From contig JAVLUZ010000142.1 of the NCBI GenBank assembly GCA_036768485.1, positions 18,659,735-18,723,734 on the forward strand: a stretch of DNA of 64,000 nucleotides, given 5' to 3'. Positions 1-64,000 of this stretch are shown here, piece by piece. The notes below the pieces were generated by a model, which worked only from the letters and a program-made list of their open reading frames with translations, was not told where the DNA came from and did no database searches. Source of the DNA: Mermis nigrescens. Taxonomy: Eukaryota > Nematoda > Enoplea > Mermithida > Mermithidae. The position numbers were made by a program, and so were the translations under genes. How positions within the stretch are numbered: the first letter of the stretch is position 1; each line of letters begins with the position of its first letter.

Positions 1-17
1 AGAAGGCGATGTACCTA

Positions 18-265
18 AACATAGCCTGTTCCATTCCAAATGGCCCATTTTGCTTTACGGCTTAGTGGCATATATTTTACGGGTTAGGTTTTTGCGACAG
101 TCTGTTAGAGGCACCACATGTTAAACCAAGCACATTGAACATGAATCAGAAGAGTTTAAAGCAACAGCTGTCACGAGGGCATAATTGAACCGTTTGTGAA
201 CTAAATATCAATTATAGTAATAAGACTTTAGAAAAAATGGGTTGTTTGGATGGAAGGGACTATAG
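18..265 (+). mobile_element. Family F MITE, copy 1
   Basis: This short non-autonomous repeat begins near CCTGTTCCATTCCAAATGGC and ends with GGAAGGGACTATAG. The same sequence recurs at 347-781, in part at 8224-8350, and inverted at 60170-60430, including an internal ACGGGTTAGGTTTTTG to GAGTTTAAAGCAAC stretch. The ends of the complete copies resemble CTATAGTCTGTTCCATTC in inverted orientation, so it looks like a terminal-inverted-repeat MITE of about 250 bp. No coding sequence is seen and the superfamily is unknown. Confidence 0.55.
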
Positions 266-346
266 AATGCAAAATTCCATAGAAGGGGTAGGTATCAGAA
301 TCAACCAACTGGCCTCTACGATATGATCACACATGGGCGTTAAATC

Positions 347-781
347 CATGTCTGTTCCATTCCAAACGGCCCATCTTTGCTTAACGACTTATCACTGTCA
401 GTGGCGGATCTAGGATTTTTCTAAGGGGGCGGTGCCCCTAAGGGGGGCAGAACCCTGACTTGGGCGGAAAAATTAGCCGTTTTAACCCGAAAATCGCTAA
501 AAATCGCTCAAAAATGCTTAATTTTGCGCACTATTTTGGGCACAATGGGGGCGGTCGCCCCCGCCCCCCTAAATCCGCCCCTGATTACTGTAGCAGAATA
601 TTTTACGGGTTAAGTTGTTTCAGCAGTCTCTTAGATGCGCCGCATGTTAAGCAAAGCACATTAAACATCAACAAGAAGAGATTAAAGCAACCAGCTGGAG
701 AGCACAACTGGAGATGCCATTTGTGCACTGAAAATCTATTACAGTAATAAGATTTTAGCAAAAGACAGTAACAGACTATAG
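347..781 (+). mobile_element. Family F MITE, copy 2, interrupted by a hAT-like MITE
   Basis: It matches copy 1 over its whole length once the insert at 399-583 is removed. It starts at TGTCTGTTCCATTCCAAACG and ends at CAGACTATAG. The insertion shows this copy was already present when family C was active. Short reading frames across it are incidental. Confidence 0.55.
399..583 (+). mobile_element. Family C hAT-like MITE (185 bp)
   Basis: Ends are CAGTGGCGGATCTAGG and CCTAAATCCGCCCCTG, which form an imperfect terminal inverted repeat. The flanks ATCACTGT and ATTACTGT are an 8-bp target site duplication with one mismatch. An 8-bp duplication with CA...TG ends is typical of hAT elements. The interior carries G-rich and C-rich runs near each end and no transposase. 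Confidence 0.85.
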
Positions 782-2190
782 TTGAGAAACCTCAAAAAAT
801 TATTTTTTTGCAGCAATGCATTTTTAACAATTATTTATAGCGCATATATAGATGGATTTTATCCTTCTCTTTTCCGTAGTGTTGTCCTCGGTGCGAAACG
901 AGTCAATTAATATTCTGTATCTCCAGTGTTTATTTTAAGGGGGAATTCATGTACACACAATTCTATAGCTGCGGTGCTGTCAATGCGTTTGCTTCCCGCC
1001 ATGTGCAGTCGTATGTATGTAATTTGTGCGATCGTGATGATTATATCCAATTTATTAACAAAAATGAATATTCCTGTACCGCAGAATTTGTGACTATGGT
1101 CAGATGGAAATGCGCCTGCGTACCGTATTGATTTTGCATCCTGAAATTATTTGACGCATAAGCCTTTTCGAAAACAGGATTTAATATCTTTTCTCTCAAA
1201 TGAATTCCATGCAGTGTGGCGGCAATTGCTATCGTAATCCTTATGCAAATATTACATACTACAGTATTTAATACGTTTGTCTCCATTAGATACCTACTAC
1301 CTACCAAACTGACATAAGATTTCCTGCTGCAGGACAAGCGCGGGTATTATATTTTCTAGTTAAGGTAGGCACACTAAAGATTGCAGAAAAAGGAGAATAA
1401 TTTTACTTCATATGAACAAAACAAATGGCATAGATTTAGAACAATCAGTGCACACAGGCTACACATAGACATACATAGGTGAGTATATCTACCCTTAAAT
1501 TGCTTCCTGGATAAAATAATGAACATCGTACTATGTACATATGGGGTACGACGTGTACCTATATTGCAACTATAGTCTGTTTCACACAAAGTCGGTCATT
1601 ATTTTTAAAACTGTCTCCGACGTTAGTAAAGACAGTTGTGGATGGCAGAAAGAGATAAAAAAATTTCTCGGGGCGCTCGTCGTGATCGTCGCTCTAAGTG
1701 TGCCAAAAGCAGTAGCTGGAAAAATTTTATGTTGCGCTAATATTGAAGTAGGTTAGGCATGTACTTCGCGGTTATCTTTTGAATTTAATCCGCATAAATC
1801 AGGCTACAAAAGTGGTTTAAACTTTTAATGTAGTAATGCGGTTTGGCGATAGCAAGCGCCTCACCATAAGTCGATAAACTTTAGAATATTACATCCTAGT
1901 TTAAATCACTTTTTTAGGAACTTCAAATATTTTAAGAAACCTTAAAGTTAACTAAAACGGTCTGTAGTAGGTATACCTCCTTCTTAACGAAACATGAGGA
2001 TCAATTTTTAAAATTAAGAAAATAGCTACATACAGACGGAAATGTTTTTCAGGGAATCTGCGATATTGAAACTTTGCACAGCAAAACTTCATATGTATGC
2101 TCAACTTTAAAGCTTTGAAGAATAAGTAGGTACTTACCTACATACTGTCATGTTTGTTTTTTCAATTTACCCGCGTTTGTATTCGATTTA
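782..2190. other. No gene recognised
   Basis: AT-rich sequence with short open frames only (for example 949-1131 and 1541-1756) and no family motif. Positions 1566-1580 and 1800-1825 carry snippets (TATAGTCTGTTTCACAC, GGCTACAAAAGTGG) that recur near 62497 and 58262, so part of it is probably old repeat sequence. Confidence 0.5.
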
Positions 2191-2234
2191 GATATAAGCC
2201 ACTGCGGATAAGAATCAGACAGAACGTTTCAATG

Positions 2235-4188
2235 CAGAGGCGTAGCCAGGATTTTGGTTCGGGGGGGGCATGAACAAAAATTTTTTAAGACTTCTTTTGC
2301 ATTGAATGCCAGTAGGTTATGTATGGTAAAACTGAGTTTTTCGACCTTTAGTAGTGTAGCCCAGTGTTTTTTTTTGTACAAGGTCCGTTTGTACATGTAC
2401 AAAGATGGTCCCCAAAAGTCTTTGTACATTCTGAAGACGCAAATTTTTGAGTACTATAATATGGTACGGTAGCGATTTTAGTGTGGTAAAAACAGTTGTT
2501 CGACTTTTGTTCGTGTATTTTAGCTTATCTCTGGGTCTCTAAGAGCAAACATCACTAATAATTGTCTTAAAACGGCGCGAAGCGCCGAAAAGTTTGACAT
2601 TTTTCCTTTTGAAATGTAATTTCTGCCACTATAAAGATATATAGAACACACAATTACTCATTTCGGCGCGAAGCGCCAAAATTTTTTACAAATTTTAGAC
2701 CTTCTTTGTAATTTTTGCCTTCCCAAAAATCTTTGTACCTGTGCAAAGACGGTCCCAAAAAGTCTTTGTATGTATATCGAGAAAAATCGTTGTCGAATAT
2801 AAAAAACACTGATGTAACCTAGCTAATTTATGGGTTTCTGCAGATCAAAAATACAAAAAGTGTAAAGCGGCTCTAAGTGCCGAAAATTTTTGGAATTTCT
2901 ACCGTTTTCATGTAGAATTTACGGCCTTTCTACTGACAAACATTTTGGAAATTATAAATGGCGCAAAGTGCCGAGAAATTTAGTAATTTTTTACCATCCT
3001 TAACATTTTGTAGCTCGGTGAATACTAATAGTCTGACAGAGCAGAAAATTATCAAATTTGTACAAAACAATTTTGACAGTTCAAGCTTCTAACAAGAAAA
3101 CTGCGAATTACTAACTTTGTCTGAAGATATTTTGAGTGATTCAGGCTTTTTAAACGCAATGCTGGAGCTTTACAGAAAGAAACAACAGTTACTGGCGGCG
3201 CTATGCGCTGCAATATTTTGACGTTTTTGCACTTTAAACTCAATTTACACCGCTTAAATCATACAAAAAGACAAATTAATGCCGGCGCGAAACGGCGGAA
3301 ATTTTTAGAAATTCCTAACTCTTTTACCTGGCTTGTTCTCCCTGAAATCTCATTGCACATGTACAACGAGATTTTACGGTTGCGGGGTCTGGGATGGCGC
3401 GCTCAAGCGTTCCCAGCGGGGTCCGAAGCAGAGTCCGGAAGATTTTGTAAAAAAAGCATTTTAATGTTAAATAATAACGTTAAAATTTTCGCAAAATCGG
3501 CCAAATCTCGGTTCTGAATCAAGCAAGCCCAAAAACACTTAAAATTGATGAACTTCTACATTGCACAAAACAACTGAGCTAAAATGCGTTATTTGGATCG
3601 GGTCGTTGTCGCTGTTTATTAAAACTTTTATTAAACAAATTAAAAAGCAGCGGGTCGCTGCCAATAAAATATAGAAAAATGTATCAATGAAAATTTTGTT
3701 CTTACCGTTTTCAGGCCCATTTGTGGCCTTCTTATTTACAAGATGCAGTTCAGAAAACAGGAAATGCGCAAAAACATAAGAAAATTTGGCCATTCCTTCC
3801 ATTTAAAATTGGATTATGTGTCCTTGTAAAGAAAGACAAACAAAGCAAAGAATAGACAAAATGGTACACAATCATTTTTGCACTTTTACTATTAGGCTCA
3901 ACAAGCATGCGCACTTTCAATCAACGAACAAATAGTGCATTAAATTGCTATGCTAAAGTGATGTGAAGTGCTGGATTATTTTAGCTGATTCAAGCTTTTT
4001 AATTCATTAGATCTATATAACAATAAATAATGATGACTCGGCGCGAAGCGCTGGAAAATTTTGACGTTTTTGCCTTTTTGAACTCAGTTTTCTGAACACA
4101 CATTATTGCAACAGACAAATCAACAATATTTCTGAAAAAATTTCGGGGAGGGGCATGTGCCCCCAATGCCCCCTGGCTATCGCCTATG
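2235..4188 (+). mobile_element. Family E hAT-like non-autonomous element (1.95 kb)
   Basis: It is bounded by CAGAGGCGTAGCCAGGATTT and CCCTGGCTATCGCCTATG. The 8-bp duplication TTTCAATG is exact at 2227-2234 and 4189-4196. It sits inside the left arm of the long inverted repeat, which continues undisturbed on both sides. The interior contains several GGCGCGAAGCGCC-type hairpins (2573, 2664, 3281, 4038) and the TTTGTACATGTACAAA module of family A. No transposase reading frame is visible, so it would depend on a relative for movement. Confidence 0.85.
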
Positions 4189-4498
4189 TTTCAATGGCAT
4201 ATCTCAGATTTCGATAAAACTTTGCACACAGGTTTACACCTAAGAGTAATTCACTTGTGTAAAATATTTTTGCTCTCTCGTCTATGTAGAGATAGGGCCA
4301 AACAAAGACTACAATATGCCGAAAAGTGCGACTCGACATACTCCCACAAAAATTACGTTTTCTCAGTCAAATTTTAACTTTTTTTTTAATTCTGTTATTG
4401 TTAGATAGATAATTAAATTCTGTATCTAATTACATATTTTACGTGCGAGTTTATTAGCAGGTTAGGCTTTAGCTTACAGTAATCGGACAAGTCGGCTC

Positions 4499-4741
4499 CA
4501 CACCTGGGCGTGGGGTTTGGGGGTATGCATGCACCCCCCAGAAATTAAAATACCCCCCAGAATTCAATTTTTGAATAATTTTTTAGTTTTTTTCGCAATT
4601 TTTTGATGCCAATGGATAGTGCTTGATGAGAAACGTTGAAAAATGGTGTTTTTATCGCCATACCACCATTTTTAAGGCCATTTTTTGACCTTCAAAAAAT
4701 CTTGCACCCCCCCCCCAGGATTTTCTTGCTGCCCACGTATG
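4499..4741 (+). mobile_element. Family B hAT-like MITE (243 bp)
   Basis: Ends are CACACCTGGGCG and, reversed, CATACGTGGGCA. The 8-bp duplication GTCGGCTC is exact at 4491-4498 and 4742-4749. Internal landmarks shared by all B copies are CCCCCCAGAAAT, GATGCCAATGGATAGTGCT and GAGAAACGTTGAAAAATGG. It has no coding capacity. Confidence 0.9.
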
Positions 4742-5313
4742 GTCGGCTCTGCTTGCGTTCAAGCCTAAATTAAAAACTATAGTATTCTATTTTTCAACTT
4801 TTTTTGCTTCATTCGAAAGAAAATTTAATATCCTATCAGTTGGATGTACATAGTGCAATCGTTGTCCGGAAAAAATTCGTTTACGCTAGCTGTCAAACCA
4901 CTTACATATATGCACTGATTTTTGAAAAATTTGCGTTTCTTTAGGATAAATGTTTAAATCTGTCAAGAATATGCAACACTAAGATTGTATTATGTAGAGC
5001 TAGCAAAGAGCTTTCAAACAAGCCTAAGCTTATTGAGAAAGGTTGATACAAAAGGATGCTACGAGCAAAAACTGGACCAATTATCCGAAGATTCTCATTA
5101 TGTAGACAGATATTTTAATCTAATGAAAATGACGTTACTTATCTGAATAGAGCTTAGAAAAACCAATTGGCTCTGTCGAATTTCACATAAAGAATACCAG
5201 AATGACTGACTAAGTAAATGGGGTAGAATTTTTCACTTTCTAGCAGTTCAAAAAATATTTTCGAGCAGAGTTCTGAATTCGTGAAGCAAGTACAAGGCAA
5301 AATTAAGACTAGA

Positions 5314-5966
5314 CAGTGGCGGATCCAAGATTTTCCGGTGGGGGAAGGGGCGGAACCACACCTGGGCGTGGGAGTTCAGGGGGTATGCACCCCCCAAGAA
5401 ACCAAAATACCCCCCCCCAGAAATCAAAATACCCCCAAGAATTCGATTTTAAAAATTTTTTTTCGTTTTTTCGCAATTTTTTGTTGCCAATGGATAGTGC
5501 TCGATGAGAAACGTCGAAAAATGGTGTTTTTTGCCATACCACCACTTTTAAGGCAATTTTTTGACCTTCGAAAAATCTTGCAGCCCCTCAGAATTTTCTT
5601 GCTGCCCACGTACGGATTGGCCCCAAATTTTCTCAATAGTGTCAGAAACGTGAAAAAAATTTAGTTCATTATGCTGAAAGTAGCGTTTTATTGTCATCTT
5701 TTGATAGGCAAAATTATTTCCGATGCAAAAACTTTAGAAATTATAAAAATTTGAAAGTTTTATATAAAAAACATGCAAAGTTAGGTTTCAAAACGGTTTT
5801 AGAGCGCCAAAAAGTCAGTAAACGTTATTATCCGAAGCGAAGCGCCGGAAAAATGTGAAAAATCATGAAAAAACTGGCTGAAATCATAAAAAATACACAT
5901 GTTTTCTTTATTGCGTTCAACTATTTTTGACGACATGGGGAACGGCCCCCTCTAAATCCGCCACTG
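5314..5966 (+). mobile_element. Family C element (653 bp) with nested family B copy
   Basis: It starts CAGTGGCGGATCCAAGATTT and ends CTAAATCCGCCACTG, with exact 8-bp duplications AGACTAGA on both sides (5306-5313 and 5967-5974). A family B body (about 5357-5614) lies inside it. No B-specific duplication is visible there, so the B part may have been acquired before this copy moved. The part after the B copy has a GCGAAGCGCCGG hairpin at about 5846. Confidence 0.85.
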
Positions 5967-8223
5967 AGACTAGAGATAAAAACCTACCTGCACACAAGTA
6001 GGTACATTTGTGAAATCGACTAGAAAGGTCAGTAAATTACGGTTTTTACTTTGTTGTTTTATGTGCTCATATGAAGTTCGGATGCAAGTCGAAAATACTC
6101 GTAGTGGTAAAATAGGCAGATAAGCTTTGTCTACTTGTTTTTGATACTGGGCAAAATTTCAAAAATTATAGAATTTTGATGTATAAAACCGATATGGTGC
6201 TTATCCGTGCATTTAGAATACCATCTGCTTCCTTTGCACATACTCAAGAGTCATGCCTGGTAAATGATCAGACAGAAGAAGGAAGATCATAAGTTTGCTT
6301 GCACAATGCACAGATCTTTTTCTAACTGCTTTAAAGCGTTTTCAATAATGAAAATATCAAATTCATGCGAGAAGTGGTCAAAATACTAATAGTAGAATTA
6401 CTTACTGATTCTAGCGCAATTTTCAAATATCTATTTAAAATACTCAGACCTGTTGATATTTCGTAGATATATTGACCTTTCACAGCATAAGTGAAGACAT
6501 AGAAAGAATCATATGAAACGAATAAACATACATAGTACGGCTTACAAATAAAATTAATAAGTATTTTTCACAAATGCCTTTTTGTTTTATTTTCTGCACA
6601 ATTTGACGTGCAGGCCCATTGGCATCCATTCGTTGACTCGCATTCGGGTCTTGGCAGGGTTTCATACTAGACAGTTTCTGAATATTTTTTTGAAGGCTGT
6701 TAATGCTAGACGCACAACTGCTCGGTTAATTCACTGGCTTGTACGAATTTGACTTATAATTGCATCTTGTTTTGGTTTGCATGCTTTGCTTTGGCCGCTC
6801 GCAAACAAAGAGGAAAAACATGGTGCTTCTTGATTGAATACATCAGTTTTTCTTATGATAAGATTGTCTTTAAAAATTAGTTCAATATTTTTCCGAAATC
6901 ATACTCCGTTATTCCACTGTACAGGTCAATGGGAATCACAGTTGTACTCGTATAAGGTCTACTGTTGCAAAGTGTTCTCCGGAAATGAGAGGATGTTCTA
7001 AACTATAAACTTCACTTGTTTGCCAATCGGTAGCAACTCGACCTGCTTTCCGATGCTCCCTAACTCTTGTCGCAGAATCAAAATTAGCTTATTTTTGTGT
7101 TATTTTTTCCACAATCTTTCCAACCGTGCTCAACTTACTTGGATACTGACTTACATGGTTACACAGCTAAGCCATTCGAACTGACTTCAGTTAAGTTTAC
7201 TAAAGTGAAAAATTCTACTTCATTTTCTTGGTCAGTCATTCTGGTATTCTTTATGTGAAATTCGACAGAGCCAATTGGTTTTTCTAAGCTCTATTCAAGA
7301 AAGTACCGTCATTTTCATTAGCATTAAAATAATTAATGTCTACATAATGAGATCCTTCGGATAATTGGTCCAGTTTTTTGCTCGTAGCATCCTTTTGTAT
7401 CAACCTTTCTCAATAAGCTTAGGCTTGTTTGAAAGCTCTTCGCAAGCTCTACATAATGCAATCTTAATGTTGCATATTCCTGACAGGTTTAAACTTTTAT
7501 CCTCGAAAAGAAACGCAAATTTTTCAAAAATCAGTGCATATAACTGGTTTGACGGCTTATAGCGTAACGAATTTTTTCCGGACAACAATTGCACTATATC
7601 CAACTGATAGGAAATTCAGTTTTCTTTCGAATTAAGCAAAAAAAGTTGAAAAATAAAATACTATATTTTTCAATTTGGACTTGAACGCAAGCAGAGCCGA
7701 CTTGTCAGATTACTGTAAGCAAAAGCCTGACCTGCTGATAAACTCGCTAGTAAAATATATAATTAGATACAGAATTTAATTATCTATCCAACAAATAAGA
7801 ATTTAAAAAAGTTTGAAATTGACTGAGAAAACGTAATTTTTCTGGGAGTATGTCGAGTTGCACTTCCGGCACATTGTAGTCATATGTTTGGTCCTATCTC
7901 TATAGTAAGACCGACAAAGAGCAAAAATATTTTGCACAAGTGAATAACTCTTAGGTGTAAACCGGTGTGCGAAGTTTTATCGAAATCTGAGATATGTCAT
8001 TGGGACGTTCTGTCTGATACTTATCCGCAGTGGCTCATATTTTGAAAATGTGGTCCGTGCATATTAATTTGTGATCGAATTTTACAGAAATCACACCGTA
8101 TACTTTACAATTTTCAGCTGATGTCCGTCCAACAGTCTTTCTGTAATTGCGTGAAAATCGATTTATATGCACTATATAAGCTTAACATATAGATAAAATT
8201 CTAAAAGGAAAATCGTAAAGTTT

Positions 8224-8350
8224 AAACCTACGATTTGTTCCATTCCAAACAGCCCATTTTTGCTTTGCGGCTTATCACTGTACATATGTAGCATAATATT
8301 TTACGGTTTCGGGTTGCTGCTGCAGTTTATTTGATGTGCCATGCCACATG
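8224..8350 (+). mobile_element. Family F MITE fragment, copy 3
   Basis: TTTGTTCCATTCCAAACAGC through ATTTTACGGTTTCGGGTT matches copies 1 and 2. It ends near the family L sequence that starts around 8360. Confidence 0.5.
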
Positions 8351-8359
8351 TTGAACAAA

Positions 8360-8774
8360 GTACCTATCATAGGTAGCGCTTTTTCTTATATGTTTTTCAC
8401 AGCGAGTGCAAAATTTGTGTCCCCCCATCACAGCTATAACGGCACACATCTGAGAGGTGCGGTTTTTTTAAAAGGTAGATAATAAAAAAACGTAGTGCCC
8501 CCATTTTTTATTGTTTACACTCAATACGGAGCGCGTCGTGAGTGTGTAAAGTTTACACCAAAAATTCAAATAATTTGCGGAGGGCCAACTTTTTTAAAAA
8601 TGTTTTCCCTAATTAGTAGGTTACGAATCTGGTCTTAAAATTTCTTTACACTCATTGGTTGTTGAACAGGAGTGTAAATTAGACGGTTTTTTTACAGTTT
8701 TCATGTGGCCAAGCATATCTAACTCAGTTTTACATTCTATGCAGTCTGATTGGTTTCAAAATGTAGACGGTTGA
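8360..8774 (+). repeat. Family L repeat, truncated by the assembly gap
   Basis: GGTAGCGCTTT, CACAGCTATAACGGCACACA and repeated GTGTAAAG / TTTACACTC words match 30247-32060 and a shorter copy near 40833-41100. The stretch near 8615-8700 matches one unit of the degenerate tandem array at 31520-32060. No protein is encoded. The copy runs into the N gap. Confidence 0.55.
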
Positions 8775-8874
8775 NNNNNNNNNNNNNNNNNNNNNNNNNN
8801 NNNNNNNNNNNNNNNNNNNNNNNNNNNNNNNNNNNNNNNNNNNNNNNNNNNNNNNNNNNNNNNNNNNNNNNNNN
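8775..8874. other. Assembly gap of 100 N
   Basis: One hundred undetermined bases. The round length suggests a scaffold gap of unknown true size. It lies between a family L repeat and a SINE-like tail. Confidence 0.99.
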
Positions 8875-9075
8875 GCACTTATTGTAGTATGTCCCAGCAA
8901 TGATTAAATGCCTAAATTGAATTTATAAAGATGGATTAGTGCATTAAAAATGGAAGAATAATAGCCAATTGCCCTCACTACTGATCTGTCAAATTGCAAT
9001 AAATTATATTGTTTTGCTTACTGTTGCCCTTAAGAAAATTACATAACTAGAGAGCTCTTGGATAAATAAAATAGA
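8875..9075 (+). mobile_element. SINE-like fragment
   Basis: GCACTTATTGTAGTATGTCC through AGAGCTCTTGGATAAATAAAATAG matches the body and tail of the fuller copy at 62040-62322. The tail GATAAATAAAAYA also occurs at 10566-10605. The head with the tRNA-like promoter is missing, lost in the gap or truncated. Confidence 0.45.
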
Positions 9076-12000
9076 TTATACTTTTTCGGCGATATTTGAA
9101 ATGCTAGTCTATGCTCGATTTATGTCAAGCGGAATGTGTAAATTCCATTTGCATGTTGCATGATCTGCTGGAAGACGAGAATAAATTATACAGTAAGAAA
9201 TTTTATTGAAAAATCATTCCTTTCTATGTAGTAGCAAAATACATTGATCTCTTAATGACCTACATGTAGAGATGGCTCTACACCCTGTTTCGCTGCGTTG
9301 GTTCAATGCGAAATTCCATTCGTTTTGTGCTACGTTGTACCTACATTCCAATGACTGTTTGACCCAGATGCTCAATTTCGTGCTTAATTTCCATTTGCAC
9401 GTACGCAACCACTAAGCGCAACGCTATAGTGTGTCGCCCGGGACCACCTTCCCTCCTAAAATTATCATATCTTCATTTCCTTTCCCACACATATTTTCAA
9501 TAAAAATCCGGGATAGGAAAATGGGCACTCGGGCTTAATGCGACTTGAGTACAAATTGGTACGTGTGCTATCATATCTTACGTGTACTTAAAGTCATATG
9601 TGTGTGTCTTATATTTGTGCCTATCTTGTTTGTACATTCTTTACCGTAAGCTTTGCCCATAGGCCTATTGTTATTCTCGTAGATCCATTCCGCGTTTCTT
9701 TGTCCATCTGTCTACGCCTCTTTTTGTGTCTCGTTTAAAACTGCGTGCGAGCGCAGTTTGGACAGCATTATTTTCGGCATTATTACGAGTTTGTACGATT
9801 TTCAAAAGTCTTCCTAGACTCAGCTTTTTCGCCAGCCCATCTGTGCTGTGCCCCTTTTTTCCCTGCGTGGCTGCAGAAATCTCGTCGTGTTTTTGTCGCG
9901 CATTGGGCAAGTTCTTTTCGCCCGTGCGCCTTTTCTTATATTCTTTGTAGCGCCAATTGGCATTCATTTGTATGCCTTTGGTGGGGCTTTGCGCCCTGTG
10001 TTAAATACATTATTTATCTTATCCAATTAGCGTAACGCGACAGTCAGCAGTATGCATCCTTCATGCTGTCGCTTTTAAATTGCTTCATAATTTTCTGTCC
10101 AAAAATATTGTAAAAATTATTAATTTATTGAACAATGATTGGGCTTGGTTCGAATTTCCGTGCTGTTGTTTTCTGTCCTTGTGCTACACTACATTAGGAA
10201 GCCTCAATATTTTCAAGCACCGGAATTCGGTCCCAAAACAAGTTAAATAATAATCTTTTTGAGCCCTCAATTAGGTTTCCGGGGAACTTACATTATTTAG
10301 CTACTTAATCTCAAAAGGGGTTAAGTAAGTAAGTTTCACTAGGTGCATGCATAGAGGGCCGGGCTATCTTGATAGGCCGGGCCACTTACCCCCAAGTCGC
10401 CGGTTGGTGATTGTACCCCCAAAAAGGGCAATTACCGCCAGTGCGAGCGCGTGAGCTTAAGCTAGGGCATAAGTAAGCAAGTGAACGTAGAGTCTTCTGC
10501 TACGTTTACATGCAGTAAGTAGGGAAAATAGACTTACCTACTGTAGTCTTGGAAAAGATTTGCTGAAAAAGCTGTCAGATAAATAAAACAGACTATACAT
10601 AAGTGACAGTAAGGACGGACGCATGGCATGGATAAAGTGGCCATAGGGAACACAGAACTTCTTTCTGTCATAAGCGCTAAAACAGCGTTAAAATGCGCAG
10701 CCTGGTACTCATCTTTACTCAACAACTTTTCGACAAATTCAAGCAATTTTGGAAGGAACTTGTGATTTTTAATCCTAATTTTGGACAATAAATCTGCACT
10801 TGTATGTGGCGCTACCCTCGACCTGAGCCACACACCATGGCCATAAATGGGCAGCAGTCAAATTCTGCGGGGCAACATCACTCGAAATAGCATGAAAAAA
10901 TCAGAGGCGAGTTCCTCCAGATTCTTGGCGGAGGTCCAGAACATTTGTGCTCTGAAGGGTTCGAATCCCAGAATGGCAACTAACACCCTTCCCTTTGCAA
11001 AATTGCTGTGATTACCAGAATTTTCGATTTTTAATAAGCGGAAAGAAATACACATGCCTCTTTTAACATTTTCAGTCTCAAATTTTCGGCAATTTGCACC
11101 ATGTGCACATTTTTTGACTATATTTTGTCCAATTTACTCGATTTTTACAAGTTTTTTTTCGAAATTTTTAGTCTTTATGTTCTAGAAAGAACTCGCATTG
11201 TCCGAGAAATCAAAAAAGAGTGTTTCTGACGCATGCCCATTGTTTTCCAGATCAAACAAGACAATTTTTAAAAATTTCTTATGCCTGAATTGAATTTTAA
11301 AAAATGCAAAGAATTCCCATGCTGTACATGTTTGGTCCAGCCAGATCCCCAAGCCCATGTGTGCTCCCCACTACAACCCATGTAGATCTCCTGCCATCAA
11401 AATATGTGTAGCTCTGTTCACAAAACATTTGATTCAATTTACTATGAATAACATTCAATTTGCTATGAACAAGATAAGTCGAATTTGTTTGAATAATCGA
11501 TTGGACAGCAAATAGGAATGAACAGTCTAATAACAAAAATAAGAATTATATGCACATCGAAGTGCGTCCATAAGAACACAAGAATGCACAACTAAATGAT
11601 GCTAAAACAATAATGGTTTACTTACAACAATAAATTTAAAAAAACATTGCTAAGCAAAATATAAGCAATTTAACCAATATTACATATGATTACTAACAAT
11701 TATTTCAACCATTATTAGCATTCATGATCGAAAAGCATACTATAGTCCATTTCAGGAAATCTTGTGCATAGATCACAATTCTTGAGTCAACATAAATCCG
11801 TTAAAAAAGCGGTTTAAAATGAAGCAGTGATTAGGATGCTGTACATAGCAATTTACAAGCATATGGAGCCTTAATATGCAAAATTGTATCACAGTAGGCT
11901 GATTAAAAACCGCTTTTGTGGCTGCTCAATTAGATCGCTAAAAATTGATTTCCATGCACAAGTTTCGTGAAACACACTACAGACAATAAGTGTAAGCAAT

Positions 12001-12420
12001 GGACAAACTACAATGAAGAACAACACAAGTCGCACAATGTGTAAACTGCCCAAGAAAAGTAGATTACAGTAGAATTAAGCAGCCGCGGCTTATAAAGCTG
12101 AGTGCATGATGGAAGACTGGAAGTAAAGCAAGTAGCCAGAAGACATACAATCGGTGTTCAATTCTCGATAGCCATAATTAACCAAAAAGGTTAGCTACAT
12201 CAGATTTTCACTTGACTTTAAGGTTTTTAAAAAGCATTTAAATTAACGCCACAGTTGTGTTACTCCATAGTGTATGGAATTATATGGAGACGTAGGCCAT
12301 TGTTAAGCCGCTTTTCTGATTAAAAATTATAAGCCGCTTTTATAGCCCGTTTCATGCCTATTAAATTCATTATAAAGTCATAAAATTGGGCAAAACAGAC
12401 TACAGGATATTTAGTATACG
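9076..12420. other. No gene recognised; scattered repeat pieces
   Basis: The stretch holds short open frames without a recognisable family. Positions 9671-10035 are pyrimidine-rich and open on both strands. A B-box-like GGGTTCGAATCCC at about 10950 suggests a tRNA-derived SINE. A SINE tail lies at 10545-10605. Positions 11750-12360 contain AAACCGCTTTTGTGGC-type words in both orientations, pointing to MITE remnants. I see no splice-consistent exon series here. Confidence 0.4.
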
Positions 12421-12474
12421 TTGGGGACATGTAGGAGTGCAATAGATATTTTTGAAACCAAATGTAATCAGTCT

Positions 12475-12745
12475 GTTAGTAGTACTCCTGGACCTTCTGG
12501 AGTCTCTGTGCTTAAGCATGGCACATGCTTAAGCATAGAGACTCCGAAATTGTATGCGCAAAGCGTGTACAATGGGGCCCTAATACACATTAAAGCATGC
12601 TACACTTTAAAGTATAGGTGCGTAGCACCAAATTTGGGCCCTATGCGGACACAGAATGTCTAATTTCTCCCTAGGTCGCATGAGCCCATCAGGTACAGGG
12701 TGTCAATTTCAGTAAGGCCATCAGAATAAAGATAAAACATCAAAG
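12475..12745 (+). repeat. Family O multi-hairpin repeat, copy 1
   Basis: This unit is built of consecutive hairpins: a ~21-bp stem around GCTTAAGCATG at 12497-12545, then TTGTATGCGC/GTGTACAA, then a stem bounded by two GGGCCC sites (12575-12643). The same unit is present inverted at 26146-26393 with compensating differences in the stems. No protein is evident. Confidence 0.7.
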
Positions 12746-12944
12746 CTATGGCTTTACGCGCAAAAAGAAGAGAGCTAAAATGGCTGAGAGTTCATTAAGT
12801 GTGCAAGTGTTCCGCCGAGTCATTTACATATCCATTACCTATTTAGGCAACACCCAAAGAAAGTACGCAAATAATTCATGTAAATTAAAAACACATTAAT
12901 TGATTATTATATTAATTGGACACTACATGTACCTTAGAGACTAA

Positions 12945-13350
12945 TTAAAATCTGAGCATTTTTATCTGATCTGGATAGTCTAGCAGAGCACTGCTAGACT
13001 CTTCAGCAGATGTGACAACTTCATTATTGTCTTCTTATTTCATCTGCTCATCCTCAAATAGATCGGCATTTTTGCTAATCAATTTTTTGAACATGTATTT
13101 TCGACTGGCCCAAGCTGTCTCTTCAGCTTCCTTTTTGCCAAACTTTAATTCATATCGGTAAAAATGATTAGCTTGTTCTAGTTCTTCCCTTGATTTGCTT
13201 TCATTCAGAGCATCTAGGAGTGATTCATAAAAGTCGTAGTGTATGCAATCTCAACTTTTGTCAGTAATATCATCAATAATAATAAAACCTCATGCAGAAA
13301 GGTGGTTTTCTGCCAATTCTGCTAGCGCCTATAATGGGGATTGCTGGTCA
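12945..13350 (-). pseudogene. Decayed coding sequence, unrecognised, charged and helical
   Basis: The minus strand reads as one frame from about 13350 to 12945 with four internal stops. The longest clean part (about 13230-13038) is a lysine- and glutamate-rich helical stretch containing KFGKKEAEETAW and ending EDEQMK. The frame stays open past that stop to TAA at 12945-12947. Codon character is unlike the surrounding AT-rich repeats. It lies just upstream of, and opposite to, the Polinton-like capsid fragment, so it may belong to the same element. I do not recognise the family. Confidence 0.45.
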
Positions 13351-13369
13351 ATTGTAAGCTGATGCATTT

Positions 13370-13612
13370 ACAAATAGGTGACTTTTATAAAACACGCATA
13401 AGCTATGCCTAATTGAGATTTTCCGAGGAATGTGGCAATGTGATGGCGTTTGTGCAGAATGTGAGGATTTTGTGCACCTCACATTTTGAAGGAAACCTCA
13501 CATGCCAAATTGTGCACCTCACATTCTGCACAAAAACCATCACATTGCTGCATTCCTCTGAAAATCTGAATAAGGCATATCTTATGCGCGTTTTATAAAA
13601 ATCACATATTTG
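13370..13612. mobile_element. Foldback (palindromic) MITE
   Basis: The arms 13372-13484 and about 13515-13612 are reverse complements with few mismatches (CAAATAGGTGACTTTTATAA against TTTTATAAAAATCACATATTTG). The middle has two further GTGCACCTCACATT words in opposite order. Open frames on both strands here are by-products of the palindrome. It separates the decayed minus-strand frame from the capsid fragment. Confidence 0.75.
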
Positions 13613-13635
13613 TAATTGAGCCAAATCTAGTAAGC

Positions 13636-13919
13636 ATGGGGTTTGAAACTATGTATGTTTACGCCAATATTTTAGAACCCCAGATTGTAGGAGACGTTTC
13701 AGCACCTCTTTTGCATATTATAAGTGTTGAGAGATCCTATCCTACCCTAACGTAATTGACAAAATTCATGACACCCCCTACAATGTCCCAGTTTTAGTAA
13801 AAGACATTTCTAGCATAGAAATTGACATAAAGGATGATTTAAACGAGTTGATTCCATTTATCTTAGGGAAAGTGATTGTCAAGCTGCATTTTAGAAGGAT
13901 TAAACCTTCGTATTTTTAG
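13636..13919 (+). pseudogene. Polinton/Maverick penton-like (F54H12.2-like) capsid fragment
   Basis: Two frames joined by one frameshift near 13735-13742 give a C-terminal segment with ILEPQIVGDVSAPLL, then SIEIDI and GKVIVKLHFRR, ending at TAG 13917-13919. These motifs match my recollection of the conserved C-terminal region of F54H12.2-like proteins, the putative minor capsid (penton) protein of Polintons/Mavericks. The N-terminal part is missing, cut at the foldback MITE that ends near 13612. It lies 73 bp upstream of the start of the TBP-like gene, same strand. The family call is from memory; the frameshift is seen directly. Confidence 0.6.
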
Positions 13920-13981
13920 ACATAAATAGCCATGTCTATTTAAAATTCAGATATAAATAGCCGTGTCTATTTAAAATTCAC
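13920..13981 (+). promoter_or_regulatory. Two 31-bp tandem units with TATAAATA, possible promoter
   Basis: The unit containing ATAAATAGCCATGTC and ATTTAAAATTCA occurs twice in direct tandem, at about 13920-13950 and 13951-13981, with one or two differences. The second unit contains TATAAATAG. It fills the interval between the capsid stop codon and the ATG of the TBP-like frame (13993). TATA-type promoter function is inferred only from motif and position. Confidence 0.4.
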
Positions 13982-14485
13982 CATTCTTACTCATGGTTAC
14001 GATCAGGGAACGACCAAAGCTTTGGCTTTGGCCGAAGCTGGGGTGTTTTTTGCTTCAGCTGAAGGCCGAAGCAAGGAAGAAAAAAAGGCCGAAGGCCGAA
14101 GCTTTTTTTGAGGCAGTTTTTTATTCGCATTAAAGTTTAGACAATGTGCAATATAACTAACCCAAGACGACGCCATTTAGCTCAATTTATCTTCTAGTCA
14201 CCTTAAGTTTTGTTAAAATATGCTCACAACAGTAACTTTGACTATATAAACAGCAAGCAATCATGTACTAATAGCAAAAGCTGACTCATCTAAGCATTAT
14301 ATCCGCTCCGCATCTGATTCCATTTTACAAAAGTTCGACTATGAATGAATCAATAGTGATCATGAAAATGATGAGACACTTAAGGGAAAAGCCACACCTT
14401 TATTCCTACATGTCTCACATTTGAAGGCATGTCTTTGTTTACTCGAAATTCCAACGCCATCTTTGTACTTGTTGTATATAGTGTG

Positions 14486-15245
14486 TCTACCGTGTACCAG
14501 TGCTTTTTTTAACAATGTCCGTTTGTACATGCACAAGGATGGTCCCAGAAAGCCTTTGTATACATTTTGTACACGCAAATTTTTGGGTACTATATTATAG
14601 TACAGTAGCGATTTTAGTGTGGTAGAACAGGGTTTTCGATCTTTGATAGTGTAATTTAGCTAATTTATGGGTTTCTGACTCCACTTAAAAATTGTCTCAA
14701 AATGGCGCGGAGCGCCAAAAAATTTGACCTTTTTTCATTCTAAATGCAAATTCTGCCATTTTAAAGATATGTAGGACAAACAATAACTCATTTCGGCGCA
14801 AGGCGCTGAAAATTTTCAGTAATTTTACACCTTTTTACAGTTTTTGTCTTCCCAAAAATTTTTTGTATATTTTGTACACACAAATTTTTGGGTACTAGAA
14901 TATGGTACAGTAGCAATTTTAGTGTGGTAAAAACAGAGTTGTTCGACTTTTGGTAGTGTATGTTGGCTAATTTCTGGGTCTCTAAGGGCAAAAATCACTA
15001 AGAATTGTCTCAAAACGGTGCAAAGCGCCAATAAATTTGACATATTTCCTTTTGAAATGCAATTTCTGTCATTATAAAGATATGTAGAACACACAAATAC
15101 TCATTTCGCGCATAGCGCCAAAAATTTTAGCGAATTTCAGACCTTTTTGCAATTTTTATCTTCACCAAAAATCTTTGTACATGTACAAAGACAGTTCCAA
15201 AAATCTATGTACATTGGGAAAAATCTGCTGAGTATAAAAAACACT
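14486..15245 (+). repeat. Family A repeat block with GGCGCGAAGCGCC-type hairpins
   Basis: Landmarks in order are a TTTGTACATGCACAAGGATGG module, ATTTTTGGGTACTATA, GTAGCGATTTTAGTGTGGTA, and hairpin words at about 14704, 14796, 15018 and 15106, with TTTGTACATGTACAAAGACA near 15174. The same order is found at 2360-2830, 38020-38690 and 55075-56000. The block appears to contain an internal duplication of the unit. It lies within the hAT-like copy. Confidence 0.6.
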
Positions 15246-15378
15246 TTTGTTTACCATTCTGTTTTGTATTAAATAATTGCTTCATGATCGACGTGTTAAC
15301 TTTCTTAAACTTCTGCATCTAATAATGGGAAGAAATCTCTATTTGCTTTTATGTCTACCTTACTTTTACAAATTTAAG

Positions 15379-15768
15379 TGTAATGAAGATAATTTAGCTT
15401 ATAGCTGACTCTTAGTCATATTCAGCGAAACCATTGTATTATGAATATCATCTTTTAGTTAGCCAACTTCGTACAATAAAATGTAGCATCTTATAATAGT
15501 TTTTATGTGGGTTAACCACTTGCTGCTTCGCTTCTTGGAATTAACTGAACAATCGTCATTGCACCGCCCAATCCAAGCTTAATAAAATACCAAGTGATCT
15601 TTGACGTGTTTCTGATTCATGTCGTATTATTTAATGTCGTGTTAGCATTGTTTGTGACCATTTGTCACGATCGTAAACCTAGCTTTGATGTTGTCATCTG
15701 TGTTTGCCTGTCGCCCAACAATATAATAATTAGCTACAGTATTCCTACATGTTGAGAGCAGCCTTACA
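15379..15768 (+). repeat. 5' LTR, internally deleted (390 bp)
   Basis: The first ~165 bp match 22736-22905 and the last ~180 bp match 23402-23591, with scattered differences. The intervening ~0.48 kb of the 3' LTR is absent. The joint falls at an AGCTT shared by both sides (CCAAGCTTAATAAAA here; CCAAGCTTTGG and CAGCTTAATAAAA in the 3' copy), suggesting deletion between short direct repeats. AATAAAA at the joint could serve in polyadenylation. Confidence 0.9.
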
Positions 15769-15770
15769 TT

Positions 15771-15792
15771 TGGCGAGCGCGCCAGGGAATCC
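15771..15792 (+). other. Primer binding site
   Basis: TGGCGAGCGCGCCAGGGAAT starts two bases after the 5' LTR. TGGCG is a common PBS start, complementary to a tRNA 3' CCA end. I cannot name the tRNA without a host tRNA set. Confidence 0.65.
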
Positions 15793-15853
15793 AAAATAAT
15801 TATAATAATTTCTGTTTGGGAGGATCGGCGGAGACGGCAATAGGCTGAAGTGG

Positions 15854-16555
15854 TTAGACGTCAGGTGGAGGATGCTTTGCGACATAAACAGCGTATTGTC
15901 GCAGTTGCGTCTCCATGTCATGCATTTGAGTGACAAGCTCGGGTTCGTCCAAGTCAATAGATCATTTTGGACGCGATTTAATAGCAACCGACAGCGGATG
16001 CACAACAAGCCATCCGGTGGCATAAGCTGCAATGGCAACCGCGATAAGAAATATTTGCGTCGATTGACGATGTGCACCGAAATAAAGATGTAGGCACACA
16101 GCTTGAATCACATATTCTAGGAGCGCAGCCTCAGGAATTATAGCAACCCACACAAGTGCCAATGTTGCTACAAGGAGTTGCATGTGGCGCCGTGCAAGGA
16201 TAACGACGGGCACAAAAACCAACGCGCCAAACGCACGCTTCAGATTGTCATGAACAAACTTCGGAAACACTTCGGGGTCGGTGTTAATCCATTTACCAGC
16301 CTTGGTTGCATCAAGATTGTTCTTGTGAACAATGATTAAGATCACAACCAGTACTGTTACGACAATCGCGGCAGGACGCGCGATGTCGCGCGTGACGCAA
16401 CCGAACAAATCATTTACGGTCGCGGTGACAATATCCATGGAGCGGGGACAAATAGACTTGACGCGACGTGCGAATCTCTGCACGCCTGCTTGATAACGCC
16501 GTATCCGCGTCGGACGACAAGGAATAAGAGACAAAGATGAGTTATGCTGTGACAT
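15854..16555 (-). pseudogene. SP24-like virion membrane protein (viral remnant)
   Basis: The ATG is at 16555, 11 nt after the stop of the preceding viral ORF. The first 197 codons are open to TGA at 15962-15964. The same frame then stays open for 35 more codons to TAA at 15854-15856, so the TGA may be a premature stop. The protein has a basic N-terminal ~40 residues, then several hydrophobic segments (one containing AAIVVTVLVVILIIV), a layout and size typical of SP24, the putative virion membrane protein of negeviruses and kitaviruses. The assignment rests on topology and on the neighbouring RdRp. Confidence 0.6.
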
Positions 16556-16566
16556 ATTTATAAAAG

Positions 16567-16998
16567 TTATATAAACACCAATAAAATTAAATTTAAATGG
16601 TCAAATAAATAAATATTGACGTAAAATATTACAAGGGCATTGAAGCAACACACGTATAATGCAAACAAAAAGCTATGATAAATATGCAAATACAATATAT
16701 AATAAAGTAACGGCAATGCAAAATATTGAATATGTGTAGCAAAATAAACAGTAATGTCACAAAACAATAATATAGCGGAATTCACTATTGAGAGAAAGCT
16801 GATGAGATAATGAAGAGCATGTTCTTCATAATATTTCATACGATCGAGAAAGAAAGTCGTGACAGTAGCGAAGGATAGGGAAGCATTACGGGCGTTGTTA
16901 TAAAAGGTGTGAAGAAAGTTCGCGGTAATTCGAAGATCGCGCTGAACACGATGAGTAAGCAAAACTATGGAAGAACCTATATTGTGTGTTAAATTCAA
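16567..16998 (-). CDS. Small hydrophobic viral ORF (143 codons)
   Basis: This open frame lies between the RdRp and SP24-like ORFs in viral order, 221 bp after the RdRp stop. The C-terminal two thirds are strongly hydrophobic with at least three possible membrane segments and many Tyr, Leu and Ile. Nege- and virga-like viruses of arthropods often carry a small membrane-protein ORF upstream of SP24. I recognise no specific family. It has no internal stop, unlike its neighbours, but is not expected to be expressed. Confidence 0.5.
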   Translation of the reverse strand: MNLTHNIGSSIVLLTHRVQRDLRITANFLHTFYNNARNASLSFATVTTFFLDRMKYYEEHALHYLISFLSIVNSAILLFCDITVYFATHIQYFALPLLYYILYLHIYHSFLFALYVCCFNALVIFYVNIYLFDHLNLILLVFI

Positions 16999-17219
16999 GA
17001 ACCTAGTGTAAAATAGTTTTAAATCTTTGCTGACAAAAGAAAGCGAGTTGACAGCAGAAAAATAGGAGGTGTGTATATAATTTTGAGCGCTAGAAAAGAA
17101 AGTAGACGATCATCATTAATCAACATTGAAAACAACAAATGAATCAATAAATTCAAAACAACAAAAATGCAATAAAACTGCATAGTGATTATATATAACT
17201 GCCGAAAATTACATTTTGA

Positions 17220-18360
17220 TTAATCGTTCATAGCAACAAATTTACGATCAAAGTCGATGACGTCTTCGGGCAGAGTGTAAAACAAGGATTCGAAAATCGA
17301 ATCAATGGAATATAAGGACAAAAATAGTAACCAATAGTTTGTAGACAATCTGTATCTCTCGGCGACAGCGTTGCCAAGCAACACGCAGGCGGTGATATTG
17401 TCAAATTGCGATGTATGGTCGCGAAGAGACACACGATAACAAAGTGCGTGTTTGTTATTTGCGATGTCGTGCCTGCCAAGCTTCGTAACGAGCTTAATGG
17501 GGTCAGGAAATACGACCCATCGATTGCCAGATCTTATCAAAAACTTGGAACAGAACATGGGATACTTAAAGGTGAAGAGTTTGGCCTCCAAATTGTAAGT
17601 CAGTGCAAGGTACGTGGACAAATAGGTGGTAGATTTCAATGACAACAAGCATCCATGACTCAGCCTGTGTGGCAACAATGTGTTGGTAAGGCAACCAATC
17701 AGAAACATTGTGTTGCCAAAAAAACGTGCTCGCGTCACCAGACTTACGCTGATAGGGTATAGTAAATTTCAAGGATGATGCAGGATTGCGGATAGACGTG
17801 AAAACATGCGCATTATGCCAGAGTTTAACAAAGAAATCTGGCGCGCCAAAATGGGCCATCCATAGGCACTCAAATTCTAAGGCAACGGCCCCCTGTGATT
17901 TATTGTACTTCGAGATATCAACCTCGAGGTAGGATGTGCCATCCCATACAAGTGAATTGTTGCCAGCAAACAAGCAGAAGGGGTGGCTGTCGAGTTGCGT
18001 CAACCGACGCTCAAAATCTTTGAGCAACATATCCGTCATGATAATAACTGTCTCCTTCAAAACGCGAAGTACTTGATCACGCAACATCTTAAACAACACA
18101 CAGAATATCGCGTTGACAGCTTTAGGATGGTAAACTATGGTCTGGAGTGCGGCATAGGAATCTGTTGCGTCACAAGTTAGTATAGGCTTTGCATTTTGCT
18201 TTATGGCAAACGCATACTCATTCAAAGCAGTCTGATCAATAAGAAATTCGGGCACGATTATTTCAGGCAAAGTTAACGACTGAGTTGAGAGCCAATGCTG
18301 AATGTCAGCGGCAGACAATGACAGCTTGGCGATCATGTAGATTGGAACGAGCTTGGCCTA
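17220..18360 (-). pseudogene. Nege/virga-like RNA-dependent RNA polymerase, truncated and broken
   Basis: The first frame (18336-17708) has VDISKYNKSQG (motif A) and RKSGDAST (start of motif B). A run of seven T residues near 17722 separates it from the second frame (17738-17220), which continues with FFGNT, then YPMFCSKFLI and VFPDPIKLVTKLGR, as in alphavirus-like polymerases of the virga/nege/kita group. The C-terminus ends at TAA 17220-17222. The GDD of motif C is not present in either frame at the expected place (about 17640-17660), where the second frame shows HGCLL. A stop lies eight codons before the first Met, so the upstream part of the polymerase is lost. It cannot be functional. 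Confidence 0.88.
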
Positions 18361-18365
18361 CCTGT

Positions 18366-18708
18366 TGGCCACTGATTTAGTCGGAGATAGTCAACTTTTA
18401 TTTTTTCAAACAAGCGCTCATTGCTGCATTTTGTTTTCAACAAAAAATTTATTGCTTCGTATATTGTGGAATTCACATAATTCGGTTAACAAAAATTTGT
18501 ATTTGTTTCTAGTTTGAATAGCTTGCTGACAGGACGTGAATTTTGTTATTTGGATTATTTTGCAATAATTCGTTTATTGGGCTTCTAATTATTTAGCAAT
18601 TTTGACAAGTATTTCTTAGATAAGACGGATATTCGTCACAAAGAATAAAATAAATTTAGCGATAATTGCCTTGCGGAAGAATTTAACGCAATTTGTAAGA
18701 GTACGGAA
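18366..18708. other. AT-rich leader between viral block and gag
   Basis: No reading frame of note. It presumably belongs to the 5' untranslated leader of the retrotransposon, displaced from the PBS by the viral block. The junction with viral sequence lies near 18340-18400 and cannot be fixed exactly. Confidence 0.4.
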
Positions 18709-18768
18709 TTGTTAAATTTAGAGCAGTTTATTCGTCAAACGCGTAGATCGAGCTACACAAATCCAGTA

Positions 18769-19855
18769 ATGGCGGATCAATTGAATGTGATTCAAAATAT
18801 ATTAGAGGAGACAGTTACGCAGGTACGTGAATTATACACAGGACGTCCTATTTCACAAATAAATTTTTCGCTTAATCATTTTTCAGGCAAAACAAATGAC
18901 ATGAATTGGTCTGAATGGGAAAAACGTTTTTCACGAATTTCTGTTTTTTCTGGGGCAAATGAACTAACTAGAAAAATAGCATTGCTCTCTGTTTACTTAA
19001 AAGGGTCAGCCTTATCATTTTTTAATTCATTAGAACAAATAAATCCACCTTTAAATGATTGGGAATTGTGGTCAAATGAATTTTTGAACCGAATTTCCTG
19101 ATAATAGACAAATTGATATTAAATATGAGGAGTTGGTAGGACGCTCAACAGCGTGTTGGTGAAACTGTAGTGGAATTTGCATCTGCAATACGTTATTTAG
19201 GTAAACGTGCATTTCCTGCGTGGAATGGAGTTGATAGCACGGATGTTATAATGAAAAATCATTTTGTAACTTGCTTATTACCTAATATCAGACGTTGGGT
19301 GCAAAATGCTGAACCAAATTCTTTCGAAAATGCTGTAAATGAAGCTCAAAAACAGGAATTACGTGAAAAGCAAGCAGCAGAGAGTAATTTATCTGTTCGT
19401 AGTTTGCGATTAGGGAGTGATACCGATTTTGTTGATAATTTTTTGCAGCACGTTAACGTGGCAAGTATCAGAGATGAATTTCCACCCGTAAATAGAGACC
19501 GTTTTGACCAATTTTCGCATTCAAATAATGTGGGATCGTTTCAGACAAGAAATTTTCGAAATGAAAGATTTAATAATAGGGGGTAAGTAGAAATTGTTCA
19601 GCGGATGATCGCAATAATAGGAATTTTTGGCCTCAACGAGGTAGTTTAGGTTATGCGCAGCCGGCATTTTGAAACAACTATACGTATAATTCTGAACAAA
19701 CTCATGATGGGGTTATAATCTGTGATTACTGTGGTCTTGTCGGGCACCACCGCATGACCTGCCATCAGAGGTACAACGATAGTCAGCAAACACAGCAATA
19801 CTCGAGTGCCACGCGTTATGGCCAGCGTGGAGGCCCACCGGGAGGATCGGTGCAT
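18769..19855 (+). pseudogene. Ty3/gypsy-like Gag remnant with CCHC zinc knuckle
   Basis: ATG 18769 lies in a frame open from 18709 to 19101. It contains WSEWEKRFSRI and KGSALSFFNSL, typical of retrotransposon capsid. After shifts near 19100 and 19140, a second frame to 19586 has QRVGETVVEFASAIRYL and FENAVNEAQKQELREKQA, as expected for the Gag C-terminal half. A third piece at about 19719-19775 has CDYCGLVGHHRMTC, a C-X2-C-X4-H-X4-C knuckle. The total length would suit Ty3/gypsy Gag. At least three frame breaks are present. Confidence 0.8.
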
Positions 19856-19859
19856 CCTC

Positions 19860-20640
19860 AGCAGGGTGTTTCGAGAAGGCGTGATTTTGGGGTCATTCAG
19901 CCCAGTTCACGTTCTGCCAATAGCTATTTTTCTTCTGTTTTTGAAGGCTCTGGGGAGACTGAATGCCCTGCAGGTACTTTTGATTTGCAAAACGTAAGTT
20001 GTAATGAAATTTACGAAAATTGTAAGAATGTGCAAATTAAACATTTGGATTTTGATCCATTTAATTGCGATGATGCAGAGGTTGCTCATTTTTATGAGGA
20101 TGTCCCTACCCCCAGTAGTCGAGTACGTATGGCCCTTGGTAATTTATGCTTTGATAAATCGCGCCTTAATTTACGACGGACGGAAGGGACATCCAGATTT
20201 TCAAATTATGGAACTTCTAAAGGATCGGAAAAATTTTACCCATGTTTTCAGCTTTCGGCACAAGGATTATTGCTCATTCTCTGGGCAAGCCTTGTTTTTA
20301 GAAGTATAATCCGATACCTAAATTTTAATTTATGGGCCATACGATATTTTAAAGCTGCAGCATTCTTTGAAATGGCGCGTATAATTTATTTACTGAAGTT
20401 GAAGTCGTGACTAAATTTATTTTTGTCAGATGTTATGCCGAAATGCCAGGATTTCACGATTAATGTCTTACACATACTACAGGCTTCACAGTTGTCTGAT
20501 CTAGCTCAATCGGATGCGAAAGACTTTATTAGGCCGAGGGGAACTCGCCCTACTAGCCAACGCGAAGCCGATGCTACAGACATGGATTATGGATTTACTC
20601 ACGGAGAAGACTTCACACTGTTGGACTGTATAATCATGTT
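19860..20640 (+). pseudogene. Gag-pol linker remnant, unassigned
   Basis: A frame open to 20410 continues from the zinc-knuckle region with acidic and serine-rich sequence. Another frame runs from 20423 towards the protease remnant. I see no domain signature. Position between knuckle and protease argues for retrotransposon linker sequence. Confidence 0.4.
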
Positions 20641-20644
20641 TACG

Positions 20645-20830
20645 GTAATTAGTATAAAAATGTCTATGGTAAACTTGGTTTCTAGCTTAAATGGAAAAGT
20701 TGTGGATATAATATTTATATTATTGTGGGAGCCAGGTTAGATTTATCAAAGAAAACGACTTGTTAAATATTCAAATTCGGTCATCTTTAGTAGAAGTAAT
20801 TCACAATTCACGAAATCATAATTTGAATTT
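20645..20830 (+). pseudogene. Aspartic protease remnant of the retrotransposon
   Basis: SSLNGKVVDI precedes a frame shift and then CGSQVRFIKENDLLN, which matches the start of a retropepsin around the catalytic D-S/T-G. Here the catalytic position is altered (YCGSQ), so it is inactive as read. It lies where protease is expected, after the CCHC knuckle. Confidence 0.55.
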
Positions 20831-22722
20831 AACATAGATACACGGCCTATTTTTCCTCATTTTAGCTTCGAAGGTTTCTTTTCACTAGATTCATACCTAC
20901 CCAGCTCATTTGCTTATTAGTTGCGCATCATTGAAAGACCAAAATACTCCAGTTGGAAGGAATAATTATTAATTTAATTTATCATTATTTATCTCGTCAT
21001 ATGATTTACTGGTTCGACAAAATTCTTAGTAATTGAAACCTATTTAAATAGGTCGATTTTCGGAAGAATTTAGCGGACGGATTTGTCATATTATCTACAG
21101 ACTATTATAAACTTGCTCTCGCACATTAGTTAGCTTTTCAGGATTATTTGGGTACAACCGACCTTATCTTATTCAGTAGACAGTCTTTATATTATCCTAT
21201 ATCAAAACAAAAATGGATTTATTAATTAATGATGCATTTTAAAGACTGATCGATAGTCATTAATTTGCTTAACTCGATCAGCTAATTGATTCATATAGTT
21301 TTGCGGTGTAAAGGGATGACCTAAACATTTCTGATTCGATATTTATATAACGCATTTGTTTGTTCGGACTCATCGAAGCTCTAATTCTACAATTTTAATC
21401 CAATATTCTATTAATTTAATGATGCTGAATTATCATATCCTTAACTTAAAAAAATATTAAATTTTTCAAGCCATGTAATCTTTAATTATTAACGAATCTG
21501 GGTTAGTTAATTATTTTGCTGAAATACTACATTTTCTGGGAGTGCATCCAGCTTTTCGGATAAAATCTTGGGACAATTCCAAATCGGTCTTAATTATTTT
21601 TTTTACATTCAACTATTTGAATTTGAGTCGACAAATGCTATGCGTTAGTCGATTGCAATAATTTTCCAATGAAATTAATCTAAAACTAGAGGATGGCTTG
21701 CATCCTGCATCATGAGATGAGTGGTATCACTTTTCATCCAACATTTTCTGTTACTTATTTGTTATGCTTTATTTTTATTTCTTTTAATTTTTCTCACTAC
21801 ATTCTTTCAGTCTTTTCAATTACTTACCATTTCCATTAATCTTATTCTTTTCACTTTAATTAATTTTAACTTAATTAATTTTATTTTTACATTATTATTA
21901 TTGTAATTCAATTTACTTCAAATAATTTCTCTTTATTTAATTAACATTGGGGATGCTGGAGCATAAATACCATTTTTCACAATATACAATATTTTCCTTA
22001 AATTTTCATACACTTCCCGGGTACCCCTTAAAACTACAAATATAACTTTTATTCTACTTCAAATTTTAAATAACTTCTATTCTATCCTATTTGTTCTTCT
22101 GTGCTTATTGTTGTCTGTACGATTTTTCTTAAAATTAAATGTGTTAGCAACCGTCCTCTGTATTTGCTAAAATATAATTATTTTGATTGAGTATATATAG
22201 GTACATTTTGTAAATTTAATGTTTGCGTTATCTGTTTGAAGTGATGGTTAACAGCGGGGCATCCTGCTAATGTTCCTTGACCATTAGTGGGAAGGCGACT
22301 ACAAAAAAAAGAATGACTCAAACATTGCTCACAACATCATAGGATAATTTCCAGGCACCAACATTAACAGACAATCCAACAGCAGCATCTACTCGTTCGA
22401 TTAACTTTATATACTATTCAATTCATTTTAACTTGGGTTTTCCCAATTACCAATTCGTTTGAAACAATTTTGATTGGCTCAACAATCTAAACTCTCCGGA
22501 TCATCCGAACGGACCGTCATTGACTTCGTCAGTCTAATTCGTTAGAGCTAACGTTATGACGTCTTTTTGGTTCGCCAATGTTCTTTATTTCTTCATTACA
22601 CGTTCTCGAATAATTCAATAAGGGCATTCCTTATTCTGCTTTTCCAATGACTCGCTATAATATTTGTCCTACCCGAAATTTGATTCTATTTAACTATTGG
22701 TCGTTGGGTGCCGACTTTTTCG
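20831..22722 (+). other. Retrotransposon interior without recognisable pol
   Basis: About 1.9 kb of very AT-rich sequence, far too short for RT, RNase H and integrase. I see no YxDD or integrase signature. Long T- and A-rich runs (21740-21960) suggest decay or replacement of the pol region. Confidence 0.6.
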
Positions 22723-22735
22723 AAGAGTGGGAAAG
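22723..22735 (+). other. Polypurine tract
   Basis: AAGAGTGGGAAAG lies directly before the TG of the 3' LTR, as expected for the plus-strand primer site. Confidence 0.75.
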
Positions 22736-23591
22736 TGTAATGAAGATAATTTAGCTTATAGCTGACTCTTAGTCATATTCAGCGAAACCGTTGTATTATG
22801 AATATCATCTTTTAGTTAGCCAACTTCGTACGATAAAATGTAGCATCTTATAATAGTTTTTATGTGGGTTAACCACTTGCTGCTTCGTTTCTTGGAATTG
22901 ACTGAACAATCCAATCCAAGCTTTGGAATAGGATTGGTGTGCGACGTGGAAATTTATTAATTAAAGAATAATTAAAATAGGGACGAACGTTAACTCGAGA
23001 GAGAGGGAATCCGTCCGAGGGTTGTGGGGGAGAACTTTTATACGAGACAAAGTGCCCCAGGGCCCGAGAGAAGTTGTGCATTTTTAGATATTTTAAGAGT
23101 TTGAGTTTGTATGTTTGTTTGCTAAACGGAAATGGTAGATTAATGACCCCACGAGCATTTGAAGGCAGCGTGTCTTTGTTCTGACTAGCTTTCAAAGAGT
23201 TCATGTGCAATTATGAGACTTGAAATGGATGTTGAAGGTGTGTTATGACAGAGAGTTTGGATTTGATGTATGTCTTCCGAAATCGTGAGGATTGAAATAA
23301 TCTGATAATAAAGAGTTAAAATAATAGCCTAAGGGTACGAATAGAATATTATGTATGTATTTATTGTATATACTTTTATGCTAATTAAATTCTGTTACAG
23401 CTTAATAAAATACCACGTGATCTTTGACGTGTTTCTGATTCATGTCGTATTATTTAATGTCGTGTTAGCATTGTTTGTGAGCATTTGTCACAATCATAAA
23501 CCTAGCTTTGGTGTTGTCATCTGTGTTTGCCTGTTGCCCAACAGTATAATAATTAGCTACAGTATTCCTACACGTTGAGAGCAGCCTTACA
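22736..23591 (+). repeat. 3' LTR (856 bp)
   Basis: TGTAATGAAG to GCAGCCTTACA with TGTAA/TTACA inverted termini. It is the full-length form. About 0.48 kb (roughly 22915-23400) is missing from the 5' LTR, while the shared parts differ by scattered substitutions, indicating an old insertion. Confidence 0.9.
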
Positions 23592-23697
23592 TAAGTATCA
23601 ACATGAAAATTAGGAATTAATCAATTAATTGTTTTCATAATTCTCAAGAATTCCAGGCTTTATTCCTAATAATACATTATATTTTTTATATATTCAG

Positions 23698-23856
23698 GAT
23701 ATTGAATCTGATAGGGATGCTGTAGGTGCACGTTTTTTGGAATAGCGGGTGCAGGTATCCGCTACATCCCTAGAATCTGATGATGATCAATACGTATTAG
23801 CTGCTGATATAGATGAAATGTCTAATAATGAAATCAGTGCTAATGAACAGAATTAA
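23698..23856 (+). pseudogene. Possible terminal exon (acidic tail), hit by a 61-bp MITE
   Basis: A good acceptor (TATATATTCAG) precedes a frame that, without the inserted 23712-23772 MITE, reads an acidic tail ending SNNEISANEQN and TAA at 23854-23856. AATAAAA follows at about 23868. It may be the last exon of the hAT-like element's transposase, since it lies inside that element near its right end. No transposase motif is visible. Confidence 0.35.
23712..23772. mobile_element. 61-bp MITE with TAGGGATG ends
   Basis: Ends TAGGGATGCTGTAGG and CTACATCCCTA are inverted. The flanks GAATCTGA (23704-23711 and 23773-23780) are an exact 8-bp duplication, typical of hAT. Confidence 0.75.
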
Positions 23857-24652
23857 TTGCGCTTTTGAATAAAATTTTTGCAATTAATGACACTGTTTCA
23901 TTACTTCATATTCACTCCTGAAAGATAATCAAGCTTAACTTTCATATTCATGACTCAATTCGCAATTCATTCTTCATACTAATCAGAATTAGACTTAAAA
24001 ATTTGTACAGATTCGGCCTTTGGCCTTTCGGCCGAAGCTTTGGCCTTTGGCCGAAGCAAGAGCTGGCCGAAGCTTCGGCTTCGGCCGAAGCAAAATTTTG
24101 GAGCTTCGGTTGTTCACTGGTTACAATTCAAAATATTCTTTCAACGGCTCGAGTCCCTTCAAAACTTTTAAATTTGTATATAATTTCGAGGACTTGTGAT
24201 GGGGTAGAATATTATCATAAAAGATTTAACGCTATGATAATAAGAATAAAAGACCCCAAAACAACGGTTCTCTTATTCAGTACCAGCAAACTTGCATGCA
24301 TTGGTGCTAAAACCATTGAACAAAATAAAATTGCAAACAAAAAAATTCGCAAAATGTTGGAAAAAAGTGGACACGAGCTAAATTAACTGAACATAGAATT
24401 CACAATATTGTAGGGTCGGGAAATTCAGGCGCAAATATAAATTTACGAGCTATAGCACAAACATACAAAAAATTTGTTGAATACGAGCAAGGAGTCTTCC
24501 CTGTTTTAAAGATACGATTTTCAGATGGCCCACCCTCTGCCCTTATTTTTATGACAGGAAAAATTGTTATAAGAGACGCCAGAAATGAAGTACAACTGAA
24601 ACGCTTTGAGAAACAAATAATATGTTGGACTGATGCATTCAAAATACCTTGA

Positions 24653-25440
24653 GCATAAGTATAATGTTTATTCAAAACGTTGTGCAATTAGAAAGGTCAG
24701 CTATTGAACATTGCGCATTGCGTGCTATCTAAACTGTATGCAGGGTTGAATGCATACGTTCTTACAAAACAGAAAATTACTTACCCTTGCAGATGATTGT
24801 TCCTGGGTTTGTCACTGTTGTCGAATTTCTTCAACATCTTCCTATTCCTGCCCATCGTAGGTGATGATTTAAATGATAAGAAAGCGGCACTCATTTTGTT
24901 CGACTAGATGAAGCTGCCCAGCCTGTGGGACGAGGACCTGAAGCTTCAGCGCAGGCCATTTTTTATTTTTTATATTTTTCTACTTTTTTTCCAGTCAAGT
25001 AGCATGCCTATAGACTATGACTGTCTATGCTGCTTTTGATGCGCTTTATTTGCGTATCAGCAATATTCCCCATTGACAGGGACCAAATAGCACGGCATTC
25101 TGGCCAAATATTTTGCCACATTTTGACATACAAAGATGTTTCGAAATGGACAAAAGCTTTAGCGAAATGCCAAAACCCGCGCTGTTTGCTTCTCCTTGTC
25201 AACTCGTGCTGCGTGTTGAATTGTGCAGCAGCCACTCACAACTGATTGTTGTAGGAGTCAGTGAAGCGGTTCCAAAAACAAGTAGCGAGCCGATGAAGTT
25301 GGTAGTTGTCATATGGAGATGACAAAATAAGGGCTAAGTCGGAGCAAAAGCTGATAAACGTTGCTTGAGCAGAACACATTTTTGTGAAGAAAAATGAATG
25401 AATGCGTTTTCGGGGAGCGGTCAGGGATTTTTATACTTTT
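24653..25440. other. No gene recognised
   Basis: Positions 24785-24855 on the minus strand form an ATG-started open stretch ending in a strong donor (GTAAGTAA), but no partner exon was found. Positions 25008-25322 are open in several frames without a family motif. Confidence 0.35.
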
Positions 25441-26050
25441 TCAAAAGCAGCTGAAAATCTTTACACTATTGTGCTGAAAAGATTTCTACATAATTTTTCT
25501 TTTGTATCTTTCTGAACAATGAATAGTAACTTGAGTTGGACCTATTTTTGTAATGTTTCGCTTTTCTCTGAATAATGAAAAGGTAGCTTGAGTTGGACCT
25601 ATTTTTGTTATGATTCGCTTTTCTCTGAATAATGCAAACTTAGTTTGAGTCAACAGCTGCAGTTCAAAATAAATTTCTATAATATTTTTTCTTTTGTACT
25701 TTTCTGAATAATGAAAACTTAGCTTGAGTTGGACCTATTTCAATAACATTTTGCTTTTTTCTGAATAATAGAAACCTAGCTTGAATCGACAGCTGCAGTT
25801 TAAAATAAATTTCCACAATACATTTTCTTTTGTGCCTTTCTGAACAGTGAATACGTAGCTTGAGTCAACAGCTGCAGTTCAAAATAAATTTCTACAATAT
25901 ATTTTTCTTTTAAGTATGAAAACTTAGCCTGAGTTGGACCTATTTTTGTAATAATGGGTCAATAGCTAGATGCCAGTGACTGTTTGAATTTCCAATATTT
26001 TGCTTCTGTATCTCTTGGAATTATGATTAATTAGCTTGAGTCAACCGGGC
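25441..26050 (+). repeat. Degenerate tandem array, ~70-bp units of two types
   Basis: Units containing TTGAGTTGGACCTATTTTTG alternate with units containing CAGCTGCAGTTCAAAATAAA. Both are joined by CTTTTCTCTGAATAATG. About seven or eight units can be followed with clear divergence. Confidence 0.75.
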
Positions 26051-26145
26051 AAATAGTTTATCGCTCTGATAAAACTGTGTTATAGTATGTGCGTATATGC
26101 CGTCTACTGATTAGTCAGTTCAATATTTATTATCTTTATTCAGAT

Positions 26146-26393
26146 GGCGTTACTGAAATAGGCATCCTGTACCTGACGGGCTCATGCAACCTAGGGAGAA
26201 ATTAGACATTCTGCGCCCGCATAGGGCCCAAATTTGGCGCCATGCACCTACACTTTAAAGTGTGGCGTCCTTTAATGTGTAGTAGGGCCCCATTGTAGGC
26301 ACTTTGCGCCTACAATATTAGAGTCTCTATGCATAAGCATGTGCTTTGCTTAAGCACAGAAACTCCAGAGGATCCTGGAGTACTGCTTCTGTT
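26146..26393 (-). repeat. Family O multi-hairpin repeat, copy 2 (inverted)
   Basis: Reverse complement of 12475-12745: CTGTACCTGACGGGCTCATG, two GGGCCC sites, then the GCTTAAGCACAGAAACTCC stem. Stem sequences differ from copy 1 while pairing is mostly kept. Confidence 0.7.
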
Positions 26394-27082
26394 CCATTTC
26401 AAAAAAAATTTTTCCTAATAGCAGAGATATTTTCTCAAGCTACAAAATGCAAAAAATACAATTAAAATAATGATATCGCACATATAGAAATGGGCTGTCC
26501 AATTGTATTCCGATTTACATAAATAATGCGCATAGTACAAGTTTTAACCATTTTTTCAGCTTATTTCCAGGGAATAATGGGAAAAGGCCATTTGGAATAG
26601 ATGATATTAAAAAATACGACATAAATAAAAGATTGTAGTTATTTTAAAATCAGTTGCCGCAGAAACCCAATGAATTCCGAAAATTTGAGAACTTATTCAC
26701 TACATACAATAACTCGAAAGAAAAGCAGGCGCGAATAATCATCAGAAAACTCTGATTTAAAAATTTACTCCCAAAATTTATAGGACAGATGAACAAAAGC
26801 TCTACGTAATTAGTGCAACGTATTTATGTCAGCTTAAAAACAAGTAATTTAAAAGCAGCTTTTTTTGGAAAATAACCCATCCTCGCTTGTTGAGATCTCT
26901 ATCAAGATTCTTCCCTTAAAGTAACATCATGCGTCTTTCAAAAGACAAAAAGCAAATACTTAAATAACTTTGTAAACTGATCGAGAAAAGAATTACAGTA
27001 AGACTAATTTACAGTAAAAATAACATAGGTATGAGGAATGTGCCGATACCGCCTTTTTGGAAATGACCAATTTCGATTCTTT
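26394..27082. other. No gene recognised
   Basis: AT-rich, only short open frames and no clear repeat boundary. GGAATGTGCCGATAC near 27038 resembles, inverted, ATCGGAACATCCCTA near 28600, so 27031-28613 may be an old element with TAGGGATG-type ends holding the Merlin-like and family C copies. Confidence 0.35.
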
Positions 27083-27320
27083 GGATCTTTTGCATTATCT
27101 TACATTCACGATATTTATTACTTCATTATACAATTAAGTTCATTGACACATAGATCACACTATTTACATATTTGCACATACAAAAACACCATTTACTATT
27201 TTAACTGATATTGCTTGCATTCTGGCCATGTCCATAAATTACATTGTATATTGTTGTGTAAAGTGGTGTTGGAAAAATAAAGTAATAAATTTCGTGGGGA
27301 TATGATAATGCAAACAATCC
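27083..27320. mobile_element. Merlin-like MITE, copy 1 (238 bp)
   Basis: Inverted ends GGATCTTTTGCATTATCT and GATAATGCAAACAATCC, with the exact 8-bp duplication GATTCTTT (27075-27082 and 27321-27328). The copy at 38184-38397 has the same ends. Assignment to Merlin rests on that second copy. Confidence 0.75.
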
Positions 27321-27508
27321 GATTCTTTCAGTTTCAGAAAAGCTGATTCCAATCTTAATGCCGATTCTGCATAACTCACAACTGCCGACTTTGATTCTAC
27401 TTCGGTTCTAAAATAATAGGAATCGATCGATTTCGATTCCTGGGCTAGACCACAATTGCTGTACTGATTGTTTAAGTGCTTTTGTACTACGTTAAGTATA
27501 GTAGTACC

Positions 27509-27707
27509 CAGTGGCGGATCCAGGATTTTCCTAAGGGGGGGGGGGGCGGTACCCCTGAGGTGGGGGGGCGGAACTTTGACTTGGGCGGAAAAATTAGCCG
27601 TTTTAAGCCGAAAATCGCTAAATATCGCTCAAAAATCCTTAATTTTTAGCATTATTTTCGGTCGAATCGGGGCGGCCGCCCCCCCCGCCCCCCTAAATCC
27701 GCCCCTG
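27509..27707 (+). mobile_element. Family C hAT-like MITE (199 bp)
   Basis: CAGTGGCGGATCCAGGATTT to CTAAATCCGCCCCTG with an exact 8-bp duplication GTAGTACC on both sides (27501-27508 and 27708-27715). It is closely similar to 399-583. Confidence 0.92.
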
Positions 27708-28734
27708 GTAGTACCTACCTAACTTCACTCTTTTTTACAATTAGCATTATCTGGGACCAGATGTACTATTTTTTAAAAATTCAAAATTTGTTTATACTAT
27801 CAAGATTTTATTGAATCGCATTCATGAGCGAAGAAAATATGGCGATGGCCGAAGAAAATCGCTCCTTCAATGGTTGTTATCAAACACATTCACATACAAT
27901 TCATCAGGCATCAAAATTTTCCGAGAAATCTTTGATTTAAAAAATTGCCAAAATCACTGTTTTCCTCTAAAAATCGTTATAAAAGCCACAATACTTTTAT
28001 CGTGTATAAGAATGCAAGTCTGACGCAGAAACAGGGCTTATGGGCGCCAAGAAAACCAATAAATGTTTGTTTCAAGTTACATATGTCTGGCGCGGAGAAT
28101 TGGAAATATTTAAGAAATCGCATTAAATGATAGTCAAGTCAAAGATCATTTAAGGACACGCATTCTTTATATCATTGACCATGTTCAGTGAGTCGGAATG
28201 TGCCACCCCCTTAAGCCCGCTCCTATGCGAATCTGGATGTTTTACTAACCTACTTCTGTCTGCTATCCTTTCTTTGCTGTTGTTTGTAGCATACAAATGA
28301 ATCAATAAATAAGTATAATCAACGTTTATGTCCCACCCTGATAAAACAACACAAAATTAAGTTTTTTGACTGATAAAAGTAGAATTCAACTTGCAGAGGA
28401 CTTTGAGTTTCATCAAAATTTTTAAAACAATAGAATCTGAAATTTGTCTATTTTTATAGATTCCGATTCGATTCCGATTCTCAAAAAGCCGAAAATGGCA
28501 ATTCCCATTCCGATACAAACTCATAAAATCTCATAATCACCGATTCCGATTTCGATTCGGTTCCATAAAAAATGACCGATTCTTACCGATTCCGCTTAAT
28601 CGGAACATCCCTAAGGTGTGTACTATTTATAAAAACGTGTTCAAGCAATGACTGCGATAAAACATTGCTCATGATGGGTAAGGTTAGGTTGATTTGAAAA
28701 GGATGTAAACAAAACAGAATAAGGTATGTACATA

Positions 28735-29430
28735 CGAGGGTTGCTGATTAAGTTAGTTTTTGCTGTCTAATAACTTTTTTCCATCAGAGTTATCAACACG
28801 CGGTTTTTTTGCTCGTTATTCTGCAACTTCTGCTTTACATCTCTGAACTCATCATTTCTTCCAATCTATTTTCCGCTTTCCAGAAAAATAATTTTGTTTC
28901 TTCATAGATTTAAAAAAATTGATTAAAAATAGCCCAAAACAGAGGGTCCCATGACTTCATTCTTCAAGGAAAAAGATAAATATTTCAGCTAAGAGTATCC
29001 AACATTGTAAAGCACTTTTTAGTATGTTTTTTGTTCATAAAACGTACATTTGTGATAAAGCAAATTTTTTGTCAAAATCAGCATTGAGTTTGAACGAAAA
29101 ATGCATCACTAAAAAAGAGAAAATTAATCACAATGGGAGTTTAGGTAGTGCATCAATGAAAGTCATAAACTGTGTTTGTTTTAACGAAATTTTGAGATCA
29201 AATGCTAATCAGTACCCAAGCTGCGACATGATAAAAGTTGTTATTTAAGCAAAGAAGTGAGGTATTCTAAAAAATTTAGCAAGAAAAGGTGGAAAAAATA
29301 GAAAAAAACATGGTGACTTTAGTAATGTAAAGCAGAAGTTACGTCACCATATGCAAAAAACCACATGTTGATATCTCTTATACAGAAAAAGTGATTAGAA
29401 AGCCAAAACGAACTTAATTAACAGCCATCG
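28735..29430. mobile_element. Mariner-like non-autonomous element (696 bp)
   Basis: Inverted ends CGAGGGTTGCTGATTAAGTT and AACTTAATTAACAGCCATCG are flanked by TA on both sides (28733-28734 and 29431-29432). Ends of this shape and a TA duplication are typical of mariner elements. No transposase signature (such as the D,D34D motifs) is readable inside. Confidence 0.65.
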
Positions 29431-29875
29431 TAAATCAATTTGACAGCAATGTAAACTAACCTTATAAACAGATTTACACGTACGTTGTAAAGCGCGTACA
29501 TTAAAACAACGACAAAAATGCATATATGCAGCCGCCCAGGCCTTAAAACGCAAAAAGAAAATGTATTCGTACATTAATGGCTAAAAAACAATACGAGGAA
29601 AATACACGCTAAAAATTAAACCCCGAATTTATGCTGGTGCTCACATGAAGATGAGCACTTAAAATTATACGGATTCTTGGAAGAGAATTGGACAGCAGCC
29701 GAATTGTGGGGATCCGATAAGGCCTAATTGCCAAATCTAGCGCCAAAAATTCAATTCTAGGCGGTCTATCGATTTTGAGGAGGGTCCTGCAGATTTTAAG
29801 TGAGTCGAGAACCCTCACGCCCATATATATGTGATTGGGAGTGGGCCACTTAATAGCTGCTAGCCGAAGCCGACG

Positions 29876-30240
29876 CAGTGGCGGATCCAGGATTTTCTGA
29901 CAGTGGTGACGAAGCCAATCTGTCAAAAATTGTCCGAAAAATCCGTCCGTTATGTTAAAAGTATCGTTTTCTATTGTCTTTTGAGATTCAGATTCATTTG
30001 TAATCTGAAGAAGATTAGAAATATACGGAGACTTTCTGCGAAAAATGCGCAAAATGAATGCAAAATCAGCGCAAAGCACAGAAAAAATACTCGAGAAATC
30101 GTTTTAAAAACTAAAAAAACGAATAAATAAGATTTTTAGAGCGCCCCGAAAGTCAGTAAACTTCATTAATGAGCACTACCGGCGCGAAGCGTCAGAAAAA
30201 TTTGAAAAATCGTGATAAAAACGGCTGAAATCATAAAAAA
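29876..30240 (+). mobile_element. Family C left end with GCGCGAAGCGTC hairpin
   Basis: Begins CAGTGGCGGATCCAGGATTT at 29876 and continues with sequence shared with 42860-43170. The matching right end may be at 33272-33288 (TAAATCCGCGCTTG), which would make a 3.4 kb composite, but the flanking 8-mers do not match well. Confidence 0.55.
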
Positions 30241-30246
30241 ATCATA

Positions 30247-32060
30247 GGTAGCGCTTTATCGCGTACCTATACTACACTTGAGTAACCCCAACACATGAGC
30301 CCCCTACAGCTATAACGGAACACATTAGGGAGGTGCACTTTTTTAAGATAGATACTGAAAACAGATTATGCACTCTTGTTTTGGTTTACACTCAATATTG
30401 AGTTTGTGATAAGCGTGTAAAGTTTTGCCGTAACGTTATAACATATAGCGATTTTTGGGGATTTTTATAGCCAGTGTCTACACAACTCTGTGTAAATGTC
30501 TCATGCAATTTAACAGCATAGAATTGTAGAGGATAAAATTCTCTAGATGTACTTTTTTGTTTTTTGAATTTCTCATTAGTTCGGAGGGAGAGTGTAAAGA
30601 GTGTAAAAATCTAGTGGTATAAAGACAGATTTTCGTCGCATTTTCTACTTCTTTCTGTCTGCCAACATCTTCAGATATGAGTCCCCAAGACTTTTTCTGA
30701 CAGAAATGTACTAGGGGCTACCTTTGCCTTACCTGCAACCTTTTCTACAATAAATACGGAGCTAGATCCATGGATTAGTTTACATTCTCGTGGATAGCGT
30801 AAAAAACGGATTTGTCTCAGATTTTTCGCAAATTTCTCCGCTTGTAAGTCGGAACGAGTTGAATGGAATAAAAATGAAGTAGGTTCAAAGGACTACTGGT
30901 CGCAGCAAACCGCGTTTGAAAAACTTAATATTTGACTTTTTCTGGCAGTGTAAAGTTCGAAATTAGGGTGTAGCATTAAACGAAAAAAACGTTTTTTCCC
31001 TTTTCTGATTGGTCAATATCTCAAATTGGATGTAGAGCAGAAGTTTTTCACACACAAACGTACTACGATTCAAATGCTACAAACTGGCCCAAACCAAATT
31101 TCTTTACACTCAATGGCGAGTTAGGTTCGATTTTTAAAGTTCACAATGAGATGGATAGTGGAAGAATACATTTTTGTCCCGTTTTTTGTTCGGCTTTCTC
31201 TCGCTTCAGAAGTCGAGGTAAGTCAAATAAAATTCAAATGAAGCACTTTCTGAGGGGTACATGTCACAGCAAAGTGTGTTTATTTGAATCTATATTGAGC
31301 GTTTTTGGAGGTGTAAAGTCAAAAATCAGAGTGTTGAACGTGTTTCTGTCTTGTTTTTTCTGCCACCTTCTCCGGTTATAAGTCTGGACATGATCACAAG
31401 TCTAAAAATACAACAGGGGTCAAACGTCATACGTTAGTTGAGTGCGTTTGTTTACACACAATAGTAGTGCAAAGTGGTTTACATCTAATATTTATTTGTC
31501 TTCAGGTTATTGTTAAGACTTTATTCTTTCATAAAATGTTATCGTAATATCAGAATTACGAATTCGACTGAAATCTTCTTTACACTCTGTGGAAGTATAA
31601 AGTTTACACTGCAAATTAACTTTAGTTCTAGAGACTTACACAAGCTTCTTTTTTCCAAAATGTTCTGAGTAATATCGGAATTACGAATCTGACTGTACAC
31701 ACAGCAGTTGTGTAATGTTGGCACCATTCATTTATTGTTAATGTGTACTTTATACTACGACTTTATATTACTTCCAGAGTGTTCCTAAGCGTGATTTTTT
31801 TATAAAATATGTTATGTAAGGTCCGGATTACGAATCTGACTGTATGTTTTCTTTACACTATTAGTTATGTAAAGTTTACACTGAAAAAATAAATTTGGTT
31901 TCAGAGCGTTGCAGAAGCTTGATTTTCTTCAAAATATTTCGTGCAAGGTCAGGATTACGAATCTGAGCGTATGTGTTTTTAAGTATATATTTGCGTAAAT
32001 TTTATGTCGAAAACCTTTGATCTCTTTAAATTAGGTACGGTTGTCTTCTTTAAAAAAGAT
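30247..32060 (+). repeat. Family L repeat with degenerate ~130-bp tandem units
   Basis: The opening matches 8360-8770. From about 31520, four divergent units each carry AAAATRTT, a variant of GGATTACGAATCTGA, CTTTACACT and GTAAAGTTTACACTG. The short words GTGTAAAG and TTTACACT recur throughout. No protein is encoded. Confidence 0.6.
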
Positions 32061-32154
32061 AGTGCAGATGTTGAGAATAATAGTCTTTTCCGCTTTCTTG
32101 GACTGCCATTATTGCGGCATGTTATCGCATGTTTTTACTGACTGATTTACTCGA

Positions 32155-33236
32155 ATCATGCTAATTAAAAGTAGAGTACCAGCAAAGAGAAATGCTCAGA
32201 TAAGACAAAAAAGACGAAAATACTTGGGATTGTGGATTATTAAGGATGTAAAAGGACATGACTAGGAAAAAGCTACCTAGTATGTATACGCCTAAAGTAG
32301 CAAAATCTGTTAAAAATCAGACTTTCTTTGAGCAACGCAAAAACATCAAAGTTTATTCTGTGGCCTCTAAAAAAGCGTAACCTTCTCTGAATAATTTTCA
32401 ACGCTTAACATAAGAGTGTATACACATAATCTGAATGTTTACTTCTTATGAATTGTTTGCTAGTTGCAACCATAAGTGGGTGGTGGGCACAAGGTTTTTT
32501 AAAGGTCAAAAAATGGTCTAAAAAATGGCGGTATGGCAAAAAAACACCATTTTTCAAAGTTTCTCATCGAGCACTATCCATTGGCATACGAAATTCCAAA
32601 AAAATTTCAAAAATTGAATTCTGGGGAGGGGTATTTTGGTTTATGGGGGGTATTCGGTTTTCCGGAGGTTGCGTATGCCCACGCCCACGTATTGTTGCAA
32701 CGCTGCCTTGCTTCATATCATGGGAAATAGAGAACTAACTGCAATTGTATTTAAAGGTGTTTCACTTTGTTCTAATTAGCATTATAGCAAGCAAACCTGG
32801 CGTCAATTGATTCGTGCACACAATCGTTGCGGACATGCACGTGTTCCTCCTTGCAGTTTGTTTCACGTAAGCTGACGCGCATTGATGTTTGCTATTTCAT
32901 TCAATTGTTGCTTATAGAGCCGCACCTACTTTACTCCATCTGATTTCCCATAACTACTGCATAGCTAATTTGTTGCTTTTTGAATCGTTTTTTAGTTCAA
33001 TACTTTATTTTTGGATCTGCAGGCCGCAAAATATCCTTCAATTATTTGCGATGCTTAGACAAAGTCTGATTTTTAACAGATTTTGCTACTTCAGGCGTAT
33101 ACATATTCAGCTTTTTCCTAGTCCCCTTTTTTACAGCCTTAATAATCCACAATCCCAAGTAAATTCGTCTTTTTTTGTTCCATCGGAGCATTTTTCTTCG
33201 CAAGTACATACCATGCTCTATTAATACCAAATATTC
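32155..33236. repeat. Inverted repeat with ~190-bp arms
   Basis: 32155-32345 and 33040-33236 are reverse complements (ACTTGGGATTGTGGATTATT; TTAAAAATCAGACTTT). The right arm on the minus strand is an open 62-codon, very basic frame. The left arm version is broken. It could be a duplicated end of a DNA transposon. A truncated family B body lies between the arms (about 32490-32690). Confidence 0.6.
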
Positions 33237-33289
33237 TTCTGACGACAGGAGATGGCCGCCCTCCCTTCTAAATCCGCGCTTGAGCAGTC

Positions 33290-33942
33290 ACTAACCATAG
33301 AAAAGTCAAAATTTCGGAAAACATAAGAAAATAGACGATTCGAGCGTTTTTATTGAGGTTTGGCCCACACGCTACGTTTTTTGGCACGACCGCCATTAGC
33401 ACTGATGCAAAACAAATGAAAATTTGTTCCATTACCAAGAGATGGCTCAGATGAGCAAGCTAGTTTAAGTTTTTATTTGTATAACTACCTATAGTGTTGG
33501 TGATGCATGTTATTTGCTTTGCATACAGCTGTCTGAGAATCTGACATCAGTAAGCACATTAACGTTGAATTGATCATAATGATCAAAATCTGATCTGTCT
33601 TACATCATATCTATACGATGTGTATGCACAATTAAGTTAAAAAACAGATTCATAATTAATCGTTTTATACAGCAGGTTTCAAAAAATCGCTGCCTCAAGG
33701 TGTACAGCCTTTAAACTAACAAACATATATAGTCACACAGTCTTTCTATAAATCTTTTCAATATTTTCGTTTAATGCCCTAATAGCGCAGATCAGCCTGA
33801 TTACCCCCCAGAATTTCAGTCCTGCCTATTTACATACCTATATATGGTTACAAGGAGAACCCGATACAAACAGATGCGGATGCTGCGCTAAATAAGCAAA
33901 CGCCAAATGCCGTTTACGTTAATCATTGGTCAAGTGCATGTT
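33290..33942. other. No gene recognised; downstream of the LRAT-domain gene
   Basis: AT-rich sequence following the stop codon of the minus-strand LRAT-domain gene. It presumably includes its 3' UTR. An ATTAAA on the minus strand near 33771 is a possible polyadenylation signal. Confidence 0.4.
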
Positions 33943-34127
33943 TTAGCAATCACTTAGCGCCCTCTTCCGCCTGCGAAAGCTATATACCAATCTATGGGCA
34001 GCATAACAAGCCGCAAGCACCGATACGCCCACCATGGTGGCAGAAAAGGCACTGCAACCGGCTGCAGAGACCGCCGTCCCGGCCAGTACGGATTTTAGGA
34101 ATGAACTCTGACGACTAACCTTAGCAC
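33943..34127 (-). CDS. LRAT-domain gene, exon 4 (terminal)
   Basis: Acceptor GCTTTGCAG|GT completes the Gly codon of CRYG. It encodes a small-residue hydrophobic tail and a basic cluster, ending LSDC and TAA. It is GC-richer than the surrounding repeats. An ATG 20 bp upstream (34146) opens the same frame but lies in the intron. Confidence 0.85.
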
Positions 34128-37100
34128 CTGCAAAGCGCGCTGACATTATTCAACAATTTTCTCATCATTCAACAATTACAAAAATTCAGCAACATTCGTG
34201 TTCTCTAGGGGGTGGGGGATTGATGCAGTTCCTAAGAATCCGTAGAAAAGGCGTTGCCTTAAAACTTTAACTATTTGTTTGCTAAAAAGCGTCAAATTTT
34301 CGGCGCATCGCACCACGTACCTCTTTTTTTGGCTGCATTTTGTTGAATTTAATCGAATTTTTCTAATACTTTTCGTGACAAGCCGTATATATCCGATACA
34401 AACAGGTGCGATGCAGATGGCCGACGCGTGTCCACCGTTTTTTTAGTCCAGAAAGGGTACTTTAAAATTTAAAAGAGTAGATTTCTCACGCAGTGCATGT
34501 CTGGACGTAATCAAGGTCAGGGTCGGCAGGGTGGTGTCCACCATACGTGGGCAGCCCCGAAATTCTAGAAGGTGGGGTGCAAGATTTTCCGAAGGTTAAA
34601 AAATGGCCTTAAAAATGGTGGTACGGCAAAAAACACCATTTTTCAACGTTTCTCATCGAAAACTATCCATTGGCGTCAAAAAATTGCGAAAAAAGCAAAA
34701 AATTTAATAATTGAATTCTGGGTGGTATTTTGGTTTTGGGGGGCGGGTATTTTGGTTTCCCGGGGGTGCATACCCACCAACCTTTCCACGCCCAGGTGTG
34801 GTGTCCACACGTAGGCGTGGGGATATGCATGCCCTAGAAGTTCGAATATCCCCTGGAAACCGAAACACCACACCCCAGAAATCAATTTTTAAAAATTTTT
34901 CTTTTTTTTCGCAATTTTTTGATGCCAATTGATAGTGCTCGATGAGAAACGTTGAAAAACAGAGTTTTTTCCGCCATACCACTATGTTTTAAGACCATTT
35001 TTTGACCTTTGCATCCCGCCGAGAATTCCGGTGCTGCCCACCTATGGTGGTGTCACGACAAAATGTCCCCAGACAAAAAATCGCCAACAAAACGCCCCTT
35101 GACAAAACGTCCCGGAGAAACCGTCCCCAACAGAACTTCCTTCAGCAGAACACCCCGGCAAAGACGACCCTAAGACGGAAGATACCCAGCTAAAAACGTC
35201 AGAAAAACGTTCCCCATGAAAAACAGTGGCGTAGCTATGAAAGGAATTGGGGGGACTGTCCTCCTAATTTCGGAAGTATGAATATTTTTTCACCAGGGTC
35301 CCCAAAAGGAAAAAATTGAAGATATTTAAAATGTATCAGGAAGACCGCTGGAACAGATTAAGCGCACTTTTTGAGCTACTAATAAGCCCGAAATTCTTGG
35401 GCGCTTCGCGCCATATTTACTTGCATACAACATACTTGTTTCAATATGGTTAGAATCAAATTATGTTTTTTTTTAATTTTTTCTTCGCCAAAGTGTAGAT
35501 CTCGTCGCGAAAAGTTCAAAACCAACGTTATTCTTGCATATCCATTAATAGTTGCTGAGGTATCCAACTTTTAAATTTTGGCTCCCCTCCAAATCAGAAG
35601 GCCAGCTACGCCACTGATGATAAAAAGTTCCCACATATTATTATTTTGTTGAATAATCAGGATCAATAAAGGTTACAAGGTAAAATATAAGTCATTTTTA
35701 ATTTTCCATGTTTGCTCGCCTAATATCGTCGTTTCCCATGAACAACGCAGGCTACTTTTGGCTGTTTTTACTCTCCAAATTATGTATTAGTAGTGCATCG
35801 CAAATTTATTCTGCCCGATCGAAGCACACTGAAATTTTTTAATTTTCCACTCTTTATTCGCGTCATTTTTATGCAATCAGTGCCTCCGTTTCCGTAACAG
35901 GCAATATTTCACTTCCTTCTTGTTTGAAGTCTGTGTGCTGTGCATAGGTGGGCGGCACCACAATCTGGGAATGGGGTGCAATATTTTTCGAAGGTAAAAA
36001 ATAGCCTTAAAAATGGTGGTATGCACACATGGGCGTGGGGTTTGGGGGTATGCACCCCCAGAAGTTAAAATACCCCCCCAGAAATCAAACCCCCCAGAAA
36101 ATTTTTTTTTGCTTTTTTAGCAATTTTTGATGTTATTGGATAGTGCTCGATGAAAAACGTCGAAAAATGGTGTTTTTTTCGCCATACAACCACTTTTAAG
36201 ACCATTTTTGGATCTAGTATACAATTTACCCACCAACTTTTTTGTGTAGTGTGTAATATGTAATGTGTTATGTGTAATGTGTATTGCGTAATGTGTCATG
36301 TGTAGTGTGTAATGGGTAATGTGTAAAGTGTTCATATTACACATTATACATTACACATGACACATTAAAATACATTATGGATCGGCTAAAAAACGTTGGT
36401 GGGTAAATTGTATACTAGATCCCCATTTTTTACCTTTGAAAATTTTTTCATCCCCACCCCAGAAATTTTTTCATACCCCCCCCCCCAGAATCGGTGCTGC
36501 CCACCTATGGTGGTATGGCGGAAAAAACCATTTTTCAACGTTTCTTATCGATAACAGGACTTCTCTACGATTTCTTTCGGAGAATTGTAAATCCTAAGGG
36601 TAGGAGGCATGTGAGGGCTAGAAACCTCAGGTGGGAGTCCCCGGCAATTTTTAAAGAAGACAGTAAATGAACTACAATTTTTGGTCAAAAACACAAAAAA
36701 ACAGCCACAGAATTCAAATTTTTGTTAAATCGTAGGGGGTCAAAAATTTTCTCACTCTGGGAGATGGGAGGCGATTAACTATGGGCAAGGGATAACTCAT
36801 CTCACATGTATGCTGGGAGAGATAGGAATATTTTCTTACGAGTGGCGGTGAAAAAATTTTAGCGCGGTTCGTAGGAGTAAGGTGTCTCGCTTATTGATAT
36901 TTCTGAATCGAAAAAAAACAAAACACATTGTTCCTATGAAAAATTATTTAATTCAAAATCAGAAATTTCAGCTGATATGAGCTCACTCTATTACCAAAAA
37001 GTGGCCCATTCCAAATTTATGAGTTATTTACTGCCAAAAATCCATTCTTACCATAACGGCACCAGGACGCGAAGTGTTCGCAGTTTGTAAAAACGACGTT

Positions 37101-40100
37101 GTACTTCCACTCATTCTCCAACTGGCTCACCGCCCGGCTTACGACTTCTAGGGGAGAATAAGGTGGAAGGCTCAAATCCTTAACATTATTTATACGACAC
37201 CGCCTACCCTGCACTACTGTAGCAAGGTCTTCAACTAGAATGCCAACCTTTGAGCCTGTGAAACGGGTTTCTGAATTTATCTTCGTTGACGATTCGAAAA
37301 TTTTTTAAATTTCGAACATTAATTCAAAGTATACAGCTATTCTTTATATTAAAAAGCAGTTATTATTGAAAAAGCAAGGCAACACTAAGCCACAGCCCGT
37401 GCGATTTACACAAAATAAGGGGTTTACGGCGCGGATTCAGAGAAGGGCAGCCGCCTTCTTCATCTGTCGTCAAAAAACAATTAGGCTAAATAGAGAATAA
37501 TAGGTATTTTTTGATAATTTCAGCAATTTTTTATCATAATTTTTCAATTTTTCCGGCGCTTCACGCCGAATCGTACTCATTAACAGTGGCGGATCTAGGA
37601 TTTTCCTGAGGGGGCGATATCCCAAATTTTCCAAAAACAGTCAAAAATTGGTCCAAAAATTTGCCCTTAAGGCGCGAAACAGCGTTTTTTGGTGTTTTAC
37701 ATTGTATACTTTAACATAAAATCACTTTTGACGACAATATTCTTTCTGATAATTTTGAAATTTTAGACAATTTTGTGCGAAAAAATCATTAAATTTCTTT
37801 GACTTAAACAAAAATCTGCGAAGCGCTGGAAAATTTGTGAAGTTAAGGCTGATAGACGTCTAGAAGCATGATTTACTCCTTAATTTTCTGTATTTATAGC
37901 ATTTGATATGCAACATCGAAATATTTAATTGAAAATGGAAGAAAACTATGCAAAAATAGCTGTCTCTGCTGTTAAAATTGTTTTGAAACCTACATGAACT
38001 AGAAACTGGCTTCCACGCAGTGTTTTTTGGTACAAGGTCCGTTTGTACATGCACAAAGATGGTCCCTTGTCCCTAAAAGTCTTTGTACATTTTGTGCGCA
38101 CAAATTTTTGGGTACTACGATATAGTACGGTAGCGACTTATGTCTGTTAAAAACAGAGTTGTTCTACCTTTGGTAGTGTACTTGGATCTTTTGCATTATC
38201 TTACCCCCACGAAATTTATCACTTTATTACACAATGTTATTATTACGATCCTGTAACTGGAGCACATACCCAACGTGTTGAATCCATGTGGGGAAAAGCA
38301 TCCATAAATTCCATAAATTACGTTGTATATTGTTGTGTAAAGTGGTGTTGAAAAATAGGTAATAAATTCCTTGGGGACGAGATAATGCAAAAGATCCGTG
38401 TATTTTTAGCTAATTCTTGGGCTTATGAGGGCAAAAATAATTAAAGAATCGTCATAAAACGGCGCGAAGCGCCGAAAAATTCGACATTTGTCCTTTGGAA
38501 ATGCGATTTCTGCTATTATAAAGATGAATAGGACACAAAATTACTCATTTCGGCGCGAAGCGCCGAAATTTCAGCGAATTTAGATCTTTTTTGCACTTTT
38601 TGTCCTCCCAAAAATCTATGTACATGTACAAAGACGGTTCCGAAGAGTCTTTGTACATCGGGGAAAATCTTTGCCGAATACAAAAAACTGTGCTTCCAGG
38701 TCGCCAAGAAAGTAAATGAATGTCATTAATAGGTATCATCCGGCGCGTAGCGCCGGAAAAATTTGAGAAATTATGGTCACTGACGGCCAAAAATCAGTGC
38801 AAAGTTGCATATCCATTCTTTATCTCGCCAACTATTTTTGGCCAATGAGGGAGCGGCCGCCCCTGCTCCACCATTAAATTCGCCCTTGCTCAATAATGAG
38901 ACTTAACTGACTTTTTAGCGCTTTAAATAGTTTATTCATACGTCAGAGGGGTAGATCATAGGTGCGCAAGATCAAACTTCTAGGGAGGGATGAAAATCGA
39001 AAACTTGTACATAGCTAAGTGCTTCGTAAAAGAATTCTACAGCGAAAAATGATAATATCGCTTTAAAAACATCGATTTCGGGCATTTGTGGCAAATATAT
39101 AACAGCGAAAAGAAATAAATAAGATTTCTGAACTCAACCGTATGTTTTCGAGTCCAAAAAGGCTATATCGCTAGTTTTCTGAGCACAAAAAAGACTACAT
39201 AGCAATCTTTTTCGGGTTAACATGACTATATAGCTATCAGTTTTTTTAAGCTAAGGGGGTTATACCCACACGTGGGCGTGAGGGGATTTGGGGGTATGCA
39301 ACCCCAGAAGTTGGAATGCCCCCAGAAGTTGGAATGCCCCCCTCCCAAAAAGTTGGAATGCCCCCCCCAAAAGTTGGAATGCCCCCCCCCCAAAAGTTGG
39401 AATGCCCCCCAAAGTTGGAATGCCCCCCAGAAATCAAAATACACCCCAGAATTCAATTTTGAATTTTTTTTGCTTTTTTAGCGATTTTTTGATGCCATTG
39501 GATAGTGAATAATGAGAAACGTCGAAAACGGTGTTTTTTCACCATACGATCACTTTTAAGACCATTTTATGATCTTTGAAAATTTTTTCACTCCCCCCCC
39601 AGAAATTCCCAGAACTTCGGTGCTGCCCACCTATGGTTATACCCCTCTTACCCCTCCCGATGCCCATGTATAGAGTAGTTTATGTACAGGACAAAGGTTT
39701 TTTAGTTCTCTTAATGATTTCTTGATTTTTTCTTGGTGCCTTGTAATGATTTCCACATTAATTTTGCGCGTTTTTCACGCAAAATTTTTGAAATTTCCGG
39801 ATCAAAAAGATTCTGTCGATCAAGACACGGCAAAAAAATCGATACTTCAAGCATGCGGATTTTTTGGCAATTTTTTACGCTATTTGAAAAAATTAGGGAT
39901 TCCGCACCCCAGCCAGAAAAGCCTAAATCCGCCACCGGATGGTTAGTTTCGAAAATGTTGATGTTGAGAAACAGACATGAGAAAAATAAGAGAAAATTTT
40001 CCGGAAGGCGAAAAGGCTAAAGTAGATATTTTGTCAAAATTCTACGATGAATTCCTGAAATCATTACCAAAAAGATTAATACGACAGTCCTTGAGCTATT

Positions 40101-43100
40101 TTAAACTTTACACTTATTTGGATGTCAAAGTAGCTAAACAAAATGAATTTTTCTTCCAATTCCCATAATAGGTTAGGTAGCGAGTTAGCGCGTACGCATA
40201 AAATACTCGGGTAGCCACAATATGTTTAGCCCATACATGCACACGGGCAAATGCTCTGGGAAGGGGGTAAATCGATTCTTGATAGTGGATGGAGGTGAAT
40301 AACAATTTTTTGTTATTTAATGTAATATTTTGATACTTAATTTGTTGTTGATTTGCTGTATTTTATTCTTCATGGATATTCGTGCTTAGATTTCAATGAA
40401 AACAAATGACAATAAGGACGATGGAATGACCTTCAATTTCAAATATATACGAAATAATGGAAGAAGAGTACCTGAATGACAGAATTTATAAGTTTAATGC
40501 TAGCAAAATAAGTACACGCAATTTAAATTATGCTATTAGACTCCTTTTCGTGGTTCGAGCAATAGTTTTGGTCCAAAATGAACTCTAGGGGAAGGGGTAT
40601 GCTTTCCAAAAGTCCTGTTACAGGAATACTCCTCCCGGCTTGCATGTGTGTTCTACCCTCCCAGGCACGTAGCTGGCAATCCTATTTTGGGGGACCGACA
40701 CCTATTTCGGGGGGTCCGGGGTCCAAAAAGCTCAAATTAGCACAAAATAACGTGCAAAAAGTCGTATTTTTCGGGTTCTGTTTCTTTGAATTTGGGGGGT
40801 CCAGAACCCCCCCAGGGCTACGTGCCTGTAACCTCCTACAGCTATAAAAGATACACCTGAGAGGTTCCGTTTTTCAAATAGATAATAAAATATTACGTAG
40901 ACTTTTTGTTTATACCTGAAAACTCAACTAAAAATAGTGAGCTGTTAAATGTATGACTGAAGGGATTCGCAAATTTTGTTTCAATAATCCGATACATAGG
41001 TAGTTAATGCCTTTCCAAACCAAAAATCAATTTCAAAATAAGCAAATCTATCAGCCAATTGAAACCACCTACTTAACGGCACAGATTTAGCTAAACTCCC
41101 CCCCCCCCCGCAGAAAAAAATGTTTAAACCCCTCAAAATTTTTGAATTTTTCATATAATCGTCAAGAGACCCATTTTGAGTCTTTTTCAGCGCAATTTTT
41201 AATTAAAACGCGCCAACTGTTTTGGAACCTCGCGCCGAACAGTGACCCTTTTCAATATCTTTCGTTAAATATTTATCAAATGTTTTTTCTCAGATTTTTT
41301 ATACTTTTATCGCCTAAAAAAAAGAATCAGAAGAAACGCTAAAGAGCCTCCGAAATTTCCATGCTAAGCATTTATTATTCTGACTACGCAAAAACGTAAA
41401 TAACGAGTAAGTTTAAGCATCTATAACCGCACATGAATAAGGTCAGTGTCGGCAGGGAAGGGGTAAATAAAAATGCCAGAAATCGTGACCAGCTATTTAG
41501 TAATCATGCTTTGTTATATTTATGTAAATAATAAACATATTGAAAATCGCTTACAAAGGGTGGGCCGAGAAAAACTACACCCCTACGTTGCAATCATAAC
41601 TTTGACAAATATTGATGCAAAATTATACTCCAAACTCATAAGACAGATAAAAATGTCCTTGTTTCAGTCGCGTGAAAAATTTGGGTCATCTGCCAACAGT
41701 TCGGGAACTAGAGCAATTTGTTTACACCCTGCTTTGACATTGTTTAAACCCCAAAAGCTTTTTCGGTTCTGTCATCAATTAGCTTACACGATATTTCGTG
41801 GTTTTTGCATCCAGTAGGAAGGACTACTCATGCTGAGGTCCAACCAATGCGCTAATAATTTTTTGACCGAAGATATCGTCAAAAAACAGAACCTACATAC
41901 ATACTCATTAATGTGCAACAGTGCAGGAGCCATAGGGTTTAAACGGTATCAAAGTAGGGTGTAAACAAACCGCCGCGGCGCTTGGAGTATGACAGCTGGC
42001 CAAAATTATTTGCATAGTTGAAACAAGTACATGTTTATCTATTCAATACAACTGGTTTTAAAACTCTGTCTTAGCATAAGCCCCAGTTATGATGCAATGT
42101 TGGGGGTGTAGGATTTTCGGGCCCACACTGTATAAAACGCTCTTATATTATATCACCGTGTTTTTAGAGCATTTCAGCTACATAATCGCAGTTTACGTGA
42201 AAGTAGAAATTCATTACTTCGGTCAGAAAAATTCGATTTTTAGACGATTTTGGGCGTGTCTTGTATAACCAGCAATGTAGCTATGGGGAATGGGAGCCAA
42301 TCCCCCTAAAATTCATGGAGTACAAATATTTTTTACAAGGGACCCCCATATAAAAATAATAAAACTCCTTGAAACACGTTTGAAAGGGTGCCAAAATACT
42401 TTTTTTGCATACTTTTGGGCTAATAACCTCAAAATTTTTGGGCGCCTCGCGCCGGATTTACTTTTTATGTATATGTTTTGCTTCCGAAGATTTTAAATAA
42501 GACTATTTATTTCCTGTATTTATTGTTTTTCTTTTATAAGTAATGGGTACCGAGAAGTTTTCAACATGGTCAAATGCTTAGAAATAATTTGTCTGGCCAA
42601 TTTAAGCAACACACTTCTTGAATATGATTTATATAATTATTTTTTTTTAATTTTCTCTAGTGAGTAGTGGTCGCTGATAAACATTCAAAAACGTCATTAT
42701 TTTTGCCCATCTACGAGTAGATGGGCAATGCAGACATCAATAGTCTTAAATTTTTTAGGGCATTAAATACTGAAGGCCAGCTACGTGCCTGTATATAACG
42801 AAGAAAACACATTACTGCAGAGTGGCGGATCCAGGATTTTCCTGACAGGAAGCGAAGCCCCGAATATCCCTAAAAATGTCAAAAATTGTCCGCAAAAATT
42901 GGACCATTATGCATAAAATTGCGGTTTTCCGCCATCTTTTGACGAGCAGACTTATTTCTTATGCGATGGAAAGCTCGAAATTTTCCAATTTTTTCCCAGA
43001 AAAACTCGCAGAATTAATGCAAAAATTGACACAAAGCGCCAGAGAGTAGTCGAGAAATCATTGTAAGAACTGAATAACTTTTCTGACGTAAAAGCACTTT

Positions 43101-45414
43101 TTTAGAACGCCAGGAAACTCAATACATAATATTAATAAGTACTACTCCGAACAAATTAAAAAATTATGTTAAAAATGGCTAAAAGCATCAAAAAATACAC
43201 ATCTGTATCCTTCATTGCGCCCAAGTATTTTTTGACGACAGGAGAGCGCGGCCGCCTACCACCCCTCCCAACCACCACCCCCACCACTCCTCTAATTCCG
43301 CCATTGTTACTGTGTGATCGTTTTCCACATAATTACTGCTTTTTCCTCAAAAATTATGCAAAAGAAGCTCCAAAGCTCAGAATCGCCCGCCTGACCCATC
43401 AGCGAAGGGTAATGCCCACACATGGGCACGGGAGGTTTAGGGATTCACGCTTAATTGCTGCGCGGGCCGGATTGTCAAAGCCCGCCCCGCAAGGATGACG
43501 TCATAACTGGAATTTAGAGGCCCGCCCGCTAAAAACCCCACGCTTAAGCTTAGAAACCTGATGAAAATTTAGGCCCGCCCAACAGAAGTGACGTCACTTT
43601 TTTAGTTTTGTAAGCCCGAACCCGTTCCGCGCAGGGCTCTAATTCAGACTCCCCAGAATCTGTTACACCCCCAAAATTTGAGAAACCCTTGAGGATTAAG
43701 TTTTCGGCATGTTCTTAGAATTTTCGCCGGTGTTGACCCCTGCAGAATTTGGCTGCTGCCCATGTATGATAATGCCCTCCTATGTCGTTCGACATCGAAT
43801 TTACGCAAGTTTTCGAGATTTAAGTTGTTTTTCGCACAGTGGTGCCGTAAATTTAGAGTTCTTTTGAAAAGAATTTGTACGAAAAGAGTAAAAAGGGCGA
43901 AAAACACAGTTGAGCACGTGAATAGCTGATTTTACAACCCGTTCTATTACGAAAATCTTGGATCCGTCACATGGCATGCATGATCTTGAGGGTTTGGGAG
44001 ATTCCCACTACCCAGGAAATTTTTCAACTCTCCTAAAATTTGCGATTTTCCGAAAAAAGTCGCAAAATAGACTATTTTTCCTGCACTTTCAGCTATGAAT
44101 TGTTAGCCTTCTGCTCTAGCGCCGCACACTGGGTTTTTTACTATATTATATCCGATTTATTTGAATTCCTTCTGCAATTTTTTATGTTTCCGCATTCTAG
44201 AAATATAAACATCGTCAGAAACGTTAAAAACGATGTTTTTGAAGCAAATTCACCGCTTTTGAGTCTAAAAAGTGACTTAAAATATCACCCTCCCCCAAAA
44301 AAGCTATCCCGACGTTGTGCACATCTGCGGTTGTATATGTGATAAAATCCCAAAATCAGTGCTAACCTGCGATGCTACTGGCCGCGAGCAACGACGTGGA
44401 CCAATTAAAATCGCTGCTGGGAACTGATAAATGAATGACGTTATCGTAGCCGATGTAAACCGCCCAATGCTGAAATTACTCAGTAGGTTACAACCTGCAG
44501 CTGAGCATAATACAAAAGCGACCATGCATGATCTCAGAATGGCTTTCAGACCTCAAATTTTGTAACCCCTTACTGCCACATTTGCCGGTGTTTCAAAAAA
44601 GTTTGTTGGGAACATACTTGATCTTTTTTTCATAAAAACTGGCTGCAAGTTCCAACAGTTTTCGAAAACTTGAAGCATATTTTCGAAGTTTTACGCCCAG
44701 GCCACAAAAATGCCTGTGTACATCTGGTAGCGGGACCCGCCCCCTCTTGCCTAAAAATGGCCGAGCATCCGCACCCAACATTTTGAGCCTTTACACGTCT
44801 AATAAGTAAGCCCTAAATTAATGTACCCACTATCCGCAACACTGAACACAGAAGTTTTGCGTTATCAGAGGATATATACGCAATGAACATGATGATGGAG
44901 CCCATACTGTGGCGAGCTGCAGGGGACAGGGTTGCCAAGTTGGAGGTGTTCCCCAATTTTGAGGGTTTTTTGAGGCCACTGGGAGGTATTTTTTAGCGAT
45001 TAAATTTTTGCGCCTATGCTTAACCATTGGTTGGATGTTTTTTAGGCAGTTTGAGGTTGAAAATGAGTTTTTTGGACAGGAGCACTTGACATCATTTGCA
45101 GGGGACAAGCTTTCTATTTTGACAAAAACAAATAAGCAACTTGTAAAAGCCGCTAAAGAAAGAAGAAAGTTTCTGCCCCAAAACCAACAGTTTTAGTACG
45201 TCTGATCTCATGAGGGGATACCGTATCTTTCATGCATAGGAATTTGAATAGTTTAAGGTTTACTACGTGTTATCTATCCATTTAACACAAAATAACTTAC
45301 AGCAATCAAGCTAGCACTATATATCTCTATCAGATCCCCAATGGTCAAATGGCCTCTCAATTCGTCCACTGTCATAATCGAAGAAGAACGTCCTTTATAA
45401 CGAGATTCTGCCAT
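33943..45414 (-). CDS. LRAT/PLAAT (HRASLS)-like acyltransferase, four exons
   Basis: Coding exons are 45414-45301, 44469-44367, 37255-37052 and 34127-33943 (114, 103, 204 and 185 bp; 606 bp, 201 residues plus stop). All three introns are GT-AG and phases agree (0, 1, 1). The start ATCATGG has a good context. Domains: GDLIEIY near residue 26, HWAVYIG at 39 (first catalytic His), NVIHL at 48-52 (second His), RINNV, and NCEHFASWCRYG with the nucleophile Cys near 130. The C-terminal ~60 residues hold a hydrophobic segment (VGVSVLAACYAAHRL) followed by RRRKR. This is the layout of PLAAT/HRASLS phospholipase A/N-acyltransferases, thiol hydrolases of the LRAT family that act on membrane phospholipids and are often anchored by a C-terminal helix. 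All key residues are present, so it is probably an intact host gene. Substrate is not predictable. Confidence 0.9.
34542..34800 (-). mobile_element. Family B MITE, minus orientation, inserted at the edge of another B copy
   Basis: CATACGTGGGCAGC to CGCCCAGGTGTG. The exact 8-bp duplication GTGTCCAC (34534-34541 and 34801-34808) includes the first three bases of the next B copy. It lies in the third intron of the LRAT-domain gene. Confidence 0.88.
34806..35046 (+). mobile_element. Family B MITE, plus orientation
   Basis: CACACGTAGGCG to CCCACCTATG. Its duplication GTGGTGTC is found at 35047-35054 and, on the left, at 34531-34538, before the other B copy. It was therefore present first and the 34542-34800 copy landed on its left end. 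Confidence 0.85.
35224..35616 (+). mobile_element. Family D hAT-like MITE (393 bp)
   Basis: CAGTGGCGTAGCTATGAAAG to GGCCAGCTACGCCACTG. Flanking 8-mers ATGAAAAA and ATGATAAA differ by one base. It contains a GGCGCTTCGCGCC hairpin at about 35399. A second D copy is at 42270-42791. Confidence 0.8.
36024..36509 (+). mobile_element. Family B MITE nested in an older minus-strand B copy
   Basis: CACACATGGGCG to CCCACCTATG with the exact duplication GTGGTATG (36016-36023 and 36510-36517). The flanks 35943-36023 and 36518-36560 are the two halves of an older B copy in the opposite orientation. It carries the insert 36210-36422. Confidence 0.88.
36210..36422. mobile_element. 213-bp MITE with 33-bp inverted ends and a TGTGTAATG satellite core
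   Basis: The ends GGATCTAGTATACAATTTAC and, inverted, GTAAATTGTATACTAGATCC flank a core of TGTGTAATG-like repeats (36245-36330) that turns into the inverse ACACATTA series (36335-36365). The exact 8-bp duplication is CCATTTTT (36202-36209 and 36423-36430). Confidence 0.85.
37052..37255 (-). CDS. LRAT-domain gene, exon 3
   Basis: Acceptor TTTCACAG|GC, donor TATG|GTAAGA. It encodes the C-terminal half of the domain with CRINNV, a helix rich in Val and Glu, and NCEHFASWCRYG. The open frame continues past the donor to a stop inside the intron. Confidence 0.92.
37584..38888 (+). mobile_element. Family C long non-autonomous element (1.3 kb)
   Basis: CAGTGGCGGATCTAGGATTT at the left; TTAAATTCGCCCTTG at the right. 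The 8-bp flanks CTCATTAA and CTCAATAA differ at one base. The interior contains a family A block with three GGCGCGAAGCGCC hairpins (38459, 38551, 38741) and a nested Merlin-like MITE. It lies in intron 2 of the LRAT-domain gene. No transposase. Confidence 0.75.
38184..38397 (+). mobile_element. Merlin-like MITE keeping a transposase fragment
   Basis: Ends GGATCTTTTGCATTATCT and GATAATGCAAAAGATCC. Duplications GTGTACTT and GTGTATTT differ by one base. The plus strand at about 38248-38302 reads DPVTGAHTQRVESMWGKA, which resembles the conserved PETGxHTxxIExxW motif of IS1595/ISXO2-type and Merlin transposases. It looks like an internally deleted derivative of an autonomous Merlin. Confidence 0.75.
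39267..39635 (+). mobile_element. Family B MITE expanded by an internal tandem array
   Basis: CACACGTGGGCG to CCCACCTATG with the exact duplication GTTATACC (39259-39266 and 39636-39643). At 39307-39427 the motif AGTTGGAATGCCCCC is repeated about six times with variable C-runs, lengthening this copy by over 100 bp compared with other B copies. Apparent reading frames here come from the array. Confidence 0.9.
39644..40661. other. No gene recognised
   Basis: A family C right end (CTAAATCCGCCACCGG) lies at about 39922-39937, its left partner not found. The rest is AT-rich intronic sequence of the LRAT-domain gene, with short open frames only. Confidence 0.4.
40662..40828 (+). mobile_element. 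Family I hAT-like MITE, copy 1 (167 bp)
   Basis: CAGGCACGTAGCTGG to GGGCTACGTGCCTG; flanks TACCCTCC and TAACCTCC differ by one base. The interior contains GGGGGGTCCGGGGTCC and AACGTGCAAAAAGTCGTATT. Confidence 0.85.
40829..42269. other. Family L fragment and unassigned intronic sequence
   Basis: 40833-41100 resembles family L (ACAGCTATAAAAGATACACC). The 114-codon frame at 41473-41817 has no recognisable motif and lies between repeat words, so I do not call it a gene. The sequence is intron 2 of the LRAT-domain gene. Confidence 0.4.
42270..42791 (+). mobile_element. Family D hAT-like element, copy 2 (522 bp)
   Basis: CAGCAATGTAGCTATGGGGA to GGCCAGCTACGTGCCTG; 8-mers TGTATAAC and TATATAAC differ by one base. 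It shares ACAAATATTTTTTACAAGGG-like and GGGCGCCTCGCGCC segments with 35224-35616. Confidence 0.78.
42820..43306 (+). mobile_element. Family C hAT-like element (~487 bp)
   Basis: Left end GAGTGGCGGATCCAGGATTT, right end CTAATTCCGCCATTG. The flanks TTACTGCA and TTACTGTG share six of eight bases. The interior matches 29900-30240. Confidence 0.65.
43417..43768 (+). mobile_element. Family B MITE with an inner insertion
   Basis: CACACATGGGCACG to CCCATGTATG; duplications GTAATGCC and ATAATGCC differ by one base. The inner block 43445-43645, bounded by TAATTGCTGCGCGGGCC and CCGCGCAGGGCTCTAATT, has its own inverted GCGCGG ends and two TGACGTCA-like words. Confidence 0.75.
44367..44469 (-). CDS. LRAT-domain gene, exon 2
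   Basis: Acceptor TTTCAG|CAT, donor GCAG|GTTAGC. It encodes HWAVYIGYDNVIHL and a short linker, carrying both catalytic histidines. It ends in phase 1. A longer open frame in another phase over the same bases is not the coding one. Confidence 0.9.
45301..45414 (-). CDS. LRAT-domain gene, exon 1
   Basis: ATG at 45414; 38 codons including TIGDLIEIYSASLIA. The donor is GCT|GTAAGTTA, phase 0. GDLIEI is the usual opening strand of LRAT domains. Upstream untranslated exons, if any, are not visible. Confidence 0.88.
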
Positions 45415-46354
45415 GATTTTCAAAGAATAAGCCAGTCAACTTTAGACCTGCGCAATTTCTTAGCAAATAAGTGAGCCAGCCAGTAAACTCTGAATGAAAG
45501 CCTGTTTTAAAAAAACTAAATGAACAAAACGGATGCCTAAAAAATTACTACTCGCTCTCAAAATTGATCCATCGGAGTCCAAGGAAATAAGTGATAGCCA
45601 TACCCAGGCCCGTATCCAGGATTATATTTCTGAAGGGGGCGCCAAAGATTTCGAGGTCAAATATCTTGAGAACCATTAGGAGATGGGCAAAAATAAAGGC
45701 ATTTTTTGAGCATATCTCAACGAGCTCTATGCAATGGTCAAAAAATTTCAAGCAAAAAATTTCAAATTTTCTAACTTTATTCTATACTGATATTGCACAA
45801 ATATATGAATTTGAACAATCTACACAACTGATGTCTCATCATTTGATCGACGAATAATTTCCTAACTTCTGTCTTTGTAATTAATCTTTGTCATTTACAA
45901 AGAAAAACAATACTGAAAATGAATTATTCAGAAGACAAAAACTATACATAAACGATAAATCCGGCGTGAAGCGCCAAAAAATTTAGAGTTTACTAGCTCG
46001 AAAGTACGCTGAAAACCTGTGTTGGTTGGTGTTTTACCTACTTTTGAGAATTTTTCATTTTTTCTCCTTTGGAGGACTCCTTGTGAGTTTCAAAACTTAT
46101 TTTTCATTTACGGGGGCCGGCCCACCTGGAGTATCACTATGGCTGGTGCACATCTTACTTTTGTTTGTGCGGTTACTTAGCTTGCAGCAAACTCGAACAG
46201 TCTCGCATTTTCGCAGATTTTTAAAGTTTTTGCATGCGCTGGTTACATTTATGACATTTTTAAAGCAAAATCTTCAACACAATAGTGAGTAAATTACCTT
46301 AAATGTGATAAAAGCGAGTTGGGGGACTTTGACTGGAGCGGGGTAGGGTAACCA

Positions 46355-46650
46355 ATGTCTTAGGCTCAGTTAGATGCAGGCACGTAGCTGGCCCTCCTAT
46401 TTTGGAAGGACCAACACCAATTTTGGGGGTCTAAGCCTAGAATAGCACAAAAATAACGTGTAAAAAGTCATATTTTTCCGGTTTTTCTGAATTTTGGGGG
46501 GTCCGGACCCCCAGTCCCCCCACAGCTACTTGCCTGGTTATGTGCATTCACATTGATGCCAGCACATGGGCTAAGCCTGAGATAAATGAAGCGAAAATTG
46601 CGGAGTGAGCGAAGCGAGCAGAGGCAATTTTGCTCCATACATGCCTTGCT
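46355..46650. repeat. Family J palindromic repeat holding a family I copy
   Basis: Words ACCAATGTCTTAGGCT and GTGCATTCACATTGATGCCAGC also occur, inverted, at 52270-52440. The core has GCGAAAATTGCGGAGTGAGC and repeated GCGAGC. Family I (46377-46536) interrupts it. Confidence 0.55.
46377..46536 (+). mobile_element. Family I hAT-like MITE, copy 2 (160 bp)
   Basis: CAGGCACGTAGCTGG to CAGCTACTTGCCTG; flanks GTTAGATG and GTTATGTG agree at six of eight positions. It is very similar to 40662-40828. Confidence 0.78.
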
Positions 46651-47381
46651 CCATATCAATATTAACTGATTCCATCCATACATGCACACAGAGAGGTGAA
46701 TGGGTATACTTTCCACAGCTTTAGTGAGAAGCAACCTGACAGTTACTATCTAGCAATATTAGCTGTCAGAACGGTTTCTGTGTGACAAAGGTACCTAGTA
46801 ATAGTAACAAAATTTCTTGATCAATTTCTCAATTTTTTAGAGTTGAATGCAGACAAAGTGGAATAAAAACGCTTCATTAAAAATACCCTTTACCACAAAA
46901 GCATTTTAAAGGCTATTTTGACGATTTTCATCATTGTTTGAATAGCTGAAAATTGTGAGCACCACTGTTTCCTTTTTAGCGCAGTGCATACAAAAGTGGC
47001 CGCTCGCAAAAGGAAATTTTTGGATATTTGCGCAATGCGCAAAATAAAAATTCAGACCATCAAAAATAAGAAAAATGAAGAGAAATAGATGAGAGAATGA
47101 TTGAAGAAGTTGAAGTGAAGTAAAACTTTCTTTAAGTGTTGTTCCAAGTCATTTAACATTTTATTACTATCATCACAGCACATAACTACTGGTGCATTCT
47201 TCACCAATGTTATAGCAGCCATGAGAAGCATTTTTTAACCAAACATGATAAGCACTGGTATAGTCGTTTGTCTGATAATCATCAACATTGAGCTTCAAGC
47301 GAACTAATGAGTCCAGTGTCTTGACTTAGAGCCAACAATGTACAATGTTAAGCCTCGTTCTCTCGTGCATGAAAGTTGTAC

Positions 47382-47962
47382 AAAATGACGCTCATTAAAG
47401 TATTCATTCCGGAAGTAGAATGCAGAAGGTGGATCATACATAGAGGCACATAAAAATATGCGTAAGTAAGTCAGTTTTGCATCGCCTGTATATGTGACAT
47501 GCTACAGCATCTAACAAAAATGATCAGATAAATATTTATAATCTTATGCTAGTATATTGATATTGCATTTTAGTTTCAAAGCATTACATATTTTATTGCG
47601 CAAGTCCAATGCTCTCCATTAGAGGCTGCGCAAATGGGGGTGGCACTAGAGAAGCCTGGTGAGCACTAACTTTATTGTTTTGGATTCCTGAGATTCTACC
47701 CTCTGCCAATTCTGATCTTCTGCATCAATGATTCCATCGAAATAGCTCAAGGAAGATTCGCAAAACAGCATTTTATAGATATATAAATCTCTTTTACAAT
47801 CAGAGACTGGCTCAGCTTGGACGCTACACAAGCAGTCTTCAAATAAAAAAGATAATAAATATTTGTTAGGTCATTCTGTGCAATTAATTTACTGTAATTT
47901 TCACAAAATCCTTGATTCAAATTTGAAAAATAATAAGTATGATTTCGCCTGCTTTCAATTTT
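47382..47962 (-). CDS. Unrecognised multi-exon gene or gene remnant
   Basis: Three coding-like exons are proposed: 47962-47893 (acceptor CTTTTTAG), 47836-47700 and 47501-47382. The first intron is 56 bp, GTAAAT to TTGAAG, with a CTAAC branch-like word. Joining keeps the frame (70 + 137 = 207 bp). The exons carry a Cys-rich start (GFCENY, CLCSVQAEPVSDC) and later YDPPSAFYFRNEYFNERHF. Further open pieces continue to about 47050 in shifting frames (VRLKLNVDDYQTNDYTSAYH; NKMLNDLEQHLKKVL). I recognise no family. Upstream exons would be displaced by the 47983-48653 element. It may be a live gene with more small introns or a pseudogene. Confidence 0.4.
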
Positions 47963-47982
47963 CTAAAAAGGATAAGCAAATC

Positions 47983-48653
47983 ACCGTTTTTTCCACTTTG
48001 TGGTCTATATGTCGACCAAAATTTTGGGAAATGTAAAAAATTTTGGGCTTGGCATTTGTGGAAAATTTTTGTAATGTTAAAATGCGTTTTAGAGAAGTGA
48101 AACTTCAAACTTTTTGGCATTAAGTGCCAAATTTATTTAATTCTTACTTTTTTATTTATCTTTAAGCCATGCACAACAATTGCAGCATTTTTATCGATAA
48201 TCTGGTATAGAACTTCACTACAATTGAAAATCATTATCTTCTGCACGGATCTGCTTAGTTTTGTAATGCAGAATGCGTTTTAGAAGCTGAAATAGTTTTC
48301 TGGCGCTTGGCGCCATTTATAATTTTTATTGTCAAAAGCGACTTCAGAATTGACTAAAATGCTTCACTGAAGGAAGGAAATTCAAGTTCCAACAGAAATA
48401 ACGTATACTGATTGTGATATTTCTAGTAGAGTGCGAAATTTTTGTACAAAAGGTGCATCAAACACGGCTTTTACAAGTGCTACATACATAGGATTTTCAC
48501 TTAAAAATACTGAACACTGATTTTTTAACACAGGCGCTCTATTTTTAACGTTTTTAGACCTCCGAAAAACGTCCGGAAAAAGGTGAAAAAAGTGGGAAAC
48601 AATTTTGGGTCAGTCGGTCTATAATGTCAACCAAATCACTAGGAAAAAACGGT
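47983..48653. mobile_element. Family R MULE-like element, copy 1 (671 bp)
   Basis: Inverted ends ACCGTTTTTTCC and GGAAAAAACGGT, with an exact 9-bp duplication AAGCAAATC (47974-47982 and 48654-48662). A 9-bp duplication is characteristic of Mutator-like elements. It has GTCGACCAAAATTTTGGG near the left end and a GGCGCTTGGCGCC hairpin at 48303. No transposase. Confidence 0.85.
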
Positions 48654-48669
48654 AAGCAAATCCTTGAAT

Positions 48670-51290
48670 TCAGATTTTCGCTACTCCAAAGCCCTGGGAA
48701 AAATTATCGCATTTTTGCTGTAATCATGACTGTAAATGTCGTGGGAGTGTAGTTCTATTTCTTAAAACTTCTTTTAATGCTATTCAAATTAATCCGCCAC
48801 CTGCTTTGAAGCTTCGGAATTCTAATAAGCGATATTTTTGATTCTGATAGAAAGATCAGATTTATTTTGATTTACCGGACCCCTGATTTTGACCTAGCTT
48901 GTGCTGAAATTTTATGTAGATGTATTGAATGGACTTGTTCTGTTCCATTCCTTTTGTAATCTTAGATTTTAATTTGGCAAAAATTAATCGGCGGAGAAAT
49001 TCGCTTCCTTCTGATAATCATGATACCCCTGTTCTTTGACACACTTTTCGGGCACTGGTTTTACATCAGTTAAAAAAAGAAAATACTCATGATAATAATA
49101 TACTTGATCTTCTCTTTGCATCTGATCGAATTTGTAATGTAAAAGTTGATATTCTTTTCTAATAGTGACCATAATTCTATTATATTCGATTGTCTTTTGA
49201 TGCCAGTCATGAAATCCTATATCATCTTTTTTCAACTTTCGTGAAGCTGATTTTAATGCTCTAGGTCTTGCAATGTCTCAGATTTCTTGGCCTGATCTTT
49301 TTGATTCCTGTTCTAATGTAAATGATATGTACAATTTGTTTGTTGTAGTGCTTCACTCTTTAATTTACACATTTGTCCCCTTGACTCACCCCAACCCCAG
49401 AAATGTAAATATCCCAAACTAATTAAAAGAATGTTAACTAAGAAAGGTATGCTTTGGAAGAAACATGAAATTTAGTGCTCGACTGATAGAAAAATCAAAT
49501 ATAAATCTTTTTGCGGAAAATTGGATGTTGAAATTAAAAATTTCTCTGCTTCTGAAGAAATTAACCTTCTTTCTGACAAAAGTTTAGAATCCGATTATAA
49601 ATTTGTCAATAATCGCTTGAATAATCATCGCTCTTCCACCTCTTCTTCATGACTACAAAATCGTTTCTGATCCTTTAGAAAAGGTACATTTGTTCAATAA
49701 TTACTTTTCTTCTGTTTTTTCTGTTGATAATAATCATCTTCCTTTTAGATCCGATCACTGGTTTTGCATTTCAAACCACTCATTTTGGCGTGCAATTAGT
49801 TTTAAATCGAATAAAGGTTCTTTTTCTAATGGTCCTGATGGACTCTATCATTTTTTCTTGAAAAAACTTTCAAATCATCTTACTGAGCCTTTAGCAAGTA
49901 TCTTTAATGTTTCTTTTAAGTAGCACTATCCCTAATTTATGGAAATGGGCCAATGTAACTCCTGTCTTTAAAAAAGAGCACAGCCTTAGTGAATGATTAC
50001 AAACCGATATCTATTTCCTGCTCATCAAGTAAAATCAAGGGAAAGTTCAATAAACTCAAAAATTATCGATTTTCTCACTACAAACAGACTCTTATCTTTT
50101 TCTCAGTTTGGTTTTCTAAAATCTAAGTCTTGTGAATTACAACTACTTAAATATAAACACAGCTGGACGGTATCTTTGAGCAATAGGACTCCTGTTGATG
50201 TAGCTTACATCGACTTTTCGAATGCTTTTGATAAAATCCCGTTATCTAAGCTTCCATATAAGCTCTCAAAAATATGGAATAGAAGGTCTACTTTTTAATT
50301 GGCTCATTTCCTTTTTACATGGTCGGTCTCAGCATGTTTGTATTGGCAGTTTTTTCTGACTTCAAGCCTGTTGGCAGTGGTGTCTCCCAAGTTAGTTGTA
50401 TTAGTCCTACTTTATTCTTAATTTTTGTAAATGACCTATGTAGCTTGATCAGATGTAGCAAATTTACCTCTTTGCCTAATGATGTCAAAATCTTTGGTCA
50501 ATCTTCTGATTATCATTTAATAGAAAAAGGTCTGGATAATATTTATACTTGGTCTATTGATTGGTAACTTCCTGTTGCTGTGTAAAAATGTACAGTTTTA
50601 CATCTTGGTAAAAATAATCTCAAAACCTTATATTTTTTGAATAATAAAAATATTCCAAATGACATTAGTTCCGCTAGTGATCTGAGTGTTCATTTTTCCC
50701 ATAATCTCAATTGTAAGGAACATTTAAATCAAATGATTAAAAAAAGCTTCTTTCTCATTGTTTTCTAATACACGACGCTTTTTCTTTCTCGTGATAAAGA
50801 TATTTTAGTTAAGGCCTATACTACTTATGTAAGACCCATGCTCAAATTTTCTATTTCTGTATGGAATCCATATTACGCAAATGATATAAATTGTCTTGAA
50901 AACGTTTAAGGTAAATTTTACTAAACGCCTTTTTGGTTTTCATAGCAATTTCCCATATTGAACGCCTGAAGCTTCCTAACTCTACCTTCTTTGAAACTTT
51001 GTCGTCTTCACATATGTCTATGTCTCATGTATCAAATTATTAACGGTTTACCTTGTATTGATGCTAATGAATTTTTCATTTTCAGTTCCAGCATAATTGA
51101 TCTGAAAACCGTCGTAAATTTATGGTACCAGTTGTCCTTTCCAATGCTCACCTCTACTACTTTTCCGAGCGCTACCTGAAAATTTGGAATTCCTTACCTG
51201 ATCAAGTAGTACCGCTTCTCCTCCACGTTTGTTCGTTCAAGAATGAGCTCCTAAACATTCATTTTACAATTTTATCATTGGGGCATACCT
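48670..51290 (+). pseudogene. Jockey/CR1-like LINE, degenerate
   Basis: Endonuclease remnants: RFILIYRTPDFD, LDFNLAKI and DHNSIIF (48850-49200). Reverse transcriptase remnants: NNYFSSVFS and GPDGLYHFFLKKLS (49690-49923), AYIDFSNAFDKI (motif A, about 50205-50240), GSGVSQVSCISPTLFLIFVNDL (motif B region, about 50375-50440) and NDVKIF in place of the usual ADD motif C. C-terminal pieces RLHICLCLMYQIINGL and IWNSLPDQVV follow to about 51290. Many stops and frameshifts make it inactive. No 5' ORF1 was found; a 5' truncation is likely. Confidence 0.85.
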
Positions 51291-51424
51291 AATTGTATCA
51301 CTTCCGTGATCTGTATGTCCTTTTGTTCAGTCACTATTTTATCATGCATTTGTGTTTCATCAAATTTTGTGTATTTTTCTGGCGATAAACATTTTCTTGT
51401 TCTTGTTGTCTTGTCAACCTCAAC

Positions 51425-53392
51425 CAGGGATGGGAAAAACCCAGATTTGAAAATTTTTAATTTTGGGTTTTTGGGTTGTTTTGGGTTTTTTCTGAATTTT
51501 TTGGGTTTTTCAGAGTTTTTTGGGTTTTATTGGGTTTTTTATGGAAATGACAACTAGAGCTACATACAGTAGCTGGAAATACTTCCAAGAGCTGCAAGAC
51601 ACGAAACAAACAAAGAGCTTAACTTTATTCAGCTAATATTGAAATCCAACAACAAAATCGATTGTTCATTGTGACTGCCACATATATGTATGTATCTTTC
51701 TCTTCAATGCTCGGACATTACCAGATTTTAATTCAAAAATGCACTGGATCTCAAAAACAAATTAGGGAATAGGGATGCCATATCAGGCTCGTAATCATTT
51801 TTCTATAAAATTAAATAGCACACTTACAAGAATGTTTAGAAATGATCGAATATACATCTTGAAAAAAACTTCATACACTGCTTTGTAATTGACACAAGAA
51901 CATATATGTGACTGTAATTCTACCCAGCTACTCTACAATTTATATCACCTACTATTTATTTCAGTCCATTTGAAAAATTGGTAACCTGTATATAAAAAAG
52001 CCAAAAAAACCACAAAAAAAACCAAAAACCAATGATTTTTGGCACTTATGCAGTTCAGGAGGACAAAAATTTTGAAAATTTTTCTCCCAAAATTACCATT
52101 TTCTGGGATGATTTTCACGCTGATAACGAATCCAGCATTAATTTTTGATTTCAGACAAAATTTGGGTGAAATTATGAATTTTGTCATTTTTTGTAAAAAA
52201 TTTCAAGAAAATTTTTCAAGGTATTTTTCAGTTTTCAATCTGTGCGACAGCAGTTGCTTGCGGATTCAGATTAGTGCCAGACATAGGCTAAGCCTAAGGC
52301 ATAAATGGAGCGAAAATTGCTCCACTCCCTTCACTCGCTCCGCAATATTTGCTCCATTTATCTAAAGCTTAGCCCATGCGCTGGCATCAATGTGAATGCA
52401 CATAAACTAAGCCTAAGCCTAAGACATTGGTAACCCCGCTTAGTCCCCGACGCTTTGGAGTAAATTAAATGGAAGGCAAACTTATAGTATTGGGGACCGG
52501 CCACACAGTCCGTTTTTGGGGCGGAGCTTTGTTACAGAAAGGAAGTCATGATTGCTCAGATGAATAAGTGGTCTACTGCGTATTCTCACACACAAAGTAA
52601 ACAAAACGTAGGGCTTAATAATTTATGACCGGTAAAGTAATAGCTACTTCAGTAATAGTAACTACTTTTAAAGCCAAAAATCCTTTGCAGTGGTTTCAAT
52701 TGCATTCCATGCAATGGACTCTAGTAGTCTGATCAAAGAATCGGCTAAACTGAGTGGATATGTCTCAATAAGTCCAAAGTGGAGGTCGAAATAGACGGTT
52801 CTCAAGGGCAGTTTCATTTAGGGCACTAAAATTTCGCCAACAAAGTTTTTATATGTCTGAACAATCATGGCCTACCTACAAGTACCTTCTATAACGAAGC
52901 TACTCCCCAAAAAAGAACCATGCGGCCGGTCCCCAATACTATAACTTTGCCAAATGGGATTACTTACTGGCATGCAAAATTAATCCAGAATTTTCAAAAA
53001 CAAGATGGTAAAATTTCTTGAAATTATTGAAAAAATACAAAACGTGATTTTTAACCCGAATTCTGTCGAAAATAAAAAGAATGCTAAATCCGTCATCAGC
53101 ATGAAAGATTAATCTAGAATGTGCAAGAATACAAAGGATAATTTTTTTTTTAATTTTTCAAAAAATGACAAAAAAAACTGATTTTTCACCAAAATTTTGT
53201 CTGAAATCAAAAGTGAAAGCTGGATTTGATATCAGGATACAAAAGTACCGCAGAAAAGGGTAATTTTGGAAGGAAAATATTATCAAAAGTTTTGTCCCCT
53301 CAACTACGTAATTGCCTGAATTTTGCACCCAAAAAACCCACAAAAAAACCCAAAAAAACCCATATTCAAAAAACCCAGCCTTGCCAACCCTG
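51425..53392. mobile_element. Family Q hAT-like element with GGGTTTTTT-rich ends (1.97 kb)
   Basis: Starts CAGGGATGGGAAAAACCC and ends CTTGCCAACCCTG. Flanks ACCTCAAC and ACCTTAAC are an 8-bp duplication with one difference. Near the left end is a GGGTTTTTTGGGTTTT array, mirrored by AAAAAACCCAC near the right. A family J palindrome lies at 52270-52440. Open frames inside are not recognisable as transposase. Confidence 0.75.
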
Positions 53393-53567
53393 ACCTTAAC
53401 CAATCGACTAACACTGGTAAATTTTGATAAAGAATGCAAGGTGTTTGTAATGTTTTGCATTGGTATACCTGGCCTAGGCTTAATATCATGGACTAACCAA
53501 AATATTGAGACATTAGCCATTTGTACGGCCATGCATGCGGCTGGCTTAGCCCTCGGTCTATTCAAAC

Positions 53568-53700
53568 CAGGGTTGCCAGGTCAAACTTTCAAAAACTACC
53601 AAAACTATTCAAAAACGCCAAAAAACTATTCTGGAGGCTCCGAAAAACTACTACCCTGTGGTTAAGCATAAGGACCCATACTACCAAATGTCTTCAAAAA
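53568..53700 (+). mobile_element. CAGGGTTGCCA-type hAT end
   Basis: CAGGGTTGCCAGGTCAAAC followed by AAAAACTACCAAAAC repeats. It resembles the ends of the 54618-60031 element and the sequence at 44925. No partner end was found nearby. Confidence 0.45.
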
Positions 53701-53722
53701 CTAAGGATATGGAAGTAAGACC

Positions 53723-54590
53723 ACCATTTTTTCCACTTTTTGGTCTATTTGTCGACCAAAATTTTGGGGAATGGAAAAAATTTTGGGCTTGGTTGGCATT
53801 TGTGGAAAATTTTTGTAAAGTTAAAAATGCGTTTTAGAGCGTTAAAACCTCAAAAAATTTCGGCGCTTTGTGCCGAATTGATTTAATTCTTACTTATTAT
53901 TGATCTTTAAGCCACGCTGCGCCAATTATTGCAGCATTTTTATCGACAATCTGGTCTGGAACTTCACTACGATTGAAAATCCTTATCTTCTGCACGGATT
54001 CAGTTAGTTTTTGTAATGCAAAAATGCGTTTTAGAGAGGCCAAACTACAAAAATTTTTCGACACTTCGCGCCGAATTGATTTAATTCTTACTTATTATTA
54101 ACGTTTGAGCCTGCGCGGCGCCAATTGCAGCATTTTTATTGATAATCTGGTCCTAGAACTATATTTCGATTGAAAACCCTTACCTTCTGCAGTGTTTTTG
54201 TAATGCAAAAATGATTTAGAGAGCTAAAATTTCAAGATTTTCTGGCGCTTCGCGCCATTTGATAAATTATAGTTTTAATTGTCAAAAACGACCTCAGAAT
54301 TCGCTAAAATGCTTTACTGAAGGAAGGAAATTCAAGTTTAAACATAAATAACGTATACTGATCGTGATATTTCTTGTAGAGTGCAAAATTTTTATACAAA
54401 AAGTGCATCAAACTTCGCTATTACATGTGTACATAAAATTTTCTACCTAAAAAACACTGATTTTTCAACACAGGCGCTCTATTTTTAACGTTTTTAGACC
54501 TCCCAAAAAACGTGGAAAAAGGTCGGAAAAAGTAGAAAAAAATTCGGGTTTGGTCTATAATGTCAACCAAATTGCTGGGAAAAAACAGTG
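53723..54590. mobile_element. Family R MULE-like element, copy 2 (868 bp)
   Basis: ACCATTTTTTCCAC to GGAAAAAACAGTG with flanking AGTAAGACC / AGTAAGACT (8 of 9). It matches copy 1 but has an additional ~200-bp repeat of the CATTTTTATCGACAATCTGG unit. It contains GGCGCTTCGCGCC at about 54243. Confidence 0.75.
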
Positions 54591-55074
54591 AGTAAGACTA
54601 CCAACCAACCTGACAACCAGTGTTGCCGACCCAAATTTTCAAAAACCTCAAATCACTGGCCAAAAAAAACCTCAAAAATCAGGGTAAAACCTGAAAATTT
54701 AGAAATGAATTCTATCCAGTGTACAATAAGGTTTACAGGCTTTGTAGCTATTTTCATTTAGGCTTAGCCCAAATTTATGTGGTTCTGCTTCAACAAATCT
54801 AATTTTATAGCTTTTACTCAGTTCAGGGTGGCCACTGATTAATTCCCGAGGGATTTTCGGGTGATTTATGGACAATTTCCGGTTTTAAATCAGCTTTAAA
54901 CGCACAAGATACACGCAGAAGTGTCATGATAAGAACATGAAAAAGGGTAAGGGTAAAGGTAAAGGTAAGGGTAAAGTAAAAAGGGTAAACAAATGCAAAT
55001 ACTATATGAAACGTTTTGGAACAATCATAATTTCTTTCTCAATGATGCTAAAGAGTTGTCGATAGCAGTTCTTG

Positions 55075-56000
55075 CAGCCTATAATATAGTACAGTAGCTA
55101 TTTTAGTGTGGTAAAACAGGGTTCTCGATCTTTGGTAGTGTATGTCAGCTAATTTCTGGGTTTCTCATGCCGAAAATTACTAAGAATTGGCTCAAAACGG
55201 CGCAATGCGCCGAAAAATTTGGCATTTTTCCATTCTAAATGCAAATTCTGCTGCGCAAAATAGCGTTTTTTTTCGGTGTTTTACATTCTATACTTTTACA
55301 TAAAATCACTTGACGCAATATTTTTTCTAAAAATTTTAAAATGTTAGACAATTTTGTGCGAAAAAATCATTAAATTTCTTTGGCATTAACAAAAATCTGG
55401 TGCGAAACGCCAGAAAATTTGTAAGCATTATTTACTGCTTGATTTCCTGTATTTATAGCATTTGATGCGAAACATCGACATTTTTGATTGAAAATAGAAG
55501 AAAACTATGCAAAAATAGCTGTTAAAATTTTTTTGAAACCTGCATGAACAGAAAATGTCTTCAAGGCAGTGTTTTTCTTTTGTACAAGGTCCGTTTGTAC
55601 ATATACAAAGATAGTCCTTAAAAGTCTTTGTACATTTTGTACACACAAATTTGTGGGTACTATGATATAGTACGGTAGCGACTTTAGTGTCATAAAAAAG
55701 AGTTGTTCGACCTTTGGTAGTGTATTTTGGCTAATTCCTGGTTTTATGAGGGCAAAAATCATTAAGGATCGGATTAAAATGGCGCGAAGCGCCAAAAAAT
55801 TCGACATGCTTCCTTTCGAAATGCGATTTCTGCTATTAAAAAGATATATAGGACATACAATTACTCATTTCAACGGCGCCAAAAATTTTTGCGAATTTTA
55901 GACCTTTTTGCAGATTTTGTCTTCCTGAAAATCTTTTACATCTATACATCTACAAAGACGATCCCGAAAAGTCTTTGTACATCAGATCATCAGGAAAAAT
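55075..56000 (+). repeat. Family A repeat block
   Basis: GGCGCAATGCGCC at 55199, ACAAGGTCCGTTTGTACAT near 55588, GGCGCGAAGCGCC at 55781, and GTACGGTAGCGACTTTAG. The order matches 38020-38690. Minus-strand frames such as 55505-55807 reflect the repeat and resemble the frame at 14825-15094. Confidence 0.6.
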
Positions 56001-56414
56001 CTTTGCCGAATACAAAAACATTGCAAATTGCTTATCCATTCTTTATCTCGCCAAATATTTTTGGCCAATGGAAGGAGTGTCAATATGACCACTAGAGCTG
56101 CACAATTTGTAAATTTTGCTACCCAGATGCCTATAGCATGGTAAGAATCAAATAGACACTCTCTTAAATAAAGGCCATTTTCTGCATAAAACCTGTGCAG
56201 AACAGAAGAAATAGATGCAAAATACGCTTTAGATTGTATGAAGACTAAAAATCGAGCGTTTAAACCGCGTGCTTGGGAATAAGTAGACTCTAATCGTAAT
56301 TTTAAAATTTTTTGCAATTTTGGCTAAAAAAGCGAGGGGGAGAAAAAGGAAAAATCATTCTTATATTTAATTTTGGGGGTCATGTGCCCCCCATATCCCC
56401 CGGATACGGGCCTG

Positions 56415-57673
56415 ATTACCCCTGTTGGATTATTGGACAAACTGGTCTATACCTACCTAGTCAATACAAACAATCAAACAGATTTTACTCCAGTGAAAGG
56501 AATTTAGAGATTCTAAGCTGCGTACAATAAATGCTTTAAATGATTAGAAAATCGAAGATAAATTTGTTATTCATAATTAATTATAATTACGTTTGGCACA
56601 CAATGCAAAAAAAGAAATCCATTTTACTTATAGGCAGATCAAAGATGAAATTCACAAAACAGTTTTATTTATTTATTTCTTTTCAAATCAAGTTTTACAT
56701 TGCGAACATTGGCCTGACTAAAAAAGGAGCGCAACACATGTTTAGTAGATATAGATGTGCGACGTAGGTAGGTATGCGGAATCAGAACGCATGCGTGTAT
56801 GAACGTTATTCAATTGGAATAAAAGCTAATATTGACGTTCAAACAAATGACTAAATCCTACTCTGTGCACCTGCACAAGCCACAAAGTAAGCAAAAAAGG
56901 TTAATTCGAACTTCTTCAGTTTGGGGTTAGTAAAAAATTTCTTGTTGTTGTTGTGCTTCTCATACGTTTTATGTATGTGATAGCACTCCTGCTTAGGTTG
57001 TTATAAGTCCCATGTTGGTTGATTATTAAGTACTCCAGCTTACTTTGAGATTATAGGCATTACCATGGAACTCACTAGCAGGTTTTAGGCAGTTTACTTC
57101 AGTGTCAGTTCCTCCAATTCAATCAATTGTGTCACGAGCAAAGCGACGTTAAAATTAGCTACAGTAGTTAACACAATATTTTAACTAGAATCGATATCTA
57201 GCTCGCTTATTTGGCCAAAGTTAAGAATACAGTACTTTTAGAAAAGAAGCAAAACAAATACGGAATGCCAAAATGTTTGTGCCAAACTGGTAGAACATGA
57301 TAAATTGAAGCACGGAAAAAAATTTAGTGAAAATCTGAGCCATACTTGCAAAGTTGCAGGCAATTGTCGATTTCAGTGTTGGGTGGGACAATTAAACGGC
57401 TCAATTCAAGGACTTACACATTTGTCAGAAATAAATAATATGGGCTGAAATTATGGAAGGAAGCATGGCAATGAAGGAGAAACAAGAAAAAAGGCGCGGA
57501 AAGCTGTTTGAAATTTTAAAAAAAAACTTTAAAAAAATTTTCATTTTTTTGCATGTTTTTTCGGATGTACTTGATAAGATATAGGAAAATCTAAGTTTTT
57601 GCTTCTAATATACTAAGGCTTAGGCTTAGCATATCTGAAAAGGTGTTTTAAGCTGCTTAGGACGAGGTCACTC
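56415..57673. other. No gene recognised
   Basis: AT-rich, inside the family P composite. The 75-codon frame at 56540-56767 has no motif. Nothing supports a gene. Confidence 0.4.
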
Positions 57674-58611
57674 ACGCTCAGGGGCACTGATTATTGGCCA
57701 ATGTTGGCCCCAAATTTTTCGTTAAAGGCCAATATTGGCCAATAATGAGTGCATTAGGGGCCAATATTTGCGAGATTTAATATTCTTAAAAAGCTTATCG
57801 TCTGTGAGTTTTGTACCCCGTACTTTCGTGTTATTAAACTCACGCGCGCACGCTGCGCCATAACAAAATTGCGATCAGAAATCAGAAGAATAATACTAAT
57901 GCTATCTCTTATATTCAGTATACGCAGTTGCTATTTTTGTAAGAAACAGATTGCTCATCTTACTCAGTGAATTGATGCAAAAAAAGTTCCCAATTTATCA
58001 TGGAAGACTAGAGGAAAGAGAAAAGCAAGTGAAGAACACTCATTATGTAATAAAAATACAGTAAATATTGATAAACATATTATGTAGAGAAATTAAAACC
58101 TGCTGGAAAAATACTATTTGCATTCAAGTGAATGTTAAAGAGAATTTCAACCTACCGTAAAGCGTAAGATATCACACGCCGAATCTGTATGACCAGAATT
58201 AAGTATAGTCCGTTACGTTTATTGGAAAGCTTTTCCACTGAATTTAGTCCGCACAAACCAGGCTACAAAAGTGGCCTATAAGTACATACCTATATGATGC
58301 AGTCTTGCCTCTTAGCAGTATCAAAGATCATAATGCAACTCGATATTCTGTAGAATATACCTATTTGCTGTCGCATTAGTATAAAACACTTTTGTAGCCA
58401 CTCTAAACTTTTCAAAAAACCCTCGATCAAATGAAACACACTATTGTTGCCTAGGTACCGGCATTGGTGTAGCTGGTTCACATATGTATTAAGATAGCCA
58501 CATTATAGGTACGTATACAGCAAATAGTATCCGGTGAAAGCTGCCACCTAACTTTTTTGATTTGAGTCAAATCGAAAACAAATAAGGCAGTCATCAGATT
58601 TTTCCAGTAGA

Positions 58612-58766
58612 TTCATGTGACTGACCAAAATGTTGGTGCCAGCGTTTAAAATAAGCCTAAGTAATGGGATGCAACTCGCGTCGCTCGCTTCGCTCGCTCC
58701 GCTCGTCGCATCCCATTACTCAGGCTTATTTTAAACGCTGGCACCAACATTTTGGTCAGTCCATGA
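58612..58766. repeat. Near-perfect foldback hairpin with GCTCGCTTCGCTCGC loop
   Basis: Arms 58617-58672 and 58708-58761 (GACTGACCAAAATGTTGGTG against its reverse complement) differ at only one or two positions. The 35-bp loop is a run of CGCTCG/CTTCGCTC words. CATG flanks both sides. It is a foldback MITE within the family H element. Confidence 0.85.
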
Positions 58767-58840
58767 TACTAAGCCTAAGCCTAATCAGCTGGTAAACCAG
58801 CAAAACATCAGGATTACCTTGCAATCTTTATTGAAATTAA

Positions 58841-58916
58841 CCAGCGTTAGTCGATTGGTTATGGTTCTGGACTTTAGAGCAAGGGGTCCACGTTTCGAAT
58901 CCGACTGCCAGCAACT
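58841..58916 (+). ncRNA. tRNA-like sequence (SINE head or tRNA pseudogene)
   Basis: TTAGTCGATTGG resembles an A box and GTTTCGAATCC a B box, spaced as in a tRNA (58847 and 58892). Acceptor and anticodon stems do not pair well, so it is not a functional tRNA as read. Confidence 0.35.
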
Positions 58917-59512
58917 TTCTCTCGTTTCCTCAGATGCTATCGACCGCACACATACGCCCTTATAATATGACTATGTTAATACATATGTGAACCACCTACA
59001 CGAATGCCTAGGTACCTACCTTTATACGTACCTATTGTCCTGCTACATAGGTGGGTAACCTCTACATAGCTATTTGAAATCGCATACTGACATGGCATTA
59101 GAATATTTATGCACACATGTACGTACATATGTATTTATATAGGTACATATGTAGGATTTTGCAATACGTAAGGCAAACCAAATCAACGACAATTACCATG
59201 CAATTCGAACTACATAGGCATAAAAGATAGGATAAGCAATCTCTTTCAAACAAAAAATGGCAACTGCATATACTGTATATAACAGATAGCATTAGTATCA
59301 TTCTCCAGAATCTCAATCGCAATTTTGCATATGGCGCAGCGTGCGCGCGTGAGTTTACCAACACGAAAGTACGGGGTTCGAAACCCACGGATGTAAAGCT
59401 TTTTAAGAATTTTAAATCTTGAAAATATTGGCCCCTAATGCACGCGTTATTGGCCAATATTGGCCTTTAACGAAAAAATCGGGGCCAACATTGGCCAATA
59501 ATCAGTGCCACG

Positions 59513-59625
59513 CTCAGGTCAATGTATCGATGCTTAGGTCGATATATAGATGCTTAGGTCGATGTATAGATGCTTAGGTAGATGTATAGATGCTTAGGTC
59601 GATGTATAGATGCTTATATCGACGT
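59513..59625 (+). repeat. Tandem repeat, 21-bp unit, about five copies
   Basis: The unit GATGCTTAGGTCGATGTATA is repeated with single-base variation, starting inside the target duplication of the family H element. Confidence 0.85.
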
Positions 59626-60169
59626 AAATTGGGTATCTACATGTGATTCTGCATTCAGCTGTTTGAATCTTCGAATACTTAGGTCGAGCAGATGCTTGCG
59701 TAGGTCGTGAAGAGGCTAATTAACGAAACTCATAGCTTTTGTAATACTGATCATAGACGGATGAATATTTTTTCCGCGCTTTCTTTCAACATGTTCTAAG
59801 TACTGAACAAAAAAATCCGCTCTTGTGAAGTTTATTTCATAGTATCCTGAAAGTACCATATTCTTAACTTACTTCCGCTTATTCTATAAAACCTCAAATT
59901 TTCACCAAAACCCCAAAAAAAACCGCAAAAATTTTCAAAAACCTCAACAAAAACCCCAAAAAAAAACCTCAAGAAAACCTCAAACGTAAAAAAAACCTCA
60001 AAATTTGAGGTAAAACCCCTGGCAACCCTGGCTGACAACACTTATTTTCACAAAGATACACAGTAGATGATTACTTGCCCTTCATTACGCAAAAGGTTTA
60101 CCTTGCGTATAGAAATAAAAATTTTTATGTCTTAATATCCGTAAGCGTAACAGTGTTCTACTGTTTTCT

Positions 60170-60430
60170 ACGAAAGTTTGTTCTATTCAAAATGGCCCTT
60201 TTTTGCTAAATTCTTATCAGTGTCCTAGATTTTCACTGCATAAACGGCTTCTTCAATTATGCTTTCGTAACAGCTGGCTGCTTTAAGCACTCCTTGTTGA
60301 TTTTCAATATGCTTAGTTTAATATACATATGGTGCAACTGACATACTGTCGAACCAAACCGAGCCGTAAAAACTTCGGCTACAATAAGCCATAAAGCGAA
60401 AATAGGTCAATCAGAATGGAACAGACTATA
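60170..60430 (-). mobile_element. Family F MITE, inverted copy
   Basis: Read on the minus strand it follows copies 1 and 2: TATAGTCTGTTCCATTC, TTTTTACGGCTCGGTTT, AGCATATTGAAAATCAACAA, ending TTTAGCAAAAAAGGGCC. This is the most complete copy in the window. Confidence 0.6.
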
Positions 60431-62039
60431 GTATAAAATTGAATACACATGTTGCATGCAATAGTCTAAAGACTGCATACGGTGCATGTAACAAACATAG
60501 CTATCATAATAATTTTTTTGTTTTGTAGCTCATTTTTTCCCAATATTGATCTTGTAAGGTGCTTAATCCTCAATTATTGCTTAGGCTAAGTCAGTGTGAA
60601 AAGAGAAAGCAGCCATTGAACGTCGTTTTCAGTGTAACATAAACGATTTTTCTCTTTAAAATACCAAGATCAAGAAATCTATTAGAAGCCATACTCCAAA
60701 ACATACATATCTTATTAGAAAGAGCATCCAATTTTCTATCCATTTACAGAAAAAAATGCCAACTATCTTGAAGCAGTTAAAAATTATAAATCTTAATTTG
60801 TAAAAAACCGCATTTTTGTTACTACAGTAACTAAAATGGTAGCCATACTGAAATTTTTTCTACTTATGCAAATCGAACAAACAAGTAGTCTTTTACAACC
60901 TGTTTTTTTTTGCTTTTTTCAAAACTTGCTCATTTGTTGAATTGTGTGTGAAGTAGTTGGATAGCTACAGCTTAAAGTATTGTTTTTCCAATATGGCTAC
61001 CCCAAGACACAAATTTGTATTAAGCAAACCGGAAAAACGAGCAAATCTTGGTTAGATAGCTACAGCTTAAAGTATTGTTTTTCCAATATGGCTGCCCCAA
61101 GACACAAATTTGTATGGAGCAAACCGAAAGAACGAGCAAATCTACAATAATAAGAAATTTTTGTTTTTTGCGGCAAAAATAGTTGTGCCCCAAAATTTTC
61201 TATCTAAAAGACTTTCTTTTGCCTAAATTGAAGCAGAGATTCCTGAGATTTGGTCAACAAACCTAAAGGTTATGAAACACTTTTCCGATGAGTGATTATC
61301 ACCCACTTTGTCTTTGAAGGCTTGCAGTAAGCTTATTACTGTAGCACTGGATCTAAACGTACATACTGCTGAAAGCACTTTGGTTGCTGATTCCGAAATG
61401 CATATAATCGTGTCGTATTATTTATTAACTCAATTATAGTAGACCATCAAGTGCTAATTTTGCCGTTTATAGTGAAAATGGTGTGATTGAATACCGATTT
61501 CCTATGTTTTGTTCAGCACTGACTGCAGTTTTTAGACACTCGATAGGCCTGCATTTCGCCGCTGTGCAGAAGCGATAAGCTACAGTAAATAGCACATTAT
61601 TGCTTTGCTTGACTGCATTACACTTCAGCAATACTCGACCTAAAAAATGAAACGGATATATGTAGATACTTCACACCACAATTCATTGAATAAATGCATA
61701 CTAAGTATAGGACACAATATTTTTTGGGGTTAATCCTCCAACCTACTTTAAACGTAGTCTTAGTCTAGTCCTAGATTAATCTTAACTGCCTACAAGCCCT
61801 TCCCTCCTCAATTTACGGTTCTTAGCTGAAACCCAACTGCTTTTTCAGCAAATCTTTTCCGACACGACAGTAACTCTATCTTCCCTCCTTAGTGTAGGTC
61901 TTTTTCTAGATCTATTTCCTAGAGCATAATTTATTCTCGTATCCCAGCGGATCATGCAACATACGTATGGAATTTGCGTACTCAGCTTGTCATAATTCGA
62001 CCAGTAAACGCAATGGACAAGCATTTTAAACATTGCCGA
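60431..62039. other. No gene recognised; one tandem duplication
   Basis: 60957-61052 is repeated at 61053-61143 with few changes (GATAGCTACAGCTTAAAGTA). The rest is AT-rich without coding signatures. Confidence 0.5.
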
Positions 62040-62322
62040 AAACAATTCCGCTTAGCAAAGTGGAAGAACGACTGATTGTCGTCCAGCAACATGGGTTCGA
62101 TTCTTGCTGCAAGATTTTTATTTAGCGCACTCACTGCAGTAGGTATGTATATCACAGCAATGTTTAGATGCTTGAATTGAGTCCATAAGGACGGTTTAGT
62201 GCATTAGAAATAAAAATGGGCGGCCGCTCGCCACTTCTCAACTTTTCTGTCGAGTAGTTAGGGACACTGTGGCCTTCAAAAAATTACTGAAAAAGCTCTC
62301 GAATAAATAAAACACACTATAG
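62040..62322 (+). mobile_element. tRNA-derived SINE-like element
   Basis: The head has TTAGCAAAGTGGAAG (A-box-like, 62052) and GGGTTCGATTCTTGC (B-box-like, 62091). The body with TTTAGTGCATTAGAAA and tail GAATAAATAAAACACACTAT matches the fragments at 8875-9075 and 10545-10605. There is no coding frame. Confidence 0.5.
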
Positions 62323-62708
62323 TGATCTAAATAGTAGGTACCTATGTACGTTTCAGAGTCGCCAAAAACATATAGAGTTCGAGGCCTGATGGGAAGTCAG
62401 GTTTAAGTACAGTACTGATCACAATATCGCGCAAAATTACAGAACGGGAAATAATGCTGAAAACTGCTCGAGCTCGGACTTAAGCTCGAACTTATAGTCC
62501 GCTTCACACACGTTTGGTTATAAGTTTTAAAAATCATCTCGGAACAAAAAGCTGACATATTGAGATTTTAGCATTGATCTGATATATGATTATCGTAATC
62601 CTCCGGCTAATACTATCGAAGAAAATTCTTAAAATTTAGGCCCCAACTTATGCACTATAAGCTTGAGCTCGCGTTTATGTAAGCTCGAGCTGAATCCAAC
62701 GTCACTAT

Positions 62709-62974
62709 CACACATGGGCGTGGTGGGATCTGGGGGGGTCTGACCCCCCCCCAGAAACCAAAAGACCCCCCCCAGAAATCAAAAGACCCCCCCAGAAATC
62801 AATTTTTGAAAATTTTTTTCGTTTTTTTTCGCAATTTTTTGATGCCAATGGATAGTGCTTGATGAGAAACGTCGAAAAATGGTGTTTTTATCGCCATATC
62901 ACCATTTTTAAGGCCATTTTTTGACCTTCAAAAAATCTTGGACCTCCCCAGAATTTTCTTGCTGCCCACGTATG
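62709..62974 (+). mobile_element. Family B hAT-like MITE (266 bp)
   Basis: CACACATGGGCG to CCCACGTATG with an exact 8-bp duplication GTCACTAT (62701-62708 and 62975-62982). AGACCCCCCCCAGAAATCAA is duplicated near the left. Confidence 0.93.
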
Positions 62975-63289
62975 GTCACTATCAATTGAGCTCGAGTTTA
63001 GGCTGGAGTTTAAGTTTGAGCTTAAGTCCGATGTATTGCATCCGATGATTGCGAGGTCGGTAGGAAACTTCGAGATAATCAATAGAGCTCGAGCTTAACC
63101 CTCCGTTTACCGTGTCCTAAAGCAGAGTCATAGTCAATCACTTTATTGACATTTCTTTGAATCTTTTGTATCCTTGTGGCTAGAATTGTCTAGCCTTGGT
63201 TTGCCTCCATTACATCGTTCTTCATAATTTAGCGCGATGAGAAGTTATAGAGCAGTAATAAATAAGCATTTCTGGGCTCGGTTTTATAA

Positions 63290-64000
63290 AAGACTAATAT
63301 TTATTACTAATAATATTACCACTAATATCATAATAAATATTAGTTCCATTACTTTTTGTTACATAATCTTACTAATATTATTATTACTAGTAATACTATT
63401 AGTAATTAGTAATAAATATTACTCCATTATTTTCTGTTTTACAAGCCATTAATAAATATTACTAATTTTATTAGTACCTGCGTACTGTTGATTGTTGTTT
63501 CGTGTAATAAATATTACTGATATTATTACTAATCTATTTTATAAAAATTCTAAAAATGAAAAGTATGCATATATATTACTCAAGCATAACATCGAATGTC
63601 TTACAAAAATGAATGCTTCAGAGAAAATCCTGTAATTTTATGAAAAGAAGTCATAATTATCTGAAATTTCGCAGAAGTATCATTGACTGATTGTACTAAG
63701 TGAGAAACTAAATTTCACTTACATAGGGGTTGAAATTAAGATAGATTAAGCACTAGTACCCTGAATTATTGGTGAATAAAGATTAATGAAAAATGAGGCG
63801 AATATTGGATGAGATTTTATTAGTATCAGTGCTACTAATATGTTAATAAAACAGACGGTAATAAATCGGCTACTAATGTGGTAATGACATTGGTGATTTT
63901 AGTAATATTTATTAGTAATTTGGTAATATTTTATGTAACGGCCGACTAATATTTTAGAAAACCGGTTTTTTCTATTACAAATATTATTACTGATATTTAT
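63290..64000. repeat. TAATATTA-type low-complexity repeat
   Basis: Degenerate runs of ATTAGTAATAATATTACTA occur at 63295-63520 and 63800-64000, with less repetitive sequence between. They contain many small palindromes. No gene. Confidence 0.6.

Follow-up and report, generated by a model that had tools for sequence, protein, structure and literature searches.

A nege/kita-like virus fragment between two primer-binding sites of an LTR retrotransposon in Mermis nigrescens, probably captured at plus-strand transfer

Main finding

The 524 Mb genome of the nematode Mermis nigrescens carries a two-LTR retrotransposon, which occupies positions 15379-23591 of the window (the whole stretch of 64,000 nucleotides that was analysed, C48:18659735-18723734, on contig JAVLUZ010000142.1) and which contains, between its 5′ LTR and gag, a viral insert of ~2.5 kb (15789-18325). 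The insert derives from a nege/kita-like positive-strand RNA virus and is bounded on the left by a primer-binding site that looks copied from a host tRNA (PBS1) and on the right by one of the element's own type (PBS2), so that the viral DNA lies between both partners of plus-strand transfer. Based on the sequence of these junctions, we consider it probable (roughly 0.8) that the block was captured at this very transfer, during reverse transcription of a gag-type and probably non-autonomous LTR element. The coordinates of all features are collected in Table 1.

Table 1. Features of the virus-bearing element, in window coordinates
Feature	Position	Strand	Remarks
Left target-site duplication (TSD), TAAG	15375-15378	.	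Exact repeat of 23592-23595
5′ LTR, TGTAAT...CCTTACA	15379-15768	+	Identity with the 3′ LTR halves: 97.8% and 95.9%
PBS1	15771-15788	+	18/18 complement of the host tRNA-Arg(ACG) 3′ end with CCA added (gene L046)
Viral 3′ untranslated region (3′ UTR)	15789-15961	-	Inferred from position; no poly(A) trace in a scan for A/T runs ≥5
SP24-like virion membrane protein ORF	15962-16555	-	197 aa; PF16504, E=1.8e-23 at 15965-16555; three hydrophobic stretches
Small ORF	16567-16998	-	Lies between the RdRp and SP24 ORFs; 143 aa, or 180 aa from one stop to the next; hydrophobic in two stretches
C-terminal RdRp piece	17220-17768	-	PF00978 (RdRP_2), E about 2.4e-21 to 2.8e-21 (2.4e-21 at 17223-17738), profile 324-420
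N-side-truncated RdRp piece	17566-18336	-	PF00978 (RdRP_2), E=7.1e-39 at 17569-18336, profile 125-285
PBS2, element-type	18326-18337	+	9/12 identical to L013 (alignment to L013/L014)
Element leader	18338-18768	+	87-93% identity in L011, L013, L014, L027, L042, L043, L044; alignment to L014 reaches only 18551
Degenerate gag with zinc knuckle	18769-19890 (limits approximate)	+	ORFs 18649-19101, 19140-19586, 19673-20410
Polypurine tract	22726-22735	+	AGTGGGAAAG; from sequence
3′ LTR	22736-23591	+	Split by the nested insert
Nested insert in 3′ LTR	22924-23399		476 nt; GCTT on both sides; solo-LTR-like
Right TSD, TAAG	23592-23595	.	Exact repeat of the left copy

Architecture of the element

The element shows the hallmarks of an LTR retrotransposon, namely two LTRs enclosed by a TSD, a PBS matched to a host tRNA-Arg and a polypurine tract, and the TAAG duplication together with the intact LTR ends indicates that the whole molecule was inserted in the manner of an integrase. 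The two LTRs differ at 12 of the 369 compared positions (10 transitions and 2 transversions; K2P 0.033), which, if insect-like neutral rates are assumed, presumably corresponds to a few million years. There are at least 43 matches to the 5′ LTR in its own genome, and among those listed none is closer than 87% except the one on a second contig, C401, described below. Searches of the window with Rfam (gathering thresholds) and ARAGORN returned nothing, and a plasmid search with 15771-15860 as the query gave no match.

The gag pieces of the window (18649-19586) match Ty3_capsid/SCAN below the Pfam cut-off; the same region of a virus-free relative, L013, matches Retrotrans_gag above it (E=2.5e-6), and it is through this relative that the gag of a Ty3/gypsy-type LTR retrotransposon can be recognized. 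A protein search with a window gag piece yielded no homologue among its 10 candidates. No pol family (RT, RNase H, integrase) was found in the scanned ORFs of the window, nor was any pol domain found in the five scanned ORFs out of the eight listed in L013, the longest of which has 200 aa; of the other three, one overlaps the LTR and two are on the minus strand. With gag present and no pol domain in the scanned ORFs, the family looks non-autonomous and would probably have borrowed its reverse transcriptase and integrase, decayed pol remnants below the sensitivity of the scan being possible in the element. The element may belong to an mdg1-like clade.

Content and identity of the viral block

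The insert is antisense to the element, its viral 3′ end lying next to PBS1, and presents an alphavirus-superfamily RdRp followed by SP24 (PF00978 and PF16504), in the order that characterizes nege/kita-like viruses. No negevirus glycoprotein gene (ORF2) was found between the two, the interval holding only the ORF of 143-180 aa, which has no Pfam family above the cut-off. The two RdRp pieces lie in different frames, i.e., the gene is interrupted by a frameshift, which makes the viral block a fossil. The RdRp is without its N-terminal part, so that, measured against the 9-10 kb given for negevirus genomes in the available part of PMC7154061, the block represents approximately the last quarter, on the 3′ side, of a nege/kita-like genome.

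The nearest named protein to the RdRp (P0001, "ssRNA positive-strand virus sp.") shares 44-45% identity with it; five related proteins were found among 205 candidates, and a profile of six RdRp sequences matches alphavirus nsP4 structures. IMG/VR, scanned with the RdRp alignment and with SP24, yielded no relative, and neither did a protein search with SP24 (660 candidates). The longest viral-sense stop-free stretch spans 261 codons; in 300 shuffled sequences the corresponding length averages 102 codons and reaches 277 at most, so that ORF length is weak evidence and it is the Pfam matches that bear the claim of viral identity. The structure models, with mean pLDDT values of 49 and 37, are too poor to be of use.

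A second contig, C401, is collinear with window positions 8875-42599 (~33.7 kb) at 98.8-99.98% identity and carries both joints of the insert. The two contigs each have their own differences, and the viral frames are interrupted differently: the SP24 ORF, which is open in the window, is split over two frames on C401, where the RdRp piece 17566-18336 is also found in two frames, and the middle ORF and the C-terminal RdRp piece match full-length in one frame each. C401 is probably the other haplotype, a segmental duplication being possible. Queries of the genome with 15769-15961 in one piece, which takes in the viral 3′ UTR, and with SP24 gave matches at the window locus and on C401 only; further EVEs of the same virus may be present elsewhere in the genome.

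The primer tRNA and the native junction

A pattern search of the genome for the tRNA 3′ end returned eight places with at most 2 mismatches, and the reversed control returned zero. One of the eight (L050) is the L012 element described below and was left out of the ARAGORN run; in five of the seven loci that were given to the program a tRNA-Arg(ACG) was called, with an exact match in L046 and 1-2 mismatches in L048, L049, L051 and L052, and L045 and L047 contain the exact 22 nt with no gene called. The T arm of the L046 gene reads CCAGG TTCGATC CCTGG and its acceptor CGCGCTC G; the predicted fold of the gene contains both acceptor stem and T arm, and its stability does not exceed that of shuffled sequences (z -0.63). 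PBS1 ends at tRNA position 59 and the match fails at the next base, A58, just short of which plus-strand strong-stop DNA would be expected to terminate. A modification at tRNA nucleotide 58 could halt plus-strand synthesis, as described in the available part of PMC1785368.

Among the fetched loci, 14 distinct virus-free ones have a PBS-like sequence after the LTR end; this count excludes the window and C401, merges duplicates (L008/L011, L006/L012, L018/L028) and leaves aside the LTR ends that have no PBS (including L059), which resemble 3′ or solo LTRs, while in L033, L035, L036, L039 and L040 no LTR 3′ end was detected. The native order LTR-TT-PBS-leader is seen in 10 of the 14 (L011, L013, L014, L027, L042, L043, L044, L056, L057 and L058), in all of which the PBS directly adjoins the leader start TAGATT. 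This native PBS is 11 nt long and reads TGGCGAGCGCG in seven loci, with 1-2 substitutions in L011, L014 and L027; directly 3′ of it stands TAGATTGG in nine of the ten and TAGATTCA in L027. The LTR end is identical over 257 nt in L042, L043, L044, L056, L057 and L058, near-identical copies of one young subfamily, which leaves about five of the ten native loci independent. At none of the ten junctions does the tRNA complement continue past base 11 as an unbroken run. As the native match thus extends to 11 nt at most, the seven additional bases of PBS1 appear to have been copied from a tRNA and to be foreign to the usual leader of the family.

Other virus-free relatives depart from the native order. 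L018 and L034 have a tRNA-like PBS (16 nt in L018) and no match to the window leader within the fetched stretch; PBS matches longer than 11 nt hence occur in one related subfamily, an observation that counts against the reading preferred here. The PBS of L016 is joined to ~18730, and L012 has the same tRNA complement, matching at 29 of 30 nt, joined to gag position 19547. The LTR pairs are 98.8% identical in L012, 91.8% in L013 and 92.1% in L014, and L014 has the same 4-mer on either side (TTTT), whereas L013 (TACA/TAGG) and L012 (GCAG/GAAG) each have two different ones. The structure of L012 suggests an independent failure of plus-strand transfer in which no virus took part, and which would be fairly recent by its LTR identity.

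The two joints

On the left, the 18 nt of PBS1 are immediately followed by the insert, whose first base is 15789. For the viral 3′ UTR, which is placed from its position, no relative was found that would confirm 15789 as the putative viral end, a point against the reading preferred here. On the right, homology to the element restarts at the 5′ edge of PBS2 (18326), where TTGGCGA stands in exact register with the native PBS and is followed by TCATG (GCGCG in L013) and then by TAGATTGG and the leader. TCATG, in which two of the three changes are CpG transitions, may be the remnant of a decayed parental PBS or may be viral. Because 3 of the 12 PBS2 bases differ from the native ones, a viral origin of the last of them is conceivable, and the right joint could lie anywhere in 18326-18337. 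Composition change-points (left edge 15707-15879, right edge 18310-18395) are compatible with both joints at a resolution too coarse to fix them. The tRNA-exact PBS and the element-type PBS are best read as the ends of plus-strand strong-stop DNA and of minus-strand DNA, respectively, just before their annealing.

TTGGCGA flanks the block at 15770-15776 and 18326-18332 as the sole flanking direct repeat of at least 7 nt, and it is part of the PBS. Microhomology alone was dropped as evidence: when the joint regions were shuffled 200 times, 120 of the shuffles had a shared repeat of at least 7 nt, so that TTGGCGA is no longer than expected by chance, and 389 of 5000 random draws of element windows (with no register imposed and a few near the joints skipped) match a 7-nt microhomology as well. 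The register of TTGGCGA in the PBS is known only from the virus-free copies.

The sequence-only reading had placed an antisense nege/virga-like block wholly within the LTRs, with its viral 3′ end abutting the PBS, and on both points the LTRs, the TAAG duplication, the RdRP_2 and SP24 matches and the start of the insert bear it out. The right edge, which it had put at 18708, is in fact at 18325/18326 (18337 at most), the sequence from 18338 onward being the leader common to virus-free copies.

Capture at plus-strand transfer and its alternatives

In the reading that we prefer, plus-strand strong-stop DNA, consisting of the LTR and an 18-nt copy of the tRNA-Arg primer, would have failed to pair normally with the PBS complement at the minus-strand 3′ end, an accident that a decayed parental PBS would favour by weakening this annealing. 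Its 3′ end would have been extended on a packaged nege/kita-like (+)RNA, from the 3′ UTR over ~2.5 kb toward the RdRp gene, and such a template would render the viral sequence antisense to the element in one move. The TTGGCGA copied from the virus would then have allowed the growing end to anneal to the minus-strand PBS complement, with synthesis proceeding into the leader and gag, following which the minus-strand end would have been extended back over the insert, both LTRs completed, and the molecule inserted by an integrase with a 4-bp duplication. Directly observed are both joints, the identity of the tRNA, the native junction of the virus-free copies, the TSD and the occurrence on two contigs, whereas we infer which switch came first, that viral (+)RNA was the template and that the enzymes were supplied in trans.

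The same two joints and the same orientation would result if the 3′ end of minus-strand DNA, i.e., the PBS complement, had been extended on viral (-)RNA to the 5′ end of the latter and had then met the strong-stop DNA; pairing between TCGCCAA at the minus-strand end and the viral (-) strand is conceivable. This course of events is, however, unlikely, as it requires the viral (-) strand, which is usually the rarer one, and predicts a complete native PBS2, of which 3 of 12 bases differ; the run-off at the viral end should also have left a poly(A) complement if the virus was polyadenylated, and none is seen. The presence of TTGGCGA on both sides of the block and the existence of virus-free family copies would also fit a separate event in which viral cDNA entered the PBS after the element had integrated, TTGGCGA then being a target duplication of 7 bp, but this is very improbable: the left TTGGCGA is followed by 12 more nt in the register of the tRNA complement, of which 7 do not occur in the native PBS, and the chance of such a match is estimated, for equal base use, at ~4^-7 to 4^-12; a poly(A) trace and a longer flanking repeat are likewise missing. 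An assembly artefact can be practically dismissed, no point having been found in its support and misassembly being made unlikely by the presence of both joints on collinear C401 as well as C48, each with its own differences and frame breaks. Priming by the tRNA directly on the viral RNA was dropped, as PBS2 contains no tRNA copy, and an origin of the left PBS by recombination with an L018-like subfamily is unlikely, given that L018 diverges from the window at base 17.

Of the two possibilities raised by the sequence-only reading, a direct fossil of a chimera between an LTR element and viral RNA is the one supported, the virus lying within one integrated retroelement, between a tRNA-copied and an element-type PBS, with no TSD of its own and with joints that can be interpreted mechanistically; amplification of the element with its viral cargo finds no support so far in the two loci matched by the 3′ UTR and SP24. 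That reading had also held that a target duplication of the block's own, together with empty-site copies, would point to a later insertion. The virus-free copies are members of the family at other loci and do not represent an empty form of this one, and the only flanking duplication is the PBS-derived TTGGCGA, which leaves the extra tRNA bases on the left unexplained.

It is conceivable, if somewhat doubtful, that failed plus-strand transfer has been a recurrent doorway for foreign RNA in this element family, with a weak 11-nt or decayed PBS freeing the strong-stop DNA for priming on other templates. If that were so, captured RNAs would be expected to lie between a tRNA copy of 18 to 30 nt and a second PBS, a searchable signature by which captures in other genomes could be found and oriented, and LTR-driven transcription would also yield antisense viral RNA.

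Comparison with known systems

The capture of non-retroviral RNA viruses by LTR elements is documented in the available parts of several reports (PMC5177903, PMC6797480, PMC5497376). One of the closest is eBxnv-1 of Bursaphelenchus xylophilus (PMC5177903), a piece of a (+)RNA virus between LTRs, with PBS and PPT, at one locus, for which copy-choice in reverse transcription was proposed; in contrast to the present case, it joins a nodavirus RdRp to a Bel/Pao element, and the accessible part of the report gives neither a joint at tRNA-copy resolution nor a footprint of plus-strand transfer. The CFAV NS2A EVE of Aag2 cells (PMC6797480) similarly sits in a Ty3/gypsy element, with the LTR on one side and gag on the other; the same work describes hybrid circular DNAs of SINV or CFAV with retrotransposons and capture during reverse transcription; it differs in being a flavivirus coding piece whose recombination is called sequence-independent, with no PBS or tRNA footprint in the part available. 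AeBunya1 of Aedes aegypti (PMC5497376) is likewise a viral integration within a full-length element, of the Pao-Bel type, but is bunyavirus-derived by name, and its joints are not given in the accessible text.

Nege-like EVEs are mentioned in aphids (PMC11978097, in part), and nege-like sequence has been taken up by retrotransposons in the form of helicase domains, mostly in insect LINEs and also fused to Ty1/copia proteins (PMC5563155). According to the accessible part of that report these captures keep an open coding frame, whereas here an antisense piece of the 3′ genome lies at the PBS. The element cqgypsy_1 of Culex (PMC3286476) also has an RNA-derived insert at the PBS beside the 5′ LTR; its cargo is, however, a tRNA dimer, for which the authors, in the part of the text available, suggest transpositional insertion with a 26-bp duplication.

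No mention of a tRNA-copy/two-PBS footprint was found among the titles and abstract starts returned by searches of an open-access library. As far as their available parts show, the cited cases deduce entry through an LTR element from its genomic surroundings or from hybrid DNAs of infected cells. In M. nigrescens, one integrated molecule keeps the marks of the capture step base by base, with the tRNA-copy end on one side and the minus-strand PBS on the other, and the genome thus seems to preserve the very step of virus capture. This makes the route testable and provides a signature, a duplicated PBS of which one copy is tRNA-exact and longer than the native one, that can be searched for in any genome.

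Primer-binding-site junctions in related loci

At locus L012 (G000:C775:69000-76500), a relative of the virus-carrying retrotransposon, a tRNA-Arg complement (29/30 nt) adjoins the LTR at 2536-2600 and is joined to the middle of gag, corresponding to window position 19547. The LTR pair of this locus is 98.8% identical, and its flanking 4-mers differ. The junction reads as an aberrant plus-strand transfer without virus, in which copying went beyond base 58 of the tRNA. At another relative, L016, the primer binding site (PBS) runs straight into the start of gag (2980-3010). Loci L018 and L034 share the LTR family of the main element, the leader of which was not matched within the stretch fetched for either; the PBS of L018 measures 16 nt.

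Coding content and subfamilies

No pol domain was found among the ORFs scanned (18338-22735 of the window and the virus-free relative L013), and the LTR family is apparently non-autonomous and gag-bearing. Within the same genome, six copies (L042, L043, L044, L056, L057 and L058) with an identical 257-nt LTR end constitute a young subfamily, their LTR being just 74% alike to the window's LTR over the last 157 nt of the latter.

Surroundings of the element

The nested insert is flanked on either side by GCTT, and looks like a solo LTR from a different element with a 4-bp target-site duplication. Inverted-repeat pair 1 encloses the main element entirely, and a copy of the dispersed repeat, which is locally tandem with a period of 313 nt (14543-15176) and also occurs in the flank of locus L008, sits shortly upstream of the 5′ LTR. 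The RVT_1 fragment is perhaps a LINE remnant. Collinearity with contig C401, probably the other haplotype, ends at window 8875 (C401:33729), where a structural difference separates the two contigs, with rearranged matches beyond.

Repeats, nested insert and other coding traces in the window
Feature	Position	Strand	Remarks
Dispersed repeat (several hundred bases)	2354-2810, 14499-15182, 38020-38688, 55079-56018		
Long inverted-repeat pair 1	12478-12740 / 26125-26387		87% complementary
Long inverted-repeat pair 2	57683-57862 / 59330-59509		91% complementary
Nested insert	22924-23399		476 nt, inside 3′ LTR of main element; start TGGAATAGG, end TTACA
LRAT-domain exon	37020-37304	-	Pfam E=4.6e-17
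RVT_1 fragment	49993-50295	+	E=2.6e-5, below cut-off
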